Of a DNA stretch of 64,000 nucleotides, positions 1 through 64,000 are shown one piece after another. Origin of the DNA: Weeksella massiliensis (lineage in GTDB: Bacteria > Bacteroidota > Bacteroidia > Flavobacteriales > Weeksellaceae); NCBI GenBank assembly GCA_000751595.1, contig CCMH01000018.1, forward strand, positions 1-64,000, in the 5' to 3' direction. The notes below the pieces were generated by a model. It saw only the letters and a list, made by a program, of their open reading frames with translations, ran no database searches and had not been told where the DNA came from. Position 1 is the stretch's first letter. Every line of letters starts with the position of its first letter. A program made the translations under genes and the position numbers.

Positions 1-21
1 AGTTAGTGGGATACTACCTCA

Positions 22-960
22 TTAGATGTTTTTAGTTTGATCAATCCCATATCGGGGTCTATTTTTGGTTTGTATATACATTTTCCCTATATATTCTCCT
101 ATAAGACCTAACGAAAAAGTTTGCAAACCTCCGAAAAAGATAATCAATACTATAATAGAAGTCCAACCAGTAATTGTGTTTCCTAACAGCATCTGAAACA
201 ATGCCCAAATACATAACAAAAAGGAGATAACAATAGAAAATATACCTATATTCAATACTAATTTTATTGGCTTATCAGAAAAAGAGGTAATGCCATCCCA
301 TGCAAACGACAACATTTTTTTCAAAGGATATTTACTTTCTCCTAGTACTCTTTCCTTTCTAGAATAATAAACTTTACTTTGCTTGAACCCTATTAAAGGG
401 AAAATTCCTCTTAAAAATAAATGTGATTCATTATATTTTAAAAATTCACTTAATACCCTATTATTTATCAAACGGTAATCTGCATGATTATAATAAATAT
501 TAACACCTAATCTTAGCATTATTATATAGAATATTTCAGCTGTTTTTCTTTTGAAAAATGTATCTGATTCTCTTTCTTCTCGAATACCATATACAATATC
601 ATTACCCTTTAAATATTCAACAATCATTCGTTCCAATGAATTTATATCATCTTGCAAGTCAACATCCATTGTTATATAACCATCAAATTTATCTTTAAGT
701 GTTTCTAAACCTGCAAGTAATGTAAATTGATGTCCAACATTTCTCGCTAATTTTATTCCTAAGACATTATATTCTGTAAAATTATCGATTATTTCCCATG
801 TGCGATCCTTGCTACCATCATCCACAAAACAAATTTTACTATCTGTTGAAATTATATCTTTTTGAACTAATTCATCAAACTTTTGTACAATTTCATTTTT
901 GGTTTGGGTTAATATTTCTTCCTCATTATAACATGGAAAGATAATCACAATCTTATTCAT
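22..960 (-). CDS. GtrB/DPM1-like glycosyltransferase family 2
   Basis: This 312-residue membrane-attached glycosyltransferase probably moves a sugar from a nucleotide donor to a polyprenyl phosphate or a surface glycan. The N-terminal GT-A domain shows the opening IFPCYNEEE, the VDDGSKD nucleotide site (about residues 46-52) and the metal-binding DVDLQD (about 99-104). Two hydrophobic helices near 233-285 match the C-terminal anchor of the DPM1/GtrB/ArnC group. Its ATG lies inside the end of the upstream epimerase gene (8-bp overlap), so the two are probably translationally coupled in a leftward polysaccharide operon that continues out of the window. The acceptor cannot be told from sequence. 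Confidence 0.88.
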   Translation of the reverse strand: MNKIVIIFPCYNEEEILTQTKNEIVQKFDELVQKDIISTDSKICFVDDGSKDRTWEIIDNFTEYNVLGIKLARNVGHQFTLLAGLETLKDKFDGYITMDVDLQDDINSLERMIVEYLKGNDIVYGIREERESDTFFKRKTAEIFYIIMLRLGVNIYYNHADYRLINNRVLSEFLKYNESHLFLRGIFPLIGFKQSKVYYSRKERVLGESKYPLKKMLSFAWDGITSFSDKPIKLVLNIGIFSIVISFLLCIWALFQMLLGNTITGWTSIIVLIIFFGGLQTFSLGLIGEYIGKMYIQTKNRPRYGIDQTKNI

Positions 961-2071
961 CTAATAACCTCAAATAATCAATAATTCTCTCAACAGCATT
1001 TCCGTCACCATAGGGATTATGTGCATTACTCATCTGATGATAATGCTCTTTGTCATCTATTAAACGTTGAACTTCATCCACTAATGCTTCAACTTTCGAA
1101 CCTACTAATTTTACCGTTCCAGCCTCTACCGCTTCTGGTCTTTCGGTCTCATCGCGTACGACAATTACAGGTTTACCCAAACTTGGCGCTTCCTCTTGTA
1201 CTCCTCCACTATCTGTAACAATAATTTTGGACTCATTCATCAACCAAATAAAATTAGGATAATTCAGCGGTTTAATCAGCACTACATTTTTGATGTTTTC
1301 TAATTCTTGGTGTACAATTGTCAAAATCTTTGGATTCAAATGAACCGGAAAAACAAATTGATATTTTTCATTAGCTAACGCCAAAGATTTTACTGCCTTA
1401 CATACATTCAAAATTCCTTCACCATGATTTTCTCTTCGATGACATGTAATGAGTACAATATCTTGTTCTGGATTTAATTTAGCTTTTAAGTCTTCAATGA
1501 TAGATTCATCAGCTTTTACCTTTTCTATCCCATAAAACAGAGCATCAATAACTGTGTTACCCGTTACAATTATTTTATTTGAATTGATGTTTTCTTTTAA
1601 CAAATTTGCCTTTGAAGATTCTGTGGGCGAGAAATGATAATCTGATAAAACAGTGGTAATTCTACGATTAGCCTCTTCTGGAAAAGGATTTCTTAAATTA
1701 GATGTTCGCAAACCTGCTTCGATATGACATATTTTAGACCCATGATAAAATGCTGCTAAACTTGCCGCCATAGTCGTCGATGTATCACCATGTACAAATA
1801 CATAATCAGGATTATAATCCGCTAATACACCTTTCATTTGACCAATGATTCTCTCCGTAATATCAAAAAGCGTTTGATTATCTTTCATAATCTCTAATCG
1901 ATAATCACACTCAATATCAAAAAAATCTAACACTTGATCCAACATTTCTTTATGTTGACCCGTATTACAAATTTTCACCTCAAAATCTTTAGCTTCTTTA
2001 AGTCCCTTGATCAAAGGCGCTACTTTGATTGCCTCTGGACGTGTACCAAAAACAACTAATAATTTCTTCAT
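953..2071 (-). CDS. wecB: UDP-N-acetylglucosamine 2-epimerase (non-hydrolysing)
   Basis: The protein interconverts UDP-GlcNAc and UDP-ManNAc for surface polysaccharide synthesis in the cytosol. The 372-residue product starts MKKLLVVFGTRPEAIK and has the family motifs HGDTSTTMAAS, HIEAGLRT and TDSGGVQEEAPSLGKP, the last forming part of the UDP site near the C terminus. The frame stays open 26 codons further upstream, but that extension is hydrophobic and AT-rich and the family starts at this ATG, so 2071 is preferred. It overlaps the following glycosyltransferase by 8 bp. It is divergent from tdk. Confidence 0.93.
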   Translation of the reverse strand: MKKLLVVFGTRPEAIKVAPLIKGLKEAKDFEVKICNTGQHKEMLDQVLDFFDIECDYRLEIMKDNQTLFDITERIIGQMKGVLADYNPDYVFVHGDTSTTMAASLAAFYHGSKICHIEAGLRTSNLRNPFPEEANRRITTVLSDYHFSPTESSKANLLKENINSNKIIVTGNTVIDALFYGIEKVKADESIIEDLKAKLNPEQDIVLITCHRRENHGEGILNVCKAVKSLALANEKYQFVFPVHLNPKILTIVHQELENIKNVVLIKPLNYPNFIWLMNESKIIVTDSGGVQEEAPSLGKPVIVVRDETERPEAVEAGTVKLVGSKVEALVDEVQRLIDDKEHYHQMSNAHNPYGDGNAVERIIDYLRLLDE

Positions 2072-2166
2072 TATAATGTTAAAATAATTAAAAAAGTAAA
2101 TATAGCAAAATAATACTTCTCTGCTATTGTTTATAATTTTGATGAACAAAAACCCGTTTTATTCCC

Positions 2167-2174
2167 TAACTTTG
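2167..2174 (+). promoter_or_regulatory. Candidate -7 promoter element for tdk
   Basis: TAACTTTG matches the Bacteroidota TAnnTTTG -7 consensus, 31 bp ahead of the tdk ATG. The nearest upstream TTG (2139-2141) is 25 bp away, longer than usual, so the -33 box is uncertain. Confidence 0.5.
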
Positions 2175-2205
2175 TAAACCGATTTCAAAACGAATAATTT
2201 TTAAT

Positions 2206-2802
2206 ATGTTTCTCGAGAATACAGTCAATCATCAAAAACACTCCGGTTGGATAGAAGTCATCTGTGGCTCAATGTTTTCGGGAAAGACAGAAGAACTTAT
2301 TCGCCGATTGAAACGCGCGCAATTTGCCAAACAAAAGATCGAAATCTTCAAACCTGCCATCGATACACGTTACGATGAAACAGAAGTCGTTTCGCATAAC
2401 AAAAACTCCATTTCGAGTACACCTGTAGAATCTTCGGCCAATATTTTGATCCTTGCAGACGATTGCGATGTAGTTGGAATAGACGAAGCACAATTTTTTG
2501 ATGATGGGATTGTTGATGTAGCCAATCAGCTCGCGAACCAAGGAAAACGCGTAATCATTGCCGGACTTGATATGGATTTTAAAGGTCGCCCTTTCGGGCC
2601 GATGCCTAATCTTATGGCGACTGCAGAATATGTAACAAAAGTACATGCCATCTGTGTGAAAACAGGAAATTTAGCCAACTATTCTCACCGTAAAATTGCT
2701 AGTGATAAGTTGGTAGAACTTGGCGAAACGTCTGAATATGAACCATTAAGCAGAAGTGCTTTTTGGGAAGAAATAGCCCATGAAAACCAAAACAAATTAT
2801 AA
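2206..2802 (+). CDS. tdk: Thymidine kinase
   Basis: A type II thymidine kinase of 198 residues that phosphorylates thymidine in nucleotide salvage. Visible are the P-loop [14 protein letters not shown] (about 22-35), the Walker B-like VGIDEAQFF (about 90-98) and the lasso-region [14 protein letters not shown]. The C-terminal zinc ribbon, normally two Cys pairs, looks partly lost: where most homologues have CxxC, this one reads CVKTG, and no second clear pair follows. The fold may do without zinc. The 3' end overlaps murF-alr by 23 bp, suggesting coupled expression. Confidence 0.93.
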
Positions 2803-5254
2803 TTTAGGAGAATTAGCTCGCTTGCTTAATGCACAGCTAATTGGAAACGAAGAACAAACTATCGAAGAATATTATTTCGATACGCGAACAATCGTTTGGC
2901 CAAACAATGGATTATTTATTACTTTAAATGGTTTACAAAAAAGTGGTGCTTTTTATTTAGATGAAGCCTATCAGAAAGGAATTAGAAATTTTTTGGTTTC
3001 TGCGATTCCACCCCAACCTCAGACCGATGCCAATTATCTTTTGGTACAAGATGTGTTAAAAGCTTTACAGAAATTAGCCCAGCATCATCGTCATCGTTTC
3101 ACCTTTCCCCTGATTGGAATTACGGGTTCTAACGGAAAAACAGTCGTAAAAGAATGGTTGTATCAACTCCTCTGGAACGAATACAACATTGCTCGAAGTC
3201 CGAAAAGTTACAACTCTCAATTGGGTGTTCCTTTTTCGGTTTTATTGATGGATGAACAAAACGATTTAGGAATTTTCGAAGTAGGTGTTTCTCAACCCAA
3301 TGAGATGAAAGCATTGCTTACCATTCTGCAACCCACGACGGCGATCTTAACCAATATAGGTTCTGCGCATTTAGAAAACTTTCTCGATAGACGATCTCTC
3401 GCGCTCGAAAAGTTGCAACTGCTAGAAACGGCTCAAGAAATTATTTATCCTGCGGATGATGAATTGATAGAAGAATTGATAGCAGCGAATCCTATTTTTG
3501 ATACGAAAAGAAAAATTACTTTTGGTAAATCGGATAAAGCAACGGTTCAACTCAAACAATACCAGCTTATTAACGGACAAAGTTCGTTGGATATCGAAAT
3601 TTCTGGAGTTCTATTTAACATAATTATTCCTTTTACAGATCAAGCCTCGATTCAAAATGCGCTAATTTGCTGTGCATCAATCTATTCACTTAATAAAAAT
3701 CTAAATGATTATAAAAGTAAGTTTGAGAAGCTTTTACCGATAGAAATGCGTTTAGAGATCAAAGAAGCGATTAATAATAGCATTTTGATCAATGATGCCT
3801 TCAATTCGGATTTGATTTCTCTCAAAAATGCATTGGATACCTTAGCACAACAATCGAGAGAACGAAAAGTTTTGGTACTGACCGATATCTTACAATCGAA
3901 ATTGGCAGAAAAAGATTTATACCAAAAAACAGCCGAATTGGTCAATCCGTATCATTTTACAGAAATTGTACTGATTGGTGAAAAAATTTCTACCTATAAA
4001 AATTTATTCGATTCGTATGTGAGAGCTTTCTTTTCAACAGATGATTTTCTTCGACATATACAACACGAAAATGTGCACAATGAAGTTATCTTACTGAAAG
4101 GTTCTCGTATTTTTCAGTTAGAAAAAATATCCGAACTCATCGAAAAAAAATCGCATGATACGGTTCTCGAAATTAATTTAGAACACCTCGAACATAACAT
4201 ACAAACGTATCGCTCTTTGCTAAAACCCGAAACCAAATTGATGGCTATGGTAAAAGCAAATAGTTACGGAATTGGAAGTTTCGAGATTGCCAATGCGCTA
4301 CAACAAATGAAAGTAGATTTTTTGGGCGTTGCCATTGCAGATGAAGGAAAAGAATTGCGCAAAGCCGGAATTTCTACTCCGATCATTGTTATGAATCCTG
4401 AACAACATTCCTACGCTACGGTGATCGATTACCAATTAGAACCCGAGATTTATACCTCTCGTGTGCTACAACTTTTCTTGCAAAAACTACAAGAAAAACA
4501 AATTTCTCAACCTTTCCCGATTCATATAAAATTAGAAACAGGGATGAATCGTTTAGGTTTTAAACCAAATCAGTTAGATGAATTAATTAAGATCCTACAA
4601 TCTACAAATCTTGTTTTTGTTCGTTCTATTTTCAGTCATTTAGCTACCGCCGATATGCCTTCTGAAAAAGATTATGTACAACAACAGTTTGCGGTTTTCA
4701 ATTCATCCTACCAATATATTACCGATAAAATAGGTTATCAACCGATAAAACATATCCTCAATTCACCCGGAATTGTTGCCTATCCAGAGCATCAGTACGA
4801 TATGGTACGCCTCGGAATTGGAATGTATGGTTACAGCGAATACAGCGATTTTATGCAAAAGTTAGAAACCGTTGTACAATTCAAAACCGTTATTTCTCAG
4901 ATCAATGAAATCGAAGAAGGTGAAACCGTGAGTTACGGACGTCGTTTTACGGCAGAAAGACATTCCAGAATCGCAACTTTACCGGTTGGTTACGCAGACG
5001 GAATTCGTCGTAGTTTGGGGTATGGAAATGCAAAAGTCAATATCAACGGACAATTGGCTGTAACTGTCGGGACGATTTGTATGGATATGTTGATGGTAGA
5101 TGTAACGGAAATTGATTGCAAAGCGGGCGATGAAGTCATTATCTTTGGCGAAAACCCAACTTTGGGTGAATTTGCTGCTTGGATGCAAACCATTCCTTAC
5201 GAAGTTCTCACTTCAATTTCTACGCGTGTGCAGCGCGTTTATTATCAAGAATAG
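2780..5254 (+). CDS. murF-alr: MurF-alanine racemase fusion
   Basis: A bifunctional enzyme of 824 residues, the arrangement usual in Bacteroidota. The N-terminal half (about 1-450) is MurF, which adds D-Ala-D-Ala to UDP-MurNAc-tripeptide; its ATP loop is TGSNGKT (about 114-120), and [12 protein letters not shown] and NDAFNSD carry Mur-ligase positions. The C-terminal half (about 457-824) is a PLP-dependent alanine racemase supplying D-Ala: [10 protein letters not shown] holds the PLP lysine (about 490), [10 protein letters not shown] the catalytic tyrosine region and VGYADGIRR a conserved later motif. One polypeptide thus makes D-Ala and attaches D-Ala-D-Ala. The start lies inside tdk. It is a cytosolic peptidoglycan enzyme. 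Confidence 0.95.
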
Positions 5255-5269
5255 CATTCTTTATTTTTC

Positions 5270-5277
5270 GGTAGGAT
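5270..5277 (+). repeat. GGTAGGAT octamer (one of ten)
   Basis: One copy of an octamer that I found ten times, on either strand, in the host parts of the window. Others are at 9952, 12544, 13411, 14422, 23621, 23659, 32545, 33026 and 58464. The role is unknown. Confidence 0.4.
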
Positions 5278-5385
5278 AACGTTCATCTTACCGAGAATTT
5301 AACGATTTCTACACAAACTCAGCTCGTAGATTTCCTGCTTAGCTCATTGATTTTTCTTACCTTTAAACCACAATTTACAAAGGTT

Positions 5386-7581
5386 ATGAGGAAATTCTTT
5401 GCGTTCTTTTTTGTTATTTCGAGTTTGGTGAATGCTCAAACCCCAAAAACAGATCATCATCGTCCAAAAGTTGGCGTGGTTCTAAGTGGTGGCGGTGCGA
5501 AAGGTTATGCTCATATCGGAGCCATAAAAAAGATAGAAGAAGCCGGAATCCATATCGACTATATTGGTGGGACGAGCATGGGTGCAATTGTCGGCGGTTT
5601 GTATGCGGCAGGCTATACGCCCGATGAACTTTCTGAAATTACCCAACAACTCGATTTGACGAACATAATCGTGAACGAAAAAAATCGTCAAGACATTCCG
5701 TTTTTCAATAAAACTTATCAAGAAAAATATATCTTAGAATTACCTTTCAATAACTTTAAAATTAGAATTCCGCAAGCAATTTCTACAGGTCAAGGAACAC
5801 AAGATTTACTGACTTATATGTTGAGAAATGTACACGGAACGACAGATTTCAATAAACTTCCTACACCATTTTTCTGTGTAGCAACCGATATAGAAACAGG
5901 TGAAGCAAAAGTTTTTCACGAAGGTTTTCTACCCAAAGTTATGTTGGCAAGTGCGGCATATCCATCGATGATCAAGCCTGTAGAAATAGACAATCATCTC
6001 TATGTAGATGGTGGAGTTCTCAATAATTTTCCGGCCGATGAAATGAAAAAAATGGGCGTCGACATTATTATTGGTGTAGATGTGGAAGAAGGAAAATTGA
6101 AACCAAAAGAAGAAATTGGTTCGGCGGTGGATGTTATTTCTCAGATCATTTCGTTCAATATTGTAGAAAATTCTGCCAAACAGAAAAAATTAGCAGACCT
6201 TATTATCCGACCTGATATTGATAATTATACCGTCACAAGTTTCGAAAATGCAAAGGAAATTATTGCCAAAGGTTTAGAAGCTGGAGATAGTTTGATGCCA
6301 CAGCTCAAAGAAATTGCTGCCCGACAAAATCATCCCTCTCCTACTCGACCTATCGAAAATAGAAATGATTTTGTTTTGATTCGAGATGTAAAAACTTCTG
6401 GACTGAAAAAGTTTAATGACAATTATGTTGAAGGACGTTTCGGAATTAAACCACCAGAATTACTCAATTATCAAAACATCACCGAAGGGATTAATCGTCT
6501 TTATGCGACCGATAACTTTTCGAATGTTACCTATAGAATTGATAAAGACAGCGCCGATAATAATATTTTACATTTGAATTTTACCGAAAACAAAAATCGT
6601 CAATACCTGAAATTTGGTTTGCATTACGACGATGTTTTCAAGACGGGATTGTTACTCAATTTCACGTCTAAAAATTTATTATTCAAAAACACCAATCTTT
6701 CTGCCGATTTTGTGGTCGGAGATTATTTCCGATACAATATAAATTTCTACATCGATAATGGATATTTCCCAAGTTTTGGAGCAAGTTCGTATATGCATTA
6801 TTTCGATTATGGAATTCGGATGCCGAATAACGACAAAAACGAACTCAATTATCGATTCAGAAATTTTGTCAATCGGATTTATGTACAATCTACCTTGCGG
6901 GAAAAATATGCAGTGGGCATTGGTTTAGAACATCAATTCGCGAATGTTTCGACGAACAATTATATATCGGACAGCGTTCGATTTTTCAAACCCAAAGAAG
7001 AAGCTTATTTCATGAAAGGGTTTGCTTACCTAAAAGTTGACAATCGAGACAATCCTAACTTTGCCCGAAAAGGATCGAATATCGAAACAAGTTTCGCTTT
7101 GCATTTTGATTCGGATGCGGAAGATTTCGAAAAATACACCCAACTCAAAGCACGAGTAGAAACAAATTTACCGATCAATAATTTCCTCAGTTACAGATTT
7201 ACCGCTAACTTTGGAACCTTTTTTAATGAGAACGTTTCCAATCTCCAAAAATTCATTTTAGGAGGTTATGTAGAGCAAAATTTCCTCAACTATACTAAGT
7301 TTTATGGTTTGCGTTTTGGTTCTGCAATTGGTGAAAATGTCTTGACGCTTGGCTCGAGTGTACAAGCCAAAATATTGAGAAATCATTACATCAATCTATT
7401 TGCCAATATCGGTAACCTAGAAGAGGAATTAGACGATATACGATTCACCAAATACCGCTATGTCGGGTATGGAATTTCGTATGGATACGATAGCCCTTTC
7501 GGACCGATTAATGGATTTTGGAGTTATTCGCCTCAAACTAAAAAAGGACTATTTAATGTAAGTTTAGGTTTTTGGTTTTAA
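5386..7581 (+). CDS. Patatin-like phospholipase with outer-membrane barrel
   Basis: This 731-residue exported protein begins at the ATG at 5386, which gives a clean signal peptide ending VNAQ; an in-frame TTG at 5347 would extend it without sense. The patatin lipase domain follows: oxyanion loop GGGAKGYAHIG, nucleophile serine in GTSMGA and catalytic Asp in DGGVLNNF. Then comes a POTRA-like stretch (ENRNDFVLIRDV onward) and a C-terminal region rich in alternating aromatic residues ending in F, typical of a bacterial surface antigen (BamA-like) barrel. It is probably anchored in the outer membrane, with a lipase domain in the RssA/PlpD family. The substrate is unknown. Confidence 0.88.
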   Translation: MRKFFAFFFVISSLVNAQTPKTDHHRPKVGVVLSGGGAKGYAHIGAIKKIEEAGIHIDYIGGTSMGAIVGGLYAAGYTPDELSEITQQLDLTNIIVNEKNRQDIPFFNKTYQEKYILELPFNNFKIRIPQAISTGQGTQDLLTYMLRNVHGTTDFNKLPTPFFCVATDIETGEAKVFHEGFLPKVMLASAAYPSMIKPVEIDNHLYVDGGVLNNFPADEMKKMGVDIIIGVDVEEGKLKPKEEIGSAVDVISQIISFNIVENSAKQKKLADLIIRPDIDNYTVTSFENAKEIIAKGLEAGDSLMPQLKEIAARQNHPSPTRPIENRNDFVLIRDVKTSGLKKFNDNYVEGRFGIKPPELLNYQNITEGINRLYATDNFSNVTYRIDKDSADNNILHLNFTENKNRQYLKFGLHYDDVFKTGLLLNFTSKNLLFKNTNLSADFVVGDYFRYNINFYIDNGYFPSFGASSYMHYFDYGIRMPNNDKNELNYRFRNFVNRIYVQSTLREKYAVGIGLEHQFANVSTNNYISDSVRFFKPKEEAYFMKGFAYLKVDNRDNPNFARKGSNIETSFALHFDSDAEDFEKYTQLKARVETNLPINNFLSYRFTANFGTFFNENVSNLQKFILGGYVEQNFLNYTKFYGLRFGSAIGENVLTLGSSVQAKILRNHYINLFANIGNLEEELDDIRFTKYRYVGYGISYGYDSPFGPINGFWSYSPQTKKGLFNVSLGFWF

Positions 7582-7585
7582 AACT

Positions 7586-8005
7586 ATGATAGAGTTCTTT
7601 TACGAAACAGATTTCGAAATCTCTCCATCACAAGAATGGATAGATTGGATTACAAATAGCATGCAAGAAGAAGGCAAAAGCATCGGCGAATTGAATTATA
7701 TTTTTTGCGACGATGATTATTTATTAGCCATCAATCAGCAATATCTCAATCATGATTATTACACCGATGTGATTGGTTTTGATAATTCTGAAAATGATGA
7801 ATTGCATGGTGATATTTTTATAAGCATTACCCGCGTTGCCGACAATGCCGAAAACAATGCGGTAAGTTTCCAGAACGAATTGGCAAGAGTCATGATCCAT
7901 GGCATTCTACATTTCGCGGGCTATTTGGATTATGAAAAAGAAGACAAAGCCGAAATGACCGCCAAAGAAAACTTTTATCTCGACAAGTTCCCTTTGGCAC
8001 AATAA
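7586..8005 (+). CDS. ybeY: Endoribonuclease YbeY (16S rRNA maturation)
   Basis: A 139-residue metal-dependent RNase that helps mature the 3' end of 16S rRNA and acts in ribosome quality control. The signature near residues 109-125 reads HGILHFAGYLDY, giving two of the three classical zinc His ligands; the third His of the textbook GYDH motif is replaced by a DY/EKED stretch, a change I believe is common in Bacteroidota. Length is near the family norm, and the start follows the preceding stop by 4 bp. It probably shares a transcript with the patatin gene. Confidence 0.9.
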   Translation: MIEFFYETDFEISPSQEWIDWITNSMQEEGKSIGELNYIFCDDDYLLAINQQYLNHDYYTDVIGFDNSENDELHGDIFISITRVADNAENNAVSFQNELARVMIHGILHFAGYLDYEKEDKAEMTAKENFYLDKFPLAQ

Positions 8006-8011
8006 TCGAAT

Positions 8012-8027
8012 TGTTCCACGTGGAACA
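8012..8027. other. parS-like centromere site
   Basis: TGTTCCACGTGGAACA is a perfect 16-bp palindrome. It matches the chromosomal parS site bound by ParB (consensus TGTTnCACGTGnAACA). It lies between ybeY and mnmG. In many bacteria parS sites cluster near the origin and near the gid (mnmG) locus, so place and sequence agree. No parA or parB is in the window. Confidence 0.8.
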
Positions 8028-8074
8028 CTCACAAGATTCACTTATTATTCAATCGATTAAGAAGAAAAAACAAC

Positions 8075-9946
8075 ATGATATTTCAATCATCATATGACGT
8101 TATCGTCGTTGGCGGTGGACACGCAGGTGCAGAAGCCGCAGCCGCAGCTGCTAACATGGGCTGCAAAACCTTATTGGTTACTATGAACCTACAAAACATT
8201 GCACAAATGTCTTGTAACCCCGCAATGGGTGGAATTGCCAAAGGGCAAATTATTAGAGAAATAGATGCCTTAGGAGGCTACTCTGGTATTATTACTGATA
8301 AAACCATGATCCAATTCAAGATGCTTAACCTTTCAAAAGGTCCTGCTATGTGGTCGCCAAGAGCACAGTCAGACCGAATGAGATTTGCAGAAGAATGGCG
8401 TTTGGCTTTGGAAAATACAGAGAACGTAGACTTCTTCCAAGATATGGTTAAAAACCTGCTTTTGGTAGATGGAAAAATCGCGGGCGTCATCACCAACATG
8501 GGCTTAGAAATAAAAGCAAAAGCCGTTATTCTTACCAACGGAACGTTTCTTAACGGATTGATCCATGTAGGTGAAAAACAATTCGGCGGCGGACGAATGG
8601 GCGAAGGTGCTGCTTTTGGAATCACCGAACAACTTACTGCTTTAGGTTTTGATGCTGGTCGAATGAAAACAGGAACACCGCCAAGGATTGATGGTCGTTC
8701 GCTCGATTTTAGTAAAATGACAGAACAACCAGGCGATGAAAATCCAGGTAAGTTCTCCTATACCGAAACGCCAAAATTAACCAAACAACGCAGTTGTTAT
8801 ATTTCTTACACCAACCAAGAAGTACATGATTTATTGAAAGAAGGTTTCGATCGTTCACCCATGTTCAATGGAACCATCAAAAGTATCGGACCACGATATT
8901 GTCCTTCTATCGAAGATAAAATCAATCGTTTTGCTGACAAAGATCGTCACCAAATTTTTGCCGAACCAGAAGGTTGGAATACTGTAGAATATTACATCAA
9001 TGGTTTTTCTACATCTTTACCAATGGATGTACAAGGAAAAGCCATTCGTTCTATTCCTGGTTTTGAAAATGCTAAATTTTTCCGACCGGGTTATGCCATC
9101 GAATATGATTACTTTCCACCTACCCAATTGAAACATACGTTGGAAACTAAATTGGTTGATAACTTATATTTTGCAGGTCAAATAAACGGAACAACGGGAT
9201 ACGAAGAAGCAGCCTCACAAGGATTAATTGCGGGAATTAATGCAGCGTTGAAACTTCAAGAAAAAGAACCTTTTATCCTAAAAAGAAATGAAGCTTATAT
9301 TGGCGTTTTGATTGATGATTTGATCACCAAAGGAGTCGATGAACCATACAGAATGTTTACTTCACGTGCCGAATATCGTATTTTATTGCGTCAAGATAAT
9401 GCCGATGAGCGACTAACGCCAATTGGCTATCAACTTGGTTTAGCTTCGGAAGAAAGAATGAAACGCGTCGAACAAAAATATTCGAAAGCGCATGCATTTA
9501 TCGATTATTTAGAAAATGAATCGGTAACACCCGAACAGATGAATCCGACCATAGAAGAAAGAAATGGTACACCGTTGAAACAAGCCAACAAAATGGCTTC
9601 GGTTATTGCGCGACCAGAATTGAAGCTGAATGATTTTCTTGCACTCGATGACGTGGCTTCGTATGTCGAAGAACATCAATTGGGCGAAGAGGAATTAGAA
9701 GAAGCCGAAATCCAAATAAAATACCGAGGTTATATCAAAAAAGAAAAAAACAATGCCGATAAATTAACGCGTTTAGAGAACCTAAAAATTCCGGCAAATA
9801 TCGATTATCATCAACTAAATTCAATGACCATTGAAGCGCGTCAAAAGCTATCGAAAATTCGACCAGAAACCGTGGCACAAGCTTCAAGAATTTCTGGGAT
9901 TTCGCCAGCCGATATTAGTGTTTTATTAATTCATATGGGACGATAG
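8075..9946 (+). CDS. mnmG: tRNA uridine 5-carboxymethylaminomethyl modification enzyme MnmG
   Basis: FAD-dependent MnmG (GidA), 623 residues, which with MnmE modifies wobble U34 of several tRNAs. It has the dinucleotide site VVGGGHAGAEAA (about 11-22), the CNPAMGGIAKG motif, a TGTPPRIDGRS segment and the second FAD motif region YFAGQINGTTGYEEAASQG, then a helical C-terminal domain. Length fits the family. The parS-like site lies 48 bp upstream. MnmE is not in the window. Confidence 0.96.
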   Translation: MIFQSSYDVIVVGGGHAGAEAAAAAANMGCKTLLVTMNLQNIAQMSCNPAMGGIAKGQIIREIDALGGYSGIITDKTMIQFKMLNLSKGPAMWSPRAQSDRMRFAEEWRLALENTENVDFFQDMVKNLLLVDGKIAGVITNMGLEIKAKAVILTNGTFLNGLIHVGEKQFGGGRMGEGAAFGITEQLTALGFDAGRMKTGTPPRIDGRSLDFSKMTEQPGDENPGKFSYTETPKLTKQRSCYISYTNQEVHDLLKEGFDRSPMFNGTIKSIGPRYCPSIEDKINRFADKDRHQIFAEPEGWNTVEYYINGFSTSLPMDVQGKAIRSIPGFENAKFFRPGYAIEYDYFPPTQLKHTLETKLVDNLYFAGQINGTTGYEEAASQGLIAGINAALKLQEKEPFILKRNEAYIGVLIDDLITKGVDEPYRMFTSRAEYRILLRQDNADERLTPIGYQLGLASEERMKRVEQKYSKAHAFIDYLENESVTPEQMNPTIEERNGTPLKQANKMASVIARPELKLNDFLALDDVASYVEEHQLGEEELEEAEIQIKYRGYIKKEKNNADKLTRLENLKIPANIDYHQLNSMTIEARQKLSKIRPETVAQASRISGISPADISVLLIHMGR

Positions 9947-9957
9947 TTTTGGGTAGG

Positions 9958-10785
9958 ATGAAAAACTTTACAGTAAAAGATCATTTTTTGAGTCAGGAAG
10001 AATTTCAATTGAAAGTTGACAACGAAACAGGAATTCTTTACACCTACCCTACTCCAACCAATTTAGATGCGTATTATGATAGTCCAAATTATATCTCGCA
10101 TTCGGATGGAAAAAAAACAATCTTCGAAAAAATATATCAACAAGCGAAAGAATACAATTTACGATCGAAATTAAACCTCATCCAAAAATATACGAATGGG
10201 AAAACAATTTTAGATTACGGTTGTGGCGTAGGTGATTTTTTAGTTACGATGAAAAACAATGGATTTTCGGTAGAAGGTTTCGAACCAAATCCTATTGCGC
10301 TAAAACATGCGCAAACAAAACTTGGTGCTGCCGTAACCGATCAAACTATTTTAGAAAGAAAAGAAACCTATGATGTCATTACCTTGTGGCATGTGTTAGA
10401 ACATATTCCTAATCGAGATGAAATTGTACAATCGCTAATCGAACATCTCAAACCAAAAGGAAAATTAATCATTGCAGTGCCTAACTATACGAGTTACGAT
10501 GCGCAATATTATGGTCAGTTTTGGGCTGCGTACGATGTTCCGCGTCACCTTTGGCACTTTTCACCAGACAGTATGAAAACCTATTTTGATGGGTTTGGTA
10601 TGAAAATTGAAAACATACTGCCACAACACTTGGATAGTTTTTATGTAAGCATTTTATCAGAGAAATATAAAGGGAATCGCTTACCGTTTTTCAGAGGAGT
10701 TTTAAAAGGTTTTCAATCGAATCTGAAAGCTCGAAAAACAAAAAATTATTCATCTTTAATTTATGTAATTTCACAAAAAGACTAA
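9958..10785 (+). CDS. Class I SAM-dependent methyltransferase
   Basis: A 275-residue methyltransferase of the Methyltransf_23 type. Motif I is ILDYGCGVGDFL (about residues 82-93), the acidic motif II is GFEPNP and a WHVLEHI post-motif follows. The start at 9958 is preferred over the in-frame TTG at 9949, as it is the first ATG after mnmG and the protein then begins MKNFTVKDHF. The substrate is unknown; related proteins next to cell-envelope genes methylate sugars or lipids, but nothing here decides that. It lies 11 bp after mnmG. Confidence 0.85.
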   Translation: MKNFTVKDHFLSQEEFQLKVDNETGILYTYPTPTNLDAYYDSPNYISHSDGKKTIFEKIYQQAKEYNLRSKLNLIQKYTNGKTILDYGCGVGDFLVTMKNNGFSVEGFEPNPIALKHAQTKLGAAVTDQTILERKETYDVITLWHVLEHIPNRDEIVQSLIEHLKPKGKLIIAVPNYTSYDAQYYGQFWAAYDVPRHLWHFSPDSMKTYFDGFGMKIENILPQHLDSFYVSILSEKYKGNRLPFFRGVLKGFQSNLKARKTKNYSSLIYVISQKD

Positions 10786-10795
10786 ATATCCAACT

Positions 10796-11269
10796 ATGAA
10801 AAAAGGAATTATATTATCGAGCATCGCTGCACTAGGAGTTTTATCATCGTGTAGCACAACAAAAGCAATCGTCAATACCGAAACGCAAGTTCGTGGCGAT
10901 TGGACTGTGACCGATGTACAATTACAAGGAGCAACCGGAACGGTTGCAGCAACTGTTTTTGATGAAGCTCCTTACGAATGTTATCGTGGTAGCCAATGGC
11001 ATCTAATCCAAAATAATAATTCTGGAACCTATACATTGACCGGAGGTGCGAATTGCCCATCGGGAACGAACTCTATAAAATGGACGATTACCGATGATGG
11101 AGCAAGTAAATATTTCAACTTTAAACGAGTAAATAACGAGAAAGCTAAAAATGTTTTATCAGGTTACCGCATGAGAATCCAAAATGTTTCTGATACCCAA
11201 ATGACCTTGGTACAAGATGTATCTTTCGAAGGAAAATTAATCAATATCGTTTATTACTTAAGCAAATAA
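10796..11269 (+). CDS. Lipocalin-like lipoprotein
   Basis: A 157-residue lipoprotein: the signal peptide ends in the lipobox LSSCSTTK, giving a lipidated Cys near residue 19. The mature part (RGDWTVTDVQLQG, then a Cys pair in YECYRGSQW and GGANCPSG) has the strand pattern of lipocalin-like domains found in flavobacterial lipoproteins. It precedes a second lipoprotein gene by 12 bp and is probably co-transcribed with it. The ligand is unknown. Confidence 0.75.
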   Translation: MKKGIILSSIAALGVLSSCSTTKAIVNTETQVRGDWTVTDVQLQGATGTVAATVFDEAPYECYRGSQWHLIQNNNSGTYTLTGGANCPSGTNSIKWTITDDGASKYFNFKRVNNEKAKNVLSGYRMRIQNVSDTQMTLVQDVSFEGKLINIVYYLSK

Positions 11270-11281
11270 AAAATAAAAACA

Positions 11282-11986
11282 ATGAAAAATATACAACTAA
11301 AAACAACAGGTTTGGCTATCCTTCTAGGAGGATCGATGATTTTCTCTTCGTGCGAAGCAGTCCAAAATTCGAACAACACACAGCGTGGTGCTGCAATTGG
11401 TACCGTAGCTGGTGGAGTTATTGGTGGAATTTTAGGAAACAACATCGGGAAAGGTGGAAATACTGCTTTAGGATCAGTGATTGGTGCTGCTGTAGGTGGT
11501 GGTGCTGGTATCTTGATTGGTCAGAATATGGACAAACAGGCAGAAAAAATAGAACAAGTTCTTCCTGGTGCTGAAGTAGTTCGTACGGATGAAGGTATTA
11601 ATTTGATTTTGGATGAAAATTCACGCGTTACTTTCGAGTACAATTCAGCAAATCTTACTTCGATAGCGAAAACCAATTTAGATAAATTGATCGAAGTTTT
11701 CAAAGAATATCCAGATACAAATTTATTGATTGTTGGACATACCGATAATGTAGGTTCTCAAAATTTCAATCTACCATTATCAGAAAAACGTGCACAGTCA
11801 GTTGTTAGCTATTTAGTTGCTAATGGAATCAGTTCTTCTCGTTTAACTTCTAAAGGTGCTGGTCTTTCTGAACCAATTGCAGACAATTCTACAGCTGCAG
11901 GTAGAGCACAAAATAGACGGGTAGAAATTGCCATTACTGCCAACGAAAAAATGAAAGCAGACGCTAAAAAACAAGCAGGAGAATAA
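11282..11986 (+). CDS. OmpA-family lipoprotein with glycine zipper
   Basis: This 234-residue protein has a lipobox (FSSCEAV, Cys near 24), then a glycine-zipper membrane segment (about 37-82, rich in GxxxG), then an OmpA C-terminal domain (about 115-220) with the peptidoglycan-binding core VGHTDNVGSQNFNLPLSEKR and GRAQNRRVEI. The architecture matches YiaD-type proteins that tie the outer membrane to the cell wall. It forms a pair with the lipocalin-like gene upstream and ends before a strong hairpin. Confidence 0.9.
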   Translation: MKNIQLKTTGLAILLGGSMIFSSCEAVQNSNNTQRGAAIGTVAGGVIGGILGNNIGKGGNTALGSVIGAAVGGGAGILIGQNMDKQAEKIEQVLPGAEVVRTDEGINLILDENSRVTFEYNSANLTSIAKTNLDKLIEVFKEYPDTNLLIVGHTDNVGSQNFNLPLSEKRAQSVVSYLVANGISSSRLTSKGAGLSEPIADNSTAAGRAQNRRVEIAITANEKMKADAKKQAGE

Positions 11987-12009
11987 TAGTCTACTTTGCT
12001 ATAAAAACA

Positions 12010-12041
12010 AAAAGGAGCCTTTTTACAAGCTCCTTTTTTTT
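12010..12041. terminator. Bidirectional terminator
   Basis: The stem AAAGGAGC / GCTCCTTT is followed by a T run, with an A run on the other side. It lies between the convergent OmpA-type gene and the leftward lipoprotein gene, so it can serve both. Confidence 0.8.
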
Positions 12042-12096
12042 ATGTTAACTCTTTTTCTTACCTCAGCAGAAAAGAGTCCTTAAAATCGTTTATTTC

Positions 12097-13164
12097 CTAC
12101 TGAAAAGAAGTCACAAACCAACGGTTGTCCATCTTCTCAACAATCACCGAATAATCTTTGCTCGAACCTTTCTCATCGACCAAAGTTGCCTTCACTTCTA
12201 CCCTTTTGTCATTGGCATTGATAATTTCATTCGATGTAATTTTTGCATTTTCTAATTTCCCCAAAGCTGCATCATTGGCAAAATCATTGAACGATGGATA
12301 ATCCGAAATCTTAGAAATTGCATAAGCACCAGAACGATTTCCTTTAACAATATTTTGTAGGAAACGTGTCGCCAAAGGATTGGTTTTCCCGATTTGCGCA
12401 GGCGCTTCAACTGCAATACTATCCTTCACAATTTTTTCACCTTTCACGTATTGATCTGGAATTCTTACTTGTTTTTTTAAGGTTAAATATCTCGAAGGAT
12501 GCGGAACGCGAATCACCAAATCCAACATATTACTGTATATTTTGGTAGGATCTAATTGCGCGTAATTGATCGTAAAACCATCAAAAGAACTCATCAAATC
12601 ATACGCTTGTGCCGGAATTGTGTTTTTCTGAGTATATATAATTTGATGATCACTCAAAACATCTGTCGTTGCAGTTAAGGGTTCTTCATTATTAATTTTC
12701 GATCCATTCCTTTCACTGATTGATGGATAAATTTTGATTCCGTTCTCTGCACTACTCACATCGGCAAGTAATTGTAAATCCATATCCGGAGCATTTTTAT
12801 CAGTACTTTCTTGTTCCATAACTGGAATTCCACCCGGATAAGGTGCTTGATTTCTATTCCAAGAAAAATTATTTTCTTTGGCTAAAGTTTCGGCCAATGC
12901 AAAGATCTCATCCGAATTTTTACCATCCAACAATTGACGGACAATTGCCCAACGAGCCTCTGTAGTTTTCGCTTTTGTGTTGTATTCGTAAATGATGTAC
13001 AAAGCTTCTTTTAATTTTTCTTGTTGTAAAGAAGGTAGCTTTTTAGCAATTTCATCAAAGGAAGAATTAAAGGTTGTTTCGGTCTGACTATCAATAATAG
13101 GCAAGTCTTTTTTACATTGTTGCAAACTTAATCCTATCAATAAAATGAGAATTATTCTTTTCAT
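12097..13164 (-). CDS. Hypothetical lipoprotein
   Basis: I do not recognise the family. The 355-residue product starts MKRIILILLIGLSLQQC, a short signal peptide with a plausible lipobox Cys at residue 17. The first half is helical and charged (about 30-110), followed by a Pro/Gly patch NQAPYPGG; the C-terminal third, ending VEKMDNRWFVTSF, resembles the cystatin/NTF2-like folds of periplasmic domains. It sits 4 bp behind the ClC gene and probably shares its transcript. Confidence 0.7.
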   Translation of the reverse strand: MKRIILILLIGLSLQQCKKDLPIIDSQTETTFNSSFDEIAKKLPSLQQEKLKEALYIIYEYNTKAKTTEARWAIVRQLLDGKNSDEIFALAETLAKENNFSWNRNQAPYPGGIPVMEQESTDKNAPDMDLQLLADVSSAENGIKIYPSISERNGSKINNEEPLTATTDVLSDHQIIYTQKNTIPAQAYDLMSSFDGFTINYAQLDPTKIYSNMLDLVIRVPHPSRYLTLKKQVRIPDQYVKGEKIVKDSIAVEAPAQIGKTNPLATRFLQNIVKGNRSGAYAISKISDYPSFNDFANDAALGKLENAKITSNEIINANDKRVEVKATLVDEKGSSKDYSVIVEKMDNRWFVTSFQ

Positions 13165-13168
13165 AGTT

Positions 13169-14551
13169 TTATGATTCTTGATTGTTACGAATATCCGAAG
13201 AAATTTTGTCTTTTTCTGATTTTATATCCGGTAAACTATCTCCAATCGATTTAGCCGTACGTTCGTAGAAAGAACGTTTATCTATCGTATTCGCAATAAG
13301 AGAAGCAATCAGCGCAGCCACCATAAAATAAAAAATCACAGAATGTCTATCGGTCATTTCAAGTACCAAAACTGCAGAGGTAAAAGGAGAACGAGTAAAA
13401 GCCGTTAAAAATCCTACCATGCCAATCAATACCAACATATTTACTTGTCTGGGTTTTAGTTGGAAAAGTTCGCCAATGACCGAGCCAATTGTTCCGCCAA
13501 AACTTAATGCAGGTGCAAAAATTCCGCCCGCACCTCCATTAGTAAACGAAATCAAACCGTTGATTAATCTTGCAGGTAAAGTGTACCATTCGACAGTCTT
13601 ATCAGATTCGAAAAGCAATCGATCCAATAATAAATTTCCTGCTCCAACGCTATCTTCATTGGTATAAAAAACCAATAAGCAAGCGATAATCACCATGATA
13701 AAACCAAAGATAAATTGAGGAATTCTTTTTAATTTTTTTCGAAAACGATTGAGATTAAAAGCCATTACACCAAAATAAGCTCCGACAATTCCACATATAA
13801 TCGAGGTAAGAATAATCAAGAAAAAGAACGAGATACCGTCCGGATTTACTTTCGGATAACCAAAAACCAAGTAAGGTCCTAAAATTGTTTGGGCAGTGAA
13901 ACCCGCAATAATTACTGCCGAAAAAACAGTTGTCCGTAAATATTTCAGATGATTTTTGGTCAATTCTTCAATCGCAAAAACAATTCCGCCCAATGGTGTA
14001 TTAAACGCTGCCGCCAAACCAGCTGCTGCTCCGGTAATGATCATTAATTTCTGACTAATCTTGGGCCACGAAGCCGGTAGAATTTTATTGGTCACATGCA
14101 AAACCGATGCAGCAATCTGTATCGTCGGACCTTCCCTCCCCACTACTCCACCGCCGAGGGACATAAAAAAACTCGAAATTATTTTGACGATAATAATCCT
14201 AACGCTCAACAATTGTTCGTTGTATTTCTTAAACTGTTTGTTGTTCATATTCAGGACAGCCATAACTTGCGGAATTCCACTTGCGTTGGCAAATTTCCCG
14301 AATCGGAAAACGGTAAGATACGAAAGCAAAAAAAAGATCGGAACCAAAACAAAAGTCCAACGACGATCTTGATGATAAAAATATAAAAATGTCGCTTCAC
14401 CAAAATGCAACAATTCGGCATATCCTACCGAAATAAGTCCGATCAAGATTGAGGAAATCCACAAAGGAATAGATTGTAAAAAAAATTCCTTTGCTTTTGG
14501 ATTATTGTCTTTTGATTTTTCTACAAAATATTGAATAAATTTTTTTAGCAT
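13169..14551 (-). CDS. ClC-family chloride channel or H+/Cl- antiporter
   Basis: A 460-residue polytopic membrane protein. The ClC selectivity-filter motifs are all present: ASGIPQV (GSGIP class), GREGPT with the gating glutamate, and GAGGIFAPAL near the second half. The glutamate of GREGP is kept, which in this family allows proton-coupled exchange, though channel and antiporter cannot be separated by eye. There is no CBS domain at the C terminus. It is in a leftward run with pirin upstream and a lipoprotein gene downstream. Confidence 0.93.
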   Translation of the reverse strand: MLKKFIQYFVEKSKDNNPKAKEFFLQSIPLWISSILIGLISVGYAELLHFGEATFLYFYHQDRRWTFVLVPIFFLLSYLTVFRFGKFANASGIPQVMAVLNMNNKQFKKYNEQLLSVRIIIVKIISSFFMSLGGGVVGREGPTIQIAASVLHVTNKILPASWPKISQKLMIITGAAAGLAAAFNTPLGGIVFAIEELTKNHLKYLRTTVFSAVIIAGFTAQTILGPYLVFGYPKVNPDGISFFFLIILTSIICGIVGAYFGVMAFNLNRFRKKLKRIPQFIFGFIMVIIACLLVFYTNEDSVGAGNLLLDRLLFESDKTVEWYTLPARLINGLISFTNGGAGGIFAPALSFGGTIGSVIGELFQLKPRQVNMLVLIGMVGFLTAFTRSPFTSAVLVLEMTDRHSVIFYFMVAALIASLIANTIDKRSFYERTAKSIGDSLPDIKSEKDKISSDIRNNQES

Positions 14552-14579
14552 TTTGATTGGTTTCGAGTGTGTTCGCGCT

Positions 14580-15293
14580 CTAAAAAATCAAAGGTACTTC
14601 AATCAAAAGAATTTTCGAATCTTTTTCTACGTCAAATTCAATCTGTTCTGCATCGGTAATTTCAACAGCATCTCTTCTATTTAACATAATGCCATCAAAC
14701 TCCACTTTTCCTTCGATCACAAAAAGCATAACTCCTTGATTTTCTTTATGTGTAGAATAGATTTCGTGCGTTTTTTGCGAATATTCACCTTGAAACATCC
14801 AAGCGTCTTGATAAATCCAAACTCCGATTTCGTCTTGATTAGGTGAAAGAATTTGATAAAGTTGATTTTCTTTTCGCCAATCGTTGATAGATTTTTGTTC
14901 GTAACGAGGAGTAAGATTTTGTTGATTCGGGAAAATCCAAATCTGAAAAAATTCACACGCTTCGGTTTCGCTTGCATTCATCTCGGCATGAAAAATTCCT
15001 GTCCCGGCAGACATCACCTGAATATCGTTTGGGTAAATAACCGAACCGTTCCCCATACTATCTTCATGGCGCAAAGCACCTTTTTGGGGTAAAGTGATAA
15101 TTTCCATGTTCTCGTGCGGATGACGACCAAAGCCCATACCTGCCGCAACAACATCATCATTAAAAACACGAAGCGCACCAAAATGCATTCGATCTTCTTG
15201 ATAATAATTTGCAAAACTGTAAGAATGATGCGTATTTAGCCATCCATGATTTGCTCCACCACGAGTTTCGGCTTTATAAATTTGATATTTCAT
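14580..15293 (-). CDS. Pirin-family protein (YhhW-type)
   Basis: A 237-residue bicupin of the pirin family. The N-terminal cupin has the metal ligands in GRHPHENMEIITLPQKG and RHEDSMGNGSVI (three His and a Glu). The closest well-known members (E. coli YhhW) have quercetinase activity in vitro, and others respond to redox stress; the role here is unknown. It is 28 bp upstream of the ClC gene on the same strand and 61 bp downstream of a dehydrogenase gene. Confidence 0.9.
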   Translation of the reverse strand: MKYQIYKAETRGGANHGWLNTHHSYSFANYYQEDRMHFGALRVFNDDVVAAGMGFGRHPHENMEIITLPQKGALRHEDSMGNGSVIYPNDIQVMSAGTGIFHAEMNASETEACEFFQIWIFPNQQNLTPRYEQKSINDWRKENQLYQILSPNQDEIGVWIYQDAWMFQGEYSQKTHEIYSTHKENQGVMLFVIEGKVEFDGIMLNRRDAVEITDAEQIEFDVEKDSKILLIEVPLIF

Positions 15294-15354
15294 ACTATAA
15301 ATCTTTCTCTCAAATTTCTATATAAAAAGCCTTATTTTTCTTGATATAAGGTAA

Positions 15355-16305
15355 TTAGTCTTTCGAATGTTCTGCATTCCATTGTAGAATTTTATCGACA
15401 ATTGTCGCCGCTAATTTATATTTGGATTGATGTGTCCAGCCAGCAATATGAGGAGCCAAAACCACTTTATCCGATTCGATAAAATATTGATAATCTTCAT
15501 TAAATTCATTTTTTTGGATGGCTTCGAAAGAAGATTTTTCAAAATCAAAAACATCCAAAGCTGCTCCCAAAACTTTTCCATTTTCCAATGCTTCAATCAA
15601 ATCTTTACTGATGACCGATTTTCCTCTCGCGGTATTGATAAAATAAAAAGGACGACGGAAATTATTGATAAAATTTGTATTGATCATACCTAGCGTTAAG
15701 GGAGTTTGTGGCGTATGCAAACTCAAAATATCTGTCCGAAGAAATAGCTCTTCTAAAGAAACTTGCGTAGCAAATTCATTGCCTTTATCGGGTAAAATAT
15801 CATAACAAATAACCTCAACCTCGAAACCTTGTAAACGTTTTGCAAAAGCATTTCCCATGTTTCCGTAACCAATAATTCCGACCGTTTTCCCGGCAAGTTC
15901 ATCACCACGATTTTGTTCTCTACGCCAAATTCCATTCCGAACTTCAAGATCTGCACGACGTAGATGATGCATCAACATCAATAACATTCCTATTGCATGT
16001 TCGCCCACCGAAGTACGATTCCCTTCGGGCGAATTGAACAAAACGATTCCTTTCTCGGCTGCAAAAGCTTCATCTATATTTTCTAATCCTGCTCCTACTC
16101 GACCGATCCATTTTAGCTTGCTTGCTTTTTCTAGAAAAGAACGATCAATCGGAAAACGAGAACGCAAAATCAACCCATCGTACTGATCAATTTTTTCTTC
16201 TATTTTTTGTTTGGATGAGTGATAATCTTCATCAACTATAAAATCAGCTGCGCGTAAACTATCCACTAAAACAGTGTGATTGGTATCGATGACTAGAATT
16301 TTCAT
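15355..16305 (-). CDS. D-isomer-specific 2-hydroxyacid dehydrogenase (SerA-like)
   Basis: A 316-residue NAD-dependent dehydrogenase. It has the Rossmann loop GIIGYGNMGNAFAKRL (about 140-155), the substrate-binding arginine in NTARGKSVI, the Glu/Asp pair region ALDVFDFE and the catalytic His in LAPHIAGWTHQS. It resembles 3-phosphoglycerate dehydrogenase without the C-terminal ACT domain. The substrate could be phosphoglycerate or another 2-hydroxyacid; no serC or serB is nearby to settle it. Confidence 0.88.
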   Translation of the reverse strand: MKILVIDTNHTVLVDSLRAADFIVDEDYHSSKQKIEEKIDQYDGLILRSRFPIDRSFLEKASKLKWIGRVGAGLENIDEAFAAEKGIVLFNSPEGNRTSVGEHAIGMLLMLMHHLRRADLEVRNGIWRREQNRGDELAGKTVGIIGYGNMGNAFAKRLQGFEVEVICYDILPDKGNEFATQVSLEELFLRTDILSLHTPQTPLTLGMINTNFINNFRRPFYFINTARGKSVISKDLIEALENGKVLGAALDVFDFEKSSFEAIQKNEFNEDYQYFIESDKVVLAPHIAGWTHQSKYKLAATIVDKILQWNAEHSKD

Positions 16306-16400
16306 GCTACTTTTTTATCAAAGGTACGTGTTTGGAATTTCTTTTAGAAGACTTTTCTACAGAAGAAAGTTATCTCCTAAAAAACTCCTAAATTTGTAGC

Positions 16401-16820
16401 ATGACAATAGCAGAAATTCAAAATGAAATTGTTGATGAATTTTCTTTTTTCGACAATTGGGAACAACGATATGAATATCTAATCGAGTTAGGAAAAGATT
16501 TGGTGGCAATGCCCGAAGATCAAAAAACAGATGATAAAGTAATCAAAGGTTGTCAATCGACCGTTTGGTTGGATGCGAAAATGGAAGGCGATACGATACA
16601 TTTTTCGGCAGATAGTAATGCTATTTTACCGAAAGGAATTGTTGCTTTATTACTGAGAATGTACAATGACCAAAGTCCGAAAGCCATTTTAGAATCGGAT
16701 ACCGATTTTATACAAACTATTGGTTTACAAGAGTTTCTATCTCCAACTCGTGCAAACGGTTTATTGGCAATGGTAAAACAATTTAAATTTTATGCCATCG
16801 CATTTCAAGCGAAAGGATAA
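16401..16820 (+). CDS. sufE: SufE-family sulfur acceptor
   Basis: A 139-residue SufE-like protein that takes persulfide sulfur from the cysteine desulfurase SufS and passes it to the Fe-S scaffold. The active-site Cys is in VIKGCQSTVWLD (about residue 51). A TAAATTTG sequence (16389-16396) fits the TAnnTTTG -7 box and lies only 4 bp before the ATG, so the transcript may be nearly leaderless. It is divergent from the dehydrogenase gene. Confidence 0.92.
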   Translation: MTIAEIQNEIVDEFSFFDNWEQRYEYLIELGKDLVAMPEDQKTDDKVIKGCQSTVWLDAKMEGDTIHFSADSNAILPKGIVALLLRMYNDQSPKAILESDTDFIQTIGLQEFLSPTRANGLLAMVKQFKFYAIAFQAKG

Positions 16821-16827
16821 GGAATCT

Positions 16828-17823
16828 ATGCCGAAAAAGAAAAAACGCATATTGGTTACTCGTTTTTCTGCTTTGGGAGATGTGGCGATGTTAGCGCCTG
16901 TTTTGCAGGAATTCATCGAACAGAATCCCGATGTAGAAGTTTATGTTGCGTCGCGCCCAAAGATGAAAGCAATTTTCGATCAAATTGATGGAGTACATTT
17001 TCTTTCGATTGATTTGGATCATCAATACAAAGGATTTTTAGGGATTCTTCGCTTATATCGTTATTTAAAAACCTTTCATTTTACCGAATATGCAGACTGT
17101 CATCATGTACTTCGTACGCAGATTTTAGGACAATTATTTCGTATTTCGGGAGTTAAAGTTTCCGCTTTAGATAAAGGTAGGAAAGAGAAAAAAGCGTTGA
17201 TTTCTCAAAAAAATAAAGTTGTACAACCGTTGCGTCCGATGACCGAACGCTATGCCGATGTGTTTAGACAATTAGGTTATCCTTTGGTTTTATCGAATAC
17301 TTTAACAGAACGATTACCCAAATTATCGAATACAATTGGGATTGCCCCTTTTGCAAAATACGAGAGCAAAACTTTTCCGCTCAAAGAAATGAAAAAAATT
17401 GTACTTGCTTTGGCCGAAAAAGGTTATAAAGTTTATTTATTTGGTGGAGGAAAAAAAGAAACTCAATTATTGCATCAGTGGGAAAAGTTGCATGATAATA
17501 TCGAATCTAAGGCATCTAAAATGTCATTTCACGAAGAGTTAACGCTCATTGCACAATTACCGTTGATGTTGTCTATGGATAGCGCAAATATGCATTTAGC
17601 CTCGTTGATGGGCACCCGGGTAATCTCTTTTTGGGGCGGAACTCATCCTTTTGCAGGTTTCTTAGGTTACGGACAATCGATGGAAGATGTTGTACAAGAT
17701 GAAAATTTAGCCATTCGTCCTACGAGTATTTTTGGCAAAGATCCGAAGAAATACAAAGGTTATAAATATTTTGAGAATCTATCTACCAATGCTGTGATAG
17801 AAAAAATTCTTGCTCAATTATAA
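16828..17823 (+). CDS. Glycosyltransferase family 9 (heptosyltransferase-like)
   Basis: A 331-residue GT9 protein starting MPKKKKRILVTRFSALGDV, the characteristic N terminus of LPS heptosyltransferases. The later motif region is MSMDSANMHLASLMGTRVISFWGGTHPFAG. An in-frame ATG at 16792, inside sufE, is possible but adds only a basic tail, so 16828 is preferred. It likely adds a sugar to the LPS core at the cytosolic face of the inner membrane. It lies 7 bp after sufE. Confidence 0.88.
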   Translation: MPKKKKRILVTRFSALGDVAMLAPVLQEFIEQNPDVEVYVASRPKMKAIFDQIDGVHFLSIDLDHQYKGFLGILRLYRYLKTFHFTEYADCHHVLRTQILGQLFRISGVKVSALDKGRKEKKALISQKNKVVQPLRPMTERYADVFRQLGYPLVLSNTLTERLPKLSNTIGIAPFAKYESKTFPLKEMKKIVLALAEKGYKVYLFGGGKKETQLLHQWEKLHDNIESKASKMSFHEELTLIAQLPLMLSMDSANMHLASLMGTRVISFWGGTHPFAGFLGYGQSMEDVVQDENLAIRPTSIFGKDPKKYKGYKYFENLSTNAVIEKILAQL

Positions 17824-17865
17824 GCGCTGAAATCACTTTTATTAGTTTGATTTTAGCTGTATAAA

Positions 17866-17907
17866 AAAAGCTGTTTTAGGAATTATTAACTTCCTAAAAC
17901 AGCTTTT
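17866..17907. terminator. Bidirectional terminator
   Basis: Long perfect stem: AAAAGCTGTTTTAGGAA pairs with TTCCTAAAACAGCTTTT around an 8-bp loop. It lies between the converging GT9 and LysE-type genes. Confidence 0.9.
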
Positions 17908-17934
17908 CTTTATTCTTTTTTTTGAATTAAATTC

Positions 17935-18615
17935 TTAAATCCTTTCTTCTAATTTCAATTGATTTTCGATGCGTTGATCAATTTCCTGAAAGAATCCGAA
18001 ACCTTTCAAACCAATAATAATTCCGAAAACTAAAAGACAAATTCCGACCACTTTTCTTATCAGAAAAACCTTGTCGTCTGTTATTTTAGATTTTACTTTA
18101 TCGGCCAAGAAAATTTTAATCAAATCGATAATAAAATATGTACTCAACACCACGGTCATATACCATGCAAAATGCGTAGGATCTGGATATTTGATGACAA
18201 TTGACGAAACTATCACAAACCAAAAGACAATTACCCCTACATTTAACAAATTGAGTACAAAGCCGTTAAAGAACGTTTTGAGATAGTTTTTACTCACAAT
18301 TCCTGTTTCATCACCAAGGTGTAAACTCGGTTTCGAGAAATACATAAAAAAACCATACACTACGATAAAAAACCCAGCTATAATGTAAATCTGATAATAT
18401 TTAGGATGTGTGGTTACGTAATTTGCAAAATCTTTCGAACCATAATACGCAGCGGCAATACAAAGAATATCTGCTGCAATTACACCCAAATCGAGTACAA
18501 TTGCCGATCGCCAACCTTTGTGCAAACTGGTATCGATAAGCAGAAAAAATACAGGTCCGATGAGAAAAATACTCAAAATACAACCTACTATAAACGCCGA
18601 TACAATTAATTCCAT
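17935..18615 (-). CDS. LysE-family amino acid exporter
   Basis: A 226-residue inner-membrane protein with about six hydrophobic helices. The N terminus (GCILSIFLIGPVFFLLIDTSLHKGWRSA) matches the LysE/RhtB translocator signature. Members export amino acids or other small solutes; the substrate is not predictable. It follows rnr by 35 bp on the same strand and is probably co-transcribed. Confidence 0.85.
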   Translation of the reverse strand: MELIVSAFIVGCILSIFLIGPVFFLLIDTSLHKGWRSAIVLDLGVIAADILCIAAAYYGSKDFANYVTTHPKYYQIYIIAGFFIVVYGFFMYFSKPSLHLGDETGIVSKNYLKTFFNGFVLNLLNVGVIVFWFVIVSSIVIKYPDPTHFAWYMTVVLSTYFIIDLIKIFLADKVKSKITDDKVFLIRKVVGICLLVFGIIIGLKGFGFFQEIDQRIENQLKLEERI

Positions 18616-18650
18616 AATTAGAAAAGAGTTGCAAGTTAGTAAAAACTACC

Positions 18651-20804
18651 TTAATCTATCAGTTCAAAATCCAATTGTTTCTTCAAGAGATCTGCATTGA
18701 TCAATTTCACCGAAATCCGATCTCCTAATTGATATTTATTTCCAGTATTTCGTCCTACCAAAGCATGGTTTTTTTCATCAAAAGAATATTGATCGCCTGG
18801 TATATTTCGGGTACGGATTAACCCTTCACTTCGTGTAAGAGGCAACTCGACAAAAATTCCATATTCTTGTACTCCAGAGATAAAACCTTCGAAAGTTTCA
18901 CCTACAAATTCTTGCATATATTTTACTTGCATAAATTTTATTGACTCTCTTTCTGCTTCTGAAGCTAATTTTTCTCGGCTAGAACAATGCAAGCATTTAT
19001 CTTCGTACGTTGCTTGTGGCGGCGAAACTTTCTTATCCAAGAAATCTTGCAATAAACGGTGCGCCATCATGTCTGGATAACGACGAATTGGTGATGTAAA
19101 ATGGGTATAATAATCAAAAGCTAAACCGTAATGTCCGATATTTTCGGTAGAATATTTCGCTTTACTCATGCTTCGCATTGCCAAAGTTTCGATCATATTC
19201 TCTTCGGGTTTTCCTTTCACATCGGCCAATAATCGATTCATCGAACGGATAGTTTTTTTACGTTCACCGATTTCTAATTCATATCCAAACTGAATAACGA
19301 ATTTTTTTAGATCTAATAATTTATCAGGATCGGGTTCATCATGGATACGATAAATGTATGTTCTGCCACTTTCTTTCCCTTTCTCTAAGCTGACAAATTC
19401 GGATACTTTTCGGTTACATAGCAACATAAATTCTTCGATCAAATGATTAGAATCTTTGCTGATTTTGAAAAATACTCCACTCGGATTATTGTCTTGATCC
19501 AATTGAAATTTAACTTCGATTTTATCAAAATTAATCGCACCTTCTTTCATTCGTTGAGCGCGTAATTTCTTGGCCAATCGATCCAATGTTCTTATTTCTT
19601 CTTGGTAATCGCCTGCCTTTCCTTCGATAAGTTCTTGTGCTTCCTCATAACTAAAACGATGATTTGAATGAATCGCAGTTCGTCCGAACCAAGATTTCAC
19701 TACATCACCTTCGTTTGTTAATTCGAACACTCCCGAAAAAGTATATTTATCTTCATTTGGGCGCAAAGAACAAACATTATTACTCAAAATTTCGGGCAAC
19801 ATTGGCACTACTCGATCGACTAAATATACCGACGTTGCACGTTTATACGCTTCCTGATCGATCAGCATTCCGGGTTGCACATAATGGGTTACATCGGCAA
19901 TATGTACACCAATTTCCCAATTACCATTTTCCAATGGTCGAATCGATAAGGCATCATCAAAATCTTTGGCATCTTTCGGGTCGATAGTAAAGGTAAGTAT
20001 ATCGCGCATATCGCGGCGTTTCTTCACTTCGTTTTCATCTATTCGCGTATCGAGTTGTTGTGCTTCAGCTTCAACTTCTTCCGGAAAAGCTTCGGGTAAA
20101 CCAAACTCGAGCAAAATAGAATGCATTTCGACATTCGAGTTTTCTGGGTTGCCTAGAACTTCTGTAATTGTCCCAATTGGCGAATCAGATCCATCGGGCC
20201 AATCGTTGAGTTCGACCACAACTTTTTCTCCATTTTTAGCCTGATTTCCTTTTCCTTTCGGGATATAAAAATCACATGCTCCGGAGCCTTGCATACTTAC
20301 AAAACCATATTTACCCGATTTATGTTCTTCATAAATTCCGGTAAAACGAGTTTTCAGGCGTTGTACAATTTCTACAACTTCTGCTTCTCTCCTACTATAG
20401 GGCTTGGGCGGATAAAGATAAATCCGAACCGTATCGCCTTGCATGGCGTGTTTTGTTTTTCCTTTTGGTATAAAAATATCTTTTTCAGAACCTTCGACAA
20501 TCACATAAGCACTTCCGCTTTGCGTAATATCTATACTTCCTACTAAATAATCGCGTTCGATATTGGCCAACTTAAATTTACCTTTATCGGTTTCGATAAT
20601 CTTTTTTTCTCCACACAAAACATGTAAATTCTTGATCAGAATTTCTTTATCTATTCTACTTTCTAAATTTAGAGAAGCAGCTATTTGTTTGTAATTGAGT
20701 GGTTTATTTGGATTTTTAAATAAAACTTCGATTATTTTCTTAGTATATTTCTGAAGTTTTTGTTGATGATTTTTATTGTTATGAAATTTTTTCTTTTTCG
20801 ACAT
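18651..20804 (-). CDS. rnr: Ribonuclease R
   Basis: A 717-residue 3'-5' exoribonuclease of the RNase II/R family that degrades structured RNA. Domain order: N-terminal winged-helix part (to about 75), cold-shock/OB domains (about 80-230), RNB catalytic domain with the metal-binding TIDPKDAKDFDDALS (about 272-286) and RRYPDMMAHR late in the core, then a C-terminal S1 domain (about 630-715). Length is normal for the Bacteroidota form. Confidence 0.95.
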   Translation of the reverse strand: MSKKKKFHNNKNHQQKLQKYTKKIIEVLFKNPNKPLNYKQIAASLNLESRIDKEILIKNLHVLCGEKKIIETDKGKFKLANIERDYLVGSIDITQSGSAYVIVEGSEKDIFIPKGKTKHAMQGDTVRIYLYPPKPYSRREAEVVEIVQRLKTRFTGIYEEHKSGKYGFVSMQGSGACDFYIPKGKGNQAKNGEKVVVELNDWPDGSDSPIGTITEVLGNPENSNVEMHSILLEFGLPEAFPEEVEAEAQQLDTRIDENEVKKRRDMRDILTFTIDPKDAKDFDDALSIRPLENGNWEIGVHIADVTHYVQPGMLIDQEAYKRATSVYLVDRVVPMLPEILSNNVCSLRPNEDKYTFSGVFELTNEGDVVKSWFGRTAIHSNHRFSYEEAQELIEGKAGDYQEEIRTLDRLAKKLRAQRMKEGAINFDKIEVKFQLDQDNNPSGVFFKISKDSNHLIEEFMLLCNRKVSEFVSLEKGKESGRTYIYRIHDEPDPDKLLDLKKFVIQFGYELEIGERKKTIRSMNRLLADVKGKPEENMIETLAMRSMSKAKYSTENIGHYGLAFDYYTHFTSPIRRYPDMMAHRLLQDFLDKKVSPPQATYEDKCLHCSSREKLASEAERESIKFMQVKYMQEFVGETFEGFISGVQEYGIFVELPLTRSEGLIRTRNIPGDQYSFDEKNHALVGRNTGNKYQLGDRISVKLINADLLKKQLDFELID

Positions 20805-20888
20805 AGTGTTGATTAAACGATGTTTTTTTGGAAAACATCTCGTGCATTAAATTTACTTATTCTTTTTGTAGTATAGCATGGATTGTTC

Positions 20889-20922
20889 CAAAAAAAAAGA
20901 AATTGCTACGAACACGCAATTT
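20889..20922 (-). terminator. rpiB terminator overlapping its coding end
   Basis: The stem AAATTGC / GCAATTT flanks a short loop (20900-20922). On the minus strand it is followed by a T run (20891-20899). The stem takes in the last codons of rpiB. Confidence 0.6.
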
Positions 20923-21337
20923 TATTCACTCTTTTCTGATGACGATCACCCTCGAAAGGGGTATTTAAAAATACTTTCACAATCTCGAATGCATATTCAG
21001 CTGCAATAAATCTTGCTGGCAAAGCCAAGACATTTGCATCGTTATGTTTGCGTGATAATTCGGCAATGTCAGTCATCCAACATAAGGCAGAACGAATCCC
21101 AGCATGTTTGTTAGCCGTCATGTTTACGCCTTGTCCACTGCCGCAAATTACAATCCCAAAATCGCAACTTTTATTCTCGACAGCTTCGGCCGTTGGATGG
21201 GCAAAATCTGGATAATCAACACTTTCTGTTGATAACGTTCCAAAATCTTGATATTCAATCCCTTCAGTTGTTAATAACTGCTTAATTTTCTCCTTTAATT
21301 CGTATCCAGCGTGGTCAGATCCTATGGCAATTTTCAT
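20906..21337 (-). CDS. rpiB: Ribose-5-phosphate isomerase B
   Basis: A 143-residue RpiB/LacAB-family isomerase that interconverts ribose 5-phosphate and ribulose 5-phosphate. It starts MKIAIGSDHAGYELKEKI, and the active-site segment GIVICGSGQGVNMTANKHAGIRSALCW (about 65-91) includes the catalytic Cys. An upstream TTG-type start in frame is less likely. It is divergent from pgk across a 560-bp gap. Confidence 0.93.
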   Translation of the reverse strand: MKIAIGSDHAGYELKEKIKQLLTTEGIEYQDFGTLSTESVDYPDFAHPTAEAVENKSCDFGIVICGSGQGVNMTANKHAGIRSALCWMTDIAELSRKHNDANVLALPARFIAAEYAFEIVKVFLNTPFEGDRHQKRVNKIACS

Positions 21338-21358
21338 AATTTGTATAGTTTTTAACAT

Positions 21359-21895
21359 GCCTTTTGGGCATAAAGTTATAATTTAATGATAATCAATGCT
21401 TTAGAATATGTTGAAATTGTTGATAACTGTGAAATGAAAATTAATAACTTTTGACGGTCACTTCTTGGATTTTTGAAACAATTTTTTAGGTAATCAAAAA
21501 ATTAGATCCTGCAAGGCTTAGTTTTCATTTTCAAATAATTTCTATACACATCTATTTGCACAAATTTACGGCAAGGATATATCAACAAAAAATCTATTTC
21601 AACAATATTGACAATTTGTTAATAACGAAATTAATTCATTTAGTATCAATATCTTTACCTATTGATAACTTGTTCATAGTAGCGAATAACTTTTTAGACC
21701 AACAACTTATCAACATATTAACAGCCCTAATAAAGAGTAGTAGTTTTTCTTTTTTTAAAATTTAAAAATTAATTAAACTATCTCTATTAAACAGATGTTG
21801 ATATGTGAACAAAATAAAAAGGCGAGTGACTAAAAATCTTTGGTTACTTTTGTGCTAAGAAAAAACAACGCTAACAAAATAGAAGACAAAAAACA
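21359..21895. other. AT-rich gap with TGTTGATAA boxes; candidate replication origin
   Basis: There is no convincing gene here; a 69-codon frame (21556-21765) is AT-rich noise. Two exact copies of TGTTGATAA (21418-21426; reverse at 21707-21715) and four one-mismatch copies (21579, 21617, 21660, 21796) lie within 390 bp. The box is one base from the classical DnaA box TGTGGATAA. The stretch is very AT-rich, with long A/T tracts around 21740-21780. Genes diverge from it, and the parS-like site, mnmG and rnpA lie within 14 kb. dnaA itself is not here. This is an inference, not proof. Confidence 0.45.
21845..21852 (+). promoter_or_regulatory. Candidate pgk promoter -7 element
   Basis: TACTTTTG matches TAnnTTTG, 43 bp before the pgk ATG. 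No good TTG -33 box is seen at the expected distance. Confidence 0.5.
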
Positions 21896-23089
21896 ATGAA
21901 AACAATTGACGATTTCAATTTCGCAAACCAAAAAGCTCTTATCCGGGTCGATTTCAATGTTCCGCAAGATGCCAATTTACAAGTCACCGATGCAACGAGA
22001 ATTGTTGCGGTGAAACCCACGATAGAAAAAATTCTCAACGACGGAGGTTCGGTTGTCTTGATGAGTCATTTAGGACGACCAAAAGGAGAAGTAAACGAAC
22101 AATTCTCGCTGAAAAATATCGTCCCAAAAATCGAAGAAGTTCTAGGTAGAAAAGTCATTTTTGCAACAGATACGGTAGGAGAAGATGCACAACAAAAAGT
22201 TGCCGCTTTGCAAAACGGTGAAATTCTTTTGTTAGAAAATGTACGTTTCCAAGCAGAAGAGGAAAAAGGTGATCGAGATTTTGCCGAAAAATTGAGCAAA
22301 TTTGGCGATATTTATGTCAATGATGCTTTCGGTACTGCGCACAGAGCACACGCTTCTACTGCCATTGTAGCCGAATTTTTTCCGGGCAAAAAAGCCTTTG
22401 GTTATTTGATGCAACAAGAATTACAAGCGATAGAAAAAGTGTTAAAATCGGGCGAACATCCTATTACTGCTGTTTTGGGTGGCGCAAAAGTTTCATCGAA
22501 AATTACCATTATCAATAATATTTTACCCGTCATCGATAACCTAATTATTGGTGGAGGAATGACTTATACATTTATCAAAGCACAGGGCGGAAAAATTGGT
22601 GCTTCGTTGGTTGAAGACGATAAATTAGATTTGGCAAAAGAAATTATAGAAGCTTGTAAGAAAAACAACGTCCAACTCTATTTACCGACCGACAATGTTA
22701 TTGCCGATAAATTTTCGAACGATGCAAAAACTCAATTGGTTGCCGTAAACGAAATACCAGATAATTGGATGGGAATGGATGTTGGTCCCGAAACTTCTGC
22801 CCAATTTGCAAAAGTAATTCTCGAGTCGAAAACAATTTTGTGGAACGGTCCTTTGGGAGTATTCGAGATGGAAAATTTCGCAAAAGGAACCATCGCTTTA
22901 GGAGATGCCATTGCCGAAGCAACCCAAAAAGGAGCTTTTTCTTTGGTCGGAGGTGGCGATTCGGTGGCTTTCGTTAAAGCTTTCGGGTACGATGATAAAG
23001 TGAGCTATGTTTCTACCGGTGGTGGTGCAATGTTAGAGAGTTTAGAAGGGAAAGAATTACCCGGCGTAGCTGCTATTTTGCAAGACTAA
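21896..23089 (+). CDS. pgk: Phosphoglycerate kinase
   Basis: Glycolytic 3-phosphoglycerate kinase of 397 residues. It has the N-terminal signature region RVDFNVPQD (about 17-25), MSHLGRPKG (about 57-65), the hinge-near [11 protein letters not shown] and the nucleotide loop GGGDSVAF (about 350-357). Length is normal. It is monocistronic by its strong downstream terminator. Confidence 0.97.
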
Positions 23090-23110
23090 AAGTAAACGAA
23101 AATAATATAC

Positions 23111-23145
23111 AAAAACGCCGATAAAATCTTTTTATCGGCGTTTTT
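23111..23145. terminator. Bidirectional terminator
   Basis: The 15-bp stem AAAAACGCCGATAAA / TTTATCGGCGTTTTT lies between the convergent pgk and small secreted protein genes. Confidence 0.92.
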
Positions 23146-23160
23146 GTTGCGATCAATTAA

Positions 23161-23529
23161 TTATTTTCCTTGTTTATTTTTGTACAATTCGTATTGTTTC
23201 GGTGTAAGAATTTGTTCGATTCCTACCGAGTTTGTCGAACCAAAATTATAAGAAGAACGTCTTTCTGCAGCCTTAGGATCGTATTGTTCTGCTTTAGAAT
23301 ATTGCAGCGTTCCTCGGCTTGTTCTTCGGGTAGAATTTTTGGCTTGTTGATCGTTTAGATACCAATTTTTTAGGGCAATTTCTTGCTCTTTGGTCAATTG
23401 TAAATCATTGAATTGATGCATAAATTCTTCTTGCGTCATTCTCGGATTGTAGTCGGTTTGGTTTCTTTGGGTTTGTGCAGAAACGCTCAACATACATCCA
23501 AAACTCAAAAGCATTATTATTTTTTTCAT
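23161..23529 (-). CDS. Small secreted protein, unknown function
   Basis: A 122-residue protein starting at the ATG at 23529. It has a signal peptide (MKKIIMLLSFGCMLSVSAQ) and a charged mature part with DYNPRMTQEEF and LTKEQEIALKNW, ending in a segment on LTPKQYELYKNK. The repeated LT-K-Q pattern is like that in small periplasmic Spy/CpxP-type stress proteins, but I cannot assign it firmly. It has no operon partner. Confidence 0.65.
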   Translation of the reverse strand: MKKIIMLLSFGCMLSVSAQTQRNQTDYNPRMTQEEFMHQFNDLQLTKEQEIALKNWYLNDQQAKNSTRRTSRGTLQYSKAEQYDPKAAERRSSYNFGSTNSVGIEQILTPKQYELYKNKQGK

Positions 23530-23768
23530 GTTCTTCAAATTTTTTCGTTGAGCAGAAATATTTCAATTCTTATACCAAACTAAAATTCAAACCTTTAAAA
23601 ACTTTTCCTACCAAAAGATTATCCTACCAAAAAAATAGAAAATCTTGTTTTTTATTTCGGTAGGATGAAATAATGGGCGATAAAAGTCGATTCTTAACAA
23701 AGTTTAACACAACAATAGGATAGATTTCTTACCTTAACACTTGATATTGTAAATATTTAGTTGAAAAT

Positions 23769-24782
23769 TTGAACGTTAAAATCAAATCACAATCAACCTT
23801 GGAAATACAAGAACTCAATCAGCTAATCGAAACCAAAAGCGAAGTCATTACCCGTCTTTCGAATGAAATTAATAAAACGATTATTGGCCAAGAAAAAATG
23901 GTCGAAAGTTTACTTATTGGTTTATTAGGGAACGGACATATTTTGCTAGAAGGTGTTCCGGGATTGGCCAAAACATTAGCGATCAAAACGCTATCGCAAG
24001 CAGTAGATGGCAGTTTTTCTCGTATTCAATTTACGCCAGATTTGTTGCCGGCAGATGTTGTAGGAACTTTAATCTACAACGTAAAAGAAAATGATTTTAG
24101 CATAAAAAAAGGGCCTATTTTCGCCAACTTTGTCCTTGCAGACGAGATCAACCGTTCGCCCGCAAAAGTACAATCTGCTTTGCTAGAAGCGATGCAAGAA
24201 AAACAAGTAACAATTGGCGATGAAACCTATTTGCTCGATAATCCTTTTTTGGTAATGGCGACCCAAAATCCGGTAGAACAAGAAGGTACTTATCCTTTGC
24301 CCGAAGCGCAAGTCGATCGTTTTATGCTAAAAACCGTGATTACCTATCCGAGTAAAAAGGCAGAACAAACGATTTTGCGACATGCGATTCAGCAAACATT
24401 TCCGAAGATAGAAAAGGTAATTTCTTTACAAGAAATTCTCGAAGCTCGAGAAATTGTGAAGAAAGTTTACATGGACGAAAAAATAGAGAAATATATCCTT
24501 GATATTGTTTTTGCAACCCGACAACCCGACGAGGTCGGATTAGAAAAATTGGTCCCGATGATATCTTTTGGGTCGTCTCCGCGTGGATCGATTAATTTGG
24601 CCCAAGCAGCAAAAGTATATGCTTTCTTACATAAAAGAGGCTATGTGATACCAGACGACGTACGGGCGGTTTCTAAAGATGTTTTGCGTCATCGAATCGG
24701 GATTACTTACGAGGCCGAAGCAGAAAATATTACTCCAGAAGAAATTATCGATAATATTCTGAACGTAGTTCCTGTTCCATAA
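23769..24782 (+). CDS. moxR: MoxR-family AAA+ ATPase
   Basis: A 337-residue MoxR ATPase, the chaperone-like first gene of the Bat locus. It has Walker A-type GVPGLAKT (about 60-67), Walker B LADEINR (about 120-126), the sensor ATQNPVEQEGTYPLPEAQVDRFM and an SPRGSINLAQAAK arginine region. No ATG fits the N terminus, so a TTG at 23769 is taken as start. Family members act on VWA-domain partners, which are encoded next. It is the lead gene of a seven-gene operon. Confidence 0.92.
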   Translation: MNVKIKSQSTLEIQELNQLIETKSEVITRLSNEINKTIIGQEKMVESLLIGLLGNGHILLEGVPGLAKTLAIKTLSQAVDGSFSRIQFTPDLLPADVVGTLIYNVKENDFSIKKGPIFANFVLADEINRSPAKVQSALLEAMQEKQVTIGDETYLLDNPFLVMATQNPVEQEGTYPLPEAQVDRFMLKTVITYPSKKAEQTILRHAIQQTFPKIEKVISLQEILEAREIVKKVYMDEKIEKYILDIVFATRQPDEVGLEKLVPMISFGSSPRGSINLAQAAKVYAFLHKRGYVIPDDVRAVSKDVLRHRIGITYEAEAENITPEEIIDNILNVVPVP

Positions 24783-24797
24783 TAAATTATTTTTGGG

Positions 24798-25670
24798 ATG
24801 GATGTAAATGAAATAATCAAACGGGTAAAACGAATTGAAATAAAAAGTCGTCGAAAAGCTTCTGATCTTTTTATGGGCGAATACAATAGTTCGTTTAAAG
24901 GAAGAGGGATGATTTTTTCTGAGATTCGACCTTATCAATATGGAGATGATGTTCGCAGTATAGATTGGAATAAAACTGCGCGATATGATGAAGTTTATGT
25001 AAAAGTTTTCGAGGAAGAACGTGAGCAAACCCTCTACCTGATGGTCGATGTTTCGGGATCTGATTATTATGGTACCCGAAAACAAATAAAAATGGAAACT
25101 ATTGCAGAGATATGTGCTACGTTGGCATTTTCGGCAATTACCTATAACGATCGCGTGGGTATGGTGCTGTATTCTGATCATATCGAAAAAATGATTCCGC
25201 CCAAAAAAGGCAAACAACATGTTTTGCGAATCATCCGAGAATTGGTTACAATCGAACCCAAAAGTAAACAAACCAATTTGCAACAATCACTCGAAGAGTT
25301 TATGCAAAAGGTGAAAAGAAGAAATAATGTTTTTATTTTTTCTGATTTTATTGATGCGTCGGATTATGAAAAACAAATACGGATTTTGGCCAAAAAACAT
25401 CAAGTTACCGGCCTTCGGATTTTTGATGAAAAGGAAACTGTTTTCCCCGATATAGGCTTGGTCAATATCCAAGATAGCGAAACGGGGGAAATTCGCTTAA
25501 TCAATACTTCTTCACCCGAAGTGCGAAAAACATATCATCAATATTATCAAAATTTAGAACGTCGATTTGAGGCAATTTTTAAGAAAAATAATGCAGGTTT
25601 TCTGAAAATTAGATCCGATGAAGATTACGTAAAACCATTGTTAAACTATTTCAAAACCCAAAAAAGATAA
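24798..25670 (+). CDS. DUF58-domain protein
   Basis: A 290-residue cytosolic DUF58/VWA-like protein. The DUF58 core appears as GRGMIFSEIRPYQYGDDVRSIDWNKTARYDE, with a MIDAS-like VDVSGSD further on. DUF58 genes almost always follow moxR in Bat loci. It ends TAATG, overlapping the next start by one base. Confidence 0.9.
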   Translation: MDVNEIIKRVKRIEIKSRRKASDLFMGEYNSSFKGRGMIFSEIRPYQYGDDVRSIDWNKTARYDEVYVKVFEEEREQTLYLMVDVSGSDYYGTRKQIKMETIAEICATLAFSAITYNDRVGMVLYSDHIEKMIPPKKGKQHVLRIIRELVTIEPKSKQTNLQQSLEEFMQKVKRRNNVFIFSDFIDASDYEKQIRILAKKHQVTGLRIFDEKETVFPDIGLVNIQDSETGEIRLINTSSPEVRKTYHQYYQNLERRFEAIFKKNNAGFLKIRSDEDYVKPLLNYFKTQKR

Positions 25671-26632
25671 TGAAAAAAATAGCATGCTTTTGTTTCTTTT
25701 TTAGTTTTTGTATGGCTTTTGCGCAGCTACAAAGTAGGATCGATACTGCCCGAATAAAAATAGGCGAACCGATCAAACTGCAGTTTCAGTTACCGATACA
25801 GCCAAATGATCATGTGGTGATGCCTACTTTTGGCGATTCGCTTTCTTATCATATCGAAATTTTGCACCATCAATTGGATACGTTAGCGGATTCGGATGGA
25901 AAGAAAACCTTGCAACAAACGCTGGAAATTACAAGTTTCGAGCCTGGTCAATTTCTTATTAAGCCGATAAAAATTATCAAAAATAAGGATACACTTCGTA
26001 CCAAATCGTTTCAGATTTATGTGTTAGATGTCAATGTAGATACCGAAAATCCGCAACTTGCTCCCAATAAACCGATCATGGAGGAATATTATACCTGGAA
26101 AGATTATTGGAATCGTTATTGGGTGTACGGCATTATTGCGTTGGTTTTATTTATCATCGCGATTGTCCTTGTTATCTTATATATTCGCTCGAAAAGTAAA
26201 GGGCTGAAACCGATTATAAAGAAAACACCTTTCGATGAAATGATGGACGAATTGAAGTCGATTGATAAGAAAAAATATCTCGAAAGAAACGAACAAAAAG
26301 AGTTTTACACTCGCTTGAGTTTTGCGCTGAAAAATTATATCGGTCGCTTGTACAATTTTCATGGAACCGAACTATTGACCGATGAATTGGTTAACGAAGT
26401 AGCCAAAAAAGAAGAAGTTGATGAAAAAGATGTACAACAATTGAATCGTTTTTTGGCTGATGCGGATTTGGTGAAATTTGCCAAACAAACGTTCGATGTT
26501 TCTATTGGTTTGAGTTATAGAGAATGGATAGAAAAATTTGTACAACGATTGAAACCAATCGAAATTCCCGAAAATAAAGATCTGAATGTGGACGAAGTAA
26601 CGGGTGAAAATTATAGAAAAATTAAGGAATAA
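25670..26632 (+). CDS. Bat-operon membrane protein with BatD-like ectodomain
   Basis: A 320-residue protein with a signal peptide (ending MAFAQ), a periplasmic beta-rich part (about 20-145, opening IDTARIKIGEPIKLQFQL, like the start of BatD domains), one transmembrane helix (about 152-175) and a cytosolic tail (about 180-320) with charged helices. Its position between DUF58 and batA is the usual one for this DUF4381-like component. It is translationally coupled at both ends (TAATG). Confidence 0.75.
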   Translation: MKKIACFCFFFSFCMAFAQLQSRIDTARIKIGEPIKLQFQLPIQPNDHVVMPTFGDSLSYHIEILHHQLDTLADSDGKKTLQQTLEITSFEPGQFLIKPIKIIKNKDTLRTKSFQIYVLDVNVDTENPQLAPNKPIMEEYYTWKDYWNRYWVYGIIALVLFIIAIVLVILYIRSKSKGLKPIIKKTPFDEMMDELKSIDKKKYLERNEQKEFYTRLSFALKNYIGRLYNFHGTELLTDELVNEVAKKEEVDEKDVQQLNRFLADADLVKFAKQTFDVSIGLSYREWIEKFVQRLKPIEIPENKDLNVDEVTGENYRKIKE

Positions 26633-27648
26633 TGAGTAATTTCGAATTTCAACATCCCTGGTTTCTTTTGCTCTTACTGCTTATTCCTTGCGCTATTTTG
26701 TGGCAAGTATCTCGACAGAAAAAGCAGAAACAAGCCATGCAAATCAGTACGTTGCGGGCTTTCGGAGGTGCAAAAAGTGCTTTGACGCAATTGCGTCCTT
26801 TGTTGCCTATTCTTCGGTATTTGGCTTTGGCTTTGTGCATCGTTGCGCTTGCTCGACCAAGAATTGTTGATGTTTCTACCAAAATAAAATCCGATAAAGG
26901 AGTTGATATAATGCTCACCGTCGATACATCTTTGAGTATGTTGGCGCGCGATTTAGAACCCGATCGCTTGTCGGCTCTTAAGGTGGTTGCGGTGAAATTT
27001 GCGCAAGAAAGACAAGCCGACCGTTTGGGACTTGTATCCTATTCGGGCGAAGCGCTGACACGTGTTCCATTGACCACCGACCGAGAAGTTCTTATTCGCG
27101 AGATAAATGCATTACAATCGGGTGAATTAGAAGACGGAACTGCCATCGGGATTGGTTTGGCAACAGCGATCAATCATATCAAAGATAGTAAAGCAAAAAG
27201 CAAGGTAATTATTCTAATGACCGATGGAGTAGAAAGTATCAATCCGACCAATGATTTGATGTATATTTCTCCACATACAGCAGCAGAAATGGCAGCTTCT
27301 CGCGGGATAAAAGTCTATACAATTGGGATAGGAACGCGTGGTTTGGCTCCTTTTCCTACCGGTTATGATATGTTAGGAAATTATATTTTTGATATGATGC
27401 CTGTCGATATTGATGAAAAATTATTGCAAAATATTGCCGATCTCACCGGTGGATTATATTTTAGAGCCACAGATAATCAATCTTTGCAAAAAATCTATCA
27501 AGAAATAGATCGATTAGAGAAATCAGAAATCAATGAAGTTAAATATTATAATTATACCGAATTATTTGCACGTTTTCTGATTCCGGCACTTGTATTGTTG
27601 CTGATCGAACTTTTTTTACGTCGAACCCTTTTTAAACAATTAATCTAA
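26632..27648 (+). CDS. batA: Aerotolerance protein BatA (VWA domain)
   Basis: A 338-residue inner-membrane protein with N-terminal helices (about 8-25, 58-75), a von Willebrand A domain with MIDAS motif VDTSLSM (about 102-108) and a later IILMTDGVES, and a C-terminal helix (about 308-330). BatA/BatB form a complex linked to oxygen tolerance in Bacteroides; that role is family knowledge. The start is coupled to the previous stop. Confidence 0.9.
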   Translation: MSNFEFQHPWFLLLLLLIPCAILWQVSRQKKQKQAMQISTLRAFGGAKSALTQLRPLLPILRYLALALCIVALARPRIVDVSTKIKSDKGVDIMLTVDTSLSMLARDLEPDRLSALKVVAVKFAQERQADRLGLVSYSGEALTRVPLTTDREVLIREINALQSGELEDGTAIGIGLATAINHIKDSKAKSKVIILMTDGVESINPTNDLMYISPHTAAEMAASRGIKVYTIGIGTRGLAPFPTGYDMLGNYIFDMMPVDIDEKLLQNIADLTGGLYFRATDNQSLQKIYQEIDRLEKSEINEVKYYNYTELFARFLIPALVLLLIELFLRRTLFKQLI

Positions 27649-28658
27649 TGCAGTGGGGTGATATACAACAAGTTTGGTGGTTATTGGCGTTGATTGTTTT
27701 GGTTTATCTTTCGATCAGTGTGTATCGTTGGCGAAAAAAAGTGAAAGCTACTTTTGTCGATTCTCATTTGCAATCGCTGATTTTTCCGGATAATTCACCA
27801 GCGAAATTTGGCCTGAAACTCATCCTATCTTGTCTCGGACTATTTTTACTTATCTTGGCTCTTATGGATCCTTTGGGTGGTGTAGAAGAAAGAGAAGTTA
27901 GCCGAGAAGGAATAGATATCGTGTATCTTTTAGATGTTTCGACCAGTATGGATGCGCAAGATGTTGCACCTAGCCGTTTGATGAAAGCTTCTCGCATTGT
28001 CAGTCAATCCCTCAATTCGCTTGGTGGTGATCGGGCAGCCTTGGTAATTTTTGCCGCAGACGGTTATACGATTTCCCCTCTAACCAATGATTATGCTGCG
28101 ATTGATAGTTATCTGAATAGTTTATCTACGAATCTGATTTCTAATCAAGGAACTGATTTTTCGGCCGCTTTTCGAGAAGTTGTTTCTGTTTTGAAAGGCG
28201 CACCAAACACCAGTAAATTAGTGGTGCTTTTGTCGGATGGCGAAGATCATGAAAGTAGTGAAAATCAAGCGATTAAATTAGCAAACGATAACCAGATTCA
28301 TGTAGTTTCGGTAGGAATAGGAACGGACAAAGGCGCACCAATTCCTGTACAATCTATGTATGGTGATGGTTACAAAACCGATCAATATGGGCAAACTGTC
28401 ATTACCAAATTAGAAGAAAAAAATCTTGATAAAATTGCTCAACAAACCAATGGAATGTACCTGAATAATGGAACGGTAAATGAAATTGTACAAAAGATAA
28501 ATGAGTATAAAAAACGATTGGATAAAACCCAAGTCTCACAATCATTTACCCACGATATGAAACATCTTTTCCAATGGTTTTTGGGATTTGCGATCTTGTT
28601 GCTTTTTATAGAATTATTAACATCTGACTATAAGAAATTTAACGGAAAAAAAGAATAA
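27648..28658 (+). CDS. batB: Aerotolerance protein BatB (VWA domain)
   Basis: A 336-residue paralogue of BatA: two N-terminal helices (about 8-22, 55-75), a VWA domain with MIDAS LDVSTSMDAQD (about 96-106) and VVLLSDGEDHESS, and a C-terminal helix (about 305-325). It is coupled by TAATG to batA and is followed by batC after 14 bp. Confidence 0.9.
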   Translation: MQWGDIQQVWWLLALIVLVYLSISVYRWRKKVKATFVDSHLQSLIFPDNSPAKFGLKLILSCLGLFLLILALMDPLGGVEEREVSREGIDIVYLLDVSTSMDAQDVAPSRLMKASRIVSQSLNSLGGDRAALVIFAADGYTISPLTNDYAAIDSYLNSLSTNLISNQGTDFSAAFREVVSVLKGAPNTSKLVVLLSDGEDHESSENQAIKLANDNQIHVVSVGIGTDKGAPIPVQSMYGDGYKTDQYGQTVITKLEEKNLDKIAQQTNGMYLNNGTVNEIVQKINEYKKRLDKTQVSQSFTHDMKHLFQWFLGFAILLLFIELLTSDYKKFNGKKE

Positions 28659-28672
28659 GTTTGTAAGACAAA

Positions 28673-29539
28673 ATGAGTTACACAATAAAAAAAATTAGCG
28701 GATTACTCTTTGCTTTGCTTTTTTCGTTTACTTGGGCTCAGAACCAAACCAAGGATGATATTATTTTGGGCAATGAAGCCTACGAAAAAGGAAAGTATGA
28801 ACAAGCTGAATTTAGATACAAGAAAGCTGCTACAGAAGAGCCCAATTCGGTAAAAGCCAATTATAATTTGGGCAATACTTTGTTCGAACAAAAAAGGTAC
28901 AAGGAAAGTATTTCGCATTATAAGAAATCGGCTCAATTAGCCAAAAACAAAACCGATAAACAGAAAGCTTATCACAATATGGGCAATGCCTATATGCAAG
29001 AAAAAGATTTTGGCAAAGCCTTAGAAAGTTATAAAGAAGCGTTAAAAAATAATCCGCGTGATGAGGATACGCGGCATAATTATGCTTTGGCCAAAAAAAT
29101 GTTAGAAGAACAACAAGAAAAATCAAAACAAGAGAAAAATAACGAGAATAAAGATCAAGATTCATCGAATCAAAATCAAGATCAGAATTCTTCATCAAAT
29201 CCATCATCCAACCAAAAACAACAACCTGAGCAAGAACAAAAGAATCCTTCTCAGCAACCGCCTCAAGAACAAGGAAAAAATCCGAAACAAGAAAAAAACA
29301 ATGGGCAACAAGCTCAGAGTGGCGGAGATAAAGGTCAACAACGCGGTGAAGATGGACAAGATGCACAGCAGATACAACAAGGGGATGACGGTTCTGGAAA
29401 AGAAAACCGAAATGTACCGAATACAAATCGTGGAGATGGTTTGCTAAAAGCATTGCAAAACCAAGAAGCCAATACTCAACGAAAACATATAGAACAAAAA
29501 GCAAAAAAAACAAGAAATAACGCCTCGAAGGATTGGTAA
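28673..29539 (+). CDS. batC: Tetratricopeptide-repeat protein BatC
   Basis: A 288-residue protein with a signal peptide (ending FTWAQ) and three tetratricopeptide repeats (about 30-140, such as ANYNLGNTLFEQKRYKESISHYKK and AYHNMGNAYMQ). A low-complexity Gln/Asn/Lys/Ser tail (about 150-250) follows, as is usual for BatC. TPRs suggest it holds the Bat complex together in the periplasm. Its stop overlaps the batD ATG (TAATG). Confidence 0.88.
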   Translation: MSYTIKKISGLLFALLFSFTWAQNQTKDDIILGNEAYEKGKYEQAEFRYKKAATEEPNSVKANYNLGNTLFEQKRYKESISHYKKSAQLAKNKTDKQKAYHNMGNAYMQEKDFGKALESYKEALKNNPRDEDTRHNYALAKKMLEEQQEKSKQEKNNENKDQDSSNQNQDQNSSSNPSSNQKQQPEQEQKNPSQQPPQEQGKNPKQEKNNGQQAQSGGDKGQQRGEDGQDAQQIQQGDDGSGKENRNVPNTNRGDGLLKALQNQEANTQRKHIEQKAKKTRNNASKDW

Positions 29540-31308
29540 TGAAGATGAAACTTTTCTATTTTACTGTTTTAGTAGGTATGCTCTCGTCGATAACGTGGGC
29601 ACAAAATGTTGCATTCAAATGTCAGGTGAGTTCGCAACAAGTTCGGGTAGGAGAACATTTCAAACTCGGATTTTATTTGGTGAGCGATAGCCGATCAATT
29701 TCTGTTGATTCGCCCATCGATTATCCAAATCTGAAGAACTTTCGTGTTTTGGACGAAGCAAATGTGCGCAATTTTCAGGTAGTCAATGGTGAGATGCAAT
29801 CTTCTTCTGGCTTAGAGTTGGTTTTGTTGGCCGAGAAAGAAGGGAATTATAGAATTGGTCCGGCAAAAGTTGTTATCGATGGGAAAACCTATAGTACACG
29901 TGCTGTGGATGTTACGGTTATCGAACGATCGAATGCGACTAATCAGGCCGCACGAAATCAAGGCGTGTTTTTATCATCAGAAGTAAGCAAAAAGAATCCG
30001 TATGTAAATGAGGCGATCAATCTTTCGGTAAAATTATATGCAACCAATTACAATGCTTTCAATCGTGTAAGAAATTTCAAACCTGCGAATTTATCTGGTT
30101 TCGATGCTAAAACGATTCCCGACGAAGAAATGGGCGAACGCATGAAACAAGAAATGATCAACGGGCGATATTATATCTCAGAAGAATTGGTGCGTTATCT
30201 TCTTTTTCCGCAAGATGCTGGTAATCTAAAAATCGAACCATTTTCGGCAGATTTATATATTTCGGGCTATTATGGAGCCGATCCTGTAAAAATATCATCC
30301 GACCCTATTCATCTCAAAGTGAAAAGTTTACCTGCTGGTAAACCGAAAAATTTTAGTGGAGCTGTAGGGAATTTTACCATGCAAACCACGATCGATAAAA
30401 ACAATCTCAACCAAGAAGAAAGTGCGAATGTAGCAATAGAAATTTCGGGTGAAGGAAATCTAAATAATATCGCTTTACCAAATTTACGAGGGAACGACCA
30501 TTTAGAAATTTATCCGCCACAAAAGAATGAAAAACTAAGCATCAGTTCGAAAGGTTACAAAGGAAAATTGGCCGAAAAATTTGTCGTAATTCCGCAATAT
30601 GGTGGACAATATCATTTAGATCCGATAGAATTTTCGTACTTCAATCCCACAACCGAAAAATACGTTACGCTAACCTCTAAACCAATCGAATTGGCTGTAA
30701 AAGGAGATCCAGCACCGGTAAAAGTAGATTCTACCGCTAAGGTTGGCGAGGTGAATGATTACTTGGCCAATACAGGAAAAGAAAGTAGTATTCTGCCGAC
30801 GCTGACCGAAAAGTTGCCCGAAAAAGTAGAAGAAATTTCTAGCAATATTTGGATTTGGTTGATGGGAGGAATTGCAGTTTTGGTAGGAGGTTTTGTTTGG
30901 TATAAAAAGAAAAATTCTACCGAAATAACAGAGAATACGCCTAAACAGCCATCTCAACTAAAACCACAGAAAAGTAATCCGAAACCATTACCGAAATTGA
31001 ATTGTAAAGAAGATTTACAAGAACTGAAAATGTTGGTGCACGATTCGAGTTTTTATGCTAAACAAGAAGACTTGTTGGTGAAAATCGGACAAAATTTAAC
31101 GCATTTAGACTTGGCGAATTTTACCGATCAGCGCGCTATTACTTTGATGAAAGATGCACAGATTAGCGAAGATTTTATAGAAGAATGGCAGCGATTACTC
31201 ACCAATGCACGTCAAGCGAAATACGGTGCGATGAGGAACACGTCGGATAGTTTACAAGCTTTGTCGGATACAGAATCATTGGTCCTAAAGTACCAAGCAC
31301 TCGGCTAG
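29539..31308 (+). CDS. batD: Aerotolerance protein BatD
   Basis: A 589-residue protein with a signal peptide ending ITWAQ, several periplasmic beta-sandwich segments (about 20-430), a single transmembrane helix (about 437-457, WIWLMGGIAVLVGGFVW) and a cytosolic C-terminal part. The ATG at 29539 is preferred over an in-frame TTG six bases earlier, because it gives the same TAATG coupling as its neighbours. It is the last gene of the moxR-bat operon. Confidence 0.88.
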   Translation: MKMKLFYFTVLVGMLSSITWAQNVAFKCQVSSQQVRVGEHFKLGFYLVSDSRSISVDSPIDYPNLKNFRVLDEANVRNFQVVNGEMQSSSGLELVLLAEKEGNYRIGPAKVVIDGKTYSTRAVDVTVIERSNATNQAARNQGVFLSSEVSKKNPYVNEAINLSVKLYATNYNAFNRVRNFKPANLSGFDAKTIPDEEMGERMKQEMINGRYYISEELVRYLLFPQDAGNLKIEPFSADLYISGYYGADPVKISSDPIHLKVKSLPAGKPKNFSGAVGNFTMQTTIDKNNLNQEESANVAIEISGEGNLNNIALPNLRGNDHLEIYPPQKNEKLSISSKGYKGKLAEKFVVIPQYGGQYHLDPIEFSYFNPTTEKYVTLTSKPIELAVKGDPAPVKVDSTAKVGEVNDYLANTGKESSILPTLTEKLPEKVEEISSNIWIWLMGGIAVLVGGFVWYKKKNSTEITENTPKQPSQLKPQKSNPKPLPKLNCKEDLQELKMLVHDSSFYAKQEDLLVKIGQNLTHLDLANFTDQRAITLMKDAQISEDFIEEWQRLLTNARQAKYGAMRNTSDSLQALSDTESLVLKYQALG

Positions 31309-31790
31309 AAATGCATCCCACAAAACAATCGATAATCTTTTAGAAGCCAAAATTCATCAAAACCTAAATTATCCAAAGTTTTGATGCGATATGCTTTTGG
31401 TAAAATGAAAAAAAAACTAACAAATCGCAGGATATAAATATGTTGAAAATCATGCAACAAATCAATTGTTTCGTGTATATTTACCCCGAAAAAGCAATCG
31501 AACTTTAGAGGGAAATTGCTCTCTTTTCAACTTGTAAAACAGACTCAAAAAAGAACCTCTTTTCTCTTTAGTGGTTCTTTTTTTTACGACTCATCTCCTC
31601 TATTCTACCGTTCGTCGAGTATTATTTTTTTCCTCTTTTTTTCTGTACAACCTTTGTATTGTTCATTGCGAATGAAAGTTTGCTTCTTTCTGCTCGAGTG
31701 ATAAGAAGTGTTTTTCATCCAAATAAAAAATAACAAAATGTTGTATGTATTATTAACCACAATTGCTAAAATTGTTCATCTATTCTTATC
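31309..31790. other. Intergenic stretch with terminator-like hairpin, no clear gene
   Basis: 482 bp between batD and the sensor kinase gene. I see AT-rich sequence, a GCAAT...ATTGC inverted repeat around 31492-31520 and the hairpin listed separately. A 61-codon frame (31516-31701) crosses the hairpin and looks like chance. A small RNA ending at the hairpin is possible but unproven. Confidence 0.4.
31547..31585 (+). terminator. Candidate rho-independent terminator
   Basis: AAAAGAACC pairs with GGTTCTTTT around a CT-rich loop, followed by a long T run. It is 240 bp beyond batD, which leaves room for an unannotated transcript or a long 3' UTR. Confidence 0.6.
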
Positions 31791-33008
31791 ATGAAAAAAA
31801 GGATCACTTATTTGTTTCCCATTGTTTTGGTTTTGCTCATTATTTTGGGTGCAAAAGAAATAGCAGAAACGTTGCTACATCAGCCGAGTGAGCAGCGAAC
31901 AGCTCAACTTACCGGAAAAATTGTTGGGATTGCTCTTCGATATTTTCTATATTATCTCACCTTTGTATATGTTGTTAAAGGATTGATGTTGATTACTTTA
32001 AAGAAATTTCTTTCCGTTACGTTGTATTTGTTTATTGCAAATATTTTCATTTATTTCTTTGTTTTTTGGCTTACAGGTCCCAAAGATTTAGGGGGCGGAC
32101 TAGAGCCCGAAGTGTTAAAATTTTTCTTGGCCTACCTCCTCCTTTCGTTTTTGGTTTGGCTCGTCAATGTCGAAAATTATCATCAATACCAATGCAAACG
32201 AGAAAATCCCGCTTTGCCCAAAGAAAAGATTACCAAATATCTTCTGCGTTCGTTGTTTTTTTCGGTGATGGTTTTATATGTTTTGGTCGGACTTAATCAA
32301 TATTTTGTTTATAAGGTATTCTATTTCAATTGGTTTAGTGTTTCGGTTGTTTTAGTAGTTACCTTATTTTTTATAGGATTATTTTATTATATAGAAGAAA
32401 AAAAATATCGATTAGTTGAAAAAGCTGAACAAGAAAGTCAACGTGCCGAACAAATTACAGCTCAATACGAAGGATTGAAAAATCAGATCGATCCCCATTT
32501 TTTGTTCAATAGTCTGAATGTTCTCAATAGTTTAATTGAAGAAAATCCTACCAAAGCAACAGAATTTACGAATGATTTGGCGCAGATTTATCGATACGTT
32601 TTAGAACACAAAAATCTCGATAAAGTGTCGGTGACTGAGGAAATAGAATTTGCCCAAAAATATATCAATCTTCTGCAAATTCGGTACGAAGATAATTTGC
32701 AAGTTCAGCTCGATTCATCTGCGTTTATAGCCCAAGAAACCATTGTCCCTCTCGCCTTGCAATTGCTGTTAGAGAACGCAATAAAACACAACAATGCATC
32801 GACCAATAAACCTTTGCGTTTGTCGATTTATAGAGAAAATGATTATTTGGTGGTTAAAAATTCGCTTCAACCAAAAGATAATACCGAGGATTCTACCAAA
32901 ATTGGATTGAAAAATATCGAAAATCGTTATCGTTTTTTAACCGATAAAAAAGTAGTTATTGACCAGAATTTAACCGACTTTTGGGTGAAAATACCTTTGC
33001 TTTCCTAA
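31791..33008 (+). CDS. LytS/YehU-type sensor histidine kinase
   Basis: A 405-residue membrane kinase. About five or six hydrophobic segments fill residues 5-205. The cytosolic His_kinase domain has the phosphorylated His in NQIDPHFLFNSLNVLNS (about 233-249), and the HATPase N box is LALQLLLENAIKHNN (about 320-334). This class lacks the usual H-box dimer and works with LytTR regulators; one follows 46 bp later. The signal sensed is unknown. Confidence 0.9.
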   Translation: MKKRITYLFPIVLVLLIILGAKEIAETLLHQPSEQRTAQLTGKIVGIALRYFLYYLTFVYVVKGLMLITLKKFLSVTLYLFIANIFIYFFVFWLTGPKDLGGGLEPEVLKFFLAYLLLSFLVWLVNVENYHQYQCKRENPALPKEKITKYLLRSLFFSVMVLYVLVGLNQYFVYKVFYFNWFSVSVVLVVTLFFIGLFYYIEEKKYRLVEKAEQESQRAEQITAQYEGLKNQIDPHFLFNSLNVLNSLIEENPTKATEFTNDLAQIYRYVLEHKNLDKVSVTEEIEFAQKYINLLQIRYEDNLQVQLDSSAFIAQETIVPLALQLLLENAIKHNNASTNKPLRLSIYRENDYLVVKNSLQPKDNTEDSTKIGLKNIENRYRFLTDKKVVIDQNLTDFWVKIPLLS

Positions 33009-33054
33009 TTGTTTTAGAGAATTTAGGTAGGATAGAATACAAAAAATAGATAGG

Positions 33055-33786
33055 ATGAATGTGATAATTATTGAAGATGAAAAACCCTCTGCTCGACTTC
33101 TACAACGAAAAATAGAAAGTTTGGGTTATCAAGTAATTCAGGTAATCCATTCGGTAGAAGAAGGTTTGGATTATTTTTCGACACATACAGCACCCGAACT
33201 TATTTTGGCAGATATTCAATTGTCGGATGGATTATCGTTTGAGATTTTCGATACGTTTTCTCTTCAATCGTCGGTGATTTTTATTACTGCATATGATGCG
33301 TATGCGCTGAAAGCTTTCAAGCTCAACAGCATCGATTATTTATTGAAACCTTTGGATGTATCCGAACTGAAGAAAGCTTTAGAAAAGTACGAAACCCAAG
33401 GGAAGAAAAATAATTTAGCAGAGTTGCATCCTCTGTTTGCGCGTCATCCTACTTATAAAAAAAGATTTGTGGTGAAAGTTGGTCAGAAACTAAAAGTTAT
33501 TCCTACCGAAGAAATCAATGGTTTTTATAGTGCCAATAAAGCGACTTTTTTACTCACGCAAGATGGGCGTTCGTATGATTTCGAAAACAGTTTAGACACG
33601 GTGATGAACGAAGTGGATCCGCAAAAATTCTTTCGGGTAAATCGACAACAATTGGTTGCTTTTGATGCGATTCGAGAAATAAAAGTTTATCAGCAAAGTC
33701 GGTTGATGTTGACCGTTTTAGGATTTGCAGAAGCCGTTGTGGTGAGCCGTGATCGGGTAGCTGATTTCAAGCAATGGATCGAGTAA
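33055..33786 (+). CDS. LytTR-family response regulator
   Basis: A 243-residue two-domain regulator: a receiver domain (about 1-120) with the acidic pocket IIEDEKPS, the phospho-acceptor Asp in LILADIQLSDG (about 54) and YLLKPLD, and a C-terminal LytTR DNA-binding domain (about 140-240, VKVGQKLKVIPTEEI, then FFRVNRQQLV). It is the partner of the preceding kinase. The target genes are not visible. Confidence 0.92.
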   Translation: MNVIIIEDEKPSARLLQRKIESLGYQVIQVIHSVEEGLDYFSTHTAPELILADIQLSDGLSFEIFDTFSLQSSVIFITAYDAYALKAFKLNSIDYLLKPLDVSELKKALEKYETQGKKNNLAELHPLFARHPTYKKRFVVKVGQKLKVIPTEEINGFYSANKATFLLTQDGRSYDFENSLDTVMNEVDPQKFFRVNRQQLVAFDAIREIKVYQQSRLMLTVLGFAEAVVVSRDRVADFKQWIE

Positions 33787-33805
33787 TTCTTTTGACGTAG
33801 AATAG

Positions 33806-33835
33806 TTGTTAAGCTCAAGAAATCTCTTATTTTTG
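33806..33835 (+). promoter_or_regulatory. Candidate marC promoter (TTG-N19-TAnnTTTG)
   Basis: TTG at 33806-33808 and TATTTTTG at 33828-33835 are separated by 19 bp, a full Bacteroidota-type promoter, 23 bp before the marC ATG. Confidence 0.65.
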
Positions 33836-33858
33836 TGTTTCAAAAATCACAATAAAAA

Positions 33859-34461
33859 ATGCAAATCTTCCAAGAATTTTCACTAGCACAGATTGGGGCA
33901 ACTTTTGCCGTTTTGTTTGCGGTTATCGATATTTTGGGTAGTATACCGATTATTGTCGATATTCGATCGAAAACAGGTCATATACAATCAGAAAAAGCAG
34001 CGATTGCTGCGGGTGTTCTCCTTATTTCTTTTTTGTTTTTCGGGACTAAGATTCTCAGTCTTTTCAATGTCGATGTACAAGCCTTTGCCGTGGCCGGAGC
34101 GTTTGTAATTTTTGTGATTGCCTTGGAAATGATCTTGGGTATCGAAATCCAAAAAGGTGTCGAAGCAAGCTCTGCTTCTATCGTACCGATTGCTTTCCCG
34201 TTAGTTGCCGGAGCCGGATCGTTGACCACGGTTTTATCATTGCGCTCACAATATGATGATATTAACATCGTGATAGGCATTATATTAAATATGCTCGTCG
34301 TATATTTGGTGCTGAAATTCGCCGGAAAATTAGAGAAAGTTTTGGGCCCTGGCGTTTTGAGTGTTCTGAAAAAAGTTTTTGGTGTGATTTTATTATCCAT
34401 CGCCATCAAACTTTTTACAACCAATATTGGCGCCCTATTTATAAATGAATTTAATATATGA
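33859..34461 (+). CDS. marC: MarC-family membrane protein
   Basis: A 200-residue polytopic protein with about six transmembrane helices, in the MarC family (formerly linked to antibiotic resistance, actual role unclear). Family features are AVIDILGSIPI in helix 1 and SIVPIAFPLVAGAGSLTTVLSL near the middle. Its stop overlaps the following small gene by 4 bp. Confidence 0.88.
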   Translation: MQIFQEFSLAQIGATFAVLFAVIDILGSIPIIVDIRSKTGHIQSEKAAIAAGVLLISFLFFGTKILSLFNVDVQAFAVAGAFVIFVIALEMILGIEIQKGVEASSASIVPIAFPLVAGAGSLTTVLSLRSQYDDINIVIGIILNMLVVYLVLKFAGKLEKVLGPGVLSVLKKVFGVILLSIAIKLFTTNIGALFINEFNI

Positions 34462-34679
34462 TGAAAAAGTTAATGTATGGTTTAATCCTTTTATTTGCCG
34501 CTGCAATAGGATTTAGTATTTATAAATTCGATTTTAAAATAAGTTTGATGGCCGAAGAAAACTTCCCATTTGCCGTTGGGGTTTTCGGGGGAATCTTAGG
34601 AATCCTTTTAGCGATTGTCTATTTACGGGCGATTCGCCTTAATGAGAATTTGAAACAGCAACAAGCTTCTTCAAAATAA
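34458..34679 (+). CDS. Small two-helix membrane protein
   Basis: A 73-residue protein with two hydrophobic helices (about 4-20 and 39-60). The start overlaps marC by 4 bp (the next codon is also ATG), and the 3' end overlaps the convergent rnpA by 41 bp. I do not recognise the family; related small proteins following marC are of unknown function. Confidence 0.65.
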   Translation: MMKKLMYGLILLFAAAIGFSIYKFDFKISLMAEENFPFAVGVFGGILGILLAIVYLRAIRLNENLKQQQASSK

Positions 34680-35004
34680 CTTGCATAGCTTTCTCGATTT
34701 CGAGAAAGCTTTTTTTATCTTTACTAAGATAGATTACCATCATTTCATACCGTAAAGGTGAATCAGCAAGGATGATTTTATTAAGACGATACGCCTCTCG
34801 AATGCGTCTTTTCATCTTATTGCGGTCCACTGCTAATTTGAATCTCTTTTTACTGACACTTACCGCAAATTGATTTTTTTCTTGCTCGCTAACTCGATAA
34901 ACAATACGCAAAGGATAAGCCGAGTGCGATTGAGCATCGGTAAACAAACGTTCGATTGCTTTACGACTTTTTAGTTTTTCTTCTTTGCCGAAAGTTGCAG
35001 ACAT
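34639..35004 (-). CDS. rnpA: Ribonuclease P protein component
   Basis: The 121-residue protein subunit of RNase P, which matures tRNA 5' ends. The signature basic core is FAVSVSKKRFKLAVDRNKMKRRIREAYR (about 55-82). The ATG at 35004 is preferred over an in-frame upstream start, since proteins of this family begin shortly before LKSRKAIERLF. rpmH is not adjacent, unlike in many bacteria. It converges with and overlaps the small membrane gene by 41 bp. Confidence 0.93.
   Translation of the reverse strand: MSATFGKEEKLKSRKAIERLFTDAQSHSAYPLRIVYRVSEQEKNQFAVSVSKKRFKLAVDRNKMKRRIREAYRLNKIILADSPLRYEMMVIYLSKDKKSFLEIEKAMQVILKKLVAVSNSH
34687..34716 (+). terminator. Terminator for marC operon, inside rnpA coding sequence
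   Basis: The perfect 11-bp stem AGCTTTCTCGA / TCGAGAAAGCT, with a two-base loop and a seven-T run on the plus strand. It lies 8 bp beyond the small membrane gene and within the last third of the rnpA reading frame on the other strand. Confidence 0.8.
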
Positions 35005-35086
35005 GGTGAGAGATAAATTTTTTTCAAATGTAAGCAAAGCGAAATTTTAATCAAATGAGAAAATGGGTTATTAATTGATAAAATTG

Positions 35087-35094
35087 TAACTTTG
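35087..35094 (+). promoter_or_regulatory. Candidate -7 element for bacilliredoxin gene
   Basis: TAACTTTG matches TAnnTTTG, 32 bp before the ATG at 35127. Confidence 0.5.
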
Positions 35095-35126
35095 TTAGGT
35101 ATTAATAATATAAAAACAAAGATAAG

Positions 35127-35537
35127 ATGTATCCATCAGAAATAGTATTACCGATGAAAGAGCAATTGACTTCTCATGGGTTTCAAGATTTAACTTCTCC
35201 ACAAGCTGTAGAAGAAGCATTACAACAACCAGGAACTACTTTGGTAATGGTAAACAGTGTTTGTGGGTGTGCAGCAGGTGCAGCAAGACCTGGAGTTTTA
35301 TTATCTTTAGATAACGAAAAAGTACCAAGTAACCTAACAACGGTTTTTGCAGGTTATGATATAGATGCAGTAGCTAAGGTACGCGAGCACTTTGCTCCAT
35401 TCCCGCCAAGTTCACCGGCAATTGCCCTTTTCAAAGATGGTGAATTGGTACACATGCTAGAGCGTCATCATATAGAAGGCCACTCGGCAGAAGTTATTGC
35501 AGATAATTTAAAATCTGCTTATAACGATTTTGTTTAG
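35127..35537 (+). CDS. Bacilliredoxin, BrxA/BrxB family
   Basis: A 136-residue thioredoxin-fold protein of the YphP/YqiW family. The unusual active site CxC appears as NSVCGCAAGAARPG (Cys near 50 and 52). In Firmicutes these proteins remove bacillithiol from oxidised proteins; Bacteroidota homologues may do the same or use another thiol. Length and motif fit well. Confidence 0.92.
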   Translation: MYPSEIVLPMKEQLTSHGFQDLTSPQAVEEALQQPGTTLVMVNSVCGCAAGAARPGVLLSLDNEKVPSNLTTVFAGYDIDAVAKVREHFAPFPPSSPAIALFKDGELVHMLERHHIEGHSAEVIADNLKSAYNDFV

Positions 35538-35565
35538 TTTGTACTAAAAATGTTAAAATTTAAAG

Positions 35566-35597
35566 AAACCTTAGAAAAAATACGCTAAGGTTTTTTT
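35566..35597 (+). terminator. Rho-independent terminator
   Basis: Stem AAACCTTAG / CTAAGGTTT followed by a T run, 29 bp after the bacilliredoxin stop. Confidence 0.8.
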
Positions 35598-35647
35598 ATT
35601 TCGTAATCTTTTTCTACATTAGCCTCTAACAATTAAAAATAACAATT

Positions 35648-36610
35648 ATGAAAAAAATCTTTACTCTTTTATCAGTTGCTGCTTTTTCAGTAGCATTTGC
35701 ACAAGTTAATGTAAACAAAGAACAATTAAAAGCTTCTCACAACTTAGCTGGAACGCCAGATCCGGTATATACTAGCGGAAGTGCATCTAAAGCTGAACAA
35801 TCTATTATTCAATATTCTGATCCTCAAGTTTTCTCAGATTCTACACCTTTATGTCAATCTCAAGTCCCAGGAGTAGCTACAAAAAATCATGATAGCCGTT
35901 TCTTTGATTTAGTTGGTTCTGGTATCGATGGTGACTTTACAGTAACTAAAATTGAATTTGCTGCTTCAGTTTATAACGGAGTAACATTTGAAGGTAATAT
36001 TGCTGTTTTACCTGATGGTGTTGATATTACAGCTGAAGAGATTCCTATGGAATCAGATGATGTTATTGAAGAGGCTTACGGTTCGGTATCTGTACCTGCT
36101 GGTGCGACTGCATGGCATACAATAGAATTATTTGAGCCATATACGATTTCTGCTGGTTCTAAATTTGGTGCTGCGGTATCATATAGTTTCGTTAATGGTG
36201 GAGATTCAAGAGCTTGGTTTGGTAACAACTCAAGTGCCCAAACTGCACCATCTTATATTGGATGGCCAGGATCTGACTGTGTTAGTGACAAAAGTGCTGT
36301 AGACGTTGCTTCTTTAGGGTTTGATGATGTTTCTTGGTTATTACATGTAACTGGTGAAACTAGCATGGGAACTGTAGAATTAGGAAGCTCTAGATTAGAA
36401 GTAGGAGTATCTGCTAATGAATTAAAAATTAATTTAGACAAAAATTTAAAAATAGCTAAAGTAGAAATTGCTGATGCTGCAGGTCGTGTTATCCCTGTAA
36501 AAGTTGCTTTAGACGGAAAAGTAAATATCTCTAACTTATCAAAAGGGGTTTACTTTGTACGTGTACAAGACAACAAAGGTGTAACTCGTATCTCTAAATT
36601 CATAAAATAA
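35648..36610 (+). CDS. Secreted protein with T9SS sorting domain
   Basis: A 320-residue exported protein: a signal peptide ending SVAFAQ, a beta-rich middle part with no catalytic motif I recognise (about 20-245) and a C-terminal type A T9SS sorting domain (about 250-320: KVEIADAAGRV, then LSKGVYFVRV and ISKFIK at the end). It should be secreted through the type IX system and attached or released. The function is unknown. The coding sequence looks well adapted and regular, which suggests good expression. Confidence 0.82.
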   Translation: MKKIFTLLSVAAFSVAFAQVNVNKEQLKASHNLAGTPDPVYTSGSASKAEQSIIQYSDPQVFSDSTPLCQSQVPGVATKNHDSRFFDLVGSGIDGDFTVTKIEFAASVYNGVTFEGNIAVLPDGVDITAEEIPMESDDVIEEAYGSVSVPAGATAWHTIELFEPYTISAGSKFGAAVSYSFVNGGDSRAWFGNNSSAQTAPSYIGWPGSDCVSDKSAVDVASLGFDDVSWLLHVTGETSMGTVELGSSRLEVGVSANELKINLDKNLKIAKVEIADAAGRVIPVKVALDGKVNISNLSKGVYFVRVQDNKGVTRISKFIK

Positions 36611-36629
36611 ATTTTACACATAATCATAA

Positions 36630-36662
36630 GAAAGGCTGATGTTTAACATCGGCCTTTTTTTG
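36630..36662 (+). terminator. Terminator
   Basis: AAAGGC-GATGTT pairs with AACATC-GGCCTTT, followed by a T run, 20 bp after the T9SS protein gene. Confidence 0.85.
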
Positions 36663-36688
36663 TTTTATACCATTAATCCTTATTTTTG
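36660..36688 (+). promoter_or_regulatory. Candidate asd promoter
   Basis: TTG (36660-36662) and TATTTTTG (36681-36688) are spaced by 18 bp, a full TTG/TAnnTTTG promoter 16 bp before the asd ATG. It shares bases with the upstream terminator. Confidence 0.6.
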
Positions 36689-36704
36689 TCTAAATATAAT
36701 TTGT

Positions 36705-37697
36705 ATGAAAGTAGTGGTTGTCGGTGTTACCGGAATGGTCGGACAAATAATGTTAGCGGTTTTAGAAGAGAGAAATTTCCCAATAACCGAATTAATTCCT
36801 GTTGCTTCTGCTCGTTCGGTAGGAAATACAGTAAATTTCAAAGGAGAAAAAATTCCGATTGTATCGATGGAAGAAGCTATAGAAAAAAGAGCCGCTATTG
36901 CTTTGTTTTCTGCAGGAGGCGATGTTTCGTTAAAATGGGCACCTTTCTTTGCAGATAAAGGAACAACCGTAATAGATAATTCTTCTGCTTTTCGTATGGA
37001 TAAAAAAGTTCCCTTGATCGTACCAGAAATCAATGCGGATGTTCTAACTAAGGACGATAAAATCATTGCCAACCCAAATTGTTCAACCATTCAATTGGTA
37101 ATGGTGCTGAATCCACTTCATAAAAAATACGGAATAAAGCGAGTTGTTGTTTCTACTTATCAATCTGTTACCGGAACCGGAAAAGAGGCAGTAGATCAAT
37201 TAGAATGCGAAATAAAGGGAGAAAAAACAGCAATGGTTTATCCTTACCAAATCTTCAAAAATGCACTTCCGCATTGCGATGTTTTTGATGAAGAAACGGC
37301 TTATACCAAAGAAGAATTAAAACTTACTCGCGAACCCAAGAAAATTATGCGTTTGCCAGACCTCAATATTACAGCAACTGCAGTTCGAGTTCCTGTGCAA
37401 GGTGGACATTCTGAGTCGGTCAATATCGAGTTCGAAAATGATTTTGATTTGAGCGATGTAAGACGAATTTTGGCGCAAGAAGATGGAGTAGTGGTACAAG
37501 ATAATCCAGAAACCAATATTTATCCTATGGCACTGTTTTCAGAAGGGAAAGACGAAGTTTTTGTCGGTCGAATTCGTAGAGATTTTTCTCAGCCCAATTC
37601 GCTCAATTGTTGGATTGTTGCTGATAATTTACGAAAAGGAGCTGCAACCAATACTGTTCAGATTGCCGAATATCTATTGAAAAATAATTTAATTTAG
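36705..37697 (+). CDS. asd: Aspartate-semialdehyde dehydrogenase
   Basis: A 330-residue enzyme that reduces aspartyl phosphate to aspartate semialdehyde for lysine, threonine, methionine and diaminopimelate synthesis. It starts MKVVVVGVTGMVGQ (NADP loop) and has the catalytic Cys in IANPNCSTIQLV (about 128) and TYQSVTGTGKEA. An open frame extends 22 codons further upstream over the promoter, so the ATG at 36705 is used. Confidence 0.95.
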   Translation: MKVVVVGVTGMVGQIMLAVLEERNFPITELIPVASARSVGNTVNFKGEKIPIVSMEEAIEKRAAIALFSAGGDVSLKWAPFFADKGTTVIDNSSAFRMDKKVPLIVPEINADVLTKDDKIIANPNCSTIQLVMVLNPLHKKYGIKRVVVSTYQSVTGTGKEAVDQLECEIKGEKTAMVYPYQIFKNALPHCDVFDEETAYTKEELKLTREPKKIMRLPDLNITATAVRVPVQGGHSESVNIEFENDFDLSDVRRILAQEDGVVVQDNPETNIYPMALFSEGKDEVFVGRIRRDFSQPNSLNCWIVADNLRKGAATNTVQIAEYLLKNNLI

Positions 37698-37706
37698 ATT
37701 CTAGAC

Positions 37707-38949
37707 ATGAAGATTTTTTATTTTCTACCGTTATTATCCATTAACGTTTTATTTGCTCAAACCCTTATGCCGCCCGATTTTTCTAAACCAGGCGGTTTTT
37801 ATGAGGAAGAATTCCAACTAGAACTATCGCATCAAGATCCCGAAGCGGTGATAATTTATACGCTTGACGGATCGGAACCCGAAATCGATAATCTAGACGG
37901 AAAAACCTATACATACAAGAAAAGATATCAGCAGTTCGTAGGCGAAAGTCCGTACGAATTTTACGAGAATATCCTAAAAACAAATTTATATCAAGAACCT
38001 TTAACAATTTATGATCGGACAGTTGATGAAAATAGAATTTCTAATATATCAACTAGTTACGAATAGAATCCATACTTTCCACAAGAAAATGTAGACAAGA
38101 GTTTTGTGGTACGTGCCAAGACAATTTTAGGAGAAGAAATTTCGGAAACGGTTACCAATATTTATTTCTTCAATAAAAATTATACCTTGCCGATTGTGAA
38201 TCTCAATCTTGATGATGATCTTTTATTTGGGTATGAAAATGGTCTTTTTGTTGCCGAAAAAGTCTTTGATCAATGGAGAGAAAATAATCCATCCTTAGAA
38301 ACCAATTTATGGACTCCTGCTAATTACGATTGGCCTCAAAACAACAACGAATACTTCAGAAAACGAGTAAACTATTCACCAAATGCACCGTACGCACAAG
38401 ACGGAAGATTCCGTTGGGTGATGAAAGATTTAGACGTTTCTTTCAATGGAATGCAAGATTGGATAAGGGATTCGTATCGTTTTAATATGATCAAACATGC
38501 TTTAGATAACACCTTATCGAGCGAAGATTATAAAAATGATATTCTTCATGGATTCTTTAAAAATGAAACTTTCAAGACAGATTTCATCAATCGATTTGCA
38601 GATTTGCTCAATACAACCTATCAACCTGATTATATGATTGGGTTGATGAATCAGATGAAAAGTGTCTTAGAACCTGAAATCGAGAAGCAAATTATTCGTT
38701 GGAATCTGATCGAATCAAAAGAACAATGGGAAGATAATATTGCGGTTATGGTAAATTTCGCAGAGCAACGTCCAACGTTTCAGAAACAGCATATAATCGA
38801 TTATTTCGAGCTCAGTGGAGAATATGAATTAACCGCCGAAACCTCTGATAAAAATCAAGGATTTATCAAAGTCAATACCATAGAAATCAATAATTCTACC
38901 GTTGGTATCAATGATAATTATGAACAATGGAAAGGATTTTATTTTAAAG
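37707..38949 (+). pseudogene. CotH-type T9SS protein, 5' part (disrupted)
   Basis: The 5' part of a broken gene. The product has a signal peptide (ending NVLFAQ), a chitobiase-like domain (IIYTLDGSEPEIDN, about 50-65) and a CotH-like region (TLPIVNLNLDDDLLFGYENGLFV). Codon 120 is TAG (38064-38066); the frame stays open afterwards with matching family sequence, so this is a nonsense change. The CotH core looks shortened: ANYDW joins at once to PQNNNEYFRKRVNYSPNAPYAQDGR, which lie far apart in homologues I know. At 38949 a mobile element interrupts the frame; the 3' part is at 56569-56957. Read-through into the element stops at 39017. Confidence 0.85.
38938..38949. repeat. Element attachment core, left copy (attL)
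   Basis: TTTATTTTAAAG occurs here and again at 56557-56568 in the same orientation, the two copies bounding the inserted element. Joining host DNA across one copy restores the CotH-type reading frame. Confidence 0.9.
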
Positions 38950-39011
38950 TTTTCAGGAAAAAGCCTTTTCGGTTGAATACAAGGCTCTTATGTGGGTTAT
39001 CAAAGATAGTC

Positions 39012-39029
39012 AAGTAACGATTTGGTAAC
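39012..39029 (+). repeat. Subterminal repeat, left (candidate integrase arm site)
   Basis: AAGTAACGATTTGGTAAC lies 63 bp inside the left border; a near-copy with two mismatches, AAGTAACGTTTTAGTAAC, is at 56411-56428 near the right border in direct orientation. Confidence 0.55.
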
Positions 39030-39155
39030 GGTGCTTATTGCTTTGCTTTTCAACACGTTTCCGTTAGCTCACAGCAAATATACAAAATTTATTATTCTCA
39101 AAACCATACAAAGGATTTTAATATCCGATTATTACACTTGGTAAAACAGGACAAG

Positions 39156-39183
39156 AAAAAAGGGCTTTTATTAAACCCTTTTT
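39156..39183. terminator. Bidirectional terminator at left end of element
   Basis: AAAAAGGG pairs with CCCTTTTT around an AT-rich loop. It lies just beyond the end of the rteC remnant and could end leftward transcription of the island. Confidence 0.65.
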
Positions 39184-39206
39184 ACGCTGTACAGATATAG
39201 CAAACC

Positions 39207-40030
39207 CTACCTACCGTCCTGCTCGTCCATTTTTTTGATAAGGCTTTCTTTAAGGCTGTCAAGGAATTTAGTTCTGTTCATTTTTCGGGATTTGAGTTCT
39301 AAAAACGTGTGATAGAAATCTCCCAAATCAACATTAAAAGTGCTTTCAAAGACTTTGACGATAGGTTTAATATCTGCATTGGCGTTATTGAATATGCCTT
39401 GTGAATGTAGTGCATAAATCAATTCGGTTAAAGCGGTCTTGCTACCTGTCCAATGCAGGGTTGTCGGTTTGTCGCTTGTGGCTGTTTTTGATAGTTGGTC
39501 TTCGAGGTAGTCCTGTATCAAATCATTGGCAATAATCTTTGCTACTTTGTAATCGTGGGAAGTGGAAAAACTGTGGTCGGTTTCAAAAAATAGAATGTGT
39601 CCAAACTCAATTGAACATTGTGCTTGCCACGAACAAAATAGGTGTGGTCAAGATAAGTGCTGTCGGTTCTGTAATAGCTGTAAAACGCCATATTGTTATC
39701 AAAAAACCTTTTGAGCTTTGATAATTCTTTATTGAAATATTCTTCCAAAACTTCTTTTCCGCCATAAGGTCTTTTGGCTTCAATCTTATACACAGCATTG
39801 TAATAAATGAGCTTTGCAACGATGGTAGGTTTCTGATGTTTGAAAAAACGGATTTCTTCGTCTTCATCGCTGAACCCTGTTTTTAGCACATATTCCTTTA
39901 ATTCGGATAGGCATTCTACAATAAGAAGTATAACAGCTTCTAGCCGTTGTATGGAGCAATCAGCTTCAACCTCCAATTCGTTGACTGTTGTTTTTAACCT
40001 ATGTAATGTTTCGTTGTAAAATTTATTCAT
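39207..40030 (-). pseudogene. rteC: RteC-family regulator, frameshifted
   Basis: RteC regulates excision genes in CTnDOT-type elements. Here the first part (40030 to about 39590, MNKFYNETLHRLKTTVNELEVE) runs off into another frame at a six-A run on the plus strand (39585-39590). The second frame then continues with matching family sequence (FFETDHSFSTSHDYKVAKII, then DYLEDQLSK to the stop at 39207). Adding one base to that run would restore a single protein of about 274 residues. It may be a mutation, a phase-variable tract or a sequencing error. Confidence 0.82.
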
Positions 40031-40112
40031 TCGATTATTTTGAAATGTTTAAGCGCACTATGAGTAGTGAATTGCCAACAGCGCTGTTCCCTCATCAAAA
40101 ACATCTGTCATT

Positions 40113-40349
40113 TCAACGATGATGATGATGTTGGTGTTGATGGTGCTGAAAATTACCTATATAATGATGATAAATATGACGGACAACAGCAAAAATTAGG
40201 AATATCAATATGGCAGAGAGGAAAATCAGCATTGTCCAATTAAGTATTCGGTGATGCAATCTTTCTACCCTTTTTACAGGCTTTCTTGATTGAGAAATAT
40301 GCCGATTGGGGATATATTTCTTTTTGCGTATTTTCTTTTTCCTTTTCAA
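40113..40349 (-). CDS. Small single-helix membrane protein with His-rich tail
   Basis: A 78-residue protein: very basic N terminus (MKRKKKIRKKKY), one transmembrane helix (about 38-57) and a C-terminal tail HYIGNFQHHQHQHHHHR with seven His in the last ten residues. The tail should face the periplasm and could bind Zn, Ni, Co or Cu. It lies 20 bp behind the P-type ATPase gene on the same strand and probably belongs to the efflux operon. I know no named family for it. Confidence 0.65.
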   Translation of the reverse strand: MKRKKKIRKKKYIPNRHISQSRKPVKRVERLHHRILNWTMLIFLSAILIFLIFAVVRHIYHHYIGNFQHHQHQHHHHR

Positions 40350-40369
40350 AACTCATAAATTGAAGGGGT

Positions 40370-42424
40370 TTAAAATTTCATTCGCTGTATTCTTACCGCA
40401 TTTAAAATTGCCAATAACGCTACGCCAACATCCGCAAAAACAGCTTCCCACATTGTCGCCAATCCACCTGCTCCAAGTACGAGTACAATAGCTTTGACAC
40501 CGAAAGCCAAACCGATATTTTGCCAAACGATTTTCTTTGTCTGTTTACCGATGTTGATTGCCATAGGTATTTTACTTGGCTTATCGTCCTGTATGACCAC
40601 ATCTGCGGTTTCGATAGTGGCATCACTCCCTAATCCACCCATTGCGATACCTACGTCGCTCAATGCCACAACAGGAGCATCGTTTACACCATCGCCCACA
40701 AAAGCAACGCTTTCGCCTTTGGCTTTGATGTCTTTAACTCTGTTTACTTTGTCTTCGGGCAATAAATCTCCAAAGGCATTGTCTATCCCCAACTGCTCCG
40801 CTACATATTTCACAACGGTACTTTTATCTCCGCTAAGCATCGTTGCTTTAACATTGAGCTTATGCAATAGGGTTATGGTTTCTTGTGCATCTTCTTTGAT
40901 ACTGTCGGCAATCGTGATGTAACCAACAAATTTGCTGTCGTATGCAACGGCAATAGTTGTATAAACGATGCTGTTCGGGTCTAAGTCGTATGATATGCCG
41001 AACTTACCCATCAGTTTGAAATTCCCGACCAATAAATCCTTACCGTTTACCGTTGATTTCAAACCGTGTCCGGCGATTTCCTCCGTATTTTCCAATCGAA
41101 TTTCATTATTCGGTCTCCCCACGTATTCGTGAATAGCGGTTGCTACGGGGTGTGTGCTATGGCTTTCCAAAATGTTGACTAATTCCAGAATTTCATCTTT
41201 ATCAAATTCGGGATTGAAGTTGATATCCTGAACCTTAAAAACGCCCTCTGTCATTGTACCTGTCTTATCCATCACTACGTTTTGAATATCGGAAAGAGCA
41301 TCTAAAAAGTTACTTCCTTTGAACAGTATTCCATTTTTGCTCGCAGCACCAATACCACCGAAATAACCTAAGGGAATGGAAATAACCAACGCACAAGGGC
41401 AGGAAATAACCAGGAATACCAAAGCCCTGTACAGCCAATCTCTAAACTCATAATTTTCCACAAAGAAATAAGGCAGTAGGCAAATGGCTATGGCTAACAG
41501 CACTACAATAGGCGTATAGATTTTTGCAAATTTCCGGATAAATAATTCCGTTGGTGCTTTTTGTGCAGTGGCGTTTTGCACCAATTCTAAAATCTTGCTC
41601 AACTTACTGTCGGTGTATGCGGTCGTAACTTTTACCTGCGATACGGTGTTGAGATTTATCATCCCTGCCAAAACGGTTTCGCCTTTGTTTTTTGTATCTG
41701 GTTTGCTTTCGCCTGTTAAAGCCGATGTATTGAAAGATGCCGTTTCGGACAACAGTTCTCCGTCTAAGCCTAATTTTTCTCCCGGTTTAAGCTGTATAAT
41801 TTCGCCAACGGCAACAGTTTCTGCCTTTACGGTTTGCGGTTCATTGTTTTTTAAAACGGTTACTTCATCGGGTCTTTGGTCAAGCAAAGATTTGATGTTT
41901 GATTTTGCCCTCGAAACAGCCATTGTCTGAAAAACTTCGCCAACGGCATAGAACAACATTACCGCAACGCCCTCGGGATATTCGCCAATGGCAAATGCCC
42001 CGATAGTTGCAATGCCCATCAAAAAGAACTCCGAGAAAATCTCGCCTTTGCGAATACTCTCAACGGCTTCTTTGAGTACGGGCAGTCCAACAGGAGCATA
42101 AGCCACCACGTACCAAATAATCCGTACCCAATCGGTAAACCACGTCTGCGGAAACCAATTATCCATTGCAATACCTGCAAGCAACAGCGCAAGGGAAATA
42201 ATGGCGGGAAGAAACATCTTGAAAACATTGTCAGTATCTCCTGAATGCGAATGGTCGTGTCCGTCATCATCACTGTGGTCGTGATTATGCCCGTCATTTT
42301 TGTGATGCCCTTTTACCAATTCCTTAGCACCTGCTTTGGTGTAGATTTTTTCTTCCTGTGTGCAACAAGTCATTTTGCCTTGTGCATCGTAAGTATGCTT
42401 GTGATTTTTGTCTGTATTTATCAT
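40370..42424 (-). CDS. zntA: Zn/Cd/Co-type P1B ATPase
   Basis: A 684-residue heavy-metal exporting ATPase. The N-terminal tail lacks a classical CxxC metal domain but has TCC and a His/Asp-rich stretch (GHHKNDGHNHDHSDD, then GHDHSHSGD). The transmembrane metal site is SCPCALVIS, the phosphorylation site DKTGTMTEG, the P1B SxxHP motif HSTHPVA and the hinge GDGVNDAP. CPC plus the His-rich N terminus suggests Zn2+, Cd2+ or Co2+. It is between the transglutaminase-like gene (22 bp upstream) and the His-tailed peptide gene. Confidence 0.92.
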   Translation of the reverse strand: MINTDKNHKHTYDAQGKMTCCTQEEKIYTKAGAKELVKGHHKNDGHNHDHSDDDGHDHSHSGDTDNVFKMFLPAIISLALLLAGIAMDNWFPQTWFTDWVRIIWYVVAYAPVGLPVLKEAVESIRKGEIFSEFFLMGIATIGAFAIGEYPEGVAVMLFYAVGEVFQTMAVSRAKSNIKSLLDQRPDEVTVLKNNEPQTVKAETVAVGEIIQLKPGEKLGLDGELLSETASFNTSALTGESKPDTKNKGETVLAGMINLNTVSQVKVTTAYTDSKLSKILELVQNATAQKAPTELFIRKFAKIYTPIVVLLAIAICLLPYFFVENYEFRDWLYRALVFLVISCPCALVISIPLGYFGGIGAASKNGILFKGSNFLDALSDIQNVVMDKTGTMTEGVFKVQDINFNPEFDKDEILELVNILESHSTHPVATAIHEYVGRPNNEIRLENTEEIAGHGLKSTVNGKDLLVGNFKLMGKFGISYDLDPNSIVYTTIAVAYDSKFVGYITIADSIKEDAQETITLLHKLNVKATMLSGDKSTVVKYVAEQLGIDNAFGDLLPEDKVNRVKDIKAKGESVAFVGDGVNDAPVVALSDVGIAMGGLGSDATIETADVVIQDDKPSKIPMAINIGKQTKKIVWQNIGLAFGVKAIVLVLGAGGLATMWEAVFADVGVALLAILNAVRIQRMKF

Positions 42425-42446
42425 AGCCTTTAATTTTTTAGGTTCG

Positions 42447-43151
42447 TTACACTTTTTTATTTCTTATTCTTTCTACATTATTATTCATTATATGCCTCAC
42501 GATATGCTGAAAAATAAACTTCTTGAAAGCGTTCAGTTCTTGTTGATGTTTTGCATAAAACGCATCGGGTGTATCAAAAACGCCAAAGTCCCGATTGATG
42601 CCTTTATCCTGAATAAATGTATTATTGAGGTTCCATTCAATCGGCGGGTTCTCAAAATTATCGGTATAAACCCCGAAACCGCAAAAAGTGGTCTTGCAAT
42701 CACTGTTCTGTTCCTGTAATTTAGTGAGGTACGGTTTATCCAAAATCACGCCCTCCAAAAAATACCATTGCTCGTTTACCCAAACTTCAACCCAGCTATG
42801 CAAGATATTCTTAGGCGATAGTCTGTACCAAATACCTGTAATAGCTCCTTTCTGCAATGCCTTGTCAATGGTAAAGCCGTGAATACGGTTAGGTACATCT
42901 GTTGCTCTTAACAAAGCCATTAATAAAGTGGCTTTTGTGTTGCATTGTCCGTACCCGTCATTCAGCACCTGCGATGCGGAAATATAATCAGAAACATTAT
43001 AGCCAAACTTTATTTCGTCCCGTACAAAATTGTAAATGGCTTGAACTTTGGCAACGGTGTCCAAGTTTTCCCACCCTCTCTGCTCCAATAGCTTTTGTAT
43101 GGAAGCATTGGAGTAGTCAAGGATTTTTGTTTCTTTAAGATAGGTGTCCAT
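42447..43151 (-). CDS. Transglutaminase-like domain protein
   Basis: A 234-residue protein with a transglutaminase-like core: catalytic Cys in GYGQCNTKATLLMALLRA (about 77), His in NILHSWVEVWVN (about 120) and a likely Asp shortly after in LEGVILDK. No signal peptide is evident, so it is probably cytosolic. In this family the fold may be a protease, amidase or transferase. It opens the second transcription unit of the metal island, directly behind a promoter with the same operator as the efflux operon. The link to metals is by context only. Confidence 0.8.
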   Translation of the reverse strand: MDTYLKETKILDYSNASIQKLLEQRGWENLDTVAKVQAIYNFVRDEIKFGYNVSDYISASQVLNDGYGQCNTKATLLMALLRATDVPNRIHGFTIDKALQKGAITGIWYRLSPKNILHSWVEVWVNEQWYFLEGVILDKPYLTKLQEQNSDCKTTFCGFGVYTDNFENPPIEWNLNNTFIQDKGINRDFGVFDTPDAFYAKHQQELNAFKKFIFQHIVRHIMNNNVERIRNKKV

Positions 43152-43170
43152 AACACATTTATATTTATAA

Positions 43171-43178
43171 CAAAGTTA
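43171..43178 (-). promoter_or_regulatory. -7 promoter element, second unit of metal island
   Basis: Read on the minus strand this is TAACTTTG (TAnnTTTG consensus), 20 bp before the transglutaminase-like ATG. The palindrome at 43192-43206 ends 13 bp upstream of it. Confidence 0.65.
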
Positions 43179-43191
43179 CACAGGGAGAGCC

Positions 43192-43206
43192 TGCAATGCT
43201 ATTGCA
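43192..43206. promoter_or_regulatory. Fur-family operator candidate, second copy
   Basis: TGCAATGCTATTGCA, a 7-1-7 inverted repeat with one mismatched pair. It has the same half-site as the operator at 49774-49788, and also sits just upstream of a TAACTTTG box. It overlaps the stop codon of the Fur-family gene. Confidence 0.7.
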
Positions 43207-43621
43207 AACTCTCCTTTAAACAGTTTTCACAAATTCCCTTACCAAATAATTTTAGTTCGTCGATACGGTAATTCTGACTTCCATTCTGCGGTATTATAAA
43301 ATCCTCCTTACAGGTTGTCTGCTTACAAATCTTACAATAGAAATGTAAGTGCCAATCCTTGTGTGTATTTTCATCACACCCATCGTGGCACAGAATATAC
43401 TTGACCGTAGTGTTCTCCTGAATACTGTGTACAATGCCTTTTTCTTCAAAAGTTTTCAAAGTCCTGTAAATCGTAACCCTGTCTGCTTTATAAAAATGGC
43501 TCTCAATTTCAGATAAGGACATTGCTGTCTGCTGTTGCTCCAAGAAGTCGTACACCAATATCCGCATACTTGTCGGATTGGTGTTCTTTGACAACAGCTT
43601 CTGTTCAATGTTTTTTTTCAT
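43199..43621 (-). CDS. Fur-family transcriptional repressor
   Basis: A 140-residue Fur-family regulator. The winged-helix part (about 10-80) includes the recognition-helix region DRVTIYRTLKTFEEKGIV. The metal sites are DWHLHFYCKICKQT (the Fur-type HxHxxCxxC) and CENC at the C terminus (structural zinc). The ATG at 43621 lies 13 bp after the czcB stop; upstream in-frame starts would lie inside czcB. Two palindromes of the 7-1-7 type this family binds lie at the island's promoters, so it probably represses the island, including itself, and responds to zinc or a like metal. Confidence 0.9.
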   Translation of the reverse strand: MKKNIEQKLLSKNTNPTSMRILVYDFLEQQQTAMSLSEIESHFYKADRVTIYRTLKTFEEKGIVHSIQENTTVKYILCHDGCDENTHKDWHLHFYCKICKQTTCKEDFIIPQNGSQNYRIDELKLFGKGICENCLKESLQ

Positions 43622-43634
43622 TATCCAATGTTTT

Positions 43635-44906
43635 TTAGTGAGCGTGGGCGTGTTCTCCCGAATCATCCATTTTTGCATTCACAAAAAACGCGCCTTTTAC
43701 CACGATATGCGCACCGTGCGGAATTTCACTTACAGGTGTAATTGCCGTATAACCCAATTGCGTAGCACCTTTAACGACTTCCATTCTTACAAATTGAGTT
43801 CCTTTTTCAGAACCGTGGTTATGGTCGTGAGCTTCGCCCTCTTTATGGTCGTGAGCTTCTTCTTCCCGCTCCTTGACCAAAAAGATGTAATACTTTCCGT
43901 CTGCATTGACAATAGCATCGTTGGGTACAGCCGTACTTAATACATCATCTAAACTTACCATTCCGGTTATACTCATTCCGTCAATCAATCCTGCTTTATC
44001 TCCTGTAATCTTGCTGTGAACAGCAATAGTTTTACTCTCTCCGCTAAAGGATGAGCCGATACTATAAACTTCGGCAGAATAAGTCTTATTGGGATTGTTG
44101 GTTACGACAAAATCTATTTTCTGACCTATTTTGATTAAAGGAATATCCTTTTCATACACCTGTAAGTCCAAGTGCAGGGCTGTGTTTTCTATGATTTCAG
44201 CAATAGGCGATGACACATCTACATAGCTTCCGATTTTGGCAAAAACATTGCTGATAGTACCGCTTATCGGACTTGTAACGACCAATGAGGATTTAAGGCT
44301 CGAATTTGACAAGGAAGCCGGATTAATCCCCATCATTTGAATTTGCTGGTTCAAAGAAGACTTCCGTGTTCTCAACGTGTTCAGTTCAGTAGTGGCACTT
44401 TGCAGGTTTTTCTTTGCTCCGACATTTCCGTCGTTCAGCTCTCTTTGTCTTACAAGTTCCTGTTCGGCAAACTCTATCCGGCTATTGATGCTTAGGTATT
44501 CTTCCTGCAATTGTATGAATTGCGGATTGGAAATAGTAGCGATAACCTGACCTTTCCTTACGAAATCGCCTATCTCCACATTAAGGGATTTGATAACACC
44601 ACCAAACAACGAGGTTGCATTCGCCTTGTTGCTGTTGGGAACTCTTAATGCTCCATTGGCTTTCAATGTTGCGGATAATTGCTTCTGTTCAATTGAACCG
44701 ATTTCAATACCCACCGCTTTCATCTGCTCATCGGTCAGCACTGCAACATTTTCTTCTTCTTCTTCGTGTTCGTCCGTTGTTGTTTCTGCTTCCGTTCCGT
44801 GATTATGCCCATCGCCCTCTTTATGATTATTTGTACAGGCGTTGAAAGCAAAGAATGCAACGAGGACAAGAACGCTAAAAACTATATTATTTATGATACG
44901 TTTCAT
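43635..44906 (-). CDS. czcB: Metal-efflux RND periplasmic adaptor (CzcB-like)
   Basis: A 423-residue membrane-fusion protein that links the RND pump to the outer-membrane channel. It is a lipoprotein (lipobox FNACTNN, Cys near 24) followed by a His/Glu-rich stretch (DGHNHGTEAE, then DEHEEEEE). The core has the barrel-sandwich motif GGVIKSLNVEIGDFVRKGQVIATI, a coiled-coil hairpin (about 130-200) and later beta barrels. A second His-rich loop (EEEAHDHKEGEAHDHNHGSEKG) and a third at the C terminus (SGEHAHAH) should bind Zn2+ or a like metal. Confidence 0.92.
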   Translation of the reverse strand: MKRIINNIVFSVLVLVAFFAFNACTNNHKEGDGHNHGTEAETTTDEHEEEEENVAVLTDEQMKAVGIEIGSIEQKQLSATLKANGALRVPNSNKANATSLFGGVIKSLNVEIGDFVRKGQVIATISNPQFIQLQEEYLSINSRIEFAEQELVRQRELNDGNVGAKKNLQSATTELNTLRTRKSSLNQQIQMMGINPASLSNSSLKSSLVVTSPISGTISNVFAKIGSYVDVSSPIAEIIENTALHLDLQVYEKDIPLIKIGQKIDFVVTNNPNKTYSAEVYSIGSSFSGESKTIAVHSKITGDKAGLIDGMSITGMVSLDDVLSTAVPNDAIVNADGKYYIFLVKEREEEAHDHKEGEAHDHNHGSEKGTQFVRMEVVKGATQLGYTAITPVSEIPHGAHIVVKGAFFVNAKMDDSGEHAHAH

Positions 44907-44914
44907 ATATTGTA

Positions 44915-47900
44915 TTATTTACTGATTAATGAATGGATAAGCGTTACAGCCTCATTGATTTGCTGAATGCTATTTAAATAATTAAGCTGAATGTCTGCTG
45001 TTGTCTGCAAGGCAAATAGGTACTCCACATAAGAAATATCTCCGGTACTGTACCCCAGCTTTGCAGCATTGATAATCTCATCAGCATTGGGAAGTGCCTG
45101 CTCCTTGAAATAGGTAAACTGCGCTACATATTGTTCGTATTGTTTCAAGGCGTTTGCCAATTCCGTTTTAAGCTGTTGTTCCTGCCATTGCGCATTTAAT
45201 TCCAATGATTGTTTCTTGTAATCAAGCGAGCGAATTTTTGCTTTGGTGGTGGTAAAAATTGGGATTGTAATACCTAAATCAACAAAACTAAACCGCTGTC
45301 CTTTGCCATAAAATTGCTCTACACCATTTTTACTGTGCATTCCTATCAGCGATATGTTATTATAACCGAATGTAAAATCAGGCAAGCTGTTTGCTCTTTC
45401 CAATTTCTTGTTCTGCTCGGCAATTTTCGCCTCTTGATACAATAACTGGATGCTCGGATGATTTGCAACAGCCGAACTGTCAATGAAAGAGCTTAACAGC
45501 AATGGCGTATAATCCGGTTGGGGTTCAATTGTGAAGTCTTCCTGTGTCTGCATCAAGTTTTTAAGGTTCTGATAGGCGTTCTGTCTTAAAACCTCGTTTT
45601 GTTGATACAAAAGACTTATTTCCCCTTTCTTGGTGGTTGCTGTATTAACGTCTAATTTACCTATATCTCCCGTTTTATACCGCAGTTCCGCCACACGGAT
45701 AAAGTCTGCATAAATAGTATCAAGATACTTTAAAACCGAAGCGTTATGCTCCAAATATTCCAACTGATAATAATAGGTTCTTACCTGCTTTTTCAGTTCA
45801 TTTTCTGTAAGTGCCTTTGACCATTCCTGACCTTTGACCTGCTCTTTGACAAGGTTTTTCTTCGCCCCAAAGAGTGTCGGGAAGGGAATGGTCTGTGAAA
45901 TTTGGAAACCGTCATTATATTCAAATCCGTCTGTGTTTCCATATTGGAAGTTTACATCGGTCTTCGGTAGTTCATACGCCGTCTTGCTAAGGCTTTGGGC
46001 AGATTGAATATCCAAATTTTTGGAACGTAGCTGAGGGTTATTCTCCATTGCTATCTCGATAGCTTTATCGACATTTATCGGAGTTTGTGCCTTACCGTTT
46101 TGAGAGAAACCCAAGAACATAAACAGGAACAACACGGGTGCTATGGCTTTCGTTTTATTATTTTTCGGAGGTTTTTGGTTTCTCATAAATACGAGGTACA
46201 GCAAGGGCAGCACGAACAACGTCAATGCAGTTGCTGAAATCAATCCTCCGATAACGACCGTTGCCAACGGTTTTTGTACTTCTGCACCTGCACTTGTACT
46301 CAATGCCATTGGTAAAAAACCTAAACTTGCCACAGATGCTGTCATCAATACAGGCCTAAGCCTTGTTTTAGCTCCCTCGATAATTCTCGGAACAATCTCG
46401 TTCCAACCCTCTTTCTCCAGTCTATTGAACGTGGCAATCAGTACAATCCCGTTCAGAACAGCAACACCGAACAGAGCAATAAATCCGACACCTGCCGATA
46501 TGCTGAATGGCATATCCCGCAATAAAAGGGCAAATACGCCTCCAATGGCACTCATCGGGATAGCCGTATAGACCAAAACGGCTTCCTTGAACGAATGGAA
46601 CGTGAAGTATAACAGGATAAAAATCAAAAGCAGGGCGATAGGTACTGCTATGAGTAATCTGTCGGTAGCTTTTTGGAGGTTCTCAAACTGACCACCATAA
46701 GTAAAATAATAACCTGTCGGTAGCTTAATCTGTTCAGCCAATTTATCCTGAATTTCATTGACAACGCTGGCTACATCCCGCCCCTGTACGTTGAAGCCGA
46801 CATATATCCTGCGTTTACCGCCTTCACGGCTGATTTGTGCGGGCCCTAATTTGTAATCAATGTTTGCAACCTGTGAAAGCGGTATTTGGTCGCCGTTTGG
46901 TAGTGGGATAAACAGATTGCTCACATCCTCAATGGAACTGCGGTGGGCTTCATCAAGCCGTACCACCAAATCAAATCTTCGTTCGTTTTCATAAATCACA
47001 CCTGCTGATTTACCTGCGAACGCAGTGCTGACAATATCGTTTATTTCCTGTACATTCAAGCCGTAATTGGCTATTCGGGTACGGTCATATTCGATATTGA
47101 TTTGGGGAAGACCTGCTACCCGTTCTACCTGCGGAGCAGTCGCACCTTCTACTGTTTGAATAATAGCATTCGCTTTATTGGCATAAACCAACAAACTGTC
47201 GAGGTCTTCTCCGAATATCTTAACGGCTACATCCTGCCTGATACCTGTCATCAGTTCATTAAACCGCATCTGTATCGGCTGATTGGCTTCAAAGAATACA
47301 CCGGGAATAACTTCAAGTTTCTCCATCATTTCATTGGAAAGCTCGTCATAGGATTTTTTTGTTTTCCATTCGTCCTGCGGTTTTAGGATAATCATCAGGT
47401 CAGTGGCTTCGGGAGGCATCGGGTCTGTCGGTACTTCGGCAGCACCAGTCTTGCCTACGACCATTCTCACTTCGTCAAATTCCTTGATTATCCTTGATGC
47501 CTGCATAGAGGTTTCCAGACTTTGGCTTAACGATGTTCCTTGTGGCAAGATACAGTGGAAAGCAAAATCGCCCTCGCCCAATTTTGGCAGGAACTCTCCG
47601 CCCATCCGTGAAAAAAAGAATATACTTATGGTAAACAGCCCAACGGCAACCGCAATAACCACATATTTCATCCGAATGGCTTTTTCTAACAATGGTTTAT
47701 AAACCCCTTGAAGATAGTCCATCATTTTGTCTGAAAAATTCTTTTTGGTAATCGGCTTTTTAGACAAACACAAAGCACTCATCATCGGGATATAGGTAAA
47801 GGACAAAATCAATGCTCCCAAAATGGCAAAACTTACAGTCTGTGCCATTGGCGTAAACATTTTACCCTCTATACCCACCAAAGTAAGGATAGGGATATAG

Positions 47901-49273
47901 ACAATGAGGATGATAACTTCGCCAAATGCGGCACTCGTACGAATTTTCCGTGCAGATTCATATACCTCTTCATCCATTTCTGCCTGCGTAAGTCTTTGTG
48001 TGGATTTCCGCAAGCCCAAATGATGCATTGTCGCTTCAACAACAATCAGGGAACCATCTATTACCAATCCGAAATCAATAGCCCCCATACTCATCAGGTT
48101 GGCACTTACACCAAACAGCCGCATCATTCCCAACGCAAAAAGCATAGATAGCGGTATGGCTGAGGCTACAATCAGTCCTGCTCTGAAATTCCCCAGGAAT
48201 AGAATTAATACAAAAATAACAATCAGTGCGCCCTCAATGAGGTTCTTTTGAACCGTACTTATCGCTCTATCAACCAAATCCATTCTGTCTAAAAATGGTT
48301 CTATGACCACGTCTTCGGGTAGAGATTGTTGGATAACCGGTATTTTTTCTTTGATACTTTTTACAACTTCAGAGGTGTTTTCTCCCTTCAACATCATTAC
48401 AATCCCACCCACAGCATCTACTTCGCCATTATAGGTCAATGCTCCGTACCGGGTTGCGTGACCAAATTGTACTTCTGCCACATCTTTGATAAATACCGGA
48501 ACGCTACCTGTATTTTTAACGACGATATTTCCTACATCTTCCAATGAAGTAACCAGACCAATCCCGCGAATAAAGTAAGCATTGGGCTTCTTATCGATAT
48601 ATGCACCTCCGGTATTTTGGTTGTTGTTTTCGAGGGCGGTAAAAATATCGGAAATACTAACGTCCATTGCCTTGATGCGGTTTGGGTCGATAGAAACTTC
48701 GTACTGTTTAAGCAAACCACCGAAACTATTGACTTCTGCAATTCCCGGAGTACCGTAAAGTTGTCTGGCAACAATCCAGTCCTGCATTGTCCGCAAATCC
48801 ATTGCGGAATATTTGTCTTCACTGCCTTCTTTGGGATGAAGAATATATTGGTACACTTCGCCAAGACCTGTACTGACAGGAGCAAGTTCAGGTGTTCCAA
48901 TCCCGTCAGGTATCTGGTCTTGTGCTTCTTTCAGCTGTTGGCTTACTAACTGTCGTGCAAAATAAATATCGACATTATCTTGAAAGACAACGGTTACAAC
49001 AGATAATCCAAATCTTGAAACACTTCTTATCTCTTCTACTTTTGGAAGATTAACGATACTTTGCTCTACGGGAAATGTTACTAATTGTTCTACTTCTTGT
49101 CCTGCCAATGTAGGCGACAGGGTAATAATCTGAACCTGATTGTTTGTAATGTCAGGTTGGGCATCAATGGGGATTTGGTTGGCACTCCATACCCCCCAAA
49201 TGATGAGAAACAAGGTCATCAATCCTATAATGAACTTATTCTTTATAGAGAATTTTATAATACTATTTAACAC
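44915..49273 (-). CDS. czcA: CzcA-type RND metal efflux pump fused to CzcC/TolC-like channel
   Basis: A 1452-residue protein in two parts. Residues 1 to about 1035 are a heavy-metal RND pump (CzcA/CusA, 12 helices), with GAIDFGLVIDGSLIVVEA in the fourth helix region. A second signal-like helix (APVLFLFMFLGFSQNGKAQ) then opens a TolC-like outer-membrane factor with its repeated ENNPQLRSKNLDIQSAQSLS motif. The two are normally separate proteins, although such fusions occur in Bacteroidota. An in-frame GTG at 49273 gives the family-like start VLNSIIKFSIKNKF; a TTG at 49315 is possible. A processing site between the two parts may exist. Confidence 0.92.
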   Translation of the reverse strand: MLNSIIKFSIKNKFIIGLMTLFLIIWGVWSANQIPIDAQPDITNNQVQIITLSPTLAGQEVEQLVTFPVEQSIVNLPKVEEIRSVSRFGLSVVTVVFQDNVDIYFARQLVSQQLKEAQDQIPDGIGTPELAPVSTGLGEVYQYILHPKEGSEDKYSAMDLRTMQDWIVARQLYGTPGIAEVNSFGGLLKQYEVSIDPNRIKAMDVSISDIFTALENNNQNTGGAYIDKKPNAYFIRGIGLVTSLEDVGNIVVKNTGSVPVFIKDVAEVQFGHATRYGALTYNGEVDAVGGIVMMLKGENTSEVVKSIKEKIPVIQQSLPEDVVIEPFLDRMDLVDRAISTVQKNLIEGALIVIFVLILFLGNFRAGLIVASAIPLSMLFALGMMRLFGVSANLMSMGAIDFGLVIDGSLIVVEATMHHLGLRKSTQRLTQAEMDEEVYESARKIRTSAAFGEVIILIVYIPILTLVGIEGKMFTPMAQTVSFAILGALILSFTYIPMMSALCLSKKPITKKNFSDKMMDYLQGVYKPLLEKAIRMKYVVIAVAVGLFTISIFFFSRMGGEFLPKLGEGDFAFHCILPQGTSLSQSLETSMQASRIIKEFDEVRMVVGKTGAAEVPTDPMPPEATDLMIILKPQDEWKTKKSYDELSNEMMEKLEVIPGVFFEANQPIQMRFNELMTGIRQDVAVKIFGEDLDSLLVYANKANAIIQTVEGATAPQVERVAGLPQINIEYDRTRIANYGLNVQEINDIVSTAFAGKSAGVIYENERRFDLVVRLDEAHRSSIEDVSNLFIPLPNGDQIPLSQVANIDYKLGPAQISREGGKRRIYVGFNVQGRDVASVVNEIQDKLAEQIKLPTGYYFTYGGQFENLQKATDRLLIAVPIALLLIFILLYFTFHSFKEAVLVYTAIPMSAIGGVFALLLRDMPFSISAGVGFIALFGVAVLNGIVLIATFNRLEKEGWNEIVPRIIEGAKTRLRPVLMTASVASLGFLPMALSTSAGAEVQKPLATVVIGGLISATALTLFVLPLLYLVFMRNQKPPKNNKTKAIAPVLFLFMFLGFSQNGKAQTPINVDKAIEIAMENNPQLRSKNLDIQSAQSLSKTAYELPKTDVNFQYGNTDGFEYNDGFQISQTIPFPTLFGAKKNLVKEQVKGQEWSKALTENELKKQVRTYYYQLEYLEHNASVLKYLDTIYADFIRVAELRYKTGDIGKLDVNTATTKKGEISLLYQQNEVLRQNAYQNLKNLMQTQEDFTIEPQPDYTPLLLSSFIDSSAVANHPSIQLLYQEAKIAEQNKKLERANSLPDFTFGYNNISLIGMHSKNGVEQFYGKGQRFSFVDLGITIPIFTTTKAKIRSLDYKKQSLELNAQWQEQQLKTELANALKQYEQYVAQFTYFKEQALPNADEIINAAKLGYSTGDISYVEYLFALQTTADIQLNYLNSIQQINEAVTLIHSLISK

Positions 49274-49405
49274 TTCTATTGTGATTAATGATGAATAATT
49301 AATGATAAATTGCAATGATTATGAATACGAGAAATACGAAGTATGACCCAAAACATTCAGCTTGTTGCTGTACGCAAAAAGCTATAATCATTAAAACATT
49401 AAAAA

Positions 49406-49744
49406 TTATGCATTAATCTTTGGCGGTTGCCAAATTCCCCCCAGATAGTGGGATATAAAGGTACATTTATAATAAACTTTAGGCTTAGAAAGGTCAAAAG
49501 TCTTCGCCTTAACTAAGCTGTATACATTCCATTGAAGCACTATACCTGAAACTATTCCACAACAACCGCATAAACAAAATGGACTGCACATATCAGTTGT
49601 TTCCTGATGGTCGTGGCTTCCTTGATGGGTTAATTCTTCCGAATGGTTATGGTTTTGAAAGTTGTCCTTTTCATACATATCGGTACACGGCATTAAAAAT
49701 ACCGTCATCATATAAATTGCCAATATGGAGTAAAAGACTTTCAT
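49406..49744 (-). CDS. Small Cys/His-rich exported protein (DUF6660-like)
   Basis: A 112-residue protein starting MKVFYSILAIYMMTVFLMPC, an export signal, then a His-rich stretch (NHNHSEELTHQGSHDHQE) and a Cys cluster CSPFCLCGCCG. It resembles the DUF6660 proteins I know from Bacteroidota metal-resistance loci. The residues suit periplasmic metal binding. It is the first gene of the efflux operon and is separated from czcA by 132 bp without another gene. An upstream in-frame start at 49789 would run through the operator, so 49744 is preferred. Confidence 0.75.
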   Translation of the reverse strand: MKVFYSILAIYMMTVFLMPCTDMYEKDNFQNHNHSEELTHQGSHDHQETTDMCSPFCLCGCCGIVSGIVLQWNVYSLVKAKTFDLSKPKVYYKCTFISHYLGGIWQPPKINA

Positions 49745-49753
49745 ATTCTTTTG

Positions 49754-49761
49754 CAAAGTTA
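49754..49761 (-). promoter_or_regulatory. -7 promoter element of metal-efflux operon
   Basis: Reads TAACTTTG on the minus strand, 10 bp before the first gene's ATG. The operator 49774-49788 begins 12 bp upstream, where the -33 contact would be. Confidence 0.7.
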
Positions 49762-49771
49762 GTAAAAAAGT

Positions 49772-49790
49772 AATGCAATGGCATTGCATT
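49772..49790. promoter_or_regulatory. Fur-family operator candidate (9-1-9 palindrome)
   Basis: AATGCAATGGCATTGCATT is a perfect 9-1-9 inverted repeat with the 7-1-7 core TGCAATG-G-CATTGCA, the layout of Fur, Zur and PerR boxes. It lies at the promoter of the efflux operon. It matches the box at 43192-43206. Confidence 0.75.
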
Positions 49791-49792
49791 GT

Positions 49793-51052
49793 TTATTGCA
49801 ATCGTCTCTTTTTCTTCTTCATCCGTTTAGCAAATGTTTCTTCTTTATAATCCACGCCTTGTGCATCAGGTAAAAGGCTGAATAATCCTATATCGAAATT
49901 CTGAGAATGTTCCTGTGGGATAAACTCAAAAAGGTCTTTCGTTGGTTGGTTGTCTATTGTATTCGTTTTGGAAAGAGGGTTATCCTGTGTTTTCAGTTCG
50001 GGTTTGTTGCCGTTGTTCCACCAATCGTTAAAAACATTTGCAGACAGGTTTCTGTCTAACTGTGAACCATTCCATACACTACGGCTCTCGTGGTCAATGA
50101 AAGTTACTCCGTAAATCCGTCCGTTGTCGTTTCTGCGAACAATCGTATTAATACCGTGTTCGGTCAATTGTTTTCTAAATTCTATTTCGTTGCTTGTCGT
50201 GTGCATAGCCAATTCAACAGTATTCTTTAAAACTGACCTTACAGGATTGGTTTTCATTTTCTCTTTTGACTGTTCAAAATGCTTTTGTAGTTGTGCAACT
50301 CCTGCGTCTTTTCCGAAAAGCGATGCCTTAAACGGATTGCTTGCCTTGTTTCCGTTTTCGTCCACTGCCACATAGACCAATCCGTTTACCGGCTGACCGT
50401 TCCGCTCGCCTTTGACTTCTTCCGCTGTGATGTTGAACAGCGACAATAAAGCATTATAGCTTCCCATAGTCGGAAAGCTGTAATACTTCGGCAAATGCCG
50501 TACTACCGAAGCAATCTGACTTTTGATGTCGCCTTTGTGGTAATCCACAGGTTTGAAAACTTTGTTGGCTTGTTTCTGCTCCTGCTCGGTTGCTTTGTGC
50601 AGGTTGTATTTCGTTTCAAAATCCCGACAGATTGCCATTGAACGTGGGTGGTCGTAATCATCGGGGATTTTCTTACCGTCAATGCCTACACAGGTCGAAA
50701 CGATATGGATATGCATTCGGTCAATGTCCGTATGTTTGAAAACAATATAAGGCTGATTTCCGTAGCCCATACGTTCCATATATTCCTGTGCCATTTCCGT
50801 AAACTGCTCATCGCTTACCTCGTCTTTCGGGTCTGGGTTCAATGAAATATGCCGTACCGTTTTTTCTGTTTTGATGTTTGCAGACAAATACGGCTCAAAA
50901 CATTTATTGAAATACGCTACGGAATACCTGCCGTCCATTGTGTCGGGTATTTTGTTCAGCAACAAAACCGCTCCGTTTTCCCTGTCCACTTTCTGCTGAT
51001 TGTACAAAATCGCTCCGTACATATTGCTTCCCTTTCCGATTTTTGCAATCAT
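49793..51052 (-). CDS. Relaxase/mobilization nuclease
   Basis: A 419-residue relaxase that should nick the element's transfer origin and lead the strand into a recipient. It starts MIAKIGKGSNMYGAILYNQQKV, typical of Bacteroidota MobB/BmgA relaxases. The catalytic His cluster is FKHTDIDRMHIHIVSTCV (about 110-127). An upstream in-frame ATG at 51085 lies inside the preceding gene. It follows the MobA-like gene by 4 bp and ends 2 bp before the metal-island operator. Confidence 0.9.
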   Translation of the reverse strand: MIAKIGKGSNMYGAILYNQQKVDRENGAVLLLNKIPDTMDGRYSVAYFNKCFEPYLSANIKTEKTVRHISLNPDPKDEVSDEQFTEMAQEYMERMGYGNQPYIVFKHTDIDRMHIHIVSTCVGIDGKKIPDDYDHPRSMAICRDFETKYNLHKATEQEQKQANKVFKPVDYHKGDIKSQIASVVRHLPKYYSFPTMGSYNALLSLFNITAEEVKGERNGQPVNGLVYVAVDENGNKASNPFKASLFGKDAGVAQLQKHFEQSKEKMKTNPVRSVLKNTVELAMHTTSNEIEFRKQLTEHGINTIVRRNDNGRIYGVTFIDHESRSVWNGSQLDRNLSANVFNDWWNNGNKPELKTQDNPLSKTNTIDNQPTKDLFEFIPQEHSQNFDIGLFSLLPDAQGVDYKEETFAKRMKKKKRRLQ

Positions 51053-51056
51053 AATT

Positions 51057-51491
51057 TTACTCTTTATGTAGATATTGCTTTTCAAATCTGTCGGTAAGAA
51101 TTAAAACCTTTAGCAACAGTTCTTTCATTTTTGCGGTCTGTTTTTCCAATTTATAGAGATATGCAGATGCTTTTTTCTCCGAAAAATTGGCGTTCAATAG
51201 CCTTACAATCTGATTGTAATTGGTTGCTATTCCTCGAAACTGACTGAAAAATTTGGTCAGTCCTGCGTGGTATTCTACCGCATTCATATCAATTTTTACG
51301 GTCTTTACGGTCTTTTGAAAGATGCAAGCCGTAATGAAATGTGCCTTTACACTTATCCCCGATTGGTCAAAGAGGGCAAGGAACTTGGCGTTTTCCTCTG
51401 CATTCAGGTTAATAGAATACCGATGTACGGCAGGGTCATTCTTCGGTTTTCTCCCTGTTTTCCTAATTTGTTTACTGTTCTTTTCTTCCAT
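51057..51491 (-). CDS. MobA-like relaxosome accessory protein
   Basis: A 144-residue basic protein with a ribbon-helix-helix-like N terminus (TGRKPKNDPAVHRYSINLNAEENAKF) and a helical C terminus (LTKFFSQFRGIATNYNQIVRLLN). It fits the mobilization proteins that bind oriT beside the relaxase in Bacteroidota elements. The start at 51491 is the first ATG with family-like sequence; an upstream frame is open but unlike it. Confidence 0.85.
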   Translation of the reverse strand: MEEKNSKQIRKTGRKPKNDPAVHRYSINLNAEENAKFLALFDQSGISVKAHFITACIFQKTVKTVKIDMNAVEYHAGLTKFFSQFRGIATNYNQIVRLLNANFSEKKASAYLYKLEKQTAKMKELLLKVLILTDRFEKQYLHKE

Positions 51492-52038
51492 AATAAATCC
51501 ATTTCTAATGTTAAACAAAACTGCGACTTCGGAGCGGTTTTCAGCTCCCTGCAAGGGCAAGTGCTTTTGAGTGCCGAAATTCATTTCGAGTACCTCAAAA
51601 GATAACTTGCTCTGAACAGGAGTTCAGAAAAATCCGTTTTGCAAACGGATTGGAGTTAGCCGAAAAAATCAACTGCCCCGATTACAAAGTTCGATAAGAC
51701 TATTTGAAAAACAACGACTTACGATTACGCCAAATAAAGCCTTTGAACGCCAAATACTGCCACCCTTATGGGGGCAGGAATTGCTTTTATTTCCTTTGTA
51801 ACTAATTAACTGGCTGATTGGTTATATCCTTAATTAAGTAAATGAATGGCAAAAAAATCGACAGCAAATCTGCGTGATTGAATGCGGACTAATTGCTATT
51901 TTTTGAGTTAATGAACTAGCCAGTTAAGTGTATGCAGGTACATAGGTAAATAGTTGGCTACATAGATACAACAGTATATAGAACTAACTATTCAGCTAAC
52001 CAGATAGCTAATTGGATATAATATTAAAAATAAGAGAT
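51492..52038. other. Non-coding mob upstream region with hairpins; candidate oriT
   Basis: 547 bp between the divergent MobA-like and DUF3408 genes, no gene seen. It holds three strong hairpins: CTGAAC-4-GTTCAG (51612-51627), AATCCGTTT-3-AAACGGATT (51631-51651) and CTGCC-A-CCC-4-GGG-GGCAG (51757-51777). Repetitive AACTGGCT/AGCCAGTT-type words follow (51800-52010). Such hairpins next to mob genes are typical of a transfer origin. The nick site cannot be placed. Confidence 0.5.
51749..51763 (+). repeat. 15-bp direct repeat, copy 1
   Basis: GCCAAATACTGCCAC, identical to 52969-52983. The two copies flank the DUF3408 gene; copy 1 enters the strongest hairpin of the oriT candidate region. Confidence 0.6.
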
Positions 52039-52539
52039 ATGATACACGAAGAAAACAAAAATCATCAACCCGAAAAAGAAGATTTCTCTATTGAAAATTT
52101 CCTAACTGATGAAAAGAAACAACCTTTGATGAAACAACAAGGAATAACACATCGGGAAGACTTTGCAAAACCCGAAGTTGACGAGGAAGCTATTATGCGT
52201 GTAATGGCAGGAGAAGAACCCGAGGAAATAGCAACAGAAACGGAACATTCAAAGCCATTGGTCAACAATTCTAAAAAAGGCACTTCTAAAACCAAAAAAC
52301 TGACCAAAGAGGATTACTGCGGACAGTTCTTTAAAATTCCGAACAGTACTGCAAGTAGGGGTAAATCAGTCTATGTACGGCAGGAACACCACGAAACATT
52401 TAACAGGCTTACCAACATTATAGGAATTGACAAACTGACGATTTATGCGTATCTGGACAACATTATCGAGTACCACTTTCAGGAGTTCGGAGAACTGATT
52501 AAGGAAATCTATAACGATAAGCACAAGCCATTGTTTTGA
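52039..52539 (+). CDS. DUF3408 protein (conjugative element family)
   Basis: A 166-residue protein: an acidic, disordered N-terminal half (to about 85) and a conserved DUF3408 domain (about 95-160, DYCGQFFKIPNSTASRGKSVYVRQEHHE). The family is found in Bacteroidota conjugative and mobilizable elements and is suspected to work in DNA processing for transfer. The ATG at 52039 is preferred over a TTG 27 bp upstream. Confidence 0.8.
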   Translation: MIHEENKNHQPEKEDFSIENFLTDEKKQPLMKQQGITHREDFAKPEVDEEAIMRVMAGEEPEEIATETEHSKPLVNNSKKGTSKTKKLTKEDYCGQFFKIPNSTASRGKSVYVRQEHHETFNRLTNIIGIDKLTIYAYLDNIIEYHFQEFGELIKEIYNDKHKPLF

Positions 52540-52626
52540 TAACTGCCCATTGATAAGGATGCGTAATTCCCTCTCAAAAATTATTTTCAAAACAAAAAAA
52601 CAGAAAAAAAAGAAAGCCATTTTAAC

Positions 52627-52770
52627 AAGGCGGACAGGGGAAAAACCAAAAGGAAACGGAATAAGTCCCGAAGGGTGGCAGGGCAATCACACAACAACTC
52701 TGCGAAGCCACCTTTTGCCCTGCCATTATGCCGTAAGCTTTTGGTTGGGTGGTGCGGTGGCTGTCCGCTT
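52627..52770. repeat. Long imperfect inverted repeat, non-coding
   Basis: The arm starting AAGGCGGACAG (52627) pairs with CTGTCCGCTT (52761-52770), and the inner stem TGGCAGGGCAA pairs with TTGCCCTGCCA (52715-52725). Words of the first arm recur inverted at 62107-62145 in the second mobile element. The region 52540-53044 is otherwise without a gene I can support; a 117-codon frame across the repeat is best explained by the repeat itself. Confidence 0.6.
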
Positions 52771-52968
52771 TATCTTTGCGACCTTTTTATTCTTTTTTAA
52801 TCCATTCCAATCAAAGAAAGGGTACAAAAAACACGTAAGGGGTAAGGATAGGATGTTTTTGGTATGCTTTCCTTTATCCGTAGAAAACTCTTTAAATCCG
52901 TGAGGGCTTTGCGAGGAAAAGTTAAAGTGTTTTAAGGATTACTTTCCATTCCTATTGTGCCAATATAA

Positions 52969-52983
52969 GCCAAATACTGCCAC
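52969..52983 (+). repeat. 15-bp direct repeat, copy 2
   Basis: GCCAAATACTGCCAC, identical to 51749-51763, in the leader of the following small gene. Confidence 0.6.
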
Positions 52984-53044
52984 AAAAAGCCAAATGAAAA
53001 TAATACATTCTCTTGTGTTCTATATTGGGAAAAATTTTGAACCT

Positions 53045-53425
53045 ATGGCACAAAAAGTAAATACCAACAAAGAGCGTAAAGAAAACGAGCTATCCGAGAA
53101 AAAAAAGAATGCTCCTTTTATGCAGGTCGATAAGCATAGCGACCCGATTTCCAATTTTATTACCAACTTTAAACGTCAATTCAAAGATACAAAGGGTTTA
53201 GGTCTGGGCAGGTTGTTCGGTGGCAAGCGTGTTGAACAACAAAAACAGACTACCGAACCTGAAAGCGTAATAGGTGCAACAAAAACGGTTATGCGTTCGG
53301 ATTTCAAAAACGATGGAAAAAGTCAGACTGTACAAACCAACAAAAAACCAGCTTTGAGAATGGACAATACAATCAAATCACAACAAACTCGTCCGAAAAA
53401 TAATAAACCAAAATTGGGAATGTAA
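53045..53425 (+). CDS. Element protein of unknown function
   Basis: A 126-residue hydrophilic, basic protein starting MAQKVNTNKERKENEL, with a middle segment ISNFITNFKRQFKDTKGLGLGRLFGG and a low-complexity Lys/Gln/Thr tail. An in-frame upstream start at 52955 is less likely. No domain is recognised. It lies between DUF3408 and the HTH genes, a common place for small accessory proteins in these elements. Confidence 0.6.
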   Translation: MAQKVNTNKERKENELSEKKKNAPFMQVDKHSDPISNFITNFKRQFKDTKGLGLGRLFGGKRVEQQKQTTEPESVIGATKTVMRSDFKNDGKSQTVQTNKKPALRMDNTIKSQQTRPKNNKPKLGM

Positions 53426-53524
53426 TACCGTATTTGGCAACTGTACGCCAAACGCTACCTCTGACTGCAACATTGAGAAATCTTATATGAATTGCTTTTA
53501 TTTTCGAGGTATAAATGACATGAT

Positions 53525-53821
53525 ATGGAAATAACGGTTTTGGACATTCAGATTTTAAAGGCATTGCATAGGGAAGTAAAGGAAGTTTCCAATTTGATAG
53601 CGGAAATGACTGCACCCTACAAAGCACTGCAACAGGCAACAAAATGGCTCGACCAACAGGAAGCCTGCCAACTGCTCAACATCAGTAAACGAACTTTGCA
53701 GACGTACAGGGCAAAAGGTATTCTTGGGGCAACGCAAATCAATCGGAAAACATATTTCAGATTATCCGAAGTGGAATTACTGCTGCAGGGAGAGCGACCA
53801 TTAAAAAAGCAAAAGAAATGA
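53525..53821 (+). CDS. Helix-turn-helix protein (excisionase-like)
   Basis: A 98-residue protein with a C-terminal MerR/excisionase-like HTH (HTH_17): WLDQQEACQLLNISKRTLQTYRAKGIL (about 40-66), then a wing RKTYFRLSEVELLL. The N-terminal part is helical. In these elements such pairs control or serve integration and excision. It overlaps the next gene by 4 bp and is a paralogue of it. Confidence 0.82.
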   Translation: MEITVLDIQILKALHREVKEVSNLIAEMTAPYKALQQATKWLDQQEACQLLNISKRTLQTYRAKGILGATQINRKTYFRLSEVELLLQGERPLKKQKK

Positions 53822-54099
53822 AACAGATTGGAAATTCAAACGAAGATATGCTTGCCTTGCTCGAAGCTGTGGTAGGCATCAAAAATGAACTGCTGTATAT
53901 CAGGGAATATTTTCATCCACTCTTAAAAGGAGAAATCTACCTGTCAGGCGAACAGGTTTGCGAGATGTTGCATATCAGCAAACGGACATTGCAACAGTAC
54001 AGGGATGACGGACTGATACCTTTTATCAAGCTCGAACGAAAAATATTGTTACGTGAAAGCGATATTATCAAGGTATTGGAAGACAACTATCAGCGTTAA
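53818..54099 (+). CDS. Helix-turn-helix protein (excisionase-like), paralogue
   Basis: A 93-residue protein with the same HTH_17 plan as its neighbour: GEQVCEMLHISKRTLQQYRDDGLIPFIKLE (about 42-71). The start overlaps the preceding stop (ATGA). The tandem pair probably arose by duplication. It ends before a strong hairpin. Confidence 0.82.
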   Translation: MKQIGNSNEDMLALLEAVVGIKNELLYIREYFHPLLKGEIYLSGEQVCEMLHISKRTLQQYRDDGLIPFIKLERKILLRESDIIKVLEDNYQR

Positions 54100-54134
54100 C
54101 CAACTATCTGAAACTGTAACCGGGAGGTCAATTA

Positions 54135-54172
54135 AAGAAACAGCCACTGCTTTAAGCGGCGGGCTGTTTCTT
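54135..54172. terminator. Hairpin terminator between convergent genes
   Basis: AAGAAACAGCC pairs with GGCTGTTTCTT around a 16-bp GC-containing loop, between the HTH pair and the leftward GIY-YIG gene. Confidence 0.75.
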
Positions 54173-54174
54173 GC

Positions 54175-54966
54175 CTAATACCCTGTAGTTGTGGGTATTT
54201 TTTCAAAATAACGAATTGGATTTGCCATTCCTCTAATTTTAGGAACTTCTTTATTCATATATATATCAAGAATTTCTTTTGAAGTAACTTCTGAACCTTC
54301 AAATCCCCATCTTTTGACACCTCTATTTTCAATATCTTGAACCCATTTTTCAGGCTTAAATATCGCTCTTATTACACCTTTATATTCAGCTAAAACGAAA
54401 TCTGAATTTTCTGCTCTGTCTTTGTCTAATACCCACCAACCTCTGGTTGCTTCATAAATATTTGGTCTGTCATAAATAGGGTTCTCACTTTTCTTTTTTC
54501 GTTTATTATCGTATGTTTTGTTTATATTGATTACTAAAACGTTATGTTTAATATCTTCTTTTTTCAATACTTCACAATTGTAAAGTATTTCACACTCATT
54601 AACAGTTTTAATCCCTTGATTAAATGAATAATGTCCTGCAACGATATTTGAAATTTTCGCAACCTCTACAAAATCCTTAAAAGTTAAAAAATCAATTAAA
54701 ACAGCTTCAACTATTAGTGCTTCATTTTCTTCTAATCCGTGTCGCACTATAAAATGTTTTACTTTTAGATCTTCTTGTTTTATGGCTCTTATAATCTTTA
54801 ATTTTTCAGTTCCGACTGGGTTGAATATCGCTTCATTAATATGTGAAAAAACACGATTTCCATACCCTTTTCCAACATAGAATATTTTATTATCTCTTGG
54901 GTCTATTAAAATATAAACATAAGATTTTAATTCTTCTTGTGTCTTTTGTGAAAATTGTTCAATCAT
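54175..54966 (-). CDS. GIY-YIG nuclease-domain protein
   Basis: A 263-residue protein starting MIEQFSQKTQEELKSYVYILIDPRDNKIFYVGKG, with the LEM-3-like GIY-YIG pattern (YVYILI, then FYVGKG at about 27-32, and the catalytic-type Arg in YGNRVFSHI). A second part (about 110-263) has a conserved WWVLDKDRAEN. The frame is open upstream into the integrase gene, but this ATG is preferred. It has no clear job in mobility; cargo or anti-DNA defence are guesses. Base composition is AT-richer than the mob genes, as if separately acquired. Confidence 0.8.
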   Translation of the reverse strand: MIEQFSQKTQEELKSYVYILIDPRDNKIFYVGKGYGNRVFSHINEAIFNPVGTEKLKIIRAIKQEDLKVKHFIVRHGLEENEALIVEAVLIDFLTFKDFVEVAKISNIVAGHYSFNQGIKTVNECEILYNCEVLKKEDIKHNVLVININKTYDNKRKKKSENPIYDRPNIYEATRGWWVLDKDRAENSDFVLAEYKGVIRAIFKPEKWVQDIENRGVKRWGFEGSEVTSKEILDIYMNKEVPKIRGMANPIRYFEKIPTTTGY

Positions 54967-54997
54967 AATTTGTTGTTTTATTGACTTCAAAAATACA

Positions 54998-55028
54998 AAA
55001 AGCCAATGCAAAAAACTGCATTGGCTTT
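54998..55028 (-). terminator. Integrase terminator
   Basis: AAAGCCAATGCA pairs with TGCATTGGCTTT, with a poly-A/T neighbourhood, 20 bp after the integrase stop and ahead of the GIY-YIG gene. Confidence 0.75.
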
Positions 55029-55048
55029 CTTTAATCGCTTTACAGGTT

Positions 55049-56299
55049 TTAGAATTGAGCCACAAAAAACTGCTCCATACCTTTGAATTTATGTGATACT
55101 TTTTGCATATCCTTACCAACTTTCTCGTTAAGTATCTTGGCATAAATCTGTGTTGTGGCAATGTTTTTATGCCCTAACATTTTGCTCAAACTTTCGAGCG
55201 GAACGCCCTCACTCAAAAACAATGTGGCAAATGTATGACGTGCCAAATGAAAGGTTACTTTCTTTTCTTTCAGGCAGTCAATAAGTTGTGATATTCTCTT
55301 TAGGCTGTCATTACAGATTGTATTTGAAGGTACAGGAAATACCTTTCCGTCCTTTGCAAATCCTGCATACTTTTCGATAATCATTTTCGGTATATCCAAA
55401 AGCATCACGTTTGACGATGTAGCCGTTTTCTTTCTGCGTACGATAATCCATTGATTGTCATCAAAGAAATCCTGAATATTACTGTTTCTAAGCCCTTTCA
55501 TATCCGAATAAGACAATCCTGTAAAGCAACTGAACACAAACAAATCTTTAACCAATTCGTCTTTCTTTTTCTCGCAGTTGAATGTTACAAGCTGTTCCAA
55601 CTCGTTCCGTAGCAGATAACCTCTGTCTTTGTCCTTTTTAGTGTTCTTGTACTCGCTGAACGGATTGAAAGCAAGATGCTTTCTGCTCATTGCTAATCGA
55701 CAAAGCGTGGTAAAGCCAATCATATACAGCCAAATGGTGTTGTGCGCCAAGCTTTGGGCGTCACGCAGGTAGTAATCAAATTCCTGTACAAAATCAGGAG
55801 TAAGGTCGTTAAAAGACACATCGGAATAACCATATTTTGTAAGTGCAAAATTTCGAAGATGTTTCAAAAGTATTTTGTATTTACTGCGTGTGCCATTTAC
55901 CCGAAGTCCACTATTAACCTTTTTCTCATAGTCGGACAGGAACTGTTCATAGAATTTGAAAAAGGTCAGTTCTCCACTTTCCATACCGAGAAAGGTGTTT
56001 TTAAGTTTAGCACTGTTTACAGCCCCCTCATTCTTCAGAATTTTGGAATAGCATTCCTCAATACCCGAACGAATTTTGTCAAGTTTCCTGTTTGTGTCTT
56101 GTGCTTCTCGGCTTTTACCTAAAACCCTACCGTACTTCAAATCCCAATTTGTTGCGGAAATATCCAGCTTTGTACTGAATGCAGACTGTTTGCCGTTTAC
56201 GGTAATTCTGCACATAACCGTAACTTTTCCGTTTTTCTTTGGAGCGTTCTTTTTAAGATAGAACAATACCTTAAACGTTGATTTTTTTGTCGTTTCCAT
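55049..56299 (-). CDS. Tyrosine recombinase (integrase) of the element
   Basis: A 416-residue tyrosine integrase starting METTKKSTFKVLFYLKKN, the Bacteroidota conjugative element type. It has an N-terminal arm-binding and SAM-like part, then a catalytic domain with the HxxR box HLARHTFATLFLSEG (about 351-365), the second His in GHKN (about 377) and the nucleophile Tyr in TTQIYAKI (about 386). The first catalytic Arg region reads FTGLSYSDMKGL, with Ser in place of Arg, usual for this group. It lies about 0.26 kb from the right border and presumably made the 12-bp att cores. Confidence 0.92.
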   Translation of the reverse strand: METTKKSTFKVLFYLKKNAPKKNGKVTVMCRITVNGKQSAFSTKLDISATNWDLKYGRVLGKSREAQDTNRKLDKIRSGIEECYSKILKNEGAVNSAKLKNTFLGMESGELTFFKFYEQFLSDYEKKVNSGLRVNGTRSKYKILLKHLRNFALTKYGYSDVSFNDLTPDFVQEFDYYLRDAQSLAHNTIWLYMIGFTTLCRLAMSRKHLAFNPFSEYKNTKKDKDRGYLLRNELEQLVTFNCEKKKDELVKDLFVFSCFTGLSYSDMKGLRNSNIQDFFDDNQWIIVRRKKTATSSNVMLLDIPKMIIEKYAGFAKDGKVFPVPSNTICNDSLKRISQLIDCLKEKKVTFHLARHTFATLFLSEGVPLESLSKMLGHKNIATTQIYAKILNEKVGKDMQKVSHKFKGMEQFFVAQF

Positions 56300-56410
56300 A
56301 CTCACAATTCTTAATGATAAAATTAAACCTATGTGAGCTACTGAACAATATGAAAAACTATGCAGAAAGCTGAAATACAGTATTTTAAAACGATTGTTTC
56401 TAATATTTAA

Positions 56411-56428
56411 AAGTAACGTTTTAGTAAC
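56411..56428 (+). repeat. Subterminal repeat, right (candidate integrase arm site)
   Basis: AAGTAACGTTTTAGTAAC, two mismatches from 39012-39029 at the other end. Both are in direct orientation. Confidence 0.55.
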
Positions 56429-56483
56429 CTTACTTTTGCCAAACCTCGCTTTTTACTGCTTTTTACCTCATTACCAAAAAATC

Positions 56484-56521
56484 ACAAAACGGCTGTAAAG
56501 CCCTTATTTACAACCGTTTTG
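56484..56521. terminator. Hairpin at right end of element
   Basis: CAAAACGGCTGTAAA pairs with TTTACAACCGTTTTG (one G-T pair) around a 7-8 bp loop. It probably insulates the element's right end from host transcription. Confidence 0.6.
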
Positions 56522-56556
56522 CCTGTTATTAATCTTTAATGTATTTTTACTGAAAC

Positions 56557-56568
56557 TTTATTTTAAAG
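56557..56568. repeat. Element attachment core, right copy (attR)
   Basis: TTTATTTTAAAG, identical to 38938-38949. The base after it resumes the interrupted CotH-type gene in frame (AAA then GAT). Confidence 0.9.
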
Positions 56569-56957
56569 ATATTGATCAAACGATTGAAGCAATTGCTTTA
56601 CCAGGATATAAATTTTCGCATTGGGAAGGAGATATCGAATCTACCGAACAGAAACTAACGATTCGCCCGACAGAAGATCTATATGTGAAAGCAGTTTTTG
56701 ATAAGAAAATGGGCTTAGGAGATATCGATAAAGTTGATTTTTTACTCTATCCTAATCCCGCTCGTGAAAAGTTGTTTGTGCAGTCATCATCAGCTTCGGC
56801 CATCGATTATACGATCACGACGATGGTTGGTCAGCAAATATTACAAAGCTCTACTAAAACGAATGAAATCGATATCCGAGGACTCAAACCGGGTGTTTAT
56901 TTTATTCAATTGGTTCAAGATCATAAAAAAGTAACTAAGAAATTTATCAAACAATAA
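56569..56957 (+). pseudogene. CotH-type T9SS protein, 3' part (disrupted)
   Basis: The continuation of the gene broken at 38949. The frame across the join gives KDIDQTIEAIALPGYKFSHW, then a C-terminal type IX sorting domain (YPNPAREKLFVQ, then LKPGVYFIQL and KKFIKQ at the end). With both parts joined the gene would be 1,632 bp (543 codons and stop) but with a TAG at codon 120. It ends before a terminator. Confidence 0.88.
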
Positions 56958-56977
56958 TTCAACTAAAAATCCAAATA

Positions 56978-57005
56978 AAGTCGCTAATTGAGCGACTTTT
57001 TTTAT
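56978..57005 (+). terminator. Terminator
   Basis: AAAGTCGCT pairs with AGCGACTTT, followed by a T run, 20 bp after the CotH-type gene end. Confidence 0.9.
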
Positions 57006-57105
57006 TATAACTGAATAAGTTTTCAGAACTTTAACAAATAATTGAGGCAATTAAAACAACCAAGAGCGTACTTTTCGCATCTAAACGATAAGAAAGAAAT
57101 ATATT

Positions 57106-57633
57106 TTGGACGAGAAACAAATGATAAAAGCTTGTATCAATCATGATTCAAAAGCACAAAAAATGCTTTATGAAAAATATGATGCACGATTTTTTGGAGT
57201 TTGTAAACGGTATTTTTCTAATATTCAACAAGCCGAAGATGCCTTGGTAAAAGGATTCTTAAAAGTTTTTCAGAATTTAGAATCTTATCAATTTCAAGGA
57301 AGTTTTGAAGGTTGGATGCATCGGATTTTTGTCAATGAATGCCTGATGGAATTGCGCAAAAACAAAGCGATAATGGTAGATTATGATCAGTCTACCGAAG
57401 CCAAAGCACTGATGGCAACCGAAAATACATCGCTCGAAGAACAAGATGTTATGCAGACTTTGTTTCTTTTACCAGAAGGTTGTCGTTTGGTTTTTACTCT
57501 TTTTGTGCTAGAAGGGTACAAACATAAAGAAATCGCCGAAGCCTTGAATATATCAGAAGGAACTTCTAAATCGCAGCTCAATCTAGCTAAAACAAAGCTA
57601 AAAGAGTTGTTGAGCAAACAAACTAATCAATAG
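57106..57633 (+). CDS. ECF-type RNA polymerase sigma factor
   Basis: A 175-residue sigma-70 family ECF factor: region 2 (about 22-90, ARFFGVCKRYFSNIQQAEDALVKGF) and region 4 (about 120-170, LFVLEGYKHKEIAEALNISEGTSKSQL). It starts with TTG at 57106, giving MDEKQMIKACI as in relatives; an ATG at 57121 is the alternative. It is paired, 4 bp later, with a membrane protein gene, the usual sigma/anti-sigma order. Confidence 0.9.
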   Translation: MDEKQMIKACINHDSKAQKMLYEKYDARFFGVCKRYFSNIQQAEDALVKGFLKVFQNLESYQFQGSFEGWMHRIFVNECLMELRKNKAIMVDYDQSTEAKALMATENTSLEEQDVMQTLFLLPEGCRLVFTLFVLEGYKHKEIAEALNISEGTSKSQLNLAKTKLKELLSKQTNQ

Positions 57634-57637
57634 AAAG

Positions 57638-58528
57638 ATGATGGAAAAGGATAACATAGAAGAACTTTTTCGGGAGCAAGCGAAAAAATTAGAAGAAAAA
57701 CCCGAAGAACAAGTTTGGCAAAAACTAGAAAAACAATTGCATCCTAAAAAAGAAATTCATTGGACAAATTTCAAGGATAGTGTTTGGTTTTCGGCAGCTG
57801 TGTACGCCCTAATTGCTGTTCCGATTTTTGTTTTGTATTTTATCGAAAAAGGAAATTCTTCATCGGAAATAGAAACGATGATCGTTTCGAATGTCGAATC
57901 AAGTCCAGAAAAAGGACCGCAAAAAGGACAACAAGCAGAAGGGGTAGATAAGATAGAATTGACCAAGAAAGAAGAAACTTTTAAAAAAGAATTGGCGAAA
58001 AATTCGGTAGAAAAAGCACCAATCAAAACACAACAAAAAATAGAAGATACAGGAGAAGTAGAAAAAGATGGGATTGCTATTTCCGAAGAAAATCAACCCA
58101 TTTTAGCTGCTAATTTAGACGTAAATAAAATGTCTGATGAAGAAATAGAGCATCCGAAAGCGATAGCCTCGGCCAATCAATTCGATGAAGTAAGACCTAC
58201 AAAAATGGCTTCGCAAAGGGTTGAAATTCAAAAAGAAGGACAAGAAGTTGAGCATAAAAATCAAAAAATAGAGCAAGCCAAAGAAAAAGAAGATGTTGTT
58301 TTTTTACCCGATCAATTTTTGGTTTTGGATTCGATATTCAAAGTCAATTTCAGAATCAAAGAAAAAACACCGAATCAATTGCTATTCAAGAATAAAGAAG
58401 TCGAATTGCGCTTTCGAAAAGATGAAAAAGATTCGATTGTCATTGAATCCAATGATCAAATCAATCCTACCATAAAAGAAAAAATTGAAAAACGAAAAAA
58501 AGATATTTTTCGCTGGTATGAAAAATAA
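57638..58528 (+). CDS. Putative anti-sigma factor, single-helix membrane protein
   Basis: A 296-residue protein with a cytosolic N-terminal part (about 1-48, NIEELFREQAKKLEEKPEEQVW), one transmembrane helix (about 50-70, WFSAAVYALIAVPIFVLYFI), a low-complexity Glu/Lys/Gln-rich linker (about 80-215) and a C-terminal folded segment (VVFLPDQFLVLDSIFKVNF). The N-terminal LxxxA..LEEKP..VWxKLE pattern resembles anti-sigma domains of Bacteroidota. It is not firmly in any family. It is coupled to the sigma factor gene. Confidence 0.7.
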   Translation: MMEKDNIEELFREQAKKLEEKPEEQVWQKLEKQLHPKKEIHWTNFKDSVWFSAAVYALIAVPIFVLYFIEKGNSSSEIETMIVSNVESSPEKGPQKGQQAEGVDKIELTKKEETFKKELAKNSVEKAPIKTQQKIEDTGEVEKDGIAISEENQPILAANLDVNKMSDEEIEHPKAIASANQFDEVRPTKMASQRVEIQKEGQEVEHKNQKIEQAKEKEDVVFLPDQFLVLDSIFKVNFRIKEKTPNQLLFKNKEVELRFRKDEKDSIVIESNDQINPTIKEKIEKRKKDIFRWYEK

Positions 58529-58560
58529 AATAATTATCTTTCTGCCTATAAATTAACACA

Positions 58561-60171
58561 ATGCGAAAAATATTTACAGTAGGATTAGGGCTTTTTTGTG
58601 GCTTTTTATCTGCACAAGAATTGGTTTTTGTTGAGTTTAAAGATAAACCACAAGCAACCGTTGCGCTTAATCAACCTTTAAGCATTCTTACTCAAGATGC
58701 GTTGGATAGACGAAGCAAAAGAGGGGTGAATCTCGATGAACGAGATGTGCCTTTGGAAGCTACGTATGTGCAACAAGTGAAGCAAAATTTTCCGATTTTA
58801 GGTTTTTCTAAATGGCTCAATGGAGTAGTGGTGAATGCGAATTCTGAGCAAGATATTCTTAGCCTTTCTCAATTACCTTTTGTGAAAAAAGTGCAAACAT
58901 TTGTTCAAAATCCAGATGCGGTACGAACTGAAAATAAAGCTCCAAAATTTTCTGCCTCAACTAAAAATCAAGACAGAACCAAAGCGCAAGTTTCGGATGA
59001 GTTTATTCAACAACTAAATTTACAAGTATTACATAGTCAGGGATTTACAGGTAAAAATGTAAAATTAGCTGTGATCGATGCTGGTTTTCCGTACGTCAAT
59101 ACCATGCAAGCTTTTGCGAATAGTAGAAATAATAATCGCATAAAATTTACGTATGATTTTGTGACCAAAAGTGCCAATGTTTATGATCTAAATTCCAATG
59201 ATCATGGAACAATGGTTTTGAGTAATATTGCTGCAAAAACTTCTGAATATACAGGGACAGGTTACGATGCCGATTTGTATCTTTTCCGGACGGAAGATGC
59301 GCCGACAGAAACCCCTTTAGAAATGGTTTATTGGGTGATGGCCGCCGAAAAAGCCGATAGCTTGGGAGTAGATGTTATCAATTCTTCTTTGGGATATTAT
59401 GAGTTTGATGATCCTCGATACGATTATTCTCATGAGGATTTGGATGGTAAAACGACTTATATCACTCGAGGGGCAAATATTGCTGCCGAGAAAGGAATGA
59501 TTTTGGTGATTTCTGCCGGAAATGAACGTTCTACCAATTGGGGTAAAATTTCTGCTCCTGCAGATGCACATAATATCTTAACGATTGGTGCTGTCAATTT
59601 ACAAGGAAACATAGCTTATTTTTCATCTTATGGACCGACAGCAGATAACCGCATAAAGCCAGATGTGGTCGCTTTGGGCGTTTCGGTGCCGGTGTACAAT
59701 TATAGTTGGTGGGGCGAGGAAATTGAGCGCAACAACGGAACTTCTTTTTCTTCTCCAATCACGGCAGGTGCAGTGGCTTCTTTGATTCAGAAATATGAGA
59801 ATTTTACGGTAGCGCAAATCATAGAAGCTGTTCAGAAAGCAGGAAATCGTTATCAAAATCCGAACAATGATTTTGGATATGGAATTCCAGATTTTGCAAA
59901 AGCGATGCAATATTTAGATGAAAATCTTTCGACAACCGTTTTTGCAAATCAAAACATAGAAATTTACCCAAATCCGACCAAAGATCGGTTAACGGTAAAG
60001 TCAGCTACTTCGATCGATCGATTAGAGATTTTGGATATGAATGGACGTGTTGTTCGCGAGTATTTTAAGAAGAACTCTATTTCTTTGCAAAGTCTTCTGA
60101 AAGGAGTTTATTTCGTGAAGATTTATTTTTCGGATGGAAAAGAAGTTACTCAAAAAATTATCAAAGAGTAA
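58561..60171 (+). CDS. Secreted S8 (subtilisin-like) protease with T9SS sorting domain
   Basis: A 536-residue protein with a signal peptide ending FLSAQ, an N-terminal propeptide-like region (about 20-140), an S8 catalytic domain with Asp in LAVIDAGFP (about 173), His in SNDHGTMVLSN (about 217), Asn in VISAGNERS and Ser in NNGTSFSSPITAG (about 396), then a C-terminal type IX sorting domain (about 460-536, IEIYPNPTKDRLTV, LKGVYFVKI). It should be exported to the surface or medium. It is 32 bp after the membrane protein gene, so the sigma system may control it. Confidence 0.93.
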   Translation: MRKIFTVGLGLFCGFLSAQELVFVEFKDKPQATVALNQPLSILTQDALDRRSKRGVNLDERDVPLEATYVQQVKQNFPILGFSKWLNGVVVNANSEQDILSLSQLPFVKKVQTFVQNPDAVRTENKAPKFSASTKNQDRTKAQVSDEFIQQLNLQVLHSQGFTGKNVKLAVIDAGFPYVNTMQAFANSRNNNRIKFTYDFVTKSANVYDLNSNDHGTMVLSNIAAKTSEYTGTGYDADLYLFRTEDAPTETPLEMVYWVMAAEKADSLGVDVINSSLGYYEFDDPRYDYSHEDLDGKTTYITRGANIAAEKGMILVISAGNERSTNWGKISAPADAHNILTIGAVNLQGNIAYFSSYGPTADNRIKPDVVALGVSVPVYNYSWWGEEIERNNGTSFSSPITAGAVASLIQKYENFTVAQIIEAVQKAGNRYQNPNNDFGYGIPDFAKAMQYLDENLSTTVFANQNIEIYPNPTKDRLTVKSATSIDRLEILDMNGRVVREYFKKNSISLQSLLKGVYFVKIYFSDGKEVTQKIIKE

Positions 60172-60193
60172 ACTTCTATTCTAATAAAAAATG

Positions 60194-60228
60194 AAACAGT
60201 ACAAAGTATAATTTTGTACTGTTTTTTT
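60194..60228 (+). terminator. Terminator
   Basis: AAACAGTACAAA pairs with TTTGTACTGTTT, followed by a T run, 22 bp after the protease stop. Confidence 0.9.
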
Positions 60229-60491
60229 AAGAAAAAATATTAGATAAAGACAAAAATAAGCAAAACGGTTAAGACCGTTACTATACAGCGGTTTATAAAA
60301 GAGCAGTACAAAGTTGGAAGTTGGTGTACGTTAGGTTTTAGACTAAAAAAGACAGGGTTAGGTTACTAAATCATTACTGATTAAAATAGCTGAACTAATA
60401 TTTAAGTGATTATAATTCAATCATTTGCTTCGGTTTTCATCATTCCTTATAACTCATTGATAGTTAATTTTAAACATTAAACAATTGAGTT

Positions 60492-61757
60492 ATGGAGACA
60501 GTGAAAAGATCCACTTTCAAGTTGTTATTTTACTTGAAGAAAAATGAGCCAAAAAAGAATGGTAATGTTCCCATCATGGGGCGAATTACTATTGACGGAA
60601 CCCCAAAAACATTTGCGGCTAAATTAGAAATTAACCCCGATAATTGGGATTTAAAGCACGGAAGGGTTTTGGGAAAGAGTGCTCCGGCATTAAGTATTAA
60701 TCTGAAGTTGGATAATATCAGGGTGCGTGTCAACAAAATTTACGATGATATGCTTAAAGATGAAGGTTTTGCTACATCACAAAAAGTAAAACTATCATTT
60801 TTAGGTGTTGGTGTCATGGATGATGCTATACTTAAAGTTTTCAAGGACCAAAATGAGGAATTCGAAAAAATGGTAAGCAAAGGCAAGCGTTCTCAGAACA
60901 CCTATAATAAATATAAAACTGTTTACAGACATCTTTGTGAGTTTATTAAGGAACGCTATCACAGAGAAGATATGGCTTTTAGGGAACTCACTTCCGACTT
61001 CATTCGGGAGTTTGATTTCTTTCTCCGTATTGATAAGGAATGTACACATAACACTGTTTGGGTTTATACCATGCCTGTAATCGCTTTGGCAGATCTGGCT
61101 ATCAAAAAAGGTCTAATCCGTCAAAATCCTTTTGAAGACTATGAGATCAGTATGCAGGAAACTGATCGTAGCTACCTTTTAAAAGAAGATGTGGAAAAGC
61201 TGATGCTTCTAAAACCTTCTAAGCCTAAATACGAGCTTGTAAAAGATCTCTTTATTTTTAGTTGCTTCACAGGACTTTCTTATATCGATATCCAAAAACT
61301 GAAATGGAGCAATATACAGTCCTTCTTTGACGGCCACCAGTGGATTATTAGCAAAAGAAAAAAATCAGACGTTGCTTCGAATGTCCGCCTTTTAGAAATT
61401 CCTAAACGTATCATTGAGAAGTACAGAGGTATTACCCGTGATGATTATGTTTTTCCAGTTCCTTCCAACGCTACCTCTAACAGCCATGTGAAGAAACTCA
61501 TAGAAGAAGCAGAAATCATTACGGAACATAAAGTAACCTTTCATACTGCACGCCATACATTTGCAACAATGTTCTTAACGGAGGGCGTGCCACTTGAAAG
61601 TCTTAGTAAAATGATGGGACACAAAAATATTTCCACCACACAGATTTATGCCAAAATTACAAGCCAAAAAATAAGCAAGGATATGGATATTGTTGCTGAT
61701 AAATTCGCTGGAATGGAAGCAGCATTTATTGAAATGGAAGAAGAAGCTCCAATATAA
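60492..61757 (+). CDS. Tyrosine recombinase (integrase) of second element
   Basis: A 421-residue integrase, clearly homologous to the one at 55049-56299 (METVKRSTFKLLFYLKKNEPKKNG, and a C-terminal HTARHTFATMFLTEG, GHKN and TTQIYAKI with the nucleophile Tyr). The region around the first Arg reads FTGLSYIDIQKL, with Ser there, as in its relative. It points into the second element, as the first one points into its own, so the two elements are mirrored across a 3.6-kb stretch of host DNA. It is followed by a terminator. Confidence 0.92.
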   Translation: METVKRSTFKLLFYLKKNEPKKNGNVPIMGRITIDGTPKTFAAKLEINPDNWDLKHGRVLGKSAPALSINLKLDNIRVRVNKIYDDMLKDEGFATSQKVKLSFLGVGVMDDAILKVFKDQNEEFEKMVSKGKRSQNTYNKYKTVYRHLCEFIKERYHREDMAFRELTSDFIREFDFFLRIDKECTHNTVWVYTMPVIALADLAIKKGLIRQNPFEDYEISMQETDRSYLLKEDVEKLMLLKPSKPKYELVKDLFIFSCFTGLSYIDIQKLKWSNIQSFFDGHQWIISKRKKSDVASNVRLLEIPKRIIEKYRGITRDDYVFPVPSNATSNSHVKKLIEEAEIITEHKVTFHTARHTFATMFLTEGVPLESLSKMMGHKNISTTQIYAKITSQKISKDMDIVADKFAGMEAAFIEMEEEAPI

Positions 61758-61776
61758 TGACAACTATTTATATGTT

Positions 61777-61805
61777 AAGCAGGATCGTTAAATCCTGCTT
61801 TTTTT
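61777..61805 (+). terminator. Integrase terminator
   Basis: AAGCAGGAT pairs with ATCCTGCTT around a 6-bp loop, followed by a T run. Confidence 0.9.
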
Positions 61806-62033
61806 ATGCCTATACTTTTATAGTCTAAGCACATTTACGTCTTTCACACTCCCCTCTGAATAAAAGAGCTTATACTACTTCTTGAAATAGAAAATTGAAA
61901 AACATAGCCCTGCTTTTCCCTCTCTTTATATTTTCCAAATCTCTATCACCGGCTTTAGAGCCGGGTCATTTATTCCATAAAATTTAAGACAAAATATTTC
62001 CATAATCAACCGGTAAAAAGGCAGCCAAAGTAC

Positions 62034-62145
62034 GGCGGTCACCCACGCTCAATCCCAGCAAAAAGACTACGGCATAAACGGTTTCCTCCCTAAAGGTGCC
62101 CTCCAATTATTCCGTTTCCTTTTGGCTTTCCCCTCTGACCGCCTT
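62034..62145. repeat. Imperfect inverted repeat, related to 52627-52770
   Basis: GGCGGTCA (62034-62041) pairs with TGACCGCC (62136-62143). The inner arm from 62107 to 62145, reverse-complemented, reads AAGGCGGTCAGAGGGG, then CCAAAAGGAAACGGAATAA, nearly the same as 52627-52664 in the first element. 61806-62281 holds no other gene I can support. Confidence 0.6.
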
Positions 62146-62281
62146 GATAGTCTGCTTTCTTTTTTCCGGTTTTTCTTTTGGAAAAAATTATGCGAAGCGA
62201 AGCCGAGTAAACCACAACAGGGAGCAGGAAACGAGAAAAGCGAACGTAACAAAATTTAAAACTTTTAAAACAGGAACGATT

Positions 62282-62674
62282 ATGAACATCATCGGAAGAC
62301 TGACAAGGGATGCGGAAGTACGCACAACGTCACAGGACAAACAAGTAGTAAACTTTTCAGTAGCAACCAACGACAGCTACAAAAACAAGCAGGGCGAACG
62401 CATTGAGCAAACCACCTATTTTGACTGCTCTTATTGGATTTCTGCAAAGGTAGCCACATTACTCACAAAAGGCACTTTGGTAGAACTCACAGGACGAGTA
62501 AGCACAAGAGCGTGGACAGGCAATGACGGAGAGCCGAGAGCAGGACTGAATTTCCATACCTCAAATATCAAACTGTATGGAGGTGGTAAGAGAACCGAAA
62601 CGGTACAGGCTACTGCACAAACAGGAAGCAACACTACAGCAGGACAAGGAACAGAGGACGACCTACCATTTTAA
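62282..62674 (+). CDS. ssb: Single-stranded DNA-binding protein
   Basis: A 130-residue SSB: an OB-fold starting MNIIGRLTRDAEVRTTSQDK with FDCSYWISAKVATLLTKG and LVELTGRVSTRAW, and an acidic C-terminal tip EDDLPF that recruits partner proteins. It starts at the ATG at 62282; an open frame reaches upstream to 62096 but belongs to the repeat region. It is an element-borne copy, expected to protect transferred single strands. Confidence 0.92.
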   Translation: MNIIGRLTRDAEVRTTSQDKQVVNFSVATNDSYKNKQGERIEQTTYFDCSYWISAKVATLLTKGTLVELTGRVSTRAWTGNDGEPRAGLNFHTSNIKLYGGGKRTETVQATAQTGSNTTAGQGTEDDLPF

Positions 62675-62718
62675 CAACAAGTATTCAATCATTTTTCAAA
62701 CATCAAAATTTTAGCATT

Positions 62719-63792
62719 ATGGCACATAATATCAATTTCAACGAGCAAACAGGGCGTTATTCATTTTTTAGTGTAAAACAAAAAGCGTGGCACGGTTTGG
62801 GGCAAATCGTAGAGCAATACCCGACAAGCGAAGAAGCTATCCGACACGCAGGATTAGATTATGAGGTGGTTAAATCCCCATTGTTTACCAAAGGTTCGGG
62901 TATTATCGAAACCGCCAACGGTATCGAGATAGGCAGTAGCGAATTGGAAGTACCTAACTATTTCGCCAACATACGCACCGATAACAATGCCGCATTGGGT
63001 GTAGTTGGTAAGGATTACCACATCGTACAGAACCGTGAAGCCTTTAATTTCTTTGATGCCATTGTAGGTGGTGGCGAGGGTATTCTATACGAAACCGCAG
63101 GAGCATTGGGCAACGGAGAACGCATTTTTATCACAGCAAAACTGCCCGATTATATCCGTGTAGGCAATGGCGATGACGTGACAGAAAAATATATCTTCCT
63201 CACGACTTCACACGATGGTAGCGGAAGTATTACAGCTGCTTTTACACCTATCCGTATCGTATGCCAAAACACGCTGAATGCTTCCTTACGCAATATGACT
63301 AACGTAGTCCGTATCAAACATACTTCGGGAGCAAAACAACGTATTGAAAACGCCCACAAGATTATGGGATTGGCAAACACACTGAGCAACCAATTAGAGA
63401 ACATATTTAATAATTGGTCGAAAGTGAGAGTAACAGACCAAGAGGTCAAAAAGCTAATCCAATTGGCACTTTGCCCGAACAAAGAAACGCTTGACTTACT
63501 CAAAAAAGGTGCGGAAGATGAAGTTTCTACCGTGTTCAAAAATGTGGTTGATGATGCTTTTAGTTATGCAATGTTAAGCGACACCCAACAAATGGACACC
63601 ACCAAAGGCACATTGTTCGGAGCGTACAACGCTGTGACAGGCTATTATCAGAATGTGAGAAATTACAAGAATGAGGAAGCCAAATTGCAGAGCATTGTAT
63701 TGGGCGGTACTGCCCAACTCAAATCACAGAAAGCATTTGAATTGTGTACTGCCTTTGCTTTGGACGGTGCGGAAATCTTAACCCTTAATTAG
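62719..63792 (+). CDS. DUF932 protein (phage/plasmid-like)
   Basis: A 357-residue protein of the DUF932 family, common in phages, plasmids and conjugative elements. The start is MAHNINFNEQTGRYSFFSVKQKAWHGLG, with conserved VVGKDYHIVQNREAFNFFDAIVG and TSHDGSGSITAAFTPIRIVCQNTL. The role is unknown. It follows ssb by 44 bp on the same strand. Confidence 0.88.
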   Translation: MAHNINFNEQTGRYSFFSVKQKAWHGLGQIVEQYPTSEEAIRHAGLDYEVVKSPLFTKGSGIIETANGIEIGSSELEVPNYFANIRTDNNAALGVVGKDYHIVQNREAFNFFDAIVGGGEGILYETAGALGNGERIFITAKLPDYIRVGNGDDVTEKYIFLTTSHDGSGSITAAFTPIRIVCQNTLNASLRNMTNVVRIKHTSGAKQRIENAHKIMGLANTLSNQLENIFNNWSKVRVTDQEVKKLIQLALCPNKETLDLLKKGAEDEVSTVFKNVVDDAFSYAMLSDTQQMDTTKGTLFGAYNAVTGYYQNVRNYKNEEAKLQSIVLGGTAQLKSQKAFELCTAFALDGAEILTLN

Positions 63793-63800
63793 ATAACAAC

Positions 63801-63828
63801 AGGCTACCGTCTTAAACGGTGGTAGCCT
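63801..63828 (+). terminator. Hairpin between DUF932 gene and next gene
   Basis: AGGCTACC pairs with GGTAGCCT, with a second inner pairing CGT/ACG. There is no long T run, so it may be an attenuator or RNA processing site rather than a true terminator. Confidence 0.5.
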
Positions 63829-63844
63829 ACTTAAAATATTCATT

Positions 63845-64000
63845 ATGGCAAATTGGTGTAGTAATACGATTGTATTCGAGGGGAAACCCGAAGCAATCAC
63901 AGCAATACAGGAAGTTTTTCAAATAATGAAAAACAAGGAAGAAACAAGCGAACAGGGACAATTGCCCGACTTTATTATCGAAGATAATGGCGGTTGTTTC
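63845..64000 (+). CDS. Partial gene, YubB/Api92-like domain
   Basis: The first 52 codons (MANWCSNTIVFEGKPEAITAI onward) of a gene cut by the window end. The opening ANWCxNxxxFxGxxxxI is that of the DUF1281/YubB ferredoxin-like proteins carried by conjugative plasmids and elements. The function is unknown. Confidence 0.7.
   Translation, partial: MANWCSNTIVFEGKPEAITAIQEVFQIMKNKEETSEQGQLPDFIIEDNGGCF

Follow-up and report, generated by a model that had tools for sequence, protein, structure and literature searches.

Each of the two long imperfect hairpins in the window (the whole stretch of 64,000 nucleotides of Weeksella massiliensis DNA that was analyzed), one in each of two mobile elements, probably acts, judging from sequence, as a single-stranded DNA (ssDNA) promoter/primer site, in the manner of Frpo/ssi of the F plasmid, on the strand that a conjugative or mobilizable element transfers. 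We propose that such hairpins make up a new family in the Bacteroidota.

The imperfect inverted repeats that the first-pass annotation had placed at 52627–52770 (element 1) and 62034–62145 (element 2) were recovered by a repeat search and BLASTN, and BLASTN against the same genome confirmed that they are homologous copies in opposite orientation. Besides itself, element 1 matched only the minus-strand segment 62107–62165, with which it shares 85% identity across 59 bp (E = 1.2e-10). Identity was 93% for the repeat pair 52638–52664/62107–62133, 83% for the pair 52726–52749/62054–62077, and 81% between the internal arms of element 1 (52644–52664 and 52726–52746). As ssDNA, element 1 folded at -37.0 kcal/mol (z -2.8) and the minus strand of element 2 at -28.6 kcal/mol (z -3.3). 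Given that an extra outer stem formed by an A-tract and a T-tract closes each hairpin, their real extents are larger than first described, approximately 52600–52800 for element 1 and 62010–62170 for element 2, with the plus and minus strands, respectively, as the proposed transferred strands.

Along the plus strand, sequence and covariation place the base stem of element 1 at 52604–52617 (5' arm, an A-tract followed by GAAAGC, the template side in our model) and 52779–52790 (3' arm and T-tract). Within it lie the outer stem, with covarying arms AAGGCGGACAG (52627–52637) and CTGTCCGCTT (52761–52770); the middle stem, with the near-invariant CCAAAAGGAAACGGAATAA (52646–52664) as its 5' arm and TTATGCCGTAAGCTTTTGG (52726–52744, supported by covariation) as its 3' arm; and the apical hairpin TGGCAGGGCAA...TTGCCCTGCCA (52676–52725, helix 7). 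A -7-like box, TATCTTTG (52771–52778), matches TAnnTTTG exactly. In element 2, on the minus strand, the fold gives an outer stem 5' arm CAAGGCGGTCA (62136–62146) and a middle stem composed of CCAAAAGGAAACGGAATAA (62107–62125, also found by BLASTN) and TTATGCCGTAGTCTTTTTG (62059–62077); its -7-like box, TACTTTGG (62025–62032), is one position off the consensus, and a TTG lies 17 nt upstream of the box (62050–62052).

Compensatory changes among the copies support the stems. Because loop lengths differ widely, arm-pairing permutation tests were used in place of a covariance model. Outer-stem arms paired with their own partners at -11.8 kcal/mol, compared with -7.8 kcal/mol for the partners of other copies, and base-stem arms at -15.1 compared with -8.8 kcal/mol (0/2000 permutations in each case); compensatory cells numbered 84, compared with 23 in shuffled controls (0/500 as high). 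The base and outer stems vary in sequence and keep their pairing, and the middle stem is near-invariant, with the core GGAAACGGAATAA/TTATGCCGTA. The apical hairpin by itself gave weak own-versus-cross pairing support across the phylum and covaried well within the family, where its covariation was the strongest. The strand bearing the box folded better in 53 of 58 copies (p = 3e-10), or 43 of 58 by z-score, and the two strands of element 1 alone folded about equally (z -2.8 and -3.0). The hairpins share with the Frpo/ssi class a stable fold on the proposed transferred strand, with the strand assigned here through the putative oriT. The check that the first-pass annotation had named, for an absence of compensating changes and of a conserved position, was run and returned compensatory changes as well as a position and polarity that are fixed with respect to the putative oriT.

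The hairpin was present in 53 of the 197 genomes of the host family, Weeksellaceae, and, among the matches listed, in more than 120 stretches from many Bacteroidota families, adjoining conjugation genes; copies from one lineage are non-independent. A BLASTN search of the hairpin against 72,556 plasmids returned no match. Only 6 stretches with the hairpin were found among 2.9 million viral contigs, and it is therefore not mainly a phage feature.

An oriT-like site is located at 51569–51610 on the plus strand, 1 kb from element 1, where the inverted repeat GAGTGCCGAAATTCATTTCGAGTACCTCAAAAG is followed by ATAACTTGC upstream of mobA/mobB, with a proposed nick near TTGC. On the minus strand beside it are the genes for a MobC_2/Bacteroid_MobA mobilization protein (51057–51584) and the MobB relaxase (49793–51085) of the first mobile element, and a DUF3408 gene (52012–52539, plus strand) lies between the site and the hairpin. 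We considered whether the hairpin itself is the origin of transfer, as the first-pass annotation had suggested among its candidates; the conserved inverted repeat with AACTTGC upstream of mobA/mobB fits that role better, and the hairpin lies 0.2–27 kb away. In 34 of 34 pairs, the oriT-like site was on the 5' side of the hairpin and on the same strand. In the Weeksellaceae-like family the relaxase gene consistently lay 5' of the hairpin, a rule that failed in Flavobacterium-type loci; in the 9 loci with mobC/relaxase on the opposite side of the hairpin, the oriT-like site was still on the 5' side and the plus strand. The conserved partner of the hairpin is the oriT-like site, not the relaxase gene. 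In ssb-type integrative and conjugative elements (ICEs), the hairpin lies 15–27 kb from this site, which is late for a leading region, and in element-1-type loci the distance is often about 985 bp.

The nearest 5' gene pointed away from the hairpin in 99 of 124 loci, including ssb (39/39), RadC (12/13) and DUF932 (8/8), with 3' neighbors divided between plus (60) and minus (61) strands. Genes directed towards oriT, as in the Frpo/ssi class, were found overall and not in element-1-type loci. The earlier statement that both repeats lie upstream of transfer-type genes holds for element 2, from which ssb (62282–62674, plus strand, PF00436) diverges, followed in the same direction by a DUF932/TIGR03299 gene (62719–63792, plus strand); it does not hold for element 1, which has the DUF3408 gene on one side and, on the other, a small gene together with two helix-turn-helix (HTH) genes. 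Tyrosine integrase genes are located at 55049–56305 (minus strand) in the first mobile element and at 60492–61757 (plus strand) in the second, the latter with its 3' end facing element 2.

The only recurrent sigma-A-like -7 box, resembling the Bacteroidota consensus TAnnTTTG (PMC9723704), is part of the 3' arm and falls in an internal loop flanked by covarying stems; the internal-loop position given for the element 1 box is an average over relatives. The 3' arm contained TA..TT.G in 86/126,.A..TT.G in 115/126 and exact TAnnTTTG in 31/126; among 58 diverse copies, the exact form occurred in 10 and the permuted control motif TT..ATTG in 8. Most type-2 copies depart from TAnnTTTG, TACCTTAG being the commonest form. 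The box scored 0.3–0.65 for being unpaired, compared with about 0.1–0.2 for the flanking stems at their best-paired positions. No -33 TTG was conserved at a fixed spacing from the box among the copies, and no consensus promoter recurred outside the hairpin on either strand, with TAnnTTTG in at most 1/58 per 60-nt window. Between the element and its 5' gene, on the strand of that gene, TA..TT.G was found in 0/77, compared with 54/77 in the 3' arm, so that the recurrent 5' genes ssb, RadC and DUF932 are without a box of their own.

According to our model, the transferred strand would enter the recipient 5' end first and the hairpin would fold. The 3' arm would act as non-template strand and offer the -7-like box, already melted in part within the internal loop; the 5' arm and the flank beyond it would be the template, and host RNA polymerase would transcribe back towards oriT. 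Elements of the ssb type, such as element 2, would then express ssb (the gene that RNA polymerase is proposed to reach first on the folded strand), DUF932 and PRTRC genes ahead of second-strand synthesis. For small mobilizable elements such as element 1, the main role of the RNA would be to prime the complementary strand; in these loci the predicted transcript is antisense to DUF3408, so that only priming is left. After conversion to double-stranded DNA, the box would point the other way and leftward output would be off.

A role as a single-strand origin only (sso/ssi), in which the hairpin primes the complementary strand and any mRNA is incidental, is compatible with a promoter/primer function, although as the full account we regard it as rather unlikely. 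It fits element-1-type loci, with no gene in the direction of the transcript and often about 985 bp to oriT; a functional sso exists in ICEBs1 (PMC4595007), and Masai and Arai (1997, cited in PMC11541004) present Frpo in their title as promoter and primer site at once. It leaves unexplained, however, the recurrence of box-less ssb, RadC and DUF932 genes just downstream in the direction of the transcript.

It is doubtful that one box serves two directions, with the ssDNA hairpin firing towards oriT (into ssb, RadC or DUF932, or as a replication primer) and the double-stranded box firing oppositely, which in element 1 would be into the hypothetical and HTH genes by the integrase; if it did, a change in conformation of the hairpin would switch expression from establishment genes to those for maintenance or excision. 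The promoter/primer reading is supported by the direction of the box, which in the duplex is to the right, a side on which no gene recurs: in 25 of the 31 loci with an exact box the gene on the right is on the minus strand, which leaves a rightward promoter without a target. The same count weighs against a promoter/operator that works on double-stranded DNA in the ordinary way, or a repeat bound by a protein such as an integrase, a regulator or a relaxosome component, as do base and outer stems that vary yet keep pairing and a fold that prefers one strand; we consider such a site unlikely even though the near-invariant middle stem would suit a protein and element-1 copies combine an exact TAnnTTTG with plus-strand genes (hypothetical and two HTH) to the right. 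Of the three candidates in the first-pass annotation, a protein-binding repeat survives in part, with host RNA polymerase on the folded single strand as the proposed binder; an origin of transfer does not fit the hairpin itself, and a structured RNA leader is disfavored.

That a small RNA or mRNA leader is transcribed through the hairpin is quite improbable. Compensatory changes in the stems, and better folding of the plus strand, as expected of RNA with G-U pairs, would agree with it, but an Rfam covariance-model scan of the whole window found no family at E values of 1 or below, and the promoter that it needs, 5' on the plus strand or 3' for a minus-strand leader, falls where TAnnTTTG is as rare as stated above. 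Given that the recurrent box is inside the 3' arm, its transcript would not contain the hairpin, and the polarity lock to oriT would stay unexplained. A bidirectional terminator is highly improbable. In many copies both strands finish in a T-tract, but intrinsic terminators have a G+C-rich stem and a T-run at the ends of genes, whereas the 5' neighbor starts at the hairpin in 99/124 and 5' genes are mostly divergent rather than convergent. A/T tracts are missing from some variants, L090 and L097 among them, in which the outer stem is retained, and a terminator needs neither a conserved -7-like box nor an oriT-fixed polarity.

A search of the literature for Frpo or ssDNA promoters in Bacteroidota yielded no linking paper, PMC11541004 makes no mention of Bacteroid*, and no account of how Bacteroidota conjugative elements protect or establish themselves before second-strand synthesis was found in the literature searched. 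A widespread hairpin with a recognizable core would provide a handle for testing such establishment; its position would help to find early-expressed, possibly anti-defense, genes, and it would let transfer polarity be read off sequence.

Expression from incoming ssDNA has been demonstrated in vivo for F, in which early expression of ssb depends on Frpo2 (PMC9849209), and has genetic support for ColIb-P9. Like Frpo1 and Frpo2 of F and their relatives in ColIb-P9 and other proteobacterial plasmids (PMC9849209, PMC11541004), the Bacteroidota element is a long imperfect hairpin on the strand proposed to be transferred, with a promoter-like box, immediately upstream of ssb, that would drive genes towards oriT; the F leading region also has ssb and DUF932 pointing towards oriT. 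The strands of the F Frpo2 region (L207) fold at -119.2 and -111.6, the same sign as for the Bacteroidota hairpins in this one case. Unlike Frpo, the Bacteroidota hairpins have a -7-type (TAnnTTTG-like) rather than a -35/-10 box and in ICEs can be as far as 27 kb from oriT; their near-invariant core is new, and no shared motif was seen by eye. Rolling-circle plasmids initiate complementary-strand synthesis at an sso by means of a hairpin and RNA polymerase. The Bacteroidota hairpins resemble the sso of these plasmids and of ICEBs1, itself an ICE (PMC4595007), as putative strand-specific ssDNA origins, and differ in also lying upstream of establishment-type genes. In this last respect they resemble EGeRS, the conserved non-coding repeats that precede establishment operons in pLS20-family plasmids, for which the authors rejected an ssDNA promoter because the fold contained no promoter and because of the strand nicked (PMC8708921); in the Bacteroidota hairpins, by contrast, the fold contains a promoter-like box and the strand predicted to be transferred fits.

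The two inverted repeats described in the first-pass annotation, one in each mobile element, proved to be real and homologous, with comparison of element 1 (52600-52800, plus strand) against its own genome yielding only itself and element 2 (62010-62170, minus strand). Each forms one imperfect hairpin whose folding exceeded that of shuffled sequence. Both hairpins are closed by a base stem (A-tract GAAAGC / GC..CC T-tract); moving inward, an internal loop separates it from an outer stem, which in element 1 reads AAGGCGGACAG / CTGTCCGCTT. Next comes a middle stem of near-invariant sequence (CCAAAAGGAAACGGAATAA / TTATGCCGTA-GT-CTTTTGG), whereas the apical part varies. A small conserved hairpin, TTTTTC-AAAA-GAAAAA, adjoins the base stem in many copies (5' flank, for example 62165-62190).

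The named structure was 93% paired across 46 family sequences, in which changes on both sides of a pair accounted for 84 cells; shuffled versions gave 23 and slid versions no more than 22. Among 58 diverse copies, the arms of the outer and base stems paired far better with their own partners than with the arms of other copies, and the fold was kept despite quite different base stems, as in the Chitinophagaceae-type locus L090 (AAATTTAGATGC / GCATCTTAAATTT).

Of 197 genomes sampled from the family, 53 had a match to the hairpin. The exact two-arm pattern was found in at least 120 stretches of GTDB contigs, the matches listed including Chryseobacterium, Flavobacterium, Sphingobacterium, Pedobacter, Mucilaginibacter, Chitinophagaceae, Dyadobacter, Algoriphagus, and others. 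In a phylum-wide sample, 11 of 395 genomes carried the pattern, and its reversed control gave 0 matches among the genomes listed. The hairpin was not found in plasmid records and was almost missing from viral contigs (6 stretches). Chitinophagaceae-type loci (L090, L094, L101, L105, L152, L169, L170, L172, and L176) contain a tandem pair of hairpins in the same orientation, spaced by approximately 730 bp around a DUF6943-type gene.

Within the window, metal-resistance cargo (40370-49315; CzcA-like efflux and P-type ATPase by ORF reading) adjoins the mobilization genes, and in the first element the 3' end of the integrase gene overlaps a gene for a LEM-3-like GIY-YIG protein (54175-55161). The ssb and DUF932 genes of the second element continue, with unchanged orientation, into genes for the PRTRC proteins E, B, and ThiF (64525-68087 of the contig), and after these, just past the window end, comes a Gabija anti-phage system (68503-72251, or 14504-18252 of locus L032; GajA, E = 3e-302; GajB, E = 4e-106).

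The 3' arm carries a motif, TAnCTT(A/T)GC, between the outer and base stems, and the flavobacterial sigma-A -7 consensus is TAnnTTTG (PMC9723704). Among 126 copies, TA..TT.G was present in 86,.A..TT.G in 115, and exact TAnnTTTG in 31. Given that the exact box occurred in 10 of 58 diverse copies and a permuted control motif in 8 of 58, the box draws more of its support from its constant position and from relaxed matches than from exact ones. Its positions had a mean unpaired probability of 0.3-0.65; the flanking stems, where best paired, had approximately 0.1-0.2. The box is degenerate in copies resembling element 2, that of element 2 itself being TACTTTGG with TTG 17 nt upstream. Of the 58 diverse copies, 53 by energy and 43 by z-score showed better folding of the strand bearing the box, here termed plus, than of the minus strand; the two strands of element 1 alone fold about equally, and the preference therefore belongs to the family as a whole.

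An oriT-like site, consisting of a conserved inverted repeat and then AACTTGC, lies upstream of mobA/mobB (51569-51610); the reversed control of this pattern had zero matches. This site was at the 5' side of the hairpin and on the same strand in all 34 pairs within 60 kb, at distances of 0.2-27 kb, the lineages of these pairs not being independent. At nine loci of the Flavobacterium type, mobC and in most cases also the relaxase are on the opposite side of the hairpin, with the oriT-like site still on the 5' side. Given that the inverted repeat is located 5' of the nick in known relaxosomes, the plus strand should be the transferred strand, with its left end leading. Copies at loci L068, L069, and L026 (genomes G169, G032 at 496452, and G163) have neither a nearby relaxase nor an oriT-like match within 60 kb, and are possibly remnants or part of another transfer system.

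On double-stranded DNA the box points rightward. Right-hand neighbors showed no strand preference (60 plus, 61 minus), and at exact-box loci the gene on the right was on the minus strand in 25 of 31. The left-hand neighbor was transcribed away from the hairpin at 99 of 124 loci, and was mostly an ssb, RadC-like, or DUF932 gene. No TA..TT.G was present on the gene's strand between the hairpin and a close left-hand gene of this kind at any of 77 loci, whereas 54 of the same 77 had it inside the 3' arm. A promoter on the folded single strand would resolve this mismatch of rightward box and leftward genes: the 3' arm would serve as non-template and the 5' arm with its flank as template, and the transcript would run to the left. 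On these sequence patterns, we consider the hairpin probably to be an ssDNA promoter or primer. The main alternative, a pure single-strand origin, overlaps with this reading. At loci of the element-1 type, the predicted transcript runs antisense to the DUF3408 gene, which leaves a primer, or an ordinary promoter driving the neighboring genes rightward, as the only roles that fit there. In ICEs the hairpin is 15-27 kb from the oriT-like site.

An ssDNA promoter or primer would have a counterpart in Frpo of the F plasmid, a hairpin on the transferred strand directly upstream of ssb, from which genes pointing to oriT are expressed ahead of second-strand synthesis (PMC9849209, PMC11541004). The likeness is one of arrangement; the F leading region also contains ssb and DUF932, as found beside the Bacteroidota hairpin, and in the one case of the Frpo2 region the transferred strand folds better (-119.2 versus -111.6). 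For pLS20, an ssDNA promoter was rejected because of the lack of a promoter in the fold and because of the strand nicked (PMC8708921), whereas the Bacteroidota hairpin, with a promoter-like box in its fold, would agree with such a promoter on both analogous points, on that of the strand only by what we infer.
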